The notes beneath the pieces were generated by a model. The model had not been told where the DNA came from and did no database searches. It saw only the letters and a list, made by a program, of their open reading frames with translations. 64,000 nt of DNA, taken from positions 20,518,637 to 20,582,636 of the forward strand of contig OZ020515.1 of assembly GCA_963971425.1 (NCBI GenBank), written 5' to 3'. Below, one piece after another: positions 1 to 64,000 of the stretch. Within the stretch, counting starts at the first letter, position 1; every line of letters begins with the position of its first letter. The position numbers and the translations under genes were made by a program. The stretch is from Bryoerythrophyllum caledonicum. Lineage: Eukaryota; Streptophyta; Bryopsida; Pottiales; Pottiaceae.

Positions 1-2410
1 AACTGCTCTATCACCTGGAGTACGTCGTCCTGGTTCCACCTTTCAAAGCCCATTAGTCCCAGCATGTCTCCCCAACAGCGACGAAGTGGAGCGCAGAAAC
101 CACCAAACATACATGGGAAAAGTGCCCAACCAATGTCAACAACATCTTGGGCACATGCCGAGAGGCGTTTCGACTCTACTGCGTCCTTGGCTATAGCAAG
201 TATATTTGCTCTTGTCATGCCCGTAACTGGATGAGAAATTGGCGCTTGTCGTCTAAGTGAAATGCGGCCGTATAACTTGAGGGCACGGACAATATGGGGA
301 CAGTCCAGTTCCAACGACATAGGCTCCACCTTCACATCCGACTGTAGTGCAGCAAGTGTACAGTCTAACTCTTCCTGCGTATGAGACCAAGGACGTGGCG
401 GCAGTCCTGGAGATCCTTCCTTGCATAAAATTTGAAACATGGGGGACCATCCCCAGTCCCTGTCTTCCAAACGCATTTCTCTTTCGCAGTCGTACAGTCG
501 GAGCTGACCTAGAATATGTGACTTGCGTCGATCCTGTAGTGCAATTTCCGCATTGAGCCGTTTGGAGACATACAACGCCTTGTCCTTGAGATACTTCAGG
601 TACTGCTCCAGCTTGGTAAGTTCATTGTTTCTTCCATCGTGGTTTATCAACTCAATGTAAGGATTCCTGGGCTTCACAGACATCATGACAAAGTTCATTT
701 CTTCTTCATGTAGTGCGTCACGTTCTCCCGAAGCCTGCAATACATAAAGCGTCACAATCCAGGCATTCCCGCTTGCACTACAGAACTGTGAGATTAAGAA
801 AGTGAAATGAAACCAGAGTCAGGGTGGGTCCTACACGCGCGTACCTGTGCTTCTTTCCATGCTACCCACGGGCCTATAGAGGCAAGTATGCGGCCTCCCA
901 GCTCGTCTCGTGATTCTAGTATTCGAAGCTCGACCATGCATTCTTCATGGTTGTGTAGGAGTCTGCGATCAATGATAGTGCTAGCTGGTGATTCCTGGAT
1001 TAGGTGATACAGCCCAGGACTGCTCTGTACCTGGGGAGGAGGGCCAATATTCGGATACGTGTTCTCCACCGTCAGAGAGGCTGCGTAACGTTGGGCTTCT
1101 TCCAATACTTCTTCCCGCATAGAATCAACGGAAAACGTATAAGACGATATAGGCGCATCTTCATGCACTATATTGGACTGAAGGGCTCCCTTTTGCGGCC
1201 CAACCCGTGCAGAGGTATGAAATCGGGATGTGTCCTCAGGATCTTCTGAATGCAGATTACTGGAGTTGAGATTCTCTCACATCCGTGAAAGCACCTCTTC
1301 TTCAGCCTCTTGGTCATTTTTCCTCTTTCGTGCGCCTGCCAACGAAGTACTCTTCTTCCTGGCAGGACCTTTAAGATCTCCCTTGGGATGTGCAGAAGCA
1401 CGCGGCGACCCGTGGCGATCTCGTTTGGAATACCTAACCCGAAAAACCGGCTTCCCCGTATCAGAAGATTCTCGGTCGGCCTGCACTACAGTCTTGCTAT
1501 CCCTCGTGAACTTGTCCTGCACTACCGTGGTCCTCTCCCTCTCAACCATCTCCTTTACTACGCAATCTTTCTTCTTGTACACCTTTGTCACCTGTGGCTG
1601 TTGAGTAGTGCAAGGTCCCTCCTTCCGTGGCCTCTCCTTGGGAATAACTACATCCTTACCTGTCCCCCGACTGGTTTCCTTAACAGGCTCTTTAACCTTT
1701 TTGGTCTTTGGCTGCACTACACGGGGTAGCTCTACCCTCGGGTTCCATGGACGGCCTCCCTCTTTCTCTGGGAATTTCAAATCTACTTCCTGTAGGATAC
1801 TTTTAAGCACGTGTTGTTCACTCTGAGTAAACGTTGGATACATTTTCAACACTCCAGTTCCAACTTCCCTCCACTTATCACACTGATCCTTATAACGATG
1901 ATACGAAATTGCATTCTTGTCGCTAAAGTCTTCATGACAATACTTGCACCAATAGTAATAGTGCTTCTCGTGCCCAGGGTTCTCATAGAAGTGATAATGG
2001 CATGTGTAGTGCGCTTCGACTACCAGACTCTTGTATTCCTGTTCAGTATAGAGACATGCGCATGGAACTCTACCCTGTTTCAGCTCTGCTCTATAGACCC
2101 TCTCGCCTCCAATTGTATACCCCTGCAATGTAGAACGTAGCCCCTCAGATACCCACACCAAATTTTAGGACAACATTGAGTGCACAATTGAAATGACGTG
2201 CTACAGGTTATTCTGCTAATTGTGACGTACCTCTTGCAAACCTTGCACTCCGTTTAGCAGTAGCATCTTCCACGTCGCAAGTCCCAGACCATCTATAAGG
2301 CGCCTATCCTCGTTGACAACCAATTTTTCGTCCTCAGGGAAATGAATTCTAGGACTTGTCACACCAACACCTAGGAAAGATATGGAGCCAGTGCTTATGG
2401 CTGGGGGCAA
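1..2410 (-). pseudogene. Finger/Ulp1-family transposon-type gene, copy 1 (5' part, truncated by window edge)
   Basis: Same family as the gene at 8459-12911. Read on the minus strand, a first exon (about 2410-2228) holds the N-terminal motif NEDRRLIDGLGLATWK and seems to end at a GTACGT donor. The next stretch (about 2161-846) begins with RVPCACLYTEQEYKSLVVEA and a C-x2-C-x12-H-x5-C finger (CKYC ... HRYKDQC) that probably binds zinc, then a Lys/Arg-rich linker. A single in-frame TGA at 1277-1279 interrupts it; the frame is open on both sides. It ends near a GTACGCG donor, and a further exon opens about 735 after a TTGCAG acceptor and stays open to base 1 (motifs ELDCPHIVRALKLY and CAQDVVDIGWALFPC). 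The protease end lies outside the window. Function unknown; the repeated, decaying state suggests a mobile-element gene rather than a host gene. Confidence 0.6.
343..2012. repeat. Dispersed octamer GCACTACA, cluster 1 (7 exact copies)
   Basis: Exact GCACTACA or its complement starts at 343, 535, 709, 775, 1483, 1714 and 2005; one-mismatch forms lie at 1519 and about 1603. Several fall inside the reading frame, where the complement reads through as Val-Val-Gln. Chance expectation for an 8-mer on both strands in 2.2 kb is below 0.1. Confidence 0.75.
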
Positions 2411-3600
2411 TTGTGGTCTACTATCAGCTGTAGCCCCGCTACATCCTCCGCCCTATTTGGACCGTCCTGGCACAGGTTCTTCGAATACAAGGTCCGTATC
2501 TATAGAAGCATCGTTGTCTTCTCCTACACCGTTTCGCAGCCCCAACAATGGTTCAATCGCTCCATCAATACTAGTTTCTCCTACAGCGACCTGTTGCGAC
2601 CTTGCCCTCGTAACTCTGCGGTTGTTATCTATAGTACATCAGAAAAAGAGAGAAGACCCACATTCAGCGAAGAGCTGTTCTGGAGCAAAACGACAGTGAA
2701 GAACCCAGCTGAAGGAAAACGATCTCTTTGCGACCCAGACAATGCTATTAAAACTTTCTGCAACTCCATTCCGACCTCCTCCTCCCTGCCTCAACGGGAG
2801 GCCCCAACATTCACTAGTAACCCTAACCCAGTACAAGAAGAAACTCATCTGCAAGCTCCGGTGACGAATCACAATACCCAACACTTAAATTTTTGGCGCA
2901 GCACCTGTGTGCCCAAATCAGACATTCAACATGCCTTACCCCGACAACCCACCTGCAAGAAATGAAGCTACACTGAAGGAAAATACAAAGGCGCACTCAT
3001 CCCTAATCCCTGTTTCTGGAATTTCTATCACTCACCTGATTTCATCCCGTCGTCTTAATCTTCACAGAGAACTCCGCCACAACCATCGCTGCTGTCCCCT
3101 CTAAAACGATGCTACCTGAGGGATTACACCCAGGATTGTAGGATCGCGCTAAGGCCCCCCCCCACGCCAGCGCTGCTCCAAAACGAGGTCGCCCCACATC
3201 CTGCTTGGCAAAGGTGCGACTCATGTCTCCAATGAAGAGACCACCTCCGTTGGAGCTAAGCAGGCCTTCCTGCAGAACATGCAAGGAGCAGCACAAGGCA
3301 GGGCTACAAAGGCGAATGACTATATGAAGTAGCCACCCGTTGAGACAGGTGGTGGCTTTTATAATTTTCCAAAGTCGCGGTTGGATGTCTCCCAGCCTTG
3401 CAGGGAAATCCCTCATTCGCATTGACACTTCCACACCCTTCACGCTTTTAAAGAAAATAACCACCGCCAAGATTCCAATAAAAAGTAGGCCTCCAGACTT
3501 TGGAAACCGTATGTTCGTATGTTTAAATTTCTGCAATTGCCCAAGGTCATGAGAGTACATATGAGGAAACGATCATTAAAACCTATGCATGCTATTTATT
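2411..3600. other. 5' flank of copy 1, no convincing gene
   Basis: Open frames occur on both strands (for example 2411-2965 plus and 3042-3560 minus), but neither shows a recognisable motif or a homologue beside the second copy. I read it as promoter/leader of the gene to the left or unrelated filler. Confidence 0.3.
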
Positions 3601-4600
3601 ATTTACCAAAAATAATGTCATTTTCAATTAGATGTTTCCCAAAATTAAAAAATGAATAAAATATATAATCATATTAAGCTTCTAACTAGATCGTAAAGTT
3701 AATCAAGTAATACATGTTCGTTCATATATTGATATATTGTTGATAATTCATCTGTAATTTATGGAATACCACTTGTTGTTGAATTCTCTTGACTTCCTAA
3801 TGGTTTTTTTTATTTCACCCTTTTAACCCCTAAAGGACCGATGTCCCCTCGGGGGACGTTTTGAGTTTGGGTAAGGTACCACGTTCTCAATTCTAGGCAT
3901 TATTTTCTGAGATTTTTTTTGAACGGCCAACTTTTGATTAGCTTTGCGTAGACACAAATTTCGTAGAATTCCGACTTACGGTTCAAAAGTTACAATTTAT
4001 TTTCATTTACATATACAAATAGTGCAGCACTTTAGTGAGACATATCACAAATACTGTCACCAAACTTTAATAACTTCTAAATTCAATAGAAATTCGAGTT
4101 TTTGTCCATTTGTGTTGTAGCGGTGGTCCGGGTTTGATTCCCGTTGTTCTCGTTTGAGCATCGTTACAATCATCCGGCGCTATCGAGCTAGAGGGGCAGG
4201 AAATTCCAACAACTTGGGCCCCTATATTGTGACAAGGTTACTATTATAAATAAAGGTGGTTATATTTCACTACTTTTTTGAATAGTTGGATTTATGGTGG
4301 TTGTACGCCTGTTGGTAGTGGCTCTCCGATTTCTATTTTTCTTTTATGTAATATTATGGACATAGCATGGTGTATAGCAATTGTGTTTATTTCTCTAAGT
4401 GTATTTTTAATAAGTTTCTTTGGTATTTTATGTTTGGTTTTTAGGGTTTTCATAGGAGGGATGTATGTAGGTGCTCTAGCACCTGCTGTAATTACTATTA
4501 GTGGTTCAACTATCCAACTAAAGTTGATAATATCGTTGATGAGAGGTTGGTATTTTCTATCTTTCTCTCAATGGCATCTGGTGAGAATCTGTCATTACAG
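3601..4600. other. AT-rich stretch without a recognised gene
   Basis: Base composition falls sharply here. The short run TTTTAACCCCTAAAGG near 3825 resembles the end of the TIR element at 14545-15392. The stretch next to 4610 would be the 3' untranslated part of the LINE remnant. Confidence 0.3.
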
Positions 4601-4610
4601 TATGTGAATT

Positions 4611-6330
4611 CTATAAATTGTTTCCATGAAAATTGATGTTGGGAGATGTAGGGGGGTTTGATTGGTAGAATAGTCCTTTTATGCATAGTAGGTCTAGTTT
4701 TAGTCGTGCATTACATTGGCATCTTTGTTGTACGCATGTACATGGTAATAGCCATGGAGGGACTGTATTCTCTGGTGGTTTATCATTATATGTGCCCGCA
4801 TTCATGAGCATATAACATCTTGAATTTTTTGATGAGACTAGTAGTTTTTTAATTTCCCAAACTGCTTTATTGTGTCTTTTTGTTCTAAGCGCATGTATAT
4901 GGTGTTGCTTGCATTTTAGCAGTACATGTAACCATGTGTCTAGATCTTGGGAGTCGCATATTGAGCATGTGATTGATGGATATAATTCTCTGCCAAAAAA
5001 TAGTTGTTTTCTAGCATTGCCCATATATTGACCATGTCTTAGTTTTAGGAGGCATGTTTTTTGGGAGTCTGTTACCAGTTTATTAGTCCAAAATTCATTG
5101 GATAGTTTATCGTCAATGTCAGTGTTACTTATCCATTTATTTATATTGGTTAAATTTGAAAGTAATATGGTGTAGAATGTGCAAATTCATGTGGTAGGGC
5201 TGCATTGTGGTAATCTTTGTCTCTACCTTGTTTGGCTAGTTCGTCAGCTTTTTCGTTGCCATCTATATTTGCGTGAGCTTGTACTTTGTACAATGATGTA
5301 GGTTGTGTTCTTTGTTGCAAAAGTGTCACTATATCTTATAGAATGGTTTTGTCCGGGTGGTTATTATGTTGGGTGGGGTGTTTGAGTTGTGTTTGGATAT
5401 TGTACAGGCCATTTAGACAGTCTGTGAAAATGTGTGCAGGTTCATTAGGGTATTTGGAGGTAATAATTTGTAGGGTTGTGTATATTGCCATTATTTCAGC
5501 TCTAAAAATGTTTTGTAAACCTGGGAGTCTTATGGCTAGTTCTATATTTTTGGATTGATTGTATATTCCATTGTTATGTGTATTGGATTGAAATGGTGAT
5601 GAGATATGGGTCAGTGGAGGGGGGTGTGTGTACTCATATAGGGGTTCATAAATTCTTAGTGTTTCTTCGAGAAGATTGTTTGGTAGAAAAGGAAATTTAA
5701 TTTTTAGCATTTGTATTGATGGCGCATTTTGTGTTTGGTGTATGAAACCATATAATTCTTTGTGTATACTAGATGAGGGGTTTATTATTTTTTGATTATT
5801 TGTAATATATTGTGTATATGGGTGTTCGATGTGAATATGCCTTTCGGGTGGGTCTGGTAGTGTAGACATCTTGTTTAATAGCTTGGCAGTCCAATCCGGT
5901 TCGGGAAAATTTATTGGTTGGTGTTCACATGAATTTATGTTAGGGCTAATGGTTGTTATTAGTGCAAATAGTATTTAGGCTAAAGGGTAGTTTCTTATTC
6001 GGTTGAGATATGTGTTTAAGTGTGGGAAGTCTCTAATAGTAATTTGGTGGTATTGGTGATCTTATTTTAGGATGGGGGAGAAACTTTTTGCAAGGTGTTG
6101 ATACTCAGGTTGGAGTTTGATTGTACAAGAAATGAAGTATGTTTTGTATCTACGTTTATGAGCTGATGGGTGGGTTTCAAACACATCTGGCATAGGGCCA
6201 GGGTTGGTTTCAATATCCCCACATTTGATTAGATGATGTATATCATTATATTTGTAATAATATGTATTGATGGTTGTCTTGGATACATATATTGAGGTAG
6301 TTATAAAAACAGATTTTTAATAACATTTTG
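4611..6330 (-). pseudogene. LINE (non-LTR retrotransposon) remnant: 2A-like peptide, RNase H and C-terminal zinc knuckle, reverse transcriptase missing
   Basis: Minus-strand reading gives, 5' to 3': a frame opening near 6315 containing GDIETNPGP (6194-6220), which matches the D-(V/I)-E-x-N-P-G-P ribosome-skipping (2A) consensus; a stop-ridden link (about 6080-5870); a 178-codon frame (5869-5336) with the RNase H signatures FRAEIMAI and IFTDCLNG; an in-frame TAA, then DGNEKADELAKQ, the usual third RNase H motif; and finally RHGQYMGNARKQ followed by a C-x2-C ... H-x4-C knuckle (CSICDSQDLDTWLHVLLKC), ending at 4611. Only about 700 bp separate the 2A motif from RNase H, so the endonuclease and reverse transcriptase are absent. 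The codons are much more AT-rich than other genes in the window. No protein can be made intact. Confidence 0.75.
6194..6220 (-). other. 2A-like ribosome-skipping motif (GDIETNPGP) in the LINE remnant
   Basis: Nine consecutive residues fit the 2A consensus, preceded by HHLIKC, a context like that of known LINE 2A sequences. In such elements the peptide sits at the N-terminus of the replicase and causes co-translational separation after NPG. Confidence 0.8.
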
Positions 6331-6439
6331 TTTTGGTCAAAAAGTAAGTAGGTTGAAATAATGAGTTTTCGAAAAGATCTGTTTCTTAAACTATTTTGTC
6401 TAAAAATATGATTTCTAAAAACGGATTGATATTTATTTC

Positions 6440-6690
6440 AAAAGGATTTGTATATATTCTTATTTTCAGTCAAATTTCTATTTTTAGTAAGTCTATTTTA
6501 GTAAGTCTAGTTGTATATATTCTTACTTTCAGTAGAATTTCTTTTTTTAGTAAGTCTCTTTTAGTAAGTCTAATTGTATATATTCTTACTTTCAGTAGAA
6601 TTTCTATTTTAAGTAAATCTATTTTAGTAAGTCTAGTTGTATATATTCTTACTTTCACTAGAATTTCTATTTTTAATAAGTCTATTTTTG
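6440..6690. repeat. Tandem repeat, four units of 63 bp
   Basis: GTATATATTCTTACTTTC-like blocks start at about 6450, 6513, 6576 and 6639, exactly 63 bp apart. As 63 is a multiple of 3, both strands stay open across it, so the long frames here (6396-7019 plus, 6470-6700 minus) are explained by the repeat. It lies just 5' of the LINE remnant. Confidence 0.85.
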
Positions 6691-8020
6691 CCACCTTCAT
6701 CCCCTTCTATTTTTACCCTTCTCCACATTCTCAACACATTTCTAATCTTTTATCGCAAACTCTTCTCATCTTTATATATATCCAGTTTAATTTTACTATT
6801 ACCTATCCTTTTATCCCTATAATTTGTATTCCAATTTCTATTTTAGTATGTATTGTTCTATTTTTATTCTTTTTTCTGCTTACTTTTAATCTAGAATTTG
6901 TGTTCCTTGTTGCTTATTTGGTTAATTTTCCATCCCTTATTTTTTATTTCTTTAGGAACTGTTTTCTATTCTTAGTAATGTTGTTTGTTGCTATGTTATT
7001 ATTATTTGTATTCTTATGATAATGGTTTTCTACCTTACCCTTTATTTCCTTCTTACATATCCTCTCCGATTTTGTTCTTTTATTTTTAGTATTACTTGCT
7101 CTATTTGAAACCTTTGAAATTTTATAAATATCTAACTTCTTCCTATTTAATTTATTATATCTCTTTTTACTCTCCTTGATTTTCTTATTTTTAGACATTT
7201 TTATATTGCTTGTCTCTTGATGGTTTTTGGTTTTAGATTCCCTTCTACCCTTATGTATCTTTATTACAAAATTTCCATTATTGTTTTCATTATTATTGTT
7301 TCGTTTTTTATAATATGTAAGTATGATACTTATTTTCTCTTTCCTTTTATTATTTATTCTAATTCCATCTTCTCTCTTATTCTTTTTATTTTTTATTTTG
7401 GTTTTAATACTTTTGTTTTCAATTTGTATATTTAATCTATTCCTTTGATTAGTTTTGTCCTTTTCTTCTATTTTTTTTGTTTGTTTTTATTTTATTATTT
7501 GTTTTAATTTTTTTTTTTTTACTTTCTTGGTTTTATTTCCTTTCTTTAGTTTTATTTTAATTCCTTCGTTAGTTATATCTTCTCTTGTAGTTTTTCTTTG
7601 TTTTTTAATATTCTTCATTATATTTATTTCTTTTGAATCATTTCTAATCTTTGTACCTAATGTAGTCCCTTAATACTTTTTTTCCATTTTTCATCTGTTT
7701 TCCAATGTGGTTATTTGTTTGCACCAAAGTCTTTAACGTTGGTAACCTTATATTTTTTTAATACTTTACTAATTATATTTAATTTGTGAAATTATAATGT
7801 TTTCATCATGGACCGATTGCGGAAATGTATATAAATATTCTGAAAGGTACATGCAAAAATGTACATTTAAATTTTTTTTAAATAATGTACATATCAAAAT
7901 ATACAGCCGAACCCACAAAATGGCGGCAAAACATGATTTACCACATCAAAGCACTACACCTATTTTCCCTGCTACGATGAGGGGCTTGCATCACCATCCT
8001 CGTAAAAGCCAACAGAAACA
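6691..8020. other. Very AT-rich low-complexity tract
   Basis: Dominated by T-runs and TTTTATT-type words on the plus strand. The minus strand has short Lys/Asn-rich frames (6944-7198) that could be remains of a LINE leader or of a basic ORF1, but the composition alone explains them. Confidence 0.4.
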
Positions 8021-8028
8021 CTACAACT

Positions 8029-8191
8029 AACACCATATTCATTATATTGGGAGTTTTCCATGATTTTGATCTAGTGCACATTCAGCTCAACTCGAGCTGA
8101 ATGTGCATAGTGGGTACATTTTAGAGCTCAAGAGCAGCATATGTGTTAAATTGGGAGGCTCACAATCTCCCAATATAATGAATATGGTGTT
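8029..8191. mobile_element. 163-bp MITE (family AACACCAT), copy 1
   Basis: Perfect 25-bp terminal inverted repeats begin AACACCATATTCATTATATT. The interior contains a hairpin with 14-bp arms (TGCACATTCAGCTC). Flanks AACT and AATT could be a decayed 4-bp target duplication. A copy of identical length in opposite orientation is at 33211-33373. Confidence 0.9.
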
Positions 8192-8391
8192 AATTGCGTC
8201 GACCTGCCATTCTGCTCCGTACTGCAGATACTACAGCTTCCTTCAATCCCTTCCGTAGTACCAAGATCTCATTGTGCTCAAAACACTCCGACATCTGCAC
8301 ACATCATGGAAACTTTCATAATATGTTAAAAATTAAATGAATATAACCTTATCCCTAAGCCCTGGTCTTGGTAAACAGACAAATACCACTT

Positions 8392-11300
8392 GCACTACAG
8401 TCACTACAACACAATACACGATCTACACTACAGCACTACAGTCACTAAAGCACTACAATCATCCAAGTAGCCCGTAGAGCAGAATACTTACAGCATCCTC
8501 CGAGTCCCTCTCGTTGGCGGTGGTTTCCTTCAAGTACGAACTCAGTATCACAATGTAGCACGCCACATAGAATCCACACGTCCAATTGTCTGGTTGCTGT
8601 GGACAATTGGCATGGACCCATGACTGAATAGAGGCCGCCCTCTTCCACTCATGAGTACCCGGTCCGTGTCCATTGGCCATGCACCACAACTTTGCCATTG
8701 CCTCGTGGAGACGCTGTGGGCCATGGAAGTTCGGATTCGTGTGATAACCAGAATCAAACTTAAAGAAGCCCTCATCTGATATCACTGCCAAACTCCAGTG
8801 ACTGCAGTCAAATACAGGAATGAGCAGCATCTTGTCCTGGAAATTAGCAATGTAAGAGTTGTCCTCATAAAACCCACGTAGTCCATGTAGTGAAATAGAG
8901 TGATCAGTAAGGGCCCTTAGTGACACTGCAAACTCAGACTTGCAGATAAGTGTTCCAGGAGGTGTATCACCCTCAAACCACTTAGCAAACCAATCCATCA
9001 ATGGAAGACTCAATCCCATCCCACAAGAATCCAGAATCTCCATGTCTCCCTCCAGAGTCAGTCTGATCTTCTCTTTGCCAAAAGAGAAGTCCAAGTACCC
9101 TTTTGTCACACGGCCACCTGCTAGGGAGATTCGATCCATTGAGATATTGAGTGAACTGCAATAATAGAAAGCCTTTATTTATAACATGCGCATGTCCAAA
9201 TTCAGGTCAATGCTATAGTGAGCACAATGCTACATGAACTCTACGCACTACAGACTACCTTGGAACCATTTCGCATGATCATTAAACGACGGAAGCAGTG
9301 CATACTATGCTATTCCTCATGAAGTATCAAACATGGGAATTGTAGGGCTATACTACCTACTAGGTGTGTGGAACTCCTCCGTAGCTGGTCTCTGCACTAC
9401 ATCAGCGCCACCAGCAGCATCCTCGTTGGTAGGGTCCTCCTCGCTTGTGTGATCTTGTTGGCTTGTCAATGCTGCACCTTGGATGTCCCCTTCCACCAAA
9501 GCAGTGGCAGCGCCTTCAAAGGAACCCTCCCCTCCATGATCAAAGTCCAGTAGCCGTATGGGAGTAGAGCATGTTGCTGATCCCTGACCGAGCCTCAACT
9601 GAAGGTGATATGGAGTCTTACGGTGCCACTGGTTACATCCATCCTCCATAACCACCGGAGCTGGCATCTTTATGTGCTCGCAGAGAAGACGTCTCTCCCT
9701 CTCCCCTGACACTGCATCTGGAGAGATCTCAATCTCAGTCCAGTCCAATTGTAGCTGAAACCGAGTACCCACAATCTGGGACATCTGAGGAATCTCCAGA
9801 TGATCCAAGTTTATAGGACTACTCATCGACCTTGACTCTGGAGAACCTCCATCATGATATCCAAGAATCTTGAAGGCTAAATCCTGTTCCCTGCAGTGCA
9901 ACTCGGTAAGTGCGTCCACGACCTTCTCTACATAGGGTCTTAGATTCTCTGATGGTGGCTCCTGATTCTCCAACCCAAGCATAGCCCAGCCAAGGTCGAC
10001 GTTTTCTCGCAAGATACACACCCTTGAAAACACTTGAAACATCCATAGGAACACAATATACATGTGAGCTACAAACTCATGGAGAACTCAGCTGCTCTAC
10101 AGCTATGTCATATTATAAGGAAGATGCACAGTCTATGCAGTAGAAAGCACTTAGGAGACTCGATACAATAACACATTGTAACAAAATAAGTGAGCCAAAT
10201 GTTGAGTGTAGCACACCTCCTCACACTGGATTCGTAGTGCAGCTGGATCCTCGGGAGGAGGGGTGTACCACATTGCCGCCACTTCGAGTTTGTGCTCGTC
10301 GATCCGATACAGGTCTACAAGGGCACGTCGAGCTACCCTTCGAAGAAAATGTTCTACCTTCTCCAGCACAAGATCTTGACGCCACCCTTGGAATCCCATC
10401 AATGCAACCATGTCGGAGCACGATGTATACGTCGGTTCCCTCGTTTTTCCAAACGTGCATAGGAAATAAGCAAAGCCAATGTCAACCAGATCTTGGGCGC
10501 ATACGGACAACCGCCGTGACTCCACTCCATCCACAGCAATCTCCAGGAGCTTCGCCCTGGTATACCCTACACTGGGTGTGCTAGTGGTACACCGCGTCCC
10601 TCTGTCATCCTGGTATATAATTTTAGAGCACGCACTACATGTGGGCACTCTAACTCGAGACTAGACCTGTTAGTCCCTACGTCCTCCCCTAAAATCCGCA
10701 TTATCTTCTGTAGCTCGCCCTCGTTGTGCTTCCAAGGGCGCTGCGGTCCGGTACCTGGGGGGTCCCTGAAAAGTGCTTTGATAGAGAGGCGACCACAACC
10801 ACAGCCTCTCCTCAACTGCATAGGCTAGCTCCTCCGACTCCAATCCCTCCAAGGCTTGTTGTATGTGCAAGTCTCGTGCCTCCTGCAGTGCACCATCTAC
10901 ATATATCTGGTACTCCCGAAGCTGCTGAGTGTAGTGCAAATACAACTCAAGCTTCCTTAGTTCACTATCTCTGCCCACCTTGTCTTCCACCGCGGTATAT
11001 GGGTTCCAGCAGCTTGTAGCACGGTGTACAAAGGACTGGATATGCTCCTCATCGGAGAACGTGGAGGTTGGACCCTGCACAGCACGAGGAACGGTCTCCA
11101 AGCAACTACATTAGTCAACTACCACAAATTGCGTTGCACTACATCAACTCAGTATCCACGGGAGCTTCATTAGTTAGAAAGTTAGTGTCGTGCTTACCAC
11201 TTTTTCTAGGCGCCAATGTATCCAGTGACCGAGCGTTGGAAGCATCTTCTCCGACAGTTGCCCATTACATTCCATGCTGGTTAGCCGCTCCATGCATTCG

Positions 11301-12040
11301 ACAAGCTGCGTCAGCAACTCCTTCCCCACGACAGGGACAGGTCCTTCACTAAGTAGGTAGTATAGGCCCGGTGCGGGCACGGACTCTGGAGCATCACGAA
11401 GATCCTTAACATCCTGGATAGTAAGCAGGGCTGCTTCACGCTGAGCCTCCCGAAGTACTTCATCGCGTCTCGACACTAAAATGTGCGATACTGAAGAGTA
11501 GTAGGCGCTAGGTAAATGGAGGCCGCTACCTGCCTCGACCTCACGGACCTCACCTGGGTCTTGCGGAGGTAGAACTTCTTCCTCCATCTCTTCCTCAGCT
11601 TCATCGTAGATCAGAGTTCTTGATTTAACACGGAAATATTGGTGGTCGTCCCCTGTCCCTTCAGAATGTGCAACATTCAGCATGCACTCGGCTCCTGAAT
11701 CTCTAGGACTGTAAAATTCTCCTTCTGAATCCCCGAGCTCGATGGCGTTCCCTGATATCCCTGCACTACCTGAGTCTACCCTTCTCTTCTTCCTGCCCCT
11801 AGATTCCCGTCCCTGCTGCAGCCGCCTCAAACTTCTTCTCCTCAAGTCAGGCCCCTCCCTTTCGCTACCATCTCTCGTACCCTGCGACTCTGTCCTCGCC
11901 TGTCTTCTCCTCTTCCCCCTACCCCCACCCTCATTGTTCGTAGTATCATCTGAAGATCCCTGCGCGGAGTTGGGAAGGTCGGGAGGGCTCACCACAACAT
12001 TCTTCCTCCTCTGTGGACGCGTCGTAGGTGCCTGTAGTGC
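8392..12040. repeat. Dispersed octamer GCACTACA, cluster 2 (9 exact copies)
   Basis: Exact copies start at 8392, 8433, 8450, 9245, 9394, 10632, 10930, 11136 and 12033; near matches are at 10233 and 11764. Three lie within 66 bp just downstream of the protease stop. Outside the two gene copies I found only two exact copies in the rest of the window (20527 and 51554), about the chance level. Confidence 0.8.
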
Positions 12041-12911
12041 AGTCGATCTCCGGCTTTCAGTGTGGCTCCTGTCCCTTCTGCTACCTGTACCCCCTGATAT
12101 TCCTTCAACCCCTATGCTCCTCGATGTCGATGCTGGGGGCCCCTCCGCATGTGCTTCAGCTGGATTCGTCGCCCCTTGTTGTCGTGGAGCCCAAGGCCGC
12201 GTCCCTTGATCAGCTGGGAATTTGACCCCGTACCCGGCTAAGATGGTTTCCACAGCCTTAGTATCGCTAGGCTTAAATGTGGGATACATCTTCAGAACCC
12301 CTCCCTTACCGTCATTCAGCCTTCTCCATACTGTGCACTGGTTTTTGTGGCGATGATAGGATAGTGCATTTTTGTCAGAGAAGTCTTCTTTGCAATACTT
12401 GTACCAATACCATCTTCTCCTATCCTTCCCCTCGATATCACAGTATATGTGATAGCGGCAGTTGTAATGTGCTTCTACTATTAGCTCTTTGTACTCCTGC
12501 TCCGTATACAAGCACACACATGGCACACGTCCTTGAGTTAGGGTGGACCGGTACAGATTCTCTCCCTTCACCCTCGTCCGCTGTACTAACCCCACGGGCC
12601 CATTCAGCACTATATCCCACCACTTCTCAAAACCTAGATCCGCAATGAGCCTAAGATCCTTGTTCACCCTGGTGCTACTACCGAGCTGTCCCGTTCAAAC
12701 TCTCCCCCGGTGATCCCAATACCGTACCCCTCAATCCCTGCTTCGGAAGATGTTCCCACTCTGCGCCTGTTTGTGCTGCCCTGTCCATCGCTGACCCTTT
12801 CTTGATTCGCTTCCTCCATTGTCTCTCTCGCTTTTGCTCTAGCATGTATCTTCCGAGTTTAGATGCCTTACTGCTACCCGGTTGCCATTCCATGTCAATA
12901 AAAATTAACAT
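8459..12911 (-). pseudogene. Finger plus Ulp1/SENP cysteine protease gene, copy 2 (multi-exon, decayed)
   Basis: Minus-strand blocks in order: 12911-12678 (basic N-terminus, motif RQWRKRIKK); 12667 to about 11195 (finger, Arg/Ser-rich linker, then a helical region, ending at a GTAAGC donor); about 11100-10670 and 10648-10151 (middle region, CPHVVRALKLY, CAQDLVDIGFAYFLC); 10063-9353; and 9139-8459, a Ulp1-type protease (C48) with the catalytic set visible: His in FDCSHWSLAV, Asp in FKFDSG, Gln in CPQQPDNW and Cys in WTCGFYVACY. Such proteases remove SUMO-like modifiers and are common cargo of plant MULEs and related elements. Defects: the first finger Cys is Tyr (WYKYC instead of WCKYC in copy 1), and a stop with a frameshift near 10570-10590 separates two middle blocks. 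The exon borders are my estimates. Host gene origin is unlikely because of the second decayed copy. Confidence 0.65.
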
Positions 12912-12939
12912 TAGGATTCAAGGACAGCACGGACATGCG

Positions 12940-13500
12940 AAACTCACAAAGAGGACAATGTGCGCACCCTAAACAGTACCTCGCAACCCTAATGAACAAC
13001 AATTACCGAATTCAATCATCAAGTGTGAAACTTTACCTTACCAATATTTGCTGTGGAATCCGGACTTCTACAGCTTTGTAGGTGTACAAACCCTAAACCC
13101 TAAACCAGATTCAAACTTGCAAACATATTACATACGAGCAAATGAAAAATGCAATAAAAGAAAACCCATACATAACAAGCACAACACACATATGCGAGGA
13201 CGACAAAGACGACCATGTGAGCTCCATAAACAGTACTTCGCAATCCTAATCAACCCTAAACAACCAAATACAATCATATTTTGTGAAACCTTACCTTCTC
13301 AATGTCTGCTGTCAAATCCAGACTTCTACAGCTTTGCAGGTGTACTACCTTTAAACCCTAAACCAGATTCAAACATGAAAACCTATTACATACCAGCGAA
13401 TTAAACATGCCAAAAAAATTTTACTACAGGAGCAAAACATCAGCCTAAACCTAGGAAGACAAACACAACAATGCGAGCACAATAAACAGAACCCGGCCTG
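12940..13500. repeat. Degenerate tandem repeats of about 255 bp
   Basis: The segment from CTGTGGAATCCGGACTTCTA (13051) recurs as CTGTCAAATCCAGACTTCTA near 13310 with the same following AAACCCTAAACCAGATTCAAA. The preceding block (GCGAGGACGACAAAG...) also has weaker copies before and after. They sit just upstream of the copy-2 gene. Confidence 0.65.
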
Positions 13501-14540
13501 ATACATAAACACCTCGCACATACAACCATACAAGCTTGAAACGGTACCTGGAAACCCTAATCATTAAACAAAAGGACAATAAAATACAACCATTCCAGCA
13601 GTGACCTAAGCAAGAAGAAGAAGCAAGTTCAACTATGCGAGGAAACGAAACTTCACCTGGAAACCCTGAAACGAGTTCGCCGAGAGATCCTTTGTTTCTT
13701 TCCACGCAGCCAGTCCCACGAATTCAACACTCCAGCACAGATCTCTTCGCCTCAGGGTCCCGTTCCCTTGGATTGCTCAACGCCCTAAATCCTTAGTAAC
13801 ACCTTCTCTATACTTCTCCACCTTCAACCCAGAACCCAACATCCACGACGTCTCCCCCCTTCCATGTTGCTACAACGATTGATAGTACCATCTAAACCCT
13901 CTCAATCCTAAAACCCTAACCCCACGCATAACTACCTAAACCTAGACACCATCTTCGTTGCCATCGGTGCGCAGTACTGGCAAAACAGCCGGCGACGCAG
14001 CACAAAAATACACTCCTCTCCCTGAACGGAATACAACTCCAAATGCAGTACAACTCGTGATGAATGCCGGATGACAACGACAACCGAGACCCGTCACATC
14101 GCGATTGACCTAAACCGGGTTGGGCGGACGGGGACGGGCCCGCTGGCCGTGACCCGGGCTGGGCGGCGGGGACAGGCCGGGTGGGCCCTCGACCATCGCC
14201 CGGGTTGACCCATGGACCCGCTATGGCCTCCACGGGCGACATTTGGCGGGCAGGGATGGGGTGCCCGGATTTCTATAAAACCAGGGTTCGAGGGGGGGGT
14301 CCGTAACGTGACGCATAATTTATGGTCCTTTGTCAGCCAACGAACATACTACAAGGTTAATCATCTAGGCACTTTCACCGTCCAAACATAGATTCAAGGT
14401 GGGATTGGTTACTTCAAATTACTAATTTGGTTACATTAGCTTGTTCCATGCACGTGGCCCATAAAATATGCAGGGTGAGAACTTTCACCCTGCTAATATT
14501 TAAATTTCACCCTACTTTGGTGAATAGAAAAAGACACAAG
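13501..14540. other. No gene seen; GC-rich island at 14090-14280
   Basis: Holds several AACCCTAA words and a GC-rich stretch with GGGCGG and GGCCGGG repeats ending in TATAAAACC at 14274. It could be a promoter or an element end, but nothing decides it. Confidence 0.25.
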
Positions 14541-14544
14541 GTCC

Positions 14545-15392
14545 TTAACCCCTAAAGTCGAAAGCCCTCAAAACTGCCAAAAACCCTCAAAACTGCCCTC
14601 TTTCAATGCAAGGTGAAATTTTTTAACTTTTGACAAATTTTCGAGTATGTAACCGTAAGATCTAGTACCTAACTTGTACATGTACATGCATACCGAATCT
14701 TAGATTCAAATTCCTCTCCATTTGTGAGATCGTAATGTTCAAAGTTGAAAAAAGAGATTTTTTCCTTGTTGTAGAATGGAAAACTAATGTTTTGGGGGCC
14801 AAAAAAACCAATTTTGAAAGGAAATTTGACATGAGGCTCTTCAAATTCTTGTTCCTATGTGAGTAAGGAATATGTCCATATAACTTTTACCCTCATAGGA
14901 CCTATAAAACCTAAAGAAATGCTTAATTTTTCACATGGAGGTATGCTGAAATACAAATACAAATGCCCATTTTCAACAATTAAGAAGGCATGTAAAAAAT
15001 TATCGGATTGAAAATCTAAACGGTGAGATCATGCTTTACTACCTCTTTTACATGTAAAAAAACAAAATTCGAAAAAAAGTAAAATCTCAATGTTTGGTGA
15101 ATTTTTGAAGTTACTGCGATCTAATCGATTTTGGGCAGATTTTGAGAATAAATGAGCATATACCGCAGTTTTGGGCAGATTTCAGCATGCCCTAACAGTG
15201 TTTTCAAACTTTGACCCTGAATATCTCCTAAAGTATGAGGAATTTTGAAGCATGAACGGTGTCATTTTAAAGGTATGGAAAAACTCTACATTCTTCCAAA
15301 ATTGTAACTTCGTACGATCTAAATTTAGTAACTGAGAGCCTGACCAGAGTCAGATCGACCACATTCTGATCGATTTCGACTTTAGGGGTTAA
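14545..15392. mobile_element. 848-bp non-autonomous TIR element, copy 1
   Basis: Perfect 19-bp terminal inverted repeats TTAACCCCTAAAGTCGAAA. There is no coding capacity: the frames inside are short and unconserved. A second, inverted and rearranged copy lies at about 43536-44568 inside an intron of the methyltransferase-like gene. I could not define its target duplication. Confidence 0.8.
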
Positions 15393-16039
15393 AGGATGCT
15401 GCACCGGGTCTTTTTGGCTTACACAAGGTAGCTACTAGCCACCCTTTAAAACTCAGACTTTAGGAAAACTCTAATGAGTGCGATGCGTTTTTGAGGGTAT
15501 CACCAAACGCAGTTGCATATAAAAAGATCAATCTGTGAGAATGACTCCCATTTTTATGAAACAGCGGATAAAACTGCCAAATTGGTAATTTTGCAAGGAC
15601 GCAAACTCAAGGATCTAATAAAGGAAATTAATGTACAACTGCTTTTAGTTCTGATAGATCTAGGACCCAGAGTACAAAGGAAAAAAAAGTTCAAGCGAAT
15701 AAGCCCATCTGAGTATCCAATGCTCAATCCAAAATTGTCATTACATCCGAAAAAAGGATTTGCATCTAAAGCCAAATCTATGAGTTGTTGCATCGTACAT
15801 GAGAGAAGTGATGTACCGTTCACATCCAAAGGAGCACTTGTATCTAACATCAAAACTGTGAGACATCGTTGCATCCAATCTGAGCAGTAAGGAAGCAACT
15901 AAGCATACGAAACCATGAGTCGGTCAACAAACCATGAATCGTTCCATCATCATAGGACGATGTGAGAGCAGTAAGGTAGCAGAGTCGAACCTGTACATTA
16001 AGAGCGGAAAATATCACATGAGCAAATTGCTGCTGTCGA
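15393..16039. other. Intergenic, nothing recognised
   Basis: Overlapping open frames on both strands (15513-15890 plus, 15554-15898 minus) have no motif, and neither is preferable. Confidence 0.3.
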
Positions 16040-16657
16040 TCAACTCCTGTTTTTGAGCTCCGCCAATCTGCGGCTCAAGTCGTCCTCCGAAACAGTAGAT
16101 TCCGCATCACTCAGCGGCTTGTGCGACGCAGCTTGCGGCAGACCAACAGACACCTCCAGACCGTAATCATCCGCAACCTGGTGCATGAGCGAGTTGACAT
16201 CGTCCTCGGGCGTGGACAAGCTGGTGCTCCCCGCCATGGCGGACTCCACGAACTCAGACTGCACCTCCATGTTGACGAACGTCTTCTCGAACTGGTCCAT
16301 GGTCTGCGAGATCTTCTCCATGTTGCCCACGGCGAGCGCGCTGTCGAGCGCCTTGACGATGGAGCCCATGGACTTGGTGATGGTCTGCATCTTGCTCTGC
16401 GTGCCCAGGCGCGCCACCACGGCGTCCAGCCGCGACGCCAGGCGCAGGTAGTTGAGCTGCTCGTTGTGCTTGCGGATGGCGTTCTGCGCGTAGATGCGCG
16501 CGCCGTCCATGTTGCCCTTCTCGATCGCCTTCTTCACCTTGAGCTTCTCCGCCTTCTCCTCCGCCTCGCACTTCTTGGCTTGCCGGACTAGCGTCTTCGC
16601 TGTGAACTTCAGCTGGAAAATCTGGTTCAACAACTTCTCCTGACTGCCTCCTCCCAT
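16040..16657 (-). CDS. CHMP1: ESCRT-III subunit CHMP1 (VPS46/DID2 homologue)
   Basis: Encodes 205 aa with no intron, close to the roughly 203 aa usual in plants. CHMP1 joins ESCRT-III filaments on endosomes, recruits the AAA-ATPase VPS4 through its C-terminus and takes part in sorting into multivesicular bodies. Diagnostic stretches include [49 protein letters not shown] and the C-terminal MIM1 helix [16 protein letters not shown] chose the Met of [14 protein letters not shown] because it matches the family start; an upstream in-frame Met would add 13 low-complexity residues (to 16696). Its codons are markedly G/C-ending, unlike all neighbours. No premature stop; it looks functional. It is the only clear housekeeping gene in the window. 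Confidence 0.97.
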
Positions 16658-17005
16658 GGCTCTGGCTCCTCCTCCCCCTCTCTCCTCCCCCTTCAAGGCC
16701 CTCCTTCAATGCTCCTCCTTCAATAATCCTCCTCCTCTCTCTCCTTCTCCTTCAAATCTCCTCCTCCTCCTCCTCCTCTGATCGTCCTCCTTCAATAATC
16801 CTCTTCCTCCTCTTCCTTCTTCTCCTCCTCCTCCTTCAATAATCCTGTTCCTTCTCCTCCTCCTGCTCTTCCTTCAATTATCCTCCTCCTTCGATAATCC
16901 GCGTCCACCTCCTCCTCGTCTCTCCTCCTTCGATAATTCTCCGCTCTCTTCCTCCTTAATAGTCCTCCTTCTCCTTCTCCTCCTCGCTCTCCTCCGAGTT
17001 CAATT
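16658..17005. repeat. CTC/TTC-rich simple sequence upstream of CHMP1
   Basis: About 340 bp of CTCCTCCTT and TTCAATAATCCTCC repeats. On the gene strand this is a GAGGA-rich leader, probably 5' UTR and promoter. Confidence 0.7.
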
Positions 17006-18310
17006 TTTGTGCATCAAATGGTCTTCGAAACCTAACGAACCCTAACAAATCGCCACAAACGATTCGTGACTTCCGTTAACGGCCAAGTCGACTTTGATGA
17101 GTGCCAGGCTCCGACAACTTAAAGTCCTTACATGGAAAGGGTGGGGTAAGTTTCTACCGGTGGGTAAATTTGACTCGGTAAGTTCGGGGGTAGGGAAATT
17201 TCCTTTACTGAGTGTGAAGAAATGATCGGAGGAAGAGGAATTGTAGGGTGACTGATTGACTACCGTACCACAAGGTCAGGGTCGGCGAAAAAATAATTCC
17301 AAAAATAGCTTGTCTAGGATTTTAATTCTTCTTAACATATAATATTTACTTAAGGAAAATTTGAATTATTAGAGTTTTCCTCAAAGTCACCAAAATAAAT
17401 TGGATAGTCACCCTGAATCTTAGGATCTTATGTTAGTAACTGGGACCATATACACATGGTGACTTGGTTTGAGAAAGGTGTGGAGGAACATTGGTCAATT
17501 CTTTGAGGACGTAGGGTCCTATGGGGGCGCTTTAACTTGGATGGGATAGGGCCCAAGAGCATCGTTGCCAAGCATTTCATTGGAGCAGAAAAAAAGGGAT
17601 ATGAACTTCCTCATGCTCTCTTTCTTTCTGTTTTTAAATCTCATATGATCTGGCACCATATTCTTTGTGGCTTGCTTTTACGGGAAGCACTTTCAGGAAA
17701 ACTCTATTATGAGAATAATACATTACAAGAGAGTCAAATTTAAATATTTAGTTAATTCTTAAAAATAGATGTCCGGCAAAATGAATTTTTTTTAATTTAA
17801 AATTTGGATTGAAAAATTGCCCAAAAAATTTGGTATCTATTTATAAAATTTGACCCTTGGGATCAACATTCTTTTTGTCATATCTATTTTGTAGACATGA
17901 TTTTGGAGATAGAAGAGTACATGGCGCCACTCCTAGAAAAACCTGCAGAGAACTTCTCATTATTGGGCGATGATGCTGACGATGAGGATTGCAATGAGGT
18001 ACCCGGCGACAATACAATGGTGCTTTGCGGGCTCTCTATCCTCCAGAATGTTTGTCGATCAAATCGGAAGAGGAAACGCAATGAAGATTCGGATAACTCG
18101 GATGATTGAAAGATGCCCGCCACCAAAGTACTACAAGTTACAACTACAATTAGTGGTGTGGTGATTACATCATATAATAGTACCATTGCTTAAATTATGT
18201 ACTTGGAGTTGAAAATGCCTATTCATGAAAGCACCACATCGAAATAAATAATTTTAAGGTTAGCCCACCCCCCGTATTGTATTCTTTCTCAAATGTTGCA
18301 CCTCACCCCT
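17006..18310. other. Intergenic with one small acidic open frame
   Basis: A 70-codon plus-strand frame at 17897-18109 ends in a basic then acidic tail (NRKRKRNEDSDNSDD) that looks like the C-terminal tail of a transposon protein, but there is no recognisable domain. The remainder shows nothing. Confidence 0.25.
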
Positions 18311-18317
18311 TTTGAGG

Positions 18318-18505
18318 CACACACGCCCCCTGGACTGCGCGCGCCTGGCTTCTAACCGTGCGCGCGCGGCCCACAATGGTATGCGCCCAACCCTCAAGGG
18401 TACATGTTCGGCCTTGATTGATATGCACCGGGCCCCAAATGCTACGCGAGCGTCCCGAAGGTGCGCGTCCGACCCGCTTGCGTGCGCGCCCGAGCCTATG
18501 GCGTG
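18318..18505. repeat. Degenerate GC-rich minisatellite, about 21-bp period
   Basis: Successive units such as ATGCGCCCAACCCTCAAGGG, ACATGTTCGGCCTTGATTGA and ATGCACCGGGCCCCAAATGC share the spacing of GC boxes and a final (G/C)T. The composition contrasts with the AT-rich surroundings. Confidence 0.55.
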
Positions 18506-18610
18506 ACTTGGAAAGCAGTATGATGTGTCAGCACACGCATTTTAGCATAAGGTAAGCTGTAAATTTGATTTAGGGTTTGTAAATTTTTTTTACACGCAAT
18601 TGTTCCCCAA

Positions 18611-18679
18611 AAAGTGATGTCCGTGTTGTCCGTCCGTCTGCTGTCCTTGGGCCCCTGTCCGTCTATGTAGACAACTCTG
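18611..18679. mobile_element. Fragment of the hAT-type MITE (inverted)
   Basis: The complement reads CAGAGTTGTCTACATAGACG and on through GGACAGGGGCCCAAGGACAG, matching the left part of the elements at 21460 and 25419. The other end was not found. Confidence 0.6.
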
Positions 18680-18719
18680 ATCAAAATGTACCACGCGTAG
18701 ATAAAACAACAACTTTCAA

Positions 18720-19800
18720 ACTTGATGATGCCTTGAAAAATTTGGTAATTAGTGGCACCAATGTTATAGATCTAGGCCACAAGGAAAAAAACGTAGGTTT
18801 TGCAAATATTACATGGAAGTTGCTAGTGAGAAAAAATAACTATATCACAAAAATCCTACTGATACAAGCACAATTCAAAAGTACTAATCGCACATTCATC
18901 TTCATTGTAATCTATGAATGCTTGTATCAAAATTTATGTTTCCATTACATAAACTTTTATGTAAATAATAAATTTATTAAAAAAATGAATCATCCCACAG
19001 AAGTTGTAGTAAATTACATATTCTTAAAAATAATTCTTGATGAAAGTAATGTTGATTAATTAAAAATTAACCATGAAAGATTTCATTTGTACCAAAATCA
19101 ATGGAATTTTTAGTTAAGTCACCCAAAGTTTCAATTTAATGATTCTTTCTTCTAGTTTTAATACTCTTATTTATTCACTCTTAGTGATTGTTAAATATAT
19201 GGTAGAATCTGAAGGTGTTTCACAAAGACTCCCTATGGAAGAGCTTGGTGGTCTATAGTTTCAAGCTAAAAATAGTTCAATCGTCCTTGAGGAAGAAGAA
19301 AGAATGGTTATGTTGTACTATGAATCTGAGCTACAATTCTCTACTTCGAGCTCATTATAGAATTTTCAAACTATTTTGAGCAATTTTTCAAATTTAAAAA
19401 CAAACAAATGGTTTAAAAACCTTGGTAAATTTATCTAAGTTTACAAATGAATCGAACATCATAGTACCTATACCACTTAGGCCAATGTAGATAAATATTA
19501 ATTCTCATATCTATTTGAAAATTTTAATTTTATAAAAAAAAATTAAAGTAGTTTTTTATTTTTTAGATTTTAAAAATGGGTTTTTGAAATATAGATTATA
19601 TAATATCAAAAAAATTAAGTTACTTTAATATCTAAAAACTTGGATGTATAGGCTAAATTCACAATTCATGTGCTTAGACACACTACATATGGTCCCACCA
19701 TCAATTAATCAACTATCGTATACAAGGGTAGAGTTGCATTGGCCATGATGTTGTTGATCCTTGAGGGAATGGATAGAGATGGATGAACGGTTATTCCTAT
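18720..19800. other. AT-rich intergenic stretch
   Basis: One 109-codon plus-strand frame (18733-19059), rich in Asn, Ile and Lys, has no motif and AT-driven composition. Nothing else is seen. Confidence 0.3.
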
Positions 19801-19810
19801 CTCCATTCCC

Positions 19811-20182
19811 CTAACAACCAAGTCCGCTTGGCCAAGGTCCCATGAAGAAAGGGAGAGGATCATTGCTCATGCCACTACGTGTCCCCAAATGGCTACTCAT
19901 AATAGATGACTCAACCCTTGCGGAGGAAAGTTGTGGGATTAGTATCACGCACTCTACACCACTGTTTGGGCCAAGTGCGCTACAATGGACGGGGGGCCGG
20001 ACTATGGATGAAGAGCTTTTTCTCTTTGGACTTAATAAAGTTCTTCTAACCAAATCTATACCTTCAGTAGGTGGCCGCCGAAACAAATTTTGGATTGGCA
20101 TGTCTTTTTCTAAGTCCGGTTCTATTACTTGAGGTTCAATTTGAGTGCTCCTCACAACTTCAATGGATTTTGTAGTGGCCAT
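19811..20182 (-). other. Open frame of unknown status beside the hAT remnant
   Basis: A 124-codon frame downstream of the hAT C-terminus with no motif I recognise. It may be part of the element's 3' flank. Confidence 0.2.
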
Positions 20183-20459
20183 TGGCTCATGGGATTCATA
20201 ATTGTTTCCACCAATGTTGACTTTGTTTCCATCGTTTGGAGATGCATTTTGCGCTACAATGCCAATGCCATGATCGTCAAGCTTAGGCCATAGCCAATAG
20301 AGGGGCCTGAGGCGCTAGGGCCCTTAGAGTTAGCAGAGTGATTCTTCGGATTGTTGTCATCTCGATCAAGATTGCCATAAGTAATGCCTACCCATCTTCC
20401 TCTGCCCTAGCTTCTTGGACACCATTTTCACCCGATAATTTTATTATATTATGGATTGC

Positions 20460-22550
20460 TTATGCGTTGACCTTGCCAAACGCAAAAGGATCCAATGGGT
20501 CACCGTAGACGTTGTGAAAATGGTCATGTAGTGCATCTCCATCGTCCTCGTTGTTTGTTGACTTGTCACTAGGCGGGCTATGACCAGACAATGGATTGTT
20601 GTCGTCGGCAAGGTCTTCCTTATCGTTAGCCAACCAGTTATAATCTCCATCATTAGATTCCAAGCCCTTGTCCTCCGTGTTTGAAGGAAGTCCTCCATCA
20701 GGGTCAGATTCCTCCAAATACACATTCTCGTCGTACCATCGGACTAGGTCTAGACGAGCATGTACTTGGAGCAATCAACTATTCGTGTAGATGTAAATCA
20801 AATCTTCCGCCTTTTCTACTTCCAAACAATTTTGGCTCTTACTATGCACAAAAGAATACATGCTCCAGTTACGCTCACATGACGAGATCGAGCAGGTTTG
20901 TGCTAGTATATGCTTTGCAATTTGAGGCAATGATTGCCCGTCCACGCGATTCCACTAGTAGTGGTCCAACAAATTTTTGTTTTCAATCTCCTGATCATCT
21001 TCCAATAGTGAGTGTGGGCCTCAGAATTCTTCATACTCCGTGATTTCAATCATTACTTCTTCAAAGGACACTCCAATCGGAGCACAGAGCTTGCAAACAA
21101 CTCTATTTGGCGCCTCTTTGGCCTCACCGTCATTTTGAATTTGCAAGTTATTGACTAGATAAGGATTCAATAAAGCCCCTACATAATAGAGATTTGTCAT
21201 CATCCTCTCTTAATGGGCAAGGAATCATCCTTCAAGGCAAGTCGCAATTTCCAGCAGCATGTTGAATGGCTCATTTTGTAGCTTGAACATGTGCTCCTTT
21301 AGCTTGTTCATGGTTACCCAAGCCATTTCCATTGCCAGAGATTTTCCATCAAAATTCTGCTATGCCTTTAGTACAGGTGCTACTACAAAATCAAAGTTAG
21401 TGCACCGATGCCAGAAAGTCTCGTCTAAGATAGTGGGCCTCACCTGAGATGCCTTTGGACAGGGTTGTCTACATAGACGGACAAGGGTCCAAAGACATCG
21501 GACGGACGGACAATCGGACAGTCGGACAGTCGGACATGATGGACAACACCTTTACTAGATAGATGCCTAAAATATTCTAGAGAATATTTCCAAATCTACA
21601 TGATTATTCCCAAATATTCTAGAATATACCGGAATTTTCTGAAATATTCTCTATCGGACGGACAACAACCTCTAACGGACAGACAGCTGGACGGACGGGC
21701 GCCGGAACAACCATGCCTTTGGATGGGCACGGTGCCCGTTTTGCCTATTCAAAAGAGAGGATACATAGGTTATCCATGCCCTGCTTATTACAACCATCTT
21801 CAAGGAATTCTTCACTTCTAAGAGTCGATGGATCATTATGTAATTGCAAGCAAACCTTGATGCTGCCGGTCACAAAAGAGACAATTTTGGCAAAAATCGT
21901 CAAAAAAGTAGCCATGGACACATGGTGGTTCCGGATATACAATGCAATCTCTTTCGCCTAATGGACACGGTATGCAAATATGTCTTCCCTCCTCCAATCC
22001 TCAAAGAGAAGGTCCAAAATATGTGCGCAACACCCTTGTGTATATATGTGCTGGTATTCCTCGATGACCTTCTTCATTGCCCCCAACATGTTTGTTGCAT
22101 TATCAGTGCACACTTGGACTACATTCAATGGTCCAACCTTTTCGATGAAACGTTTCAATTGGTCCCCTATATATGCCTTAGATTTCTTCATACCCATGGT
22201 GCCTATAGACCCCAAGAAGATATCACCTATTGGGCATACAAGCATGATATACATGAGAAGACGAGGTGTAATATTGTCCCACCCAACCGAGCATATTGTT
22301 GCCCCATATTTGCCAATATCTACACCGGTCTTCTTGTCAACAAGTTTTTTTACTTTTTTTGAAGGGGCTCATCGTATGTCGTCCTCATGGCATTGTACGA
22401 TGGCGGTGTATAATTAAAACCCGCCTTTGACGTTGCTTGTGTAGCCGTAACAAAGGAATGATGTCTAACCAAGTTGAATGCAATGTTTGCTTCATAAAAA
22501 AATTGTGCCCATAATTCATCCAATTCTTTTCGTTTTTCAAGTTGGTAAGT
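20460..22550 (-). pseudogene. hAT-family transposase remnant
   Basis: Reading right to left on the minus strand: FYEANIAFNLVRHHSF and PPSYNAMRTTYDEP near 22.5-22.38 kb; after a frameshift, GATICSVGWDNI; then VVQVCTDNATNMLGAMKKVI and CCAHILDLLFEDW (21958-22254), the classical DUF659-type RNase H-like core; HHVSMATFLTIFAK (21745-21942); and finally the C-terminal dimerisation segment LPQIAKHILAQTCSISSCER followed by NCLEVEKAEDLIYIYTN near 20.78-20.93 kb and an acidic tail ending at 20460. Stops and frameshifts break it in several places, and a 256-bp hAT-type MITE is inserted at 21460-21715. hAT transposases cut and paste elements with 8-bp target duplications. This copy cannot be active. Confidence 0.8.
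21460..21715. mobile_element. 256-bp hAT-type MITE, copy 1, nested in hAT transposase
   Basis: Ends CAGGGTTGT and ACAACCATG (one mismatch from a perfect inverted terminus) flanked by the 8-bp duplication CCTTTGGA (21452-21459 and 21716-21723). The interior is full of GGACGGACG words. CAGGG termini and 8-bp duplications are hAT hallmarks. Confidence 0.92.
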
Positions 22551-24060
22551 CTAAAGGAAGCTCCGTTGCCGTACAGATCTTGGCGTCGATGATGCTGTTT
22601 GGCTTAGTGGATTTGTAGATTGTATATTCTCCTCAGTTTGAGTTTCCAAGGCACTACGTTGTTGGATCGATTGGCTAGAATAAGGTTATGTGGAACCTAG
22701 GTTTGGTGCGCTAGGAAGGCCAATGTCGTAGTCTAGTGGTTCATAATTCTCAAAGTTAACTGAAATTAACCTTAAGCAAGCCCACCTAACCAGATCGTTT
22801 CCATGGATTTTTATCGTACATCAAACTCTTTAAATCTTAACAAAACTTCACACTTAATACCTCAGCACATCCCCGAGGATGGCTTCCCCGGTACCTTAGT
22901 AACCGGTAATAAGTAACCACAAATGTTTAAGTTAAACTCTGTTGAGCGTCAAAGTAGTTTTTTGGTAAGTTTTTATAGGCCCGGAAAGTCACTGCCCACC
23001 GTTCTCGCAGTCCAGAGGCCACAATATCCACAATCTAACCCTACACCTTGAAAGAGTTAAAAAGGTCACAACCGGTTTACCAATCTTCACAATCTATCGG
23101 GAACTTGTCCCGATAAACCGATCACGCAAGCCCGAGTTCCAACTACAACCACACCCAATGAATCAAACAAAGAATATACAAGGCTCAAAACAAGTTAGTG
23201 CTAAGCAAATCATATGAGCAAGACAACCTTCCATAGGGATCGTCGGAACTCGTCCACTGCAAGGATAGAATCCCCGGAATTTTCTGGACTTAGGCGTAGC
23301 CGGGATCTCTCCCGGTGTACCAAGAAGGAGGATATCACCCCTCCTCCCCACTAATCCAAACACTTCCCACTTAACGGAGGCTATCATGAATAATCGTGGG
23401 CTTTCTGGATCCCATCCGATAAAGCAACTCTTCCCGGTTCCACCGGTGAAGGGTCTGGAGTATAGATCCCGGATCTTACTCCACCTATCTAACCTAGGTA
23501 TCCTACACCCTCGAGAAGTCTCTATTCACACTCAATCACACAACACACAACAGATCACAACCTTGCACACCTAGCAAAAACACACTAGGAGGACTCAATT
23601 CTTTCCCGATCTACTCACACAAGCTCAGCAAAGACTCTAGAGACAAACAATGAAGGCAAGACACGAGCAAGTCAACAAAGAGAAGACTACTTAACACAAG
23701 AGCCCAAGGCTCCTTAAGTACACAAAGGCTACTAGCTACCCTCCAAAACTAGATCCCCAAAAGGTGAAAATGGCATCTAGAGAGTGCACTAAAGTCAATA
23801 TCTACTCTCCAAAACTAGATCCACAAAAGAACAAAATGACATCTAGATCCTAATATCAAGGGTAGCTTAGTCACCGGCGGATTATCGGTAGACCGGTAAT
23901 TCGGAAGACTCCCGGTCCCGGGACCGGTGAATCTTTTCCTAACAAAAGTAAGTAGCCGGAGAAATCCACTCAAGTGGTAGAGACTGGGTGCACAATGGGG
24001 CCCATCAACATCACTACTTTCACCCTAGTGTTTATATCTAGCAACTTTAAAAACAGCCCA
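22551..24060. other. Flank of the plant-transposon-protein copy, no intact gene
   Basis: Rich in CCGGT words, as is the coding part to the right; probably the 3' untranslated or terminal region of that element on the minus strand. Confidence 0.3.
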
Positions 24061-24077
24061 TCAACCGGTAGGATAAA

Positions 24078-25962
24078 TCAACAATAACACATAACATATA
24101 ACGAAAGCTCAACCGGAAGACTCTTCCGGTTGCTCCATATAGGGATTGTTACTACGATTGGAAGTCCCACATGGTCAAGAGAATCCATCGGAAGGTTGGA
24201 TGTCTCAACCGGGAGGTCTACCGGTGGATTGGGAATATCTACCAGGAGGTCTACAAGTGGATTGGTAATATCCACCGGTAGGTGAGATGTATCTACAGAT
24301 ACACGAGGAGCCTCCTTGAGATCAATTAGTATAGCCACATAAGACTCCACCAAGAACTCCGGTGGTGAGGAAGGGAGATCAACCGGAGCCTTCTCGGTAG
24401 AGTTTACCGGGAGGCCTCATTTTCGCTCATAAACCTTCACACCCCACTCCTTGGAGGATGGGGAATCCACCCAACTCACCGGTATATGAGTGGATGGATC
24501 ATCTTCCTCTAAAGAGGGAGATTTGGCATAGACCAATCTTCTCTTCTTCCGGGGTGGACTCCGGTCTTGCAACGGTGTGGTGGTACTTGGTCGCTCGGCA
24601 AGCATCTTGGTCGACGTCATGATAGTCTCTTGGGACATAGTCTTCAAGTCATGGAGCTCCTTCTGAGCGGCCCGAAGATCCCTCTTCACCTTGGTCACTA
24701 GCTCTAGCTTCTTGAGAGCCGCGGGTAAGATGTCCCGGTTGTCCTCCACTTCAAAAATCTTCCGGAAAACCCTCTGAAGACCTCTTGTCTCCATAAGTTC
24801 TATCTCCATCTCTTGGATCTCCCGGTCACCTTCCGGGAGAACTTGGATATGTTCTCCACAAGAGTGAGTTTCTTGGATGCCCCGGGCGATTGTGGTGGTT
24901 TCTCCAGGTGAGACCGGGAAGTCCTTCCCTTACTCAAGATCGCTTGAGACGAAGAGGCTTCTCGTACATTTGCCGAAAATGCCAACCGGGTCTCCGGTTG
25001 TTGAAGCGGATCCCGAGGAGGGTGATCTCGAGAAGACATCCTTTGACTCCACATCTTCTTCTAACCCGGTTCTAAACAATGGTGGTGCTCATACATATGT
25101 ATGAGATAGGGGGTCAAGAATGTCTTGGAACCTCCACCTTGTTGAATTGTTTGGATTTGAGGCAAAATTGCCTCAACCAACAAAGATCCACAATTAGGGG
25201 CGGATTCTTCAAAAAATGCTTCGATATAGGCGGTGGCCAGCCGGGCCGTGACCCTTTCACGTCGGTTGGGATGGAGGATTGGGTTTAGAAACGCAACCGC
25301 CCTTTTCAATCGATGATTCATGAAGTGGTCGCTCTAGTAGCATTCCGATGTATTGTAAGGGTGTGATACATGTTCATCTAGCAGCTCCCGGTTGACTACG
25401 GATACCCACTCACTCTCTCAGGGTTGTCTACATAGACGGACAGGGGCCCAAAGACAGAGGACGGACGGACAATCGGGCACACGGATAGGACGGACAGCAC
25501 CCTTACCAGACAAATGCCTGAAATATTCCAGAGAATATGCCCCAAATATATAGGAATATTTCCAAATATACCCGAATATACCCAAATAGTCTAGAATATT
25601 CTCTACCGGACGGACAACAGCCTCTATCGGACAGACAGCCGGACGGACGGACACTACCGGACGGACGGAGGCCGGAACAACCCTGCACTCTCTTGACAAA
25701 GAAAGTACACTTCGCGCCATACATCCGTGGTCCAAGATTGGGGATTGGCCCGGTAGGCTCCCTAGGGCGTCTCGGGAGGCTGCAACTCCGACACCGCACG
25801 TGCCTTCTTAAATACCCACGGCTTTTCGTAGAGTCCTCTGCACCCCATCCGGATGAGGTCCTCCTCCAACTGTACACCTTTCGTAATTCCCTCCCACTTG
25901 TTCGGATCAATCTTCAAAAGAGTTATCGACACCTGTAGAGCCATGTTGTTCGGAGTAGACAA
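24078..25962 (-). pseudogene. Plant-transposon-protein-like gene, copy 1
   Basis: Minus-strand blocks: 25962-25762 (IRMGCRGLYEKPW), 25321-25061 (AFLNPILHPNRRERVTARLA, then TPYLIHMYEHHHCL), 25054-24800, 24809-24417 (a helical, Lys-rich block) and 24353-24078, a Pro/Val linker from a 33-bp repeat. The first two resemble MGCEGLLEVPW and GFLNPIFHTEKPRRI of the copy at 32497-34604. The pattern is like the putative plant transposon protein domain of retroelement-borne ORFs; the assignment is from memory of the family and uncertain. Frameshifts and stops are many, and a hAT-type MITE (25419-25685) splits the first two blocks. Confidence 0.55.
25419..25685. mobile_element. 267-bp hAT-type MITE, copy 2
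   Basis: Perfect termini CAGGGTTGT and ACAACCCTG with the exact 8-bp duplication CACTCTCT (25411-25418 and 25686-25693). It is in the same orientation as the copy at 21460 and is inserted in the plant-transposon-protein pseudogene. Confidence 0.95.
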
Positions 25963-28645
25963 ATACCGCGAAATGCCTATACTTCCACCAATCTCCCTAT
26001 TAACTTATCAGAAACTCTAGTCCAGCCCAGAAACACAAGTCTACCGGTCAACCGGTGTACTACTCCGGAACACTTTGCTAGAATATGTGGATGTAGGTGT
26101 CTTACATATCTAACAACACACTAACGACACAATGTCACATTACACATAAAATAATTATAAGGAGAGAACTTGGGAGACAAAGACTTAGAAAGTGATTTTC
26201 CCAGTTGACCAGGAAATTGGAAGATCAGAAAAATGATAGAAAATTTGGGCAGGACCTAAAGAGGATAGGAGGATAGAGAAACTTAAAGGAAAGACTATCC
26301 ACAAGGCTAAGACAATAGAAAACAAATAATATGACACCAACGTAGACTCACCACTATAAGAAACCCGTGTTTTTTGCGACAGGGCAACTAACGTGCAATT
26401 ATGTTTTGTGCAGCATCCGGCATGTCAACGTTGACGTCCAAAAAAATCCGTTATAATTGACATGCAAAAAACATGCCAAAATCTCAAAAAACAGGCCCAC
26501 ATTTTTGAAAAACGTCACAAAAACTTGGGGGTTGAAGGTGTTAAAAATCTGTCATGTGGCTACCACGTCGCGTCCACATCATTGCCATGAGGGCGGGCTG
26601 TGCCACGTGTGAAATTTTCCCCCCAGCCCCTTGTTGACGTGTCCTATGATGTGGTCCCGCCAAATTCTGACGCGGCGGCGCCAAAATCCGACGTGGCCCT
26701 GCGAAATGCTGACATGGCATGTCCACTCAGTATAATTTCACCACACTTACTACTCACGCTTATGTTTATTTTGACATCACATTTGACGTCCTTGTGTCTC
26801 ACATAACACTCGCTACAACGCTACGGTGTTTTTTGCGACGTCCATGCGAACAATGTTGTTTTTCTGCTCACTTTTTTTATGGCCACTGTCGCCGTGGTTT
26901 TGGACATCTTCCGAAACATTGCAACGTCTGATCAGCCGTTACACATGCCTATCTCCATGTTTATTTTGACATCAAATTTGACGCCAATGTCTTTTTTCAT
27001 GTCCATGCTTGCATCTAGTACAACTAGGGTGACTTGATGGTGTGTTATACAGAGACTTCGCCATGATACTTTGGGCGTGGACAAAAACGCTTATTGCCTA
27101 AAGAGATGTTATCTAAAACATTTGATTGAGTGTGCGATATGTCAATGAAGACGTTGTAGACGACATCGTCTTAGACAAACACTCGGGTCAACAAACATGG
27201 TAGCCAACATATGCGGATGTTATCTCCAATGTTTTCAGTTTCACCACATCGAACTAGCTGTGTTTATGCAGACATCTTGCACAACAACGGCTATGATTAT
27301 TATGTCTTGGTTGGTGTTTAGCTGGATGCCATGGCTGTTTTAGAGGGCATCATACACTGACAATCCCTTGTTTCACTGATCATGTCTATCCTATTGTGCA
27401 AACAACCATCTCAATGCCTTGGTGAATATCATAACGCTTCATGCATTCATAAAATGATATATTGTCAACCTCAGTCATATATGCATTGTTTGTACGGTCT
27501 ACAATGCTGCAAGAAATGCAAGAAGTCTATGCCAATGTCTATGGCAAATAAGTACGTGCTCCTTTGAGTCCGTCGAATCCGTCGGGTACATCGGGATTTT
27601 GCACATGGGTAATACCCCAAAGATGTAGATTAATAATCAAGTTGAAACACGTTACTCCCAATTAGCCTAATAACATATCAGATGTTACAATCAAGGAGCC
27701 TGCCAATTCACTTGACCATCCTTTTCTCACTATAATTCACTAATTCCCATTGGACATGTTCATGATCAACATTTTCATGTCATCTCAGACGTTGCTAACA
27801 ACACGTCCTCGTCACTGCAAACGTCAGGCACAACACCATTCACAACAGCAATGAAAGACAATGTGTACCTATATGCAGCCTAGTGTGGATGACTCGATTC
27901 AAAATTTGACAGGACATTGAGAGAGGTCGAGCCAAGTAACATGTTGATGAACTCACCAAATCGAGTCGAGAAACTGGACTTCATTTCCTCCTTCCCGTGT
28001 CCGCCCTTACTGGTGTTGCTACCTGCAATAGTGCAATCTTGATGTTATGATGTGTTGAATGCTGCCGGACCGTGAATATGGCTTGGTTGCTCATCCCCAC
28101 TATGATATCCAAACATGGGCCTTGCTCCACTATTCACATGTATGGGATTTAGAAGAAGAAGCTAGTCACTTAGCATTCACTTATTCACTTAGCATTCACA
28201 TGAAACTTGCATTATGCTGTGCAAAATTCTAACCTTTCCGGTGGCCTTCGCAGGTTTGGATAGACCTGCCACTTTTTTTGGCTTGGGTGTTTGCGCAGGC
28301 TTCGAAACGCGCCTAGCCCGTACCGTTGATGCGCCCTGTGTAACCTCCTCCTACGCACAGTTTTTAGCACTAGCAATGCAACTTGCAAACACATTCATTT
28401 TTAGACAATGCAATTCTCCATGCATGCAATACATGAATCACTCTCTCCAAATGCCACTATGCAATCTTCATGTGTAACGACAAGGAGAGCGCTATGACTG
28501 TCAACGGCGATGTCCAAAAAAATGACAACATGTTTAATGTCATGTCCTATTCAGCGTTTGTAACAACATTCACATTTATAAACAACGTCATTGCAAGCGT
28601 TATACATAACAACGCTACAAGTAGTTGTCTCCCATATCACTGTGT

Positions 28646-31600
28646 TCACGCAAATTTTGCACAGTTTACCTGCTCGGGCTTCTCGGGGTCAACGACCTTG
28701 GGCGTTCCCTTGGTCTCGTCGGTGGATGTTGCACACACCTTCTGAACTGCCACCTCCATGCCCTTCTCACGAGCCGGAGTTTCACCTGTGCCAGGTTGGG
28801 TTGCTGGAGATTCTGGCCCCTTCTCCTGGCCTGCTCCTCCAAGCACCTCCATTGAGACACCTCCCTCAAGCACCTCCTCCGAGCCACCTCCCTGAAGCAC
28901 CTCCTCCTCGCGGACCTCCTCCGAGTCTTCTTCGTTGTCGGTGTCCACCGCATCACCCTCCTCTGCCACTTCGGTTGTGTCACGGGTGGTCGATGGCATC
29001 GTCTAAGGAGTTGTGGTGAGGGCCGTGTCCTCATGCGGAGCATGCACATCGCTGTTGTCTTCCTCTGCTGCCATCGCATGTGCCTCATCCTCAAGTGGTG
29101 TCAGTCCTCCTTTGGCGAGGAGCAACTTCAGCATGGACTCGAGCCGGCGGTGCGATTCATCCATCTTCTTGTCCAAGCTTGCAATGCCCCGCTCCATGCC
29201 GTCAATCCTCGAGCCCAATTCTTCGACCTCTTTGGCACGATCTGCCGGGCTGCGTTGTTTCTCCTCTTGCTCCCACATATACTCTCGTGCCACTTCTTCA
29301 CTGAGCTCCGATTCGTATGGTTCACGTTTGAGCTGGAGCGTCTGTCACAGGCACGTGTGTTAAGAATAACATCAAACTTGACATCCTGACGTTAAATTTG
29401 ACGTCATTTTTAACATGTATGTCACCTAAAACGTACTAGTGTAGTGTATGACGTTCTTTTTAACATGTATGCCACTCTCAGTATCAACTGTGATGCCAGA
29501 AAGAAATCATAAAATATACAATGACAATATACGTGGAAAACAGTAGATGGATCTCACCAACTTGATGAGTGTCGTCTTCTCAATTGCCTTCATTTGGGTT
29601 GCCTTAGACCCCTTGCCCTTGGAAATTGCTCTCATGTGCTCAGACTTCTTCTTTTATTCCTCTGTTTTGCGTAGAGTCACGAGGTGGTTCCATTGGGCAT
29701 CCTTGACTTCAACACGTGTAGGGGCCCCCGCATCGATGAGGTTGTTCAATCTCCAAGGCGCCGTGATCAATACCTTGGTGATAATGGGGCCAAATCATTT
29801 TTCATTGATCTTCTTCTTACTGCCCGGCACTCCCAATCTGCAAGCATCAATGCAACACTATTAGAAACATTGCTTCATTACAACAATGGCCTTAACTCTT
29901 GAAATGCACATCAATATGAAGGGCCACCTTGGGAGACATTCAAGAACTTTTGCATAAACTTAACTTTTGAAATCGGAAATGACACTTAAATTTTAATTTG
30001 TGAAGGCAAAGCAAATCAGGTAATCTTTTCTTATCCATGCTCAATTTCATTCAAAAAGTAGGACGTCGATTATTGGATTCGTTTCATTTGCAACTTTGTT
30101 TTCTTAAACGTCAGTGAGTATATTCAGGCAAGCATACCTTGCTTTCTTTCGACCATACCTACTATTTTTGTGGACGTTCTGCAAAACGTGTCCATGTCAC
30201 GAATGACGTTCTACAAAACGTGTCTATGACGGGGATGACGTTCTAAAAAACGTGTCTAGACAAAAAATTGAAGGTGAGGAAAAAAAAAAGCCATACCTGC
30301 ATAGAGACGCTCGAAAAATCGTGCCTTGTCGTTTGGCGGCTGCGCTTCCTAGCTGGCGGTCACATCCAAGTCCTTCGCAAACAACTTCACGTCATCCTCC
30401 AAAAAAAATTTCATTCTCCCGTATGGAAAGCCATGGGCATCCACGGACACTGGTTTCTTCATTGCATCGTCCCCCACTTGCTGAAACCTGACTGCACCCT
30501 CTTCTTCTTCGCAGCTGTCATCATCTGATAGCGTTTCATATCCACCACGGCTGTACTCATACCACAAAATCAAACAATGCAAATCATACCACGAAATCAA
30601 TTCAAACAATGCAAACCAAGGAGGACAATTCAAACAATGCAAAATGAGCTATCAATTGACATTAAGATGGTTTGCACATCTGAATGAAATAATATTCACA
30701 AGAAGAAGCAGATGTAAAATTCAGTGTGGAGTTTTTGACTCAATACACCTATTAACTTGAAAGTTCTTATATATTCATTGAGAGAATGTCTAATCTCGAT
30801 ACAACTGTGGCCTTAACTCTTGAAATGCACATCAGTAATAAGGGCCACCTTGGGAGACATTCAAGAACTTCTACATAAACATAACTTTTGAAATCAGAAA
30901 TGACACTTGAATTTTAATTTGTGAAGACAAAGCAAATCAAGTAATCACTTCTTATCCATGCTCAGTTTCATTCAAAAAGTAGGACGTCGATTATTGGATT
31001 TGTTTCATTTGCAACTCTGTTTTCTTAAATGTCAGTGAGTATGTTCCTATATAGCACACCTTGCTTTCTTTCGACCATACCTACTGCTGTCGTGGACGTT
31101 CAAAACAACGTGTCCATGTCGCAAATGAAGTTTTAAAGAACGTGAGATATGACAAGACCAGAAAGAAAAAAACACTTCTCATGATTTATGAAACTTACTT
31201 TCCAGTGAACTGTACCGGGCAAGGGCATGGGACAACAACATGGCTCTTTAGTAGCAACTACATCGATTTGCATAACAAAATCCTACCGAAGTTTTTTGCA
31301 TGTATCGAGCATACCGGTTGTTTCTAGAACAATCTTTCGACCATACCTGCTGTTTTTGTGGACGTTTTGAAAAACGTTGTGACTAGAAAGAGAGCTGGAT
31401 CTCGAAAGCGCCCTCTAGGTCATCACTTATCCCCTTCAACGCATATTTTTCAATGTAAACGCATGACTTTCAGTGTAATTTGATAACCTTGTGCATTTAA
31501 GACCAGTTTATTGGCTGTTTCTAGAACGAACTTTCGACCATACCTGCTGTTTTTGTGGACGTTCTGAGAAACGTGTCCATGTCACGAATGACGTTCTACA

Positions 31601-31956
31601 AAACGTGTCTATGACGGAGCTGACGTTCTAAAAACGTGTCCAGACAAAAAAATTGAAAAACATGGGTTCATAGAAGATACAAACGTACCGGTCTGCCTCC
31701 TTCTTCCGCTTCAGTGGCGCTGAGAAGGCAACCCCTTGTGCTTATTCTGTGGCGGTGCTTTAACTTTCGAGGTGCTGCTCCCCCACGGATCTTTGTTGTT
31801 CTTGCGACGTCGCTCCCGGAGCACCTCGACCTCTTCCTCCGCGCTGGCTTCTTCTTGGTCATCGCTGCTCGCATGCTCCCATTCTGCAAGCGATGGCGGC
31901 GACAGTTGTTGCTTTTTGTTGCTGGTGTTCTTCTTGTTGTTGGTGTTCCTCGTCAT
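28646..31956 (-). pseudogene. TnpA/Transposase_24-like gene of the CACTA remnant
   Basis: Candidate exons on the minus strand: 31956 to about 31680 (basic N-terminus, RERRRKNNKDPWG); 30560-30300 (SVDAHGFPYGRMKFFLEDDV); 29860-29540 (WRLNNLIDAGAPTR, WNHLVTLRKTEE and KGSKATQMKAIEK, with one in-frame stop); and 29340-28646 (KREPYESELSEEVAREYMWE, then a coiled coil SRIDGMERGIASLDKKMDES and an acidic tail). The order of blocks resembles the plant Ptta/En/Spm transposase-associated family; the resemblance is partial. The reading frame changes near 29003 between coiled coil and tail. The protein would bind element ends; no catalytic domain is visible. Confidence 0.45.
29888..31090. repeat. Direct duplication of about 280 bp (two copies)
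   Basis: The block starting GGCCTTAACTCTTGAAATGC at about 29889 recurs at about 30811 and continues through AAGTAGGACGTCGATTATTGG in both. It then leads into the CGACCATACCTACT and TGGACGTTC block, which recurs again near 31337 and 31537. Confidence 0.8.
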
Positions 31957-32010
31957 CCTTGCGCGTTGTGGGACTCCGTTCCCACATGGTGCCGGAAGTG
32001 TACCTTAAAT

Positions 32011-32496
32011 TCCGGCCAAAACAAAAAAATTAGTTAGTTAGTTATGATAGTTCATGCTAGGATACAACCTATAGTCTTCCTCTAAGAATAAAGTCGGATG
32101 GACCTGATTGCAGACCCTAATTATGCCAAAAGTTGCTATAAGCGGAGCCGGAGTAGTTACCGGAATTCCGGGTCAGGTAGTTATCCGGAACCGTCAACCG
32201 GAATTGTCACCGTCAACCGTCATCATGATGCCGTACTAACGGCCAAACTACTTAAGGCTGGGGTTAGGTGGGAGACTCTTTCTTCTCACTTCGGTTTTGC
32301 GTGTCTAGGTTTTCGCTCCAACTCTCTCTTTTCCTTTCTCTCTCATCCTCTCACTCTTACGGTTTCTTGAACCGCTTGCCATGAGGGTTTGAAACTTAGA
32401 CGGTTAGAACGGACGTGCGTCCATTAGAGAGAGTTTTGGTGAGGTTGGTGCGTGCAGGGACAACCTTGAGCGACTGTGAGGTGATAGGCAAGTTCC
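32011..32496. other. Leader of plant-transposon-protein copy 2
   Basis: CCGGA-rich followed by a CT-rich tract (32280-32360). No frame of its own; probably 5' untranslated region. Confidence 0.35.
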
Positions 32497-34604
32497 ATGA
32501 AGTCTGTGCCGATGGCGAAGAAGAAGAGCACGGACAGGGACTGGCGCGGCTGGAGAGATGAAGAGTCGGCACTTGCACTCCCTCCGTTAACCCGCGTTCT
32601 CCCGGAAATCCTAGAAGACGCGGACGAACTCAACATGCTAAAGAAGAGCCTGAAGTATATGGGGTGTGAGGGTTTGCTCGAAGTTCCCTGGGGCATCCGG
32701 GAGGAGGTCTACGTCCGGGAACTTGTAGGCACCCCAGACAAGAAGTACAAGGGGTTGAAGAGAGCCCATCCGGAAGTCTGGGGAGTCCCGAAATGGTCTC
32801 AGGCCTACGACTTCCGAGCCGGCCGCATCAAGGTGGTGGAAAGGCGGGACGAGTTTCTGGCGGAGGAATTCGGAGGACCAGCGGACCCGAAGGATGGCTA
32901 CAACCTCCAAGATCTCTGGCACCTGGATGCCTAGCTCATGCTAGGGTTTTTAAACCCTATCTTCCATACGGAAAAGCCGAGAAGGATAGTGGCAAAGTGG
33001 GCCTACGCTTTCCTCGGAGCACTCCGGGGAAAGATTGTCGTCGACTGGGGAACGTTGATGACCGAGCTGATCAACCGGCTCATGGCCAATCTCAAGAAGG
33101 TGAAGAAATCAGCCACACCTTTGGCCTCGTATGTGGTGCACCTCTATGCTCACCACCAGCAACTGACTCAGGCGGAAGTCCGGAAGTACGATGAAGTCCT
33201 TAACATCCAGAACACCATATTCATTATATTGGGAGATTGTGAGCCTCCCAATTTAACACGTATGCTGCTCTTGAGCTCTAAAATGTACCCACTATGCACA
33301 TTCAGCTCGAGTTGAGCTGAATGTGCACTAGATCAAAATCATGGAAAACTCCCAATATAATGAATATGGTGTTCCAGAGGTATGGAGGGGACGAGCCGAA
33401 GGAAGAAGAGTCCGGAGGGAAGGAGCCTGTGCCGGAAGCAGCAACCACAGGCACTCCGGAAGGCCAGAATGCTCCAAAGAGACCTCGGGGGAAGGAGCCC
33501 GAGGCGGAGAGTCCGGGCATCCGCAGCTCCTCCGCAACGACCGGAGAAGACGAGTTCGGACCCTCCGGAGGGACCAGCCGAAAGAAGAAGAAGGTTGACC
33601 GGGACAACTGCAAGGGTCAGGTCAAACTGATGGATGAGTTGACACGCAATATTGGCTGGAGAGTTGGACTCCTTAAGGAGACCAACTACCTCATCACCAC
33701 CAGCGTAGAGCAAATCTTCCGGAGTCTGGACGTCGACCGGCTGGAGGACGCCATTAACAGAGTAGAGGAACTCTGGAGCTGGGAGATTCGCACGAAGGCT
33801 CTGCACGCCCAGATCTCTTCCATGTACAAGGCCAGTACGGAGATGGAGAAAAAGGTGAAGCAATACCTTGCAGAGGCATCTCTGGCGGTGACAGCCCGGA
33901 AGCTGGCTGAGGCAAAGGCCAACACTTCCGCGGCTGCCTTGATAGAGGTCTGGGCGGCCCTGGAGTTTCCGGTTGACGTAATCAATCGGAGCAGGCTCTT
34001 CACCGAACTGGTGGAGAAGAAGGAGAAGGTGACCAGGACCAACATCATCCAGTTCCTCTTAGACCAAGCGGAGAAGATGGGTCAGACCTGGGAGCAGATG
34101 AAGCTGTTGGTGGATAACATCACCGAGGAGCTTCCGGAAGACCCAGCATCACCAGGACCGGAAGGCACCCCAACACGAACTGCGGCCCCTCCGGAACCAC
34201 CAACCAAGACCACTCCAGCTCCGGGCACCTCGACGAATCTGGAGTCTCTCGACACTCCGTCACCTTGGACACCAACGGAGGGAATCTTACCTCCCAATCC
34301 GAGTACGAGTGAGATCCTGAAGAAAATTTTGGATCTATTGTCGCCGCCCAACATGCGTCTGCCAGATCCTCGTGTAGAAGGCGACCATCCGGCTCCACCC
34401 AGGTCAGTGTCGTGGAGATTGGCGTCCAGACCAAGGAGTCCGTCCGGAAGCTATAGAGACTTGGTCCAGGAGACCAGGTCAGCTACTGCGACAGAACTAC
34501 CAGCACTTCCGATTCCGGAAGGATCACCGGAACAACCTCCACCACCACCGGACGCCAGGACTCCGGTGGCTGGTGTTACTCCTACAACTGGACCATCGGT
34601 ATAG
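32497..34604 (+). pseudogene. Plant-transposon-protein-like gene, copy 2, interrupted by a MITE
   Basis: The frame starts at 32497 (MKSVPMAKKK), meets a TAG at 32932-32934, and continues in the same frame (GFLNPIFHTEKPRRI ... YVVHLYAHHQQLTQ) to 33210, where a 163-bp MITE is inserted. Removing the MITE and one CCAG duplication rejoins Asn-Ile-Gln with Arg-Tyr-Gly in frame, and the frame then runs to 34604. The downstream part has a helical middle (QIFRSLDVDRLEDAINRVEE) and a Pro/Thr-rich C-terminus. No protease, reverse transcriptase or integrase is seen nearby, so I cannot say whether this is the extra ORF of an LTR element or another kind of transposon. It is homologous to the minus-strand copy at 24078-25962. 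Confidence 0.65.
33211..33373. mobile_element. 163-bp MITE (family AACACCAT), copy 2
   Basis: Same length and termini as the copy at 8029, in opposite orientation, flanked by the duplication CCAG (33207-33210 and 33374-33377). It shifts the frame of the host gene, since 167 added bases is not a multiple of 3. Confidence 0.95.
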
Positions 34605-34981
34605 AAGACCAACCTTTCGCCTGCAACGTCAAAGAAGGCGAAGGGCAAGCAGTGCGCTCCGGTGGAGATCTCCCCCTCCCGTAGGAGTGGGAGAAATCGG
34701 GGCCCAGGTGCTCCGACTTAGGATAGTTAGGATTTGAATTATTTTTCAGGTTTAGATTCTGGATCAACAACGATTAACGATGGGGCCCCAAGTGCACCCG
34801 GCTGCTGACGGAATCGACTGCCAGTTTTGTAGTTAGAGTAGGAATTCCGGAGAAGGAACTGTTCCGAGATTTTAGGATCTGAGATCCGATCTGGAACTTT
34901 TCCGGATTTCTCGGATCTTGTAGATAAGATCTAGCGGACTTCCCGTAGGATAGCTAGGAGGAAAACTAAGTTTAGAAGGAA

Positions 34982-34992
34982 CTTAGTTAGTA
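34982..34992. repeat. Target site duplication, left copy (CTTAGTTAGTA)
   Basis: Identical 11-mer to 50091-50101, abutting the inverted ends of the 15.1-kb element. Confidence 0.85.
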
Positions 34993-35006
34993 GGACGAGG
35001 CTATCG

Positions 35007-35034
35007 TGTGAGCGGTGAGCGGTGAGCAGTGAGC
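35007..35034 (+). repeat. Left terminal heptamer array (NGTGAGC x4)
   Basis: Reads TGTGAGC, GGTGAGC, GGTGAGC, AGTGAGC; inverted relative to 50043-50077, where there are five units. Such arrays could be transposase-binding sites. Confidence 0.8.
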
Positions 35035-35039
35035 TATAA

Positions 35040-35463
35040 GATTTGGATATTTAAGAGCAAAAATAGTTCAGACTTTAATGAAGATTTAAATAATCATAAA
35101 TTTTCATTTTTTAAATTATTTATAGTAAGATTTGAGACCTATAACCGTGAAACATTTATTCACAGTAACCTTTGAAAATTTGTTTTCAAGATGAATAAAA
35201 ATGGGATAAGTTAGTAAAATGAGTAAAACTGCAACTATCCTGGCAGATTTTGTGAAAGGCTATGTCTTGTCTTTTAGATTTATTTAGCGCGATGCATTGT
35301 AAGAAATTTAAGGTAGTAAAGATTATGAGGAGTAATTTGATTGATTATCTGAAAAACAGAAGAAAGGTAATACTGCAAAACTGGTAGTGGCCCTTTTAGT
35401 CTCACTACTGAATAATTAAATCAAGAGCTGCTTACAAAGGTTTCATTGTAGAAACTGTCAAAT
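35040..35463. other. Non-coding 3' flank of the transposase gene inside the element
   Basis: AT-rich, without an open frame of note; it should hold the polyadenylation region. Confidence 0.4.
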
Positions 35464-38400
35464 CTACAAGTGTAGGTGGTTCAACAATCCACTCTCTAGA
35501 ACTCGCTTCACTTCATTGAAGCTAAAACTAGCTGCGTGCATGAATGTATCGGACTCTGAATCCAAACCACAAATGATTGTAAATACATAATAGAGGTGCT
35601 TACAATTGGTCCACTGACCACGCTTTCCAATTGCTTTTGTCGCCATCTCCTTGAAACTTGGGCAGGTGCATGCAGAGAGCTGCGAAATTGTCAAATAATA
35701 CTGCTGGACCTTTGGAGGTGTGCCCGAATCCAATGAAACAATGCATCCAAGGGCAGGGGCGGGAAGCATGCATAACTTGCGCACAATTCCTTTCAAAGAT
35801 AGGGCCGACGCACAATTGTTGGCATGCTTGGTGGACGGTGCCTTCTTGTTGCACCGGATATTCTTCCCTGATCTGCGGGTGGGAAATTCGTCTGGATATG
35901 CTGGAGTCGTGTAAGTTGATAAGTCCATAAATAATGGTTGGTCCTGAAAGAGCCTTGCTGGCGACATCTCCTTCCGCTGGGATAGTCTGAAGCCCGCATT
36001 CTCCAAGGAGAGGATCTCTTTGCGAGATAAGTTAGTCCCCAACTTGACCGGCCAAACCTCTGGAACCTCACGTCTTGACATCACCCACTTTCGATGAGTG
36101 CCCTTCACGCATCTTTCAATGTCATCATTGCAGAAGAAGAATTGCATAGACTCCTTCATGTTCTTCTTGTAGTTGTCCATCATGCCAGTGTAGGTTGGAG
36201 CAATAGTGTTCTTCCCGTCTTGCACAATCCGAGCGACGCACTTCTTCTTGGTGATGGCTTGTTGAGCAAAGCACGCTTTGGCGGATGTCTTCGCAAGGCG
36301 TGCGATGTGCCATTCGGAAGGGTCGCATGCAATCTCCTCCACAGTAGTGACGTGGTGGCAATCGATTTGATAAGTAGGTCGGTGTGGTTCAAGGCTCGGC
36401 TCCTCCCAATCAGAAGGTGTAGGAGAATCAGTTGGTGGAAGGTTGTGGTCGTTGTCATTGCGTGCTGATCTGGTTTGGACGCGCGGGCTTGACATGCTAA
36501 TCTTGTCAGGCCTGTGAGACTCATATTTAGAACCAAAAGCGGTATCCGGCTTTCGTTTAAGAGAAACAAATACCTCTTCCCCTTCAAGGTGAGGAGTTCT
36601 GGTGCACAACACGTCGGCGCCAGGCATCTTCAAGAACGCTTCGGGGAGTGGTTTCGAGTTTCCAGTTCGAGACGATAACCTCTGAGCACTTCTGAGCTTG
36701 AGTTCTTCCTTTGACGGACCAGTACCAGGGCGCTCTCCTTTGAGGAATTGGTAGTATACTAAGCACTGCATGAAGCCGCGAACAAAGTCGTCCACGGTCG
36801 CCACGTACATGTCGCTCCCTCGATCACCGGATTGCTGTTTCCACTTGTTATGGATCGATTCTGCAAGGTTACAAGATGGCATTTCTGCAAGTTCGTCTTG
36901 AGAGAGATCTTGCAATTGTAACATGGTGTCAATTTAGCCTTATCAGAGTACTTATGTAATGTTTGGAGGCGAAGTAGATTATGAAAAAAAAGATAGAGGA
37001 AGGTAGAGGAATTACTAGCTGCATGAAGCCACCCCACTGCCGGCAACGAAAGTGCCAGAAGGCGAGCCAAAGCTCAAGTCGAGGAAGGCCTTGTTCAGAT
37101 GCAGCACCGGATGACATCTACCATGCTCGAATTGCAAGATACTTAGTATCGGCCTCTGTCATGGACTTGGCATTCTTGTATTGCTGGCAGAGTTCCCAGT
37201 GTTGAGCTTGGAGGTCCTGGCGAATGTCAGCCTTGGTGTGTTTTTCCACAGACTGTGTCCAGTGGAAAAGGCAAGTCCTTTCTCTATCCACCATTTTCTC
37301 ACTCGCGACTCCACTTCTGTAGATGATGCAAACAACGTTCCAATTAGCCTGGGCGCTATCGGCCATGAATCCCTTGAAATTGACTTGATGTACACCGTGG
37401 CGCGCCATGACAGCATTCAGATTCTTCCATACTACTGATTGGGCTGCAACGTCCTTCGATTGCATGTCACATACTGCGATTGTCATGACCCGACAATAAG
37501 TGGAGTCGTACACGTGGCAAGCCATGGTAGTCCAGGATCTGACACGTTTGACATGGTCAAACATTATCCATGCGTTCTCAAGGTCACCCCCAGACTGCAT
37601 TTGCTTCACCAAGTCAACTCCGCTGCCAGGCCCGACCTCGGACATCTTGAAGACGAAGACCTTGTCCATGTCTGATCCTTGTTCCGGAAACATATTCTCC
37701 TGAACAAAATTCCAGGTGCTCGAGCCCCGAAGCTTGGTAATGCTGTCCATGATTCCATACCGTCGCAGATGCCTAAAAGTAGAGACAGAATTACGAAGAT
37801 TGGGAGAGGTTAGATGCTTGCACCGATCAAAGAGTGGCAACAACTCCGGGAGCTCCAAGGTCTTCCGTTCCTCGCCTTCTCTAGCCAAAAGGAGTGGGCC
37901 AAGTACTTCCTTCGTTGTTTCAAGCACAATGGCGGAACGAGTTGCTGATGGAGTCCGTTCCACCTGTTCACCAATCAAGCTCTCTGTCTGCTCAATGAAG
38001 TCACGGTAATCACCAGTCTTGACAGGATGGTCGTGAGATCCTAAATGCACACATGCTCTCGTCATGTGTGGTGTTCCAAACACATAGTATATCTTCGCAG
38101 GGCAAACTGCAATACATGTAGGTGGGACATTACATGTTTTGCAAACTAGTGTAGAACCGGTAGGAGGACTGGATCCAACTTCAAATACTTTGACAGATAT
38201 TCCATCCCACTCAGTCTCATTCACATCGGCGGTTCTATGGTCTCGAGATAGATACACACAGTCGACATTGTCACAACGGAGGTGGCCATGACAGGAAGAG
38301 GTACGGAATGTAAGTTTCAATTCGTTTTGAATATTAGACATGATGGTGCGAGACCAAGCATGGCCATCATAACGTTTGTCCATGCCACGAAGCTGCTTGG

Positions 38401-39115
38401 CTACAGTTTGCTGGCCATGGACTCCTAACGGAGGAAATTCAAAAATAATGTCTCCATTGTATTGAGGCGGAAGAAATTCTACCTGCTCTAATTTAATTGC
38501 ATTGAAATCTATTCGGGACAAGACATTTTTTGACTTCTTACGTGCACTAAGTTTCATTAAGGATTGAACTACGCTGATTGAGTAACTTGGTGGAGTTTTT
38601 GACGGCTCGCTGGAGCGTGACGGACTGATAGGATGAGTTGACTTTTGGCGTATAGTTTGCGGAGATAGCGCCCTTTGCTCTCTGCACTTTGGTTCTAACA
38701 GTGAACCCTGGACGTCTTCACTGTCCGAGTCATCACTAAGCTCATAGATGGTCTCAAGACCTGGCTCTACTTTGACTTTGGAAAGCATTGGGGTCTTAAT
38801 GCTAATAGTGGAAGACTCTCGAGGAGTAAAAAGTTCAGTGGAAGCTGCTGAAACTGACTCAGAGACTCCATATGCCCGATACTTTCCGGGTCTAAGCAAC
38901 CAGAATGTCCCCACATCGTTTGTACTCAACAACTGACCAATAGCATGCGAGACTTGTCCCGTTGTAATGTCAAAAACCTCTTCTTCCACAAAGACAGACT
39001 CTTCACAAAATTGAAACCTCAGACCTAGGGTTGTGGAAGTGACCATGGCATGACCATCTTCACCCAACGGAAATGTAATTGGCACAGAATGCAAATCAGC
39101 ACGAATGAAGGCCAT
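35464..39115 (-). CDS. MULE transposase (WRKY-GCM1-like finger, DDE core, SWIM finger), with a premature TAG
   Basis: The first block (39115-37118, 665 aa) has an acidic/Ser-rich N-terminus, a Cys/His cluster at residues about 275-363 (CHGHLRC, CKTCNVPPTC and ACVHLGSHDHPV) like the WRKY-GCM1 zinc fingers of some MULEs, and then the transposase core: Asp in MACHVYDS (about 537), Asp in FMADSAQANWN (about 586) and CLFHWTQSVEKH. A TAG at 37118-37120 stops it, but the same frame continues (LELWLAFWHFRCRQWGG) to about 36990. A T-rich segment starting GTAATTCC then looks like an intron, and the second block (36924-35464) supplies the probable catalytic Glu in NLAESIHNKWK and a SWIM finger (CTCPSF ... 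WTNCKH). Either the stop is a lethal mutation or splicing from the adjacent GTAGAT removes it. The protein would cut and reinsert the element. Confidence 0.85.
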
Positions 39116-40720
39116 TGTAGTCTAAGTAAATTGCAACCTCACAAAGACAGAATGAAATCGATACAAAAAAAGGAGTTTAGCAGAGGCACAGAAGATTAAG
39201 TACTTGCACAAACAAAAACCTCTAACATGGACGAATGTAAACAATTGACTAGAAGTAAATTTTGGGAGTAATCCAGGAATAAAATTTCTTTAACAGAATA
39301 GCCGTAAATGAAAAAGTAAACGTTGATATTCGGTATTTTTGCAAGTCCTATTCTTGAAAGTGAATGACGGCGGATAGATGCAATTAGAGAAACTTTTAAA
39401 GAATAGACGAAGGCACAATTCACGGTGTATAATTGCACTCTGACTGCACTATATGATTGGAATTAGATTGAAAGGTTGACAACCCATCATGTTCATGAAT
39501 TAAAGTGACTGGGTATTATCAGGCATTAGAATGACGGCAAAACCCAAAATAACAATTAGTGACAAACAACTCATAAATATGTAAGCTATAAATAAAGTGT
39601 GAACAATTATTGAAGTGAATGCCGGCGGCTAACAGAGAGGAAGCTATCATATTTTTGCCAGGTTGTATGCAAATTAATATAGCAACAATGAGTTGGAAAC
39701 TTCTAAATTCAATTAAGAAGCGTCTTTCAAAGGTGTTTTGACAACCTTAAAAGAGAGGTTTTCAAATTCATTTGTACGCTTGGGTTTATGGAATTGTCAT
39801 TAGGTTGGAATGAGGAAACTACGACAAATTGTCTAGTTGTAGAAAGTGATAGGAAGAAGAAGCGTAGGAGGCAAGGCATCTTGTTTTCAAGTCGTAAGCA
39901 ATTACAGAGGGCTAGGATGGGAAGGAGAAAGGCAAATATTTCTGACATTGACATTTCTGATACCGGAAGGGTGTTGTCCTAAATCTAAGACAACGTGATA
40001 GAGATGGAGAACAACACCTCGTTCTTGGGGACAATGCTCGGCGAAGTAGTTTTTGAAATATACATGAATCACTAGCTCAAGCATTTAATACACTAGAATC
40101 ACAACTATACGATCCAAAAAAATTAGAAAAGGACCAGACAAGCAAAGAGTGTCATGACAATGCATGTAATTAAGTAATGACTAAAGGTCACCAAAATAAT
40201 GGAGATGGTAGGTGATACGATAATTTTTGAACTATTGAATTATAGTTGTTCAAAAAGTCGAGGAATGGCAATCCTCTCTGTTACATAACATTCTGTAAAT
40301 AAGTCGTTCACCTGAAAGTAAGGTGGGCGATCATTAATAATAGAATGGGAGGGTGAATGTAAGATGTTTTGGATTTGAAATTGAGCCAAGGAAGGAGGGG
40401 CAAAGATAAAGCAAATGAGGGATTTAGGCACATTACACATGGGTACTTGACTGCGGATTTAGCCACAAAGCATGAGAGCTTGACAACACATTACATCTCA
40501 TGTCGGCACAATTTATGTGAATAGATGCGGCGTGATTAACTTACCTCAATGTAAATTTTTCGACTAAATCTTATCCTCTCGATTATTTGATTCAAGATAG
40601 GTCTCCCCAGATTTGTGCTTGACAAACACTATCGACTAGACTCAGCATAGCCATCCTTTCTTCCTTCAACTTGCAGGAATACTCAAAGGTGAGAGTTTTA
40701 ATGTCATTTGAGAGTTGCAG
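39116..40720. promoter_or_regulatory. Spacer between the two element genes, probable divergent promoter region
   Basis: The two gene starts face away from each other across about 1.6 kb. It contains a decayed copy of the first exon of the right-hand gene (39788-39982). No TATA box is convincing. Confidence 0.4.
39788..39982 (+). pseudogene. Decayed duplicate of the first exon of the ParB-methyltransferase-like gene
   Basis: The frame contains DRKKKRRRQGILFSSRKQ and DISDTGRVLS, paralleling QKKKRRRHGLRFSSTKQQ and DVGDTARVLS at 40748-40910. It ends in a stop where the intact exon continues. Confidence 0.65.
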
Positions 40721-40747
40721 ATCCAGATGCCAGAGGAGTGAGAGGAG

Positions 40748-43700
40748 TTGTTATGTTTGGCAACTGCACAGAAGAAGAAACGTAGGAGGCATGGTTTGCG
40801 CTTCTCTAGTACAAAGCAACAAAAGAGGTATAGGATGAGCAAGAGAGTTGCTCCGAGGGTAGACTGTGATGTGGGGGACACTGCACGCGTGCTATCATTT
40901 GACACTGAGAATTGCAGAATCAAGGGCAGTTTAAGAACTGTTATCGAAGTGCAAGGAAGCGTGCCATCAGACCTTGTGCGGAGTGGTGGTGCTCGGAGCG
41001 GGAATCATGGAAGCAGTGACTCGGAGGGGCGAAGGCAAGGGATGAATCGAGGAGCCGAGGTGGAGGGAAACGAGATGGAAGAAGAGCAACCACTTTTAGA
41101 GTTAGGTACAAGTGAAGCGCCTTCAAGTCAATCTGAGGAGTATGATGATTTATTGAACAGTCAAAGCAGTGAAGAACCAAAGAAGAGAAAGGTAAGATCT
41201 GACTTGCTTTGCTTGGACTTTTCATGTGTGTTTAAGAAAGTGAGTTTAAGATGCAAGTCTTCTCAGGTCAAATATTAATGATTAGGAATGCTCATGGAAT
41301 GGTGGCAAGGAATTGGAAGTTATTGAGCTCGGTAGGCTTCGGGGCCGAAGCTTCATTTGGGCAACCGTTGAGCCTTGTCTAAACATATTTTTTTTAGGGA
41401 AATTGACCAATATACTCTAGGAGTACATAGTCGTTGGACCGAATAGTATATTTGAAAGTAAAAAATTTCTATCATCATGAAAGTATACGATTGTAAATTA
41501 CTTCCACTATCATTCATCCAACTCATCTCAACCTGACTGGTCAAACATTTACCAACTTTGGCTTTCTGTTGGATGTAATACTTCATTTAGTATACATTAG
41601 TATTAGAGAACAAATTAGAGTATAATACCCTCAACATGTGGGTCACATTTTGATCATGTATGGATGCCATTATCAACAACTTCAAATACATTTGGTCCTT
41701 TAGATGGTAGAATAGTTACTGCGCTTCAATGATTAGACTTCATACCAAAACTTTTGACGTACATAGTCAAATGTCGAACCCATTAATAATATTAATTGTA
41801 ATGTTAAATTCAAAAGAGAGGGACAAACTGTTTGTCAGAAATTGAATGTCCTTGGGGCTAAATTATCATAATGAAGAATAAAAGTTGATAAAAAATCAAG
41901 TCATAATCATTCAATTATGTCTGTTCAATATATTACAATTTTGATGAAAGACTTCAACTGTAATGTATCTTCTTCCATCAATACGTGTCACCAAATGTAC
42001 ATTTTCAGTGGACATTTCCAGAGATCAGATTCTAAACAAGGTCTAAGGAGTCCTGGGGAAAGCAAGTTACACAAGATATATGGTTTGGGTCTTGGGAGGA
42101 GTCAGGACTGTGTACTGTGTATGGTCTGTGAACGTGGAACCTTGCTGACGCTTGTCCTCAACTGACTTTTGTCCTCAACTGCTTGTTTTTACCGCTAGCA
42201 CAATTTTCAAAATCATCGCACTGGGAGCCAGCTTCTTCTCACGACGTGTGTAATCTCACAGCTGTAATCTCACGTCGTCGTACGTGATTCCACGATTCGC
42301 ACTCCAAGATGGGATTTTAGCCTTGTGTACAATGAGATACATCAAGTATACATTACCACTAATACATGTCTCTTAAGTGTTGAATTAATTAATTTGTAGA
42401 TTTGAAGTCTAAAATGTCTCTGCTGTCTAGATTTCTTCGCAACGATGTTCCTGTGAAGTGTAGATGATGACTATTCTGTGCACGATGTTCCTGTTCATGT
42501 ACCTTTACCTGTTCTAGATCTGGAGGTCTTGCATTGGATTTCGTCACAGAACCCAACTCTGGCGGAGTGCCGGCAGAAACGGATTCGCCGGTTCAGTCTT
42601 GGTGATTTGCCGGTTCAGTCTTGCAGGATTCGTCAGTGAAGTTTGAAGGATTCGTCACAGTATTGGTGAGAAGTTTGCTGGATTTGTTGCTGGATTCGTC
42701 GCGTATGTGGTGATCGTCGTGTGTGTGCTGGATTCGTCGTTGTTGAAACTTGTGGTTGTTGGCGTACTCTGGTTGTGTCCTGGTGCGAACGCTAGATCGA
42801 TTATGGGTCTCGTTAGGTCTTGAAGTGCGTCGTTAGGTCTCGTTAGGTTTTAAAGTGCGACGTTAGGTTCCAATAAATTTGCATATTTGTGAACTGCTCA
42901 GAGGATGATTGAGCTTTGAGCGGAGGAGGCTTCGGCGCCGAAGCCTTCTTGATGCGCAGAACGCAGTATCTCCGCCGACATCCTGGTGACAAGACCTCGA
43001 CCTCCCAGCGCCGAATTTTAGGCACCACGGGACAGTTTCCATCGTGACAGCCAGTGGCGAGACACGCAGCGGGACTCTTCGCCGCGGAATAGAGTGCCGG
43101 GACTGGCATCGAGTCACTCACCTTGACCTGCAGCGAGACTTGCACCTGGACACTTCGCAGCCAGTGCCGGAATTGTAGCAGGACACTCCACAACACGATC
43201 TCACCAACAGTGCCGACTTCTTCCGTGTAGGTCGTTCAATTTGATAATTGTGTTGTGTGCCGGTGATAGGAAGTTGACAGAAGAACGATGGAGGCCCCTC
43301 TCGGAGAGAGTTCGGCACCGAACCCTCCTGTTGTTGCGAATGTAAGTCTTCCAGTTGATTACGGTTCTGGATATGTATATCTACAGTATTTGCGCTTGGT
43401 GCGCTCGATACCTTTCGGGATCGTTCAAGCTGAATTCAAATTCTCTTGTTGGTCACAAGAGGGAGCGGAGATGACACAGGACGGAGAGCAGCTGGAGCCT
43501 TCGGCACCGAACCCTTGCATGGCGACCGAGGTAAGCCTTAACTTTGACCTCGAAATCTAGCAGAATGTGGTCGATCCGACTCTGGTCAAGCTCTCACTTA
43601 CTAAATTGAGATCTTACTTTAGAAGATATTCACGGTCAAAGTTAGCTGGTCGAGATCTTCAAAGCGTAGCTGGTCGAGATCTTCAACGCGTAGCTGGTCG

Positions 43701-46700
43701 AGATCACGTAGCTGGTCGAGCTGCATCAACGCGTCGATGGTCTGTGCATGCGAATTCTGCACGTCAATGAAGCCCATGTATGTCTTGATCTCGAAGTACT
43801 ATCATAAGTCCGACTCGGGTCAGGCTCTCAGTTACTAAATTAAGATCGTATGAAGTTCAACTTTCGGAAGGTTGTAGAGTTTTCCCATACCTTTAAAATG
43901 ACACCATTCATGCTTCAAAATTCCTCATACTTGAGGAGATATTCACGGTCAAAGTTTGAAAACACTGTTAGGGCATGCTGAAATCTGCCCAAAACTGCGG
44001 TGTATGCTCATTAATTCTCAAAATCTGCCCAAAATCAGTTAGATCGCAGTAACTTCAAAAATTCACCAAAAAATGAGATTTTACATTTTTTCGAATTTTG
44101 TTTTTCGTACATGTAAAAGGGGTAGTAAAGCATGATCTCACCGTTTGGATTTTCAATACAATAATTTTTTTCATGCCTTAGTATTTGTATTTCAGCATAC
44201 CTCCATGTGGAAAATTAAGCATTTCTTTAGGTTTTATAGTTTCTGAGATGGTAAAAATCATAGGAACAAGAATTTGAAGAGCCTCATTTCAAATTTCCTT
44301 TCAAAATTAGTTTTTTTGGCCCCCAAAACATTAGTTTTCCATTCTACGACAAGGAAAAAAAAAATTCTTCAACTTTGAACATAACGATCTCACAAATGGT
44401 GAGGAATTTGAATCTAAGATTCGGTGTGCATGTACATGTACAAGTTAGGTACTAGATCTTACGGTTACATACTCAAAAATTTGTCAAAAGATAAAGATTT
44501 TCACCTTGCATTGAAAGAGGGCAGTTTTAAGGGTTTTGGCAGTTTAGCCTTTCGACTTTAGGGGTTAATATTCTGCCTGAATTGTGCACATTGTCCATAC
44601 TATAATTATGTTTATATGGACGTAAGTGTTGTTGCTCTCTATGCTCTTTGTGCTTCTGTTCGATTGGAAATAATGTCAATTAAATTGGACTTTTCATGGA
44701 AATTATCCTGTGCTCAAGACATGTTCAATATATGGTAATTCATCAAATGTGCTTATGATTGTGACTCTCGTTTGATTCTACTGTGGAGGAATTTGCCGTT
44801 GTCCAAATCAAATAATTGAATCTTGAGTTTATAGACCCAATTTGAATATGGATTTCCTATTTCATGCCCCATGTTTAAAGTGCCGCATGTGTTAACCTTG
44901 ACTGTTATGATTTGTATTGAGACCACTCTACTTTCATGATATGTGTGTTACCTTGATTTGTTTTCTTGAAAGCTTTGGCATTATCTAGTATTGCTATGAT
45001 TTAGTGAATTCTTAAAAAATTTGGATACAGGTCTCTCATTCGGTGGATTCAGTTGCCGACTCCGACGACTGCACAACGGTGAAGTGTCCACCAAATTGCC
45101 ACGATGCTAAAGAAGGGGAGCGATTGCGGCGCAAGTTGGAGAAGCGAGACTATCACTCCGTTTTAAATAGTATGCGATCTTTGGATTCAGGGTTACGAAT
45201 CCCATTATGCAGGCTCTTACCTTTGCCACGAGTTAGACTAGTTCAAGAGGTGGATGTCCGACGCTTGGAGATTCTTTTTGAAGATTGTGATGGATATGAT
45301 GATGCAGATCGTGCTCTATACGTGTCCATGTACAACGATAAGGAGACCACTACTGACGTTGGAGACGAGCATCGGACTTCTTGGGGTCATCATTGGCATG
45401 ATGCAAATGACCGGTTTGACGCCCAGCTTGAGTCTTCAGCTTTATACGCTCATCTGAGAGGTAAGATGTTCTATGTTTGGGATTGCAATCACAGATTCTC
45501 CGCTTGGTGGCGCAAAATCAACATCGATCACTCTGAGGAGGCTCGCTGGCATTTCTCAGTCATCTGCATCGTCTTGGACCCCCGAGGCCGCATTGGACCT
45601 CTTCTGAATGCAATGAACGACGTTAACTGGTATGTCTTTGAAATTTCTATTTATTCAAATTCCATTTTTTCATTTATTTTCTTTAACCACTCTTAAATTA
45701 GGTCCACTCAAAATGATCATGTCAAGACTAGTCTCCCTGCTGGATTGACACGGATGCGATATTTTGGAGCACTTTCATTGCAGGACTTTCGTGACTTGCT
45801 GACTCCCACTGAGTACAAAACTTGTGGAAAAATCAAAAAGAGTAGGCCGACGTGGTTCCCTCTCACGGTTGATGTCTTCATCTCCTTTTTGTATCGGGGG
45901 CGTTTTCTTTTATCACATTTGAGATTTCAAGATTATTTCACTCAATATTTAATAAAGACTTCGTAGTTGATAATTGAAACTTATCCCCAGGCTGACATAT
46001 CCCGTGCTTCTGATGAGGCTGTCCGTGAGTACAATGATCGTACTCTGGAGAAGGATAGGACTGCGGAGGCCGTGTGGGGGGTCATGCAGGCTGCTTCAGA
46101 AAGAGCCATTAAAGTCATTAAGCAGAAGGACTTTCTGAAGTACTTGACTGTGGCGAATCCTAGAAATGGGGAGGATTTCTTCAATCAGGTTAGAGCATTT
46201 CAACTCTATTTCTACTTTCATGTCATTTACATATACTGTCTTTCGTGACTTTTCATATTTTATTTCATGTCATTTATCATAAATATTTTTTATGGGCAAC
46301 AGATCAATTTGCACTATAATACAAATTCCAAGCCGGAGATGACAATTGAGAAGCTTCAAAAGATTGCAACATCTATGGTGGAGCCAGAATTTAAAGCCAA
46401 ATGGCTTCGGTGGTGGAATTCAGGCACTATGCGGCGAGCCGCCTACCGCTTCCTTCTTGCCAGTTTTAAGGAGGCAGACCTTGATACTTGGCTCAACAAA
46501 GCCACATTTTGGGCTCACATAATGTGATTTCCTTGCATTCATTAGTCTTCTTCTGTAACTTCATTTAATTCCACTGCTTGATTATATATATTCATTGCAG
46601 ATCGAATACAGTGTTGTCAAGCAGTTCAATGAGATTTCTGGTGATGAATTGGGTAATATTGATTGGAGTGCATCTGGTGGCATCAAAAAGCCCTCAGATT

Positions 46701-49009
46701 TTGTGGAGTCTTGGAGAATTCTGCTTTGGGACAAAGCGTTCCAAACTTTTCTCCACCCAAATGCTACCCCTCCTTTTATGAAGGGATCCATATTTGATGA
46801 TCATCCTGGAGCTCAATTGGCAGAGAGACGTGTGTTATATCGGTATTTTTTGAACCTTAACTTATATATTTATAATTGTCTCTTTTCACTACATTGAATT
46901 TTTTGAGCTTACTAAATATTTTTCTTTTGGCAGATATATGATGCGGGAGCTCATTACTAAACATGCCATTCCATCTCAATCTCTCCCACCCTGTGTTGAA
47001 GCTTGGATCAAGCTTTCCTCCGACCTTTGCATGTATACTCCAGTGCAACAAAAGAGGTACGCAGCCAATCACCTCGAAGCTGGGTGTTGGTACCTTGATT
47101 GTTCACCAAACTATACTCCGGACGATGAGGTACACATTAGGAATAGCCTTGATGCTGCTTTTGTGTCTCCTATTGGAGCTACCGAAGTTGTCGACCTTCT
47201 TGAGGAAGACTCCATTCAACCAATTCATGTTCGTGGCGACGGTTCTTCTCAGAAGAAGAAACCTTTGACCAAAGCCCAGAAGGAGGCGATAAACAAGGTT
47301 GCACAAGTGAAGGAGGTAGGAGATGCCACTACTGTTGCGGCCTCTAGTCTTCCTACATTCTCAGTATTACCTAGCAATATCAGTGCCCCAACAAGTGACC
47401 AACATGGTATGTTACCACATTCTTCATCTCAGTTCCCAACCACTTCAAGTGTTGCATAAGCCACAGAGGAGCTCCTTGGGCAACGGAAAGTCCGCCAGCT
47501 GCCCTCTGCTTCCACCTCTGTTGCACAGATACATCCTTTGGAGGTGATGTTGGAAAATGCGTCCCTTTTTGCGGTAATGGAGACTCTTGGTAGGCCAGCA
47601 GGCCCTGATCAATTATGGGAGACGCTTCATCAATTTATTACCAAGGTATTTTTTCATATTTATTACCTATTTTAGTTCTTTAGACTATTCATCAGATTAT
47701 TCATCATTTCATCTCATTTCTTATTGTTTCATGCAGGTTGGTTCTGGTCGAACACGTCGTGTGTCTTCTCTACATTGTAAGAACACCGGTCTGGATCTCA
47801 TCATCGCCGACATTTCAGAGAATCTGCCAGTGCCTCGCATTTCAACGCCGCCTTCGACAATTCCACAATGGAATTCACGACCTGAACGGTATGTAGAGTC
47901 CATTTTTGAGTTTGGTGATGCATATTTACATGATGACGCCGCCATTCTTCTTTTCCACTGTGATGATCGTGCACTCTGCTCCGAAATTGAAGAAGTTGCG
48001 GAGCAATATAGCTTCCACCTTTGTAAAGATTGGTGGGGAATTAATGATATTGCCTTGGCATCTCCAAAGTTCCCCTCGACCACGGTACGATATATTTTCC
48101 AATTCCATTCTCTCTTTTGGAATTTTTTTTATCATTTGTGATTTTTAATGGATTGGGTCTATTGCAGTCGCATCGCTTTTGGATCCAGCTCTTTGTCCGT
48201 GATGAACCCATTCAATCACAGTTCTCTATCATAGAGAATCGTGAGCTTTCGGATGTGGGTCTCGAAGTTGAGCAGACTGACACTTTTTTCAATCTCACCA
48301 CCGTCAAGAACCAGCTCATGCGAGGGAGTTTGCCCTGGCGTGGTGCACGGGAAAAAGATCCCCTTTTCATGCAAGTCTTGATTGAGTCCTTCACAAAACC
48401 TGGTGACATCGTGTTGGATTGGAAGGCCTCCACTGGTACCTTTCATGAACTCTTTATTTATTTTTGCAATTTGATTTCTTGTTAACCATTATCATATGAT
48501 TATTTATATGTTTTCTAATTCTTGCAGGTGCCTGTATTCGTGCCTGCCAAGCCACTGGTAGGCACATTGTTGCATTTGAAGATGATCTGGATATCTTCAC
48601 TACAATCCTCTTGCCTTTGGTTGCTAAGCCTTCTCCTCCTCCGGCGGTTGCCAGGAAGGCTGTCAGGAAGGCTAGCCAGCCTCTTTTAGAGGAGCGCCCA
48701 TCAAAGAAGCCAAAACGCAATCGATTTGCCTGTGCGTAAGTTTTTTTTTGTTTATCCATTCTAAAATATTTGTAATCCATATACTCTACTTGTTAGCGGA
48801 TCACTAACTATATGTTATGCAGAGCTTTTTGTTCGAGCCTTCCAGAGGCTCTCACGCTTCCAAGCTATGCCGAGGATATGGCTATTGCACATGCACACAC
48901 TCCTTCTCCAGCTCCTTCTCCTCCCCGCCGCGCATTCCATTCCAGTGTGGAACAATTTATGGATGTTGAGGCTTCGGAAGGGGATGTTAGTGAGGGATAT
49001 AGTAGTTAG
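40748..49009 (+). CDS. ParB-like / N6-N4 DNA methyltransferase-like fusion protein, 12 exons
   Basis: Exons inferred from GT-AG borders, all phase-compatible: to 41191; 45031-45629; 45702-45867; 45991-46188; 46303-46523; 46612-46842; 46934-47406; 47461-47645; 47737-48084; 48168-48435; 48528-48735; 48823-49009. The open stretch of exon 1 starts at 40748 without an ATG; the first in-frame Met is at 40835, giving about 1,146 aa, unless an upstream exon supplies the start. Exon 1 has a nuclear-localisation-like KKKRRR. Residues about 176-310 resemble ParB/sulfiredoxin-like domains (IPLCRLLPLPRVRLVQEVDV ... FYVWDCNHRFSAWW). A helical middle follows. Residues about 811-1050 have the permuted order of beta-class amino-methyltransferases: motif IV place LDLIIADISENL (D-I-S-E instead of D-P-P-Y), a strand ILLFHCDDRAL, then motif X/I place FTKPGDIVLDWKASTGA and HIVAFEDD. 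It ends in a basic tail (PSKKPKRNRF). Domain calls are from motif recognition, not a search. Confidence 0.7.
43536..44568. mobile_element. TIR element copy 2 (inverted, rearranged)
   Basis: The right end TTTCGACTTTAGGGGTTAA (44550-44568) is perfect; the left end near 43536 is diverged. The interior matches the 14.5-15.4 kb element in reverse. A duplicated segment (43566-43800) contains a GCTGGTCGAGATC minisatellite of about 24 bp. Confidence 0.75.
43655..43725 (+). repeat. GCTGGTCGAGATC short tandem array
   Basis: AGCTGGTCGAGATCTTCAA and close variants recur about every 24 bp, four times, within the rearranged TIR element. Confidence 0.7.
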
Positions 49010-50042
49010 GAAGGGTCTTCACTTGTAGCCCGTGATTTGACTAGTATTTGTGTTTTCAGTGTCATTGACTTGTGAGTCCGACATGTATATTTTTTATGTG
49101 CAATTTGGCTAACAATCATTACATGTGTTTCTATATATTTATTTTATATATTATCTATTTTGTATATGGCCTACTACTATTCATAGTTTTATTTGTGGGC
49201 CATAAATAGTGACTAATGTATTAAATATAATAAAGTAAATAAATTGGTAGAATTTATGAGAATTTATCCTTAGTTAGTCAATTAGATGTGTGTATATGAT
49301 TAGCAAAGATATTTCACTCAAATTTGAATTTCTAGTTTAGCAAGGATTGTATTTATCAAAGTCATTTTGTATTAGTGGGTAACGGTGACTTATCTAGAGA
49401 AATGATATGGATGGAAGTTGTACTGGTTATCACTAACCAGTATTAAAGCTTGAGGTTTCTCATTGCAAAAAACATGTTTTTAAATAATTGAAAATAAAAA
49501 TAAAATAGAAATATAGACAAAGAAGGAGAAGAAAAAGAAAAAGAAGATAAAATTTTATACAAGAAAAAATAGAAGAAGAAAAAAAGGTAAAAACATTATT
49601 AAAAATAAAAAAAGAAAAAGAAAATATAAAAGAATAAAAGAAGAAAATGAAGAAGAGAAATAATGGAAAAGAAGAAAAAGAAGAGAATAAATTTAAAAGA
49701 AAATGATAAGAAAATAATGGAAAGAGAAAAAGAAAAAGAAAAGAGAATGAAGAAAAAAACAAAGAAGAAGAAAAAGAAGATGTATGGAGATGAAGAACAA
49801 CAACAATATAAAACAAAATCAAATAAAATCAAATCCTCCTACCGTTGTGTTTGCTCTTTTTTTCTCAAAATTTCAATACAACAGATATAATGTCAAAATG
49901 CCCCACTCACTTTAAACAAATCCCACGGTTATAGAACCTCTAATTACTAAAAAAAACCATCCAACCTCTGATAATCCACGGTAATAAATCCCTAGTATCT
50001 AAATTTTTGGAACTTTCATCTCGTCGCCGCTTAAAATTCTCT
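49010..50042. other. 3' flank of the methyltransferase-like gene with a purine-rich tract
   Basis: From 49490 to 49790 the plus strand is almost pure A/G (AAGAAGAAAAAG), which explains the long frames there. No gene seen. Confidence 0.5.
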
Positions 50043-50077
50043 GCTCACCGCTCACAGCTCACCGCTCACAGCTCACA
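50043..50077 (-). repeat. Right terminal heptamer array (NGTGAGC x5)
   Basis: On the complement: TGTGAGC, TGTGAGC, GGTGAGC, TGTGAGC, GGTGAGC. It mirrors the left array at 35007-35034. Confidence 0.8.
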
Positions 50078-50090
50078 TAATAGCATTCCC

Positions 50091-50101
50091 CTTAGTTAGT
50101 A
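50091..50101. repeat. Target site duplication, right copy (CTTAGTTAGTA)
   Basis: Exact 11-bp match to 34982-34992. Confidence 0.85.
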
Positions 50102-51250
50102 CTTAGTAGTGTGGTTTTGGGAAAAAACCTTTCATCTTGTCTTTCGCACTTAGTAAATAAACCACACCCTTTTGTGTCAGATTCGCTCTCTTGTACTCTT
50201 GGTGTGAGGTTTATACTTCGTGAGTAGCATATCCATTTCTGTGGGAGAGATTGTATCAGTTCTTTCCGGAGTGTGGTGATACTAGTTCGTTAACGAGAGA
50301 AACCGGTCAAGGCGCGTGTCGGGAGATCGCCTAGGAGAGCTGGAGGGCTATTGCAGAGGTGTGCCTGGTAGACTCTAGGGTCCGGAAGTAGCCAGGAGGG
50401 GAGGGGACGAACTGCACAGGTGTTCTTGGTAGTCTCTAGGAAACGGAGAAATCCGTGTTACCCTGGACTTCGGTCAAAACCGGAGTTTTTTCCCAAGATA
50501 GGAAAAAACCTGACGCGTAGGTCTAGACGGAATACTCTGGCGAGAAAGTAACATCACCTCCGGAGGATCACGATTGCACTCACCGGAATGTCGTTGTAGT
50601 ATGAACTTAGCTCTATGTGACCGCGTCCGGAAGGCCTTTCAGATGTCGTGAGAGTCTAAGCTCAACAGCAACAATCCAATCATCAGTTAGCAGAATAGGG
50701 AAAGTGGTGTTCGGTCACTACAAGTTCCGAACAGTGGGTGCCTAGCCACTTTAAGTCACAGGGCAGTGGGAAATCCAGCCACTTGCACAAAATGGGATCA
50801 GTGGACTCCGGCCACTAGCTTAAAAACTCGAGGACACTCTCTGAGGAGGAACAGAGACTAATTAAACTAGCCTCCGGACTTTCGGAAATTACTTTCCGGG
50901 AGCCGTTGTACAAACTCCGGACTCCGAAAGGATCTGGATCTCCCTTACCTAAGTAAAAAATATAGCTAACCATTGAATTGATTGTTGTAACAGTTTAGTA
51001 ACAAGGAGTATTTGGAAAAGAACATCAGGTCTCTGTGGGAACGAAACCAAAGCGGTTACTTTGGGAGCATTTAGTGACGATTAAGTGCATTCCGGAGGGA
51101 TATTGACTCTACGAACTGCAACACGCGTGCAGTAGGTCAGCTCACAAATTCTTCACCTCTCTCCTGCACCGATCACCCACAATAAACACAAACTTATCAG
51201 AGGCTTGATCCGGGCCCGACTACACACCCTCCCACAAGGAGCAACACACA
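50102..51250. other. CCGGA-rich repeat, probably the other half of the element split by the MULE
   Basis: Non-coding, with many TCCGGA/CCGGAAG words and short repeated phrases (CAGTGGG ... CCACTT). Its word use resembles 32.1-34.9 kb, and it could be an LTR or leader, but no LTR pair was identified. Confidence 0.35.
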
Positions 51251-53720
51251 AGCAGAACCCTGATCACGAGCCGAAGGTCAGAACCCTAATCGCGAGCCAA
51301 AGGTCAGAAGCGACATCACGAGCCGAACCACCGATCACAGAACTGCCGCACTCTTGAAACTCTGCAACACAAGCATCCACGATACACAAGCAGCCAAGCA
51401 GCAGAAACAAGCATCCCACACTTGTCGCATGCAGGCCAAGGTCGCATGCAATCTCGTGACAGTCATGCGCCGCCAAAAAAAGGGACTCTATTTTGACAAA
51501 CATCAAGCATCTTCGGAAGCATGAGCACTGGGTTCAAAAGCTCAGAAACCACCGCACTACAGATGAGGTTTAGAAGGTACGGCACCTTCTTGACGTCGCA
51601 AAACACACACAATTCATGAAATTCGCAGCCAGAGAGATGCGCAGCAGAGAGGTGTCACGGAAAACGAGAAGGCCGCCGAGTGCTGCACGAAGCAATAAAG
51701 ACAGTGCATCGCGTGGGGTTGCGTGTACCCTATGACCGTGCCGTGACCTATGGCCATGTGATGCGAGCCCTAGCGAGCCCTGGCCGCCAAATTTCGAGCC
51801 TTGCGCAGAGAATTTGCTGCAGCAATCGTGCTCTTGAATGGACTAGAATGGAACAATTCAGAAACGAAAGATAGATTAGAGCTCAAAGAGAAGAATAGAC
51901 CTTTGGGGGAGGTTGGATTTCGGGAGCTGCTACTGCCGCCGCTTCGGGAGGAGGCAAACTTGCGGCACCTGGTTTCTGAACGCGACTGCTCCGCCGTACC
52001 TCTCTTTGCGCCGTGCTCTCCGGCGTATGCTTCATCCTTGCCACACTCGCAACCACTTGCTTCACAAAATTGTTGAAAATCTTTACTGCTGCGTCTGTGA
52101 GTCCAAGGTCGCGCGGCTGAGCTTGTGGTATACTCTCACTCACAGCTAAAATCCTAGCGTGGTTCTGGAATCGTGCATTCACTTCCATTTCTCTCTTTAA
52201 TGAATCACACTCACTTAGGGTTTTAGAGAACCACTCTCATAACATGAGGTGGGGTAGGCTTCGCAAGTCACTGTATAGCACTTCATGTATCCACCTGTGG
52301 ACTATAGCAGACTCGTGGAATATTCAGACGCACAATTCTATCATGCATGCTGTCTAGGACGTCATACGAGACATCTGTGGAAACATTATAGCGTTGTGGC
52401 TAACGCATGTATGTTACGGACGATGTCACGTTTGATGTTTGTGACATGCTATTGGGAACAAATTAGATAACTGTGAGGTTGGTCTAGTGTCGTGGTTTGC
52501 AAAAATGTTTTGGCATGTTTTTTTTTTGGTACTAACATAATTATGTTATATACTAATGTTCCATTTATATGAATTTGATAATCCATGATTAATGGCTGAA
52601 AAATGGGACTTCCATGTACCAAAAATGGGATATAGATCATAGAAAATGAAAAATGGGACTTCCAAGAACCAAAAATGGGATATAGATCATAGAAAATGGT
52701 CCACGGTATACCATATCTTGAAAGGGTAAACATAATTCCATGTCATGAATTAAATGTGTCCTAAATTGATTGTTGATGCATGTGTTCTTCATTTTGTTTT
52801 TCTACTTGTTTTGTGTATGTGAAGAATCCGTAATTCGAATTTATTGTGATGTGCTGTCATTTATGAGGACAAGGTGCTATGATGTTGTATGACAAAGGTG
52901 ATGACCATATCCAAGATATGTCACTTCAACATTTGCATTGATTTGTCAAATGAGTGATTGTACCAAAGTTATGATGGATTAACGGATTTCTCATTGTGAT
53001 ATCCATATTTGAATTTAGTCTATGTGAACTTAGTCGATGAGGACTTCAGAAACAAAATTTAGACTATGTGAAATGCATTTGTTGAACTTAATTAGTCTAT
53101 GGATGTGAATTAACGTTTTGTGCACTGTGAACTTAGTCTGAACGGAGTGCATGTTGTGAATTTAGTTTATGTGAACTGTATATTGTACACTTAGTGTATG
53201 TGGACTGAAATTTGTGAACTGAATCTTGTGCGCTCAGACTAAACACATGCATCTCATGTATGACCAACAGATGCGACCCCCGTGTTTCAAAAGCGAGAAC
53301 TCCTGTTCTTGCCCATACAAAGATTGTTGCATTTAGAGGTGGGGTAGCATCAAACATCTCTCTGTTTGTCCTCTGAAGGTGAAGCATACTTTAGGATTGG
53401 ATTTTGCGGTGCGAGCACAATGTTTACGTTGTAAGTGCCGGTGGATGAAATATCGAGTCCTTCCAAGCTGGATGTGCAGGTGTCGACGGAAGGACGGGTA
53501 ATTCTTCGTCGGTTTCTATGCCACGTGGGAGTTATATGCATGCAATGTCACATAGAATGTTAGCCTAGATGTCGATGGAGACGGTGCACAGTTTAGAGGG
53601 ACTATTCAGTGAACGTTGTTGCAGACAGCTCCACAGTCTGCATAACGACGAGGACTACGTACCCCATGGTGTCTGAGAAACGTGCCACACTTTCAGGGCT
53701 GCTTAGGAGTATGGCAGTTT
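51251..53720. other. No supported gene; one possible first exon
   Basis: A 101-codon minus-strand frame (52188-51883) starts with ATG in a purine context and reads plausibly (LTDAAVKIFNNFVKQVVASV) but has no recognised domain. A 50-bp tandem duplication sits at 52600-52699. Confidence 0.25.
52600..52699. repeat. Tandem duplication, two units of 50 bp
   Basis: AAATGGGACTTCCA begins units at 52601 and 52651, with the intervening ATATAGATCATAGAAAATG shared. Confidence 0.85.
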
Positions 53721-53727
53721 AGCTACT

Positions 53728-54420
53728 AACACCATATTCGTTATATTGGGAAATTTCCATGACTATGGAGAAATATGGTTGTTGAAGTATCAATAAATAT
53801 AGACATTTGAAGGTGCAAAGCATAAAGACAATGTATCAAGAATACTGTATTTCATACCATGGATGGACCAAAATAGCTGATTGTCCAAAAAAGTGGTAAC
53901 GGTAAAGGAAGCATATACTATTAATCCAAGCTTTATTCAAAACTTCATGAAAAAAAATCACACACAACACTCATTTACCTCGATGCAAAACACAATCGCC
54001 CTATTACTAATCAAACAGTCTAGGGAGTCCCTCCATAAGCCTCTATACGCGTCTCCAAAAAAACCCTCTGACGTTGCCGAGTCCATATTGCGTCATTCTC
54101 TTGCATTAATGGACTCTCAAGAAGACGCTGCAAACCCCGCCTACGCACCTCGTCCGTGTTTGATTTGGGCAGCGAGTGACGGCGGGTGGGAGCGGAAGGA
54201 GAGCATTTGATTCCAGCAGCATTTCTTGAGAGAATACGGAGGCGAAGACATTTTCCAGATGGTTCCTCCACAATAGGCGCCACAAACAATCCAAACAAAT
54301 ACACTTTAGGTCGAATACACCTACACGACACACATGAAAACTGTATCATCAAGATCCATCCTAGTGCACTTTAGCTCGAATGGAGCTAAAATGCAGAAGA
54401 GGAAATTCACAGAGCACATT
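53728..54420. mobile_element. Longer relative of the AACACCAT MITE (one end recognised)
   Basis: The left end AACACCATATTCGTTATATT, then GGGAAATTTCCATGAC, matches the MITE. About 620 bp later CTAGTGCACTTTAGCTCGAA and a hairpin match the MITE interior. The right terminus was not found. It may be a larger ancestor of, or an insertion into, this family. Confidence 0.45.
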
Positions 54421-57400
54421 TAACATCCAATGAACAAAAACAAGCTCAAATGAAGCAAAACTACAAGAGTGCAAGGTACCTCAACAACAAACCAAGACTC
54501 TCTAGGCAAGAACGACTCAATAGTGCAATAACTTGGAGGTCAGTATAACACGCATCGTGAGCGAGCGGTGGTGAGTGGCATCCCTTAAACCGTCATAGAG
54601 AATACGCTTTGGGGTAATTGCACACTACACTTACTATGTTTTAGGCAAAACCTCCAAGTAAATGAGGTATATTTTTGGTGGAGGCTTGTGTAAATGGGTC
54701 GTTCCATTTTAGCCGTTTATTTGGGAGTGGATGGCAATCTGAGCCGTTCATGTCTCCATCGTCCTGGCTTTAATTCTCGTGCTCAATTAATACACGAGGA
54801 CGATTTGTAAATCTGCCACGCCATCGTTCACTAATGGGACTGGCGGTGCTCTAGCCTTGGAGATCATTGTCAAGTCTGCATAGGCCTCAATTGCCAAGGA
54901 GAGTCGCACAGGAAACAGTGTGGATCATGATAATTCGTTGGGTTTGTGTGAGAACGCGATGGTTGCTGGTCTATTCTTCGAGATCTAAATGGGCCAACGT
55001 GAGTTCTGCTTTGGGCAACGATTAGATTGGCGAGGAGGGTGGATTCAGGGTGGATTCAGCGTGGCATCATCGCTCGACGTGGGGGCTCTGTGAGGAGGCA
55101 ACGATTGTGGACGTGCTGCAATTTAGCTTCAGCGGCGTCCGTGCAGGTCGGCATCGTAAACAAACCTCAAGCTTTGGAGTGCGCGCCAGCAATAGAATTC
55201 TGTGCATTCGAGATTAGATTGGCGATGAGGGTGGATTCAGGGTGGATTCAGGGTGCATCATCGCGCGATGTGGGGGCTCTTTGAGGAGGCGACGAATGTG
55301 GACTTGCTGCAACACAGCTTGAGCGGCGTTCGTGCAGGTCGGCATCGCAAACTACCACAAGCTGGAAAGTGCGCGCCAGCAACAGAGTTCTGTATATTCG
55401 AGATTAGGTAAGGGTCCTGATTTTAGGTGATTTGATATTCATTAGAGTGAGCAGAACTTGTATACAGAGGCAATCGTGGTCTTCATAAAACAGGCCGTGA
55501 CGAATTGGAAGTTGAAATGCGATTTTGCAAAATGCATTCTTAATCTTTCTAACAGTTCTTTTCAGTGGGATTGTAGACGTGCAGCAATGTCAGCAGTGGA
55601 GGAATAAAGAGGTGGGCTATTACAATTAGCCTCCAGCGTCATATTTGAGAGGCATGAATCGGGTTTAGGGTCATGGCGCAATGTATGGTAGGGAGACGTC
55701 TAAGGAGGTGAACATCTGGCAGACCAACTGCATGCGATGCTTTAGGTGAGTTTGTTCACACGCTACACCACCGCCTCTGTAGAGAGCATACCAATTATAA
55801 TTTTGTTTTGCTCCAGGTGAAGGATTTGTCAGCAATGTGATGAGACGATGTCTGCTGGCTATTTTTGTAAGGCTTGTTTTTGTCAATGGATTTAGGGTTT
55901 GTTGTATGGAGGATGTGCGTATGTGCTTATGTAAACTAAAGTCTGTCAGTTTAACTTGTTTGGATGCGAAGTCTTCTAGATTAATGCGTGGCTGCTCTCG
56001 TCGTTCAATTGCAAGAGTGTACCAAAGCCCCAGGTTCTCTTCAATGCTTGACAAAGAAATATCAACCGATTCTAACGAGGAACGCGGCGTTGGAAACACT
56101 GCAACAAAAATTCTCGTGAGATAAAGCTTTGTAATTTTTGTTTTCATAGAGATGTGAGCCTTTTTGAAGTTTCACTTGTACATTGTGTGTGAGGTGTGGG
56201 CCAATTTGAAGTATTTATGGAACATCGTTACTAACGCAAAGGTCTGATGCAGAGTAAGGCCAATTCTCATTCACGTCATAGAGTTGGCTGTAAAGGTGAG
56301 CACGATAGGATATTAAAAGGTACAATCTTGCTAGCCTGCCACTTACTTCTATATCTACTATAAAGGGTAACTGCAGTACTATAGGTGTATACTGGTAGCA
56401 CAAAGTGACAAAGGTAATATTATTTTCCAGGTTTATACTTGGACTTATTGAATATATTGCAACCACCAGGGTATCATATACCCGTACGTGAATTCACGTG
56501 GCGAGTTCCGGGACAAGACTGGCTGCATTCGCGAGCGCAAAAGTCAAGGTTGCTTCAGTTGTCTTTGTGCACTTCCTGCGAACTTAACCATTGATAAAAT
56601 TTCAATTTCAAATATCACTTTCAGAGCAGATGTAACTAACGTGGTAGGTTTTTAATAATACCAGTTCCTATGTGCAGTTCTCTTTGCATATTGGGTCAGC
56701 ATGAGGAGACACGAAATGAAGAGAGGAAAGAGTGCCAAACACCGTTGTCCTGATGGAAATTCTTCCATCATGTACATACAAGTATTAGTCTTTATATGTG
56801 TGGATTTTAATAAGTAAGGAGTTGGGGTAAAAGGGGTTGGTCGTGGTAAGAATCACGGTTTGAGGATTTGGGCAGGTGTTAGCATTTAGGTGCTGCACCG
56901 TTCTTGTCACTGCTTAGGGGGGTAGGTAGCGGGTTGACTGGTATTTTTCCTGCCTCACTAGCGAGCCAAGCCGTGGGCCGCCGAACCACTCGATGGGCTC
57001 GATTGAGTTCGAACCCGGACCAGCGGCAGCCACTGACCACGACATTTCCAACCAACCAAATCCACGACTTGGCGATCAAGTTGTGCGAATCAACACCTTT
57101 ATACGTCCGTACCATCAGCTATCTTACGATAAGTTTTATTTTTATTTTTATTTAGTTATTTTTTTTATTTTACTTATCTTGTTGGTTGGAAGGTCTAAGT
57201 TTTTAGTCTTCCAATAAATAAAAGACTAGGGGATTTTATGTGGTTGAAAGTGGAAAGGATAAGAAAGTAATGAAGTACCTTGTGGGGTACTTTGGGTAGG
57301 GTGACATGGGCTGAAGTGCCCACGTCCACTTGAGGTAGAATAGTGGGGAAAAGAGATTCCTTAGTGAGTGAGTGTGTGTGTGTGTGCGGGTGAGAGAGCA

Positions 57401-58430
57401 AGGGTTTGGAGCAAAACTTTGACTGTATGTAGCTCAGCGAATTTTGTTCGCATGGAATTGAAAATTTGAGGGTTTGTTCTTTGTCTTCAGAGAATTCTAT
57501 ATTCGTTTCAAAAATTGAATTCGGAATTATGTAGCAAAAGTTATGAAGGTTTGTTTTTCTGTGAAAACCCGAGGCCATCCATTGAGAGGCAGAGGTTTGA
57601 CAAGCTATAACTTTTGCTGTAGTTCTTAGTTTTCTTTGAGATTTGAAAGGTGTATGCGTCTCTATCTTAGCTTTCTAGAAAGATATTACAATTGAAATTC
57701 GGAGTTGTTAGCAAGAAGTTATAGAGATCTGAATGAATAGGGGTAGGCAGAACTTTGATTGTCCATAACTTTCGGACAGTAGTTTAGATTGACTTGAAAT
57801 TTAGAGGAGTGTTAGTTGTCTGAATTAGCTTTCCAGAGAGCTATTACACTTAGTATTTGAAATTTTGAGTCATCTGTGTCACTTGTTTGAAGGTTACAGC
57901 CTTGGTGAAACTTTTCCATTGTGTTTTTGAACACTTTTTTTGAGTTTCTTAGTGTTTTTGAACACTTGAAGACTTTGGAGTTGAAGGATGGAGGAATTGA
58001 AGACTTGAGGCTTGACTTGAAGAGAAGAGAAGATGGAGACAAGTGTGTTGTGGCTTGTGGTCCGATTTCTTTTTTTGTGATTCCAAGCCAGCTTTGGAGG
58101 CTAGTTGTATTTCAATTCTGTTCTTGTAAACTCTGTTGCGGCGAAGTGGGGTTAATTGCCCACACGGTCGTGTTTATGTCGTTCCCACCGGTGAGGCACG
58201 TTTGCTGGTCACCGTGGGTTTGAATTTTAGGAGCCAATCTTTCGGACGGTTTCAGCTTGTGGTCTGGCCGTCCCGTTTTACCCGTCCGAGGCCGTGGTTT
58301 CTTATCACCCACCTTTACCCTTAACCCTTTAGAGCCACCACAAGATAGGCCAACGGGGAGAAGTTTGAAGACTGGAGACTGAAGACTGAAGACTAGAGAC
58401 TGAAGACCTGAAGATTTGAGGATACGATTG
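54421..58430. other. Repeat-rich non-coding stretch
   Basis: Contains the 192-bp tandem duplication (55021-55404), a (TG)n run at 57367 and scattered short frames without motifs. The open frame 55837-56124 has possible splice sites around it but no recognisable product. Confidence 0.3.
55021..55404. repeat. Tandem duplication, two units of about 192 bp
   Basis: ATTAGATTGGCGA starts units at 55021 and 55213. Both include GGGTGGATTCAGGGTGGATT and end with CGAGATTAG. Confidence 0.9.
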
Positions 58431-58434
58431 GATT

Positions 58435-59035
58435 CCCGAGCAAACAATCTCCAGTCGCAGCCAGATTCCCTGCGAATTCTCAAGGCGCTCCCCTCTCTAC
58501 ACGACATCGTGATGCGCCACCAAAGAAGTATGTTGCCAGCACTGTAAGAAACGAGACTTCAAGCGAGGAGGAGGCTGAGGCAGAGGTTCAGCTCACGCTG
58601 GACGACATTGAATTCAAAATGTTGAATTTACTTCGCAAACCGCTGCCTCATGCCTACACGTACGAGGAATTTCGGAACCAGTTTGGACTGCACGCAGGTG
58701 GGGCCAATCCGCATAAGCACAGCGAGCAGTACATTGTCACAGGGACTGAACTCGTAGCACTCTTTGGGCAAAAGTGTGCCGGTAAGTCAGGATATCCATA
58801 CAAGGACGTGACTAACAAAGAAGTCCTCTCTGCGATAGACAAATTTTATCGCATCAGCTATCAGTAGAGTGCCCCGCCATCATCAAAGGTACTTGGCAGG
58901 GACTTTGCTATCGGCATTGTGGCTGACGTGTTGAAGGGGCTCAAAGTAAACTGGGCGGCTTTTGCTGCCCAGTCCAATGTGAATCAAAGGAACAAGTGGC
59001 GCAAGAAGATGATATGAGTCTTAAATGAAAAGGTA
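58435..59035 (+). pseudogene. Degenerate exon-like block upstream of the coiled-coil/RING gene
   Basis: Open from about 58435: an acidic segment (TSSEEEAEAEVQLTLDDIEF), then HAYTYEEFRNQFGLHAGGAN and KDVTNKEVLSAIDKFYR, a TAG at 58865, a further conserved-looking stretch (LKVNWAAFAAQSNVNQRNKW) and another stop near 59015. I do not recognise the domain. It may be the 5' part of the next gene or a separate broken gene. Confidence 0.4.
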
Positions 59036-59210
59036 CTAAACACCTGAATTAATTGTCAGTTCTCCATTTTTTAATTCAATGATGTTCCTAAATGATAATA
59101 GGCTTTAACATCTCACTCTAGTATGGTCGTTGTAGGTCCGTACAATAGGAAGGTCATTTGCGTCGCTGGTAGAGGAAGAAAACTTGGGGGAGTTTTTTTA
59201 AGATGTTAAC

Positions 59211-62200
59211 ATGGCGAGCTTTGGCGTGAAGAGGGAGTCACTACTGAACACAAAGTCGGGCTCAAAGAGAGAGCCGGTCGTGAAGAGGGAGTTTGGGCAT
59301 ACGCAACGTCTTTCCTCTCAGTCGATGGCTATAGACAATCCGGCTTGGGTGAAGCTGAAGATGGGGGAGGTGCAACAGGTGAGTGCCCTTGTTACGATGG
59401 AGGTAGAGTCAACAAAAAAGAGGCTGGTCACAACCAAGGATGATCAGGCGGACCTCATGAAACAAGTAATGTCCCAAGGGCAGCTTCTAGAGGCAATGCA
59501 GCGAACATGTGAAGGCAAACGGTCAGAGTTGGTGGATTGCAATGACGAGGCGAAGCAAAAGGAAGCGCAAATGCAAAGTGCCTTCTTCGAAGAGGTATTG
59601 ATGCAAGCATCTCTCAAGCACAAGTTCCTAAAGGCTGATTACGAGGCGTTGACTGACTTGCATTCGCGCCTGCTTTTGAAAGGAACCATGCTTGGTAAAC
59701 AGTTGGATGACCTTGCTAAGGAGATTGCGATGCTACGTTCGGGATCTCCAGGACTAGCTCTCTATTCGCATCCAATGGTATACCGTGAGGTGACGGAGGA
59801 GGACGACGAGAGCACAACCAAGTACCGCACGTGTGTTCTTTGCGAATTACCATTTCCATACAACGATGTGCTCCTCTGCAGTTGCAAACATCCGTACCAC
59901 CCTTGGTGTGCGCGGGTGTGGTTCACTAAGAATTTCACGTGTGTCTTCCCGGGGTGTGGAGAGGTTCATCCTGAGTGGTACGTCAGTAATGGATTTGGAG
60001 AGCTTCCTGTCCAACTGCAGGAGCGCGCCGTCTTCCTTGATTGTAAGGTGGAGAGGGTGCTCGCTATTTCCTCGAGGACACTAAATGCCAAGAAAGCCAG
60101 TCCAGAAGTTGGTAAGTTGAAATTCTTAAAGATTCTTCTTTCAATTTGTGCTTTGTATACTACTATACAGTTTAAATTAAGTTGCTTCACGATTGAGTGT
60201 CATGCTATTCAAAGCTAAGAATTGTTCACACACTTAACTTTACGCTTGCACGGAGCAAATTGCAATAGTGTACCCCGATTTAGTATTCTAGCTAGTGATA
60301 TACTAGGGTTCAAGGGTAGACTACTCACGTCATATATCGCTTAGTGTATCATAACAGTGTTTGGAGTACTAGAATGCACTTGGGTGTCTGTCATCGTTTA
60401 TTACATTGTGAGTCTAGCATGTTCTGTTGTCCTACTAGCTGGAGTATGATAGTCTATGCGCAAGCATTTGGCTCACATCTCAAGCTTGAAAGACTAGTTG
60501 TCGACATTGAATACTATGTATAATATTATATATACCATGTCATGGTATCTGCGTCCAATAATACCTTAATACTAGTGTCGTAGTCCTAAGTAGATTTCAC
60601 CGTGGTGACAACTTCCTTGTATTCAAGGGAGAATATTGTACTTATGTTATGTAGAGATACCGTTTTGTGCTTCATATTTTTCACTTATGTGTACAATTGT
60701 ATACTGGCATGCACTGTATGCTAATGGGGTACTTCTTTACTTGTACATTGCCCTCTTCTCGTCCCTATGTCTTGCGGTACTTCGTATTACTTCTATGCGT
60801 GTTAGTATGTTAGGACACATGTTTGCGGTATACTAGTTCTTGATACTTGATAGTACCATCTCACATAGTACATACTAAGTATTTAGTGCATGTGCAATGT
60901 TAGTAGCCTAGTACTAGTCTACCATGACTACTATCATTCGCACATTTAGTTTCTACTCTGTATACTCTACTAAATGACTTGTTTCTAGGTATAGTAGTAT
61001 ATGATACTTGATAGTGTCATCTCACATAGTATACAGTAAGTATCTTGAGCTTTACAATGCTAATATCTTGACATCCTTGAGTACTATCATTTGCACATTT
61101 GCTTTCTACTCTATATACTCTATTGAAGGGACTATTTGTTGACTTTGACTTGGATCCTGCAAGGTTCTTCAGAACCTCAAGCATCTCCGATGTCGGCCAT
61201 GCCGGACAATGGAAGCGTCGACCAGAGCAGTCATTGTAAGGTTGCGGCCTCGGTGATTGAGCTGTCTTTGGACCTTTTTCGCGAGGATAAGAGTTCAGCT
61301 GAGAATGGAGACGTTCAGCGGGGATCTGTACCACAAGAGGAGGACGACTTGCGCTTTAATGACCAATGTAAGGTCATCGACAATCATGGTCTGCCATTCC
61401 ACTCACCGCAGAGGATGTGTGGTAGTAACATTCGAGGGAACTTGAATATAAACGATACCTGCAGCACACCCAAGAGAGTTCTTGCCAATGGGCACGGGAG
61501 TGGTGATTTTAATGCACCTAGGATAGCTCTGCAGGACAGTCTTGAATCTGACCCGTCCCGCCCAATACGCCAGGGTTCCCCTCCTAGTAAAAGTGACTTG
61601 TTATCCAAGGACGACGCAGCAAACGAGGCTAAATCGCTGTCACAGGTAGAGGATCTCATTGTGAGCCCCAAGGTTGCCACATTCTGCGACGCGCCTGCAC
61701 TGACCCCCGACACGTCAAAATCCTGGGCCACGAAGGGTGGTGCTTCATTTTTCACGCTAAAGGTGTCCCCAAAGAAGTCGGAAAAATCGAAAGTCGCGCT
61801 GGCGGCAAGTGCCGCGAAGATACTAGAGTTACCTGGAGAACACGATGTTGTCAAAGAAATAATTTCAGGCCAACCACTCTTGACTTCAAGAGGCAAAGCA
61901 AGTGCATCATCGGCCCCCCTATCGCGCGTTCCACGTAAAGGCAAGACAACGGCCGATAACGTCCTTGTATGTCCTGATGATGCCCATGAGCCTTCAAAAA
62001 AAGGAGCATTGCAACGATCCGCTGAAAGAAAGCTTATGGACAAAGGTACGCTTGTGGATGTATCAATCACGATACGCGAAGTGTGTGTGTTAATGCGCAT
62101 GGTGCTTGTGTTAATGCGCGTGACACTGGGCAGCCTATGCTTGCTTTCATACTTTGTTTATTTGCTTTTTAGGAGATGCTCTACCCAATGCCGACTTTGG

Positions 62201-62549
62201 CGGGATGGAAGAAGAGGAGACCGCGGAGGCAGCAGAAGCCCGAATACTTGCGGAGTGTCAACATAGGATCGCCGTTATGAAGTCTACAAAAGCCAAGAAG
62301 AATCCAATCCCCGTAGCAGAAGAAGGAGCCGCGGACAGTAACGACTGTAAGTCAGTCCAACGAGTGACGCAGACAGAGAAGATGAGGACAAGACATGCTG
62401 GCCCTGTCGAGGAACCACCAGCAACCACTCCTGGAAATAATCGTTTCGGTAAGAGAAAGAAACCCGAATGTACAGTTGCACCGGATGGGGAGGGTAACAA
62501 AGGTGGAGAAGAAAAGGCTACGAAGGTGCGTCGACTGGGACATAAGTAA
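59211..62549 (+). CDS. Coiled-coil and RING-H2-like zinc-binding protein, three exons
   Basis: Exons 59211-60111, 61164-62045 and 62173-62549, joined at GTAAGT, GTACGC and AG borders with matching phases (1 and 1), give about 719 aa without a stop. ATG 59211 starts MASFGVKRESLL. Residues about 60-185 are Gln/Glu/Lys-rich and probably coiled coil. Residues about 207-256 hold CVLC, CSCKHPYHPWC and CVFPGC, a C-x2-C ... C-x3-H-x2-H-x2-C ... C-x4-C set like a RING-H2 or PHD finger, so a ubiquitin-ligase or chromatin role is possible. The second exon is Ser/Pro-rich and probably disordered; the third ends in a basic tail (TKVRRLGHK). The zinc spacing is not canonical. It may be a host gene or element cargo; no relative is seen in the window. 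Confidence 0.55.
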
Positions 62550-63470
62550 AGTATTGCGTTCTCAAACGACAGGTGGCCTGAGCAACTTTGTAGTGTCTCT
62601 GATAATTCATGGAAATTTTGTTGTTGATGGAAAAACAGAGCTCCTATTTTTCTTTAAACGTTTGTTGGGGCCAAGATATTGCCACTCTTTGTAGTTGAAG
62701 AGTCGCTTTCGGGACATGTGCATGAAGGAGTCATTTAGACTGTGCGTGGTATAATGCAATGGACTATCGTGTGCATTTGTAATACACTAGTCATGAACAA
62801 ACTTTGCAATACCTTTAGAAATAGAAATGCAGACAATATACTGCGGTGTTTTCTGGTAGACTTTGGTATGCCCCATTGTGCGACATAATACATTGACTTA
62901 GAGGTAGAAGACAATGCAATTGTGTTCAGACCATGTCCGCAACGATCTCTCAGAACGTGCACTCTCAGGCCTGGGGAAGTTACAGCCATTTGTGTAAAAC
63001 AAGAATGTAGATTTCTCCCCAGTAATGTACTAATGTCTCTGATTTGTACATGACATGAACTAAAAAGCTTTTGAAGATAATACTCCACCCATTCCTAGAT
63101 GTATATCAAAGGTGCTATGTTGCATACCCCATGTCGTAATGCACACTTGTATATACTCAGGCAATACTGCAGTCCACCATTAATATATACTACGTAACAT
63201 ACAACGCAACATTCTATGTACTCAAAGTCGCAAAAGATACTAATCCATATACACTCACAATAGAAGAGGGTAGTAGCAATTTGGCTTACGCTATGTAGAC
63301 ACTTCATTCCAAGCTATTGTAAAAAACAATCATGTAATACATATAGTAGAGAACACAACATATCTAGTTTCACTCCAGTTGTGACAATGTCCAGTCATTG
63401 TGAGTCCATAAACTAACTTAAATTGAGAAGGCCAAAACACTAAACAACAAATATGATTCCATATGGTTAC
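62550..63470. other. Intergenic between convergent genes
   Basis: No open frame with recognisable content; it should contain the 3' ends of both neighbours. Confidence 0.5.
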
Positions 63471-64000
63471 CTAGAATGGTTCGAGAGCTCCCATAATGAC
63501 ATCCATAGTCTCATCAGAAAGTTGGTAAACAACCTCTGCACCCCTGACCCTATGCATGCATGGCACCATGCTGAACTTGCAGGCCAGGACTAAGCTTGAA
63601 TCTCTATAAGAAACTGGGCGGTCTCCCAAGAACACGAAGGAGTTATGGCGTCTTCCAAACCGTTGATAATAGGTTGCCATGATGACGCTCTGTCCCGCAT
63701 CAAATTCACAACCCCACGCACATGTGAAGTTTTCTAGGATTGCCTCCTTCCTCCGTTGGCACTGCAATACATAGAACTCCACGCCCTCCTCATTACCTTC
63801 TTCAGCCTGAACAGCAAAATTATCACCAATTTGAACAAGATCTCCAAGACTGTCATCAACACTGTAGTCCCAGGCATCTTCGTCTTCGTCCAGTAGTTGC
63901 CGATGTTGCGCCATGTCTCTCGCAAACGTCATGTCCGTGGGAGCAAGCTTTACCACCTTCCACATGTCCACATGAGACTTCTTCTCGCACCTATGCCATT
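63471..64000 (-). CDS. 3' end of an unrecognised gene (runs off the window)
   Basis: The minus-strand frame is open from the window edge (HRCEKKSHVDMWKVVKL) to the stop at 63471, giving at least 175 aa. It has an acidic patch (QLLDEDEDAWDYSVDDSLGD), then a beta-rich-looking segment (VQIGDNFAVQAEEGNEEGVE and FYVLQC), Cys residues (CAWGCEF) and MVPCMHRVRGAEVVYQLSDE. No family recognised. The composition is coding-like and there is no stop, so I believe it is a real C-terminus, perhaps of another mobile-element protein. Confidence 0.5.
   Translation of the reverse strand, partial: WHRCEKKSHVDMWKVVKLAPTDMTFARDMAQHRQLLDEDEDAWDYSVDDSLGDLVQIGDNFAVQAEEGNEEGVEFYVLQCQRRKEAILENFTCAWGCEFDAGQSVIMATYYQRFGRRHNSFVFLGDRPVSYRDSSLVLACKFSMVPCMHRVRGAEVVYQLSDETMDVIMGALEPF

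Follow-up and report, generated by a model that had tools for sequence, protein, structure and literature searches.

Among the closest described counterparts of the gene reported here is VANC of the VANDAL MULEs of Arabidopsis, which binds short motifs in non-coding DNA and thereby lowers methylation across its own family of elements (accessible parts of PMC5735166 and PMC10398659). VANC is the second gene of a plant MULE, as the present gene is of a MULE-like element, the likeness being one of description; however, the accessible text of these two papers does not tie VANC to ParB or methyltransferase folds. Prokaryotic ParB–methylase fusions, such as Bce_0392, unite a ParB/Srx domain with an adenine methylase in a single polypeptide (PMC5512222, in the part available), whereas the present gene is eukaryotic, is interrupted by introns, is borne by a DNA transposon, and encodes a protein whose middle region is long and whose catalytic motifs are altered. 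DNA-modification-type proteins of the TET/JBP group are known on eukaryotic DNA transposons, namely, those of fungi, but they are dioxygenases rather than methyltransferase folds, and the term "ParB" is absent from the main text of PMC12730594. DNA methyltransferases, including those of the adenine type, are also carried by mobile elements (DNMT genes in dinoflagellate and charophyte retrotransposons and Dam-like genes in DIRS elements); these, however, are retrotransposons with C5 or Dam-type enzymes, and a ParB domain is unmentioned in the accessible text of PMC5890265. Among the titles and beginnings of abstracts listed in searches of the open PMC literature, none reported a ParB–methyltransferase cargo of a eukaryotic transposon.

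Results

Structure of the transposon

The analyzed window was a 64-kb stretch of the Bryoerythrophyllum caledonicum genome. A target-site duplication of 11 bp (CTTAGTTAGTA) was found at positions 34982–34992 and, in the same form, at 50091–50101. Between them lay a left terminal inverted repeat (34993–35034, plus strand) containing GTGAGCG units and a right one (50043–50090, minus strand), with 35000–35034 pairing with 50050–50084 at 89%; copies c8 and c15 had the same right end. The target-site duplications of three full copies were 11, 10 and 10 bp long and thus fell within the 8–11 bp found outside the terminal inverted repeats of MULEs (PMC6446971, in the part available).

Two transposase-like exons were located on the minus strand, both with approximate inner ends: exon A (37016–39121), with an in-frame TAG at 37118–37120 in the window copy, and exon B (35464–36903), where NLAES and a SWIM-like cluster, CxC...CxH, were seen. 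Exon A had 59% amino acid identity with a stop-free match in copy c8, and the D, D, CxxH, E and SWIM-like motifs, all found by eye, were retained in that copy as far as could be judged from the ends of the alignment. The D, D and CxxH motifs lie in exon A and may be those of a MULE DDE transposase. A Pfam search with the transposase-like frames gave no match to a MULE profile, so that the probable membership in the MULEs rests on the length of the target-site duplication, the terminal inverted repeats and the motifs recognized by eye, which are features of the MULE type. No match to the transposase was found in IMG/VR. Overall, the element is very probably a MULE-like DNA transposon of 15.1 kb, of which this genome contains dozens of copies, and the multi-exon cargo gene lies, as had been proposed, wholly within this single transposon on its plus strand.

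Structure of the cargo gene

The cargo gene consisted of 11 exons on the plus strand, one at 40727–41191 and ten between 45031 and 49009. Exon 1, with a Lys/Arg-rich stretch, begins at ATG 40727 and not, as previously placed, at 40748; in the window copy it is interrupted by an in-frame TGA at 40739–40741. Its length was 465 bp in nine of the ten aligned copies, and six of the ten were open; all six of these had the GT donor, and five of the six had the MPEE start. An alternative first exon at 43288–43530 was rejected, as it contained one in-frame stop in each of the two other full copies.

Intron 1 (41192–45030) was followed by exon 2 (45031–45629), exon 3 (45702–45867), exon 4 (45991–46188), exon 5 (46303–46518), exon 6 (46601–46842), the continuous exon 7 (46934–47645, with an in-frame TAA at 47457–47459 in the window copy), exon 8 (47737–48084), exon 9 (48168–48435), exon 10 (48528–48735) and exon 11 (48823–49009), which includes the stop codon. 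Twelve exons with consistent phases had been claimed; the spliceable multi-exon structure held, whereas the number of exons was 11 and one junction did not fit in the window copy. The twelfth exon had required an intron at 47407–47466, a segment that is coding in other copies and whose assumed acceptor is missing in 26 of the 30 copies. As regards phase, nine of the ten junctions first modelled in 45031–49009 fitted, and one failed in the window copy because the GT donor after 46518, at the 3′ end of exon 5, is lost there. The end of the ParB exon recurred outside the genome, since 11 of the 17 database homologues stopped directly after the last Trp of the exon, as would be expected if the homologue donors read GTAA. 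The predicted protein, of about 1200 aa, has a basic N-terminal region followed by a ParB/sulfiredoxin-fold domain, and a middle region links this domain to a permuted DNA amino-methyltransferase fold.

Domains of the predicted protein and their relatives

The fold comparison matched both domains, one to the ParB/Srx N-domain fold of the ParB/sulfiredoxin superfamily and the other to the permuted amino-methyltransferase fold, and the motif WDCNHR, encoded by exon 2, fell within the ParB/Srx fold, in agreement with the ParB-like context ascribed to it. The family has DGNHR at this site: Gly was present in 17/17 database homologues (full GNHR in 14/17) and in 28/30 genome copies (whole DGNHR in 26/30), and the conserved G-x-x-R is presumably the nucleotide-site motif of ParB/Srx proteins. 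By these counts, the Cys that replaces Gly in the window copy is a derived change. A Pfam search of 18 members at E ≤ 5 matched no ParB family, and the ParB-like phrog_1033 was matched weakly by five of the 18 (best E-value 0.056). PDB sequence searches gave weak matches only.

The order of motifs expected of the permuted β-class DNA amino-methyltransferases, with motif IV at the start and motif I at the end, was found in exons 8–10 (47737–48735), as previously described: the motif IV region lies in exon 8 (ADISEN in the window copy, mostly ADIPEN in the family), the fold reaches motif I (VLDWKASTG) in exon 9, and the end of the motif I region and a basic tail lie in exon 10. Motif IV of active β-class enzymes ends in an aromatic residue. 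The consensus (D/N/S)-x-P-(Y/F/W) was not found here, with Glu occupying the aromatic position in 7/7 family rows and in 29/30 genome copies (Lys in the remaining one), whereas the three phage relatives examined, out of 328 matching records, all had Tyr; the Glu-Asn pair was invariant in a six-row exon alignment. It should be noted that Glu in motif IV is not proof of inactivity. The GxG of motif I was likewise absent, a WKASTG-type motif replacing the phage GSG; the first Gly was Ser in 30/30 genome copies, and the second was retained in 28/30. Thus, the usual active site is apparently no longer present in the methyltransferase half, a hint that the protein may read the element DNA, or shield it, instead of marking it. 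Of the activities suggested by the sequence-only reading, marking is therefore disfavoured, and reading or protection is possible. In the middle region of about 510 aa, no family scored above its cut-off, and no DNA-binding domain was identified.

The full-length spliced protein yielded 7095 candidates, none at E ≤ 0.001, while exon-sized queries retrieved 17 and 11 relatives; the lowest identity among database relatives was 32%. The scanned IMG/VR and GTDB genome contigs gave no confirmed relative of the cargo, so that, at this sensitivity, neither a prokaryotic nor a viral source came to light.

Conservation of copies and selection

The cargo gene had 35 further full-length matches at 95–98% (36 including the window copy). 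Among 30 copies, 11 were open and retained every splice site from 45031 onward, and 19, including the window copy, carried stops, changes in exon length or lost splice sites. The pN/pS ratio was 0.24–0.27 for copy L018 and 0.28–0.32 for L019, each against the same nine intact copies, which are near-identical, so that these low values represent few independent comparisons; L018 against L019 gave 0.56. For L018/L027, the Fisher p-value was 1.2 × 10−8, and pS between the main intact groups was close to the intron divergence. With 47407–47466 left out, pN/pS was 0.50 over the complete set of 435 pairs that the 30 copies form and 0.69 over the 102 pairs above 3%. The further full-length matches, the open copies and the low ratios between the main intact groups go beyond what chance would give. 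On these substitution data, selection is demonstrated between the main intact groups, and the element lineage would keep the cargo gene under purifying selection.

In three full copies, the cargo was paired divergently with a transposase-like gene. Copy c8 and the window copy had 96.6% DNA identity in the cargo half versus 67% in the transposase stretches, and the cargo appears to pass between transposon subfamilies with strongly different transposases, like an exchangeable module. Private changes of the C-to-T type amounted to 0.32 per site at CG, 0.30 at CHG and 0.15 at CHH, with A/T-site transitions at 0.03; at CHG sites, transversions were also raised (58 in 279), which deamination does not explain. 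According to the C-to-T-type excess, the host probably methylates the element copies.

Motifs in intron 1

The palindrome TTCGGNNCCGAA occurred at 41338–41349, 42931–42942 (the core of a 20-bp palindrome, 42927–42946), 43311–43322 and 43500–43511, that is, four times in 64 kb versus 0.05 expected for a pattern picked after it had been seen. Between 42626 and 43720, GGATTCGTC, CGTTAGGT and TAGCTGGTCGAG were each repeated four times on the plus strand; GGATTCGTC and CGTTAGGT each had one additional match elsewhere in the window, and three of its 32 bins exceeded bin 42001–44000 in number of repeats. The palindromes were not accepted as proven binding sites, their conservation being no higher than that of the surroundings (26/40 core columns invariant vs. 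1955/2608). All arrays and palindromes lay in the non-coding intron 1, and VANC21 binds a similar, non-coding sort of place (PMC5735166, in the part available).

Discussion

Conserved methyltransferase folds without a catalytic motif are represented by METTL14 and MTA9, degenerate MT-A70 partners that bind nucleic acids. The cargo protein resembles them in combining a conserved fold with an apparently lost catalytic motif, although they belong to another family and have known active partners, unlike the cargo protein. We tentatively favour a similar reading for the cargo, by analogy with VANC. With Glu in place of the base-stacking aromatic residue, its methyltransferase half would no longer methylate but would act as a pseudoenzyme that grips DNA or SAM. 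The protein as a whole would bind element DNA, possibly via the arrays of motifs within intron 1 of its own gene, and would relieve host cytosine methylation or shield the element, as VANC does for VANDAL elements.

The protein might instead assist the transposase in transposition without any anti-silencing effect, its ParB-like half binding or nicking DNA near the element ends and the methyltransferase fold adding DNA contacts. The divergent pairing of the two genes is in line with such an accessory role, as is the non-specific nicking reported for Bce_0392 (accessible part of PMC5512222), but a strict partner should co-diverge with the transposase, and between the window copy and c8 it did not (96.6% vs. 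67%); we regard this role as rather unlikely. It is more doubtful still that the cargo was captured and acts on the host in a way that has nothing to do with DNA, or that it is a decaying passenger. A host origin is often assumed for the extra ORFs found in MULEs (accessible part of PMC6446971), and 19 of the 30 copies, including the one in the window, are damaged; against this stand the 11 open copies, the pN/pS ratios obtained between the main intact groups, which are well under 1, and the presence in databases of relatives with identities as low as 32%.

Conservation extends to the altered motifs, with Glu-Asn invariant in the six-row alignment, Glu in 29/30 copies and the second motif I Gly in 28/30. 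This would suit an active DNA-modifying enzyme whose Glu motif serves to methylate a different target or to carry out other SAM-dependent chemistry. The aromatic end of β-class motif IV, present as Tyr in the three phage relatives, and the Ser in place of the first motif I Gly in 30/30 copies make such an enzyme improbable. The favoured pseudoenzyme reading can be carried further, to a speculative and equally improbable form in which the transposon acquired a prokaryotic or viral ParB–methylase fusion and turned it into a DNA clamp, conserved but without methylating activity, that would load at the palindromes and arrays of intron 1, spread over the element, keep host cytosine methylation off it, and be exchanged as a module among subfamilies.

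Transposons with DNA-modification or anti-silencing proteins show the fight of genome parasites against epigenetic defence. The many intact and broken copies within one genome make the favoured pseudoenzyme reading directly testable, and, if it is true, this transposon of a plant-like genome, with its ParB fold linked to a conserved pseudo-methylase, would provide a new kind of anti-silencing or DNA-modification protein.

Structure and Mobility of the Element

The placement of the cargo gene inside a transposable element by the sequence-only reading was borne out: one transposon of 15,098 bp (34993–50090) encloses the gene, and its bounds were set by inverted repeats of 35 nt (89%; 35000–35034 and 50050–50084), which mark the ends, and by the 11-bp repeat CTTAGTTAGTA, which flanks these on both sides (34982–34992 and 50091–50101). 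In the complete copy c15 (contig C15; loci L018 and L043), the first and last bases corresponded to those of the window element, and TGTTTATTTC was found on both flanks; in the complete copy c8 (contig C8; loci L027 and L042), flanked by ATCTGGAAAT, the right end was the same as in the window copy, and the left end was related but diverged. The three insertions carry three different 10–11-bp duplications, which indicates transposition of the whole element as a single unit.

The transposase-like frames on the minus strand (37118–39121 and 35464–36933) contained, as judged by eye, what we take to be the motifs D, D, CxxH and E, with a SWIM-like CxC...CxH end, and no match of these frames to the Pfam MULE models was found. 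The frame of the window copy was interrupted by TAG at 37118–37120; the matched stretches were stop-free in c8 (amino acid identity of 59.0% and 62.8%) and had one stop in c15. TSDs of 8–11 bp and SWIM fingers have been reported for MULEs (PMC6446971).

Copies and Divergence of the Cargo Gene

In the genome searched (437,360,962 bases, 894 contigs), the cargo DNA 45031–49009 had at least 36 full-length occurrences, counting the window copy, with the others 95–98% identical, as well as three partial matches; the value of 36 is a lower bound, since only 38 of 117 candidates were scored. Thirty of these 36 occurrences, the window copy among them, were aligned. The ten predicted exons from 45031 were in phase if 47407–47466 was coding and exon 46303–46518 stopped at the donor of the other copies, and 11 of the 30 copies had zero stops, unchanged exon lengths and GT/AG at every splice site in these exons. 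Exon 1 (40727–41191) was 465 bp long in nine of ten copies compared and open with a GT donor in six, and all 11 exons were open in both c8 and c15. The protein predicted from open copies was ~1200 aa in size. The cargo of the window copy was broken by in-frame stops (40739–40741 and 47457–47459) and by loss of the donor after 46518. Upstream of exon 1, a plus-strand frame at 39707–39982 had 53% identity to exon 1 over 49 aa and is perhaps its local duplication; the matching frame was absent from c15 and broken in c8.

The DNA identity of the window copy and c8 was 67% in the transposase stretches, whereas in the cargo half it was 96.6%. Protein-level selection does not explain this contrast, since intron divergence between L018 and L027 (cargo of c15 and c8, respectively) was close to that of synonymous sites (0.047 versus 0.051). 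The simplest reading is that the cargo would have been carried between subfamilies by recombination or gene conversion.

Selection and Decay

L018 and L027 differed at 36 of 710 synonymous and 30 of 2431 nonsynonymous sites (Fisher p = 1.2 × 10−8). Compared with nine open copies of another group, pN/pS was 0.24–0.27 for L018 and 0.28–0.32 for locus L019, with pS close to intron divergence, although these are few independent comparisons because the nine partners are near-identical to each other. The pN/pS of L018 versus L019 was 0.56; over all 435 pairs of the 30 copies, broken ones included, it was 0.50, and over the 102 pairs above 3% it was 0.69 (47407–47466 left out in both). The mean pairwise difference at first, second and third codon positions was 0.025, 0.020 and 0.029, respectively, and that of introns was 0.034.

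Private (single-copy) C-to-T-type changes in element copies L012–L041 were far more common at CG (82 of 254 sites) and CHG (84 of 279) than at CHH (183 of 1211); private transitions at A/T sites numbered 70 per 2231. Cytosine methylation would be expected to leave such an excess, which suggests that the host methylates the transposon family. The 279 CHG sites also had 58 private transversions, for which deamination does not account.

Intron 1 and Other Features of the Window

Intron 1 (41192–45030) contained four copies of the palindrome TTCGGNNCCGAA (expected number in 64 kb, 0.05; at most two in any of 100 shuffles), a pattern picked after it had been noticed, as well as same-strand arrays of three other motifs; 3 of 32 window bins exceeded the intron 1 array bin in repeats. 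Copies c8, c15, L008, L010 and L011 kept all four cores intact, with damage to the cores seen in L005, L006, L007 and L009, and in ten copies no core conservation above the rest of the compared stretch was found (invariant columns 26/40 versus 1955/2608). The palindromes and arrays are candidate binding sites, as a lead only. The intron segment 43550–44568 had an inverted relative at 14545–15379 (87% identity over 811 bp and 90% over a further piece of 68 bp), past the 3′ end of a minus-strand Snf7/CHMP1-like gene (16040–16705; Pfam Snf7, E = 7.1 × 10−16); the shared segment was possibly captured or inserted.

Minus-strand stretches at 1277–2164, 8459–9178 and 11174–12694 contained two related members of another repeat protein family (43% over 209 aa) and, near one of them, a peptidase frame of Ulp1 type (Pfam Peptidase_C48, E = 1.5 × 10−5), an arrangement reminiscent of Ulp1-carrying transposons. 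A 163-bp sequence with inverted ends (8029–8191 and 33211–33373, 99.4% identical; third, partial copy at 53725–53762) is MITE-like. The plus-strand frame 59202–60218 had a RING-like zinc-finger match below the cut-off (Pfam zf-RING_16, E = 2.8 × 10−5).

Possible Role of the Cargo

DNA-modification genes are known on eukaryotic mobile elements, namely, TET/JBP (PMC12730594) as well as DNMT and DIRS Dam-like genes (PMC5890265), and ParB-methylases are known from prokaryotes (PMC5512222). Among the titles and abstract beginnings listed in searches of the open PMC literature, none reported a eukaryotic DNA transposon with the ParB–methyltransferase combination. The cargo may help transposition, may perform an altered chemistry, or may represent plain gene capture. 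The best-supported reading is that the cargo protein would bind DNA as a pseudoenzyme and thereby counter silencing of the element that encodes it, in likeness to VANC, the anti-silencing protein of VANDAL MULEs (PMC5735166; PMC10398659).
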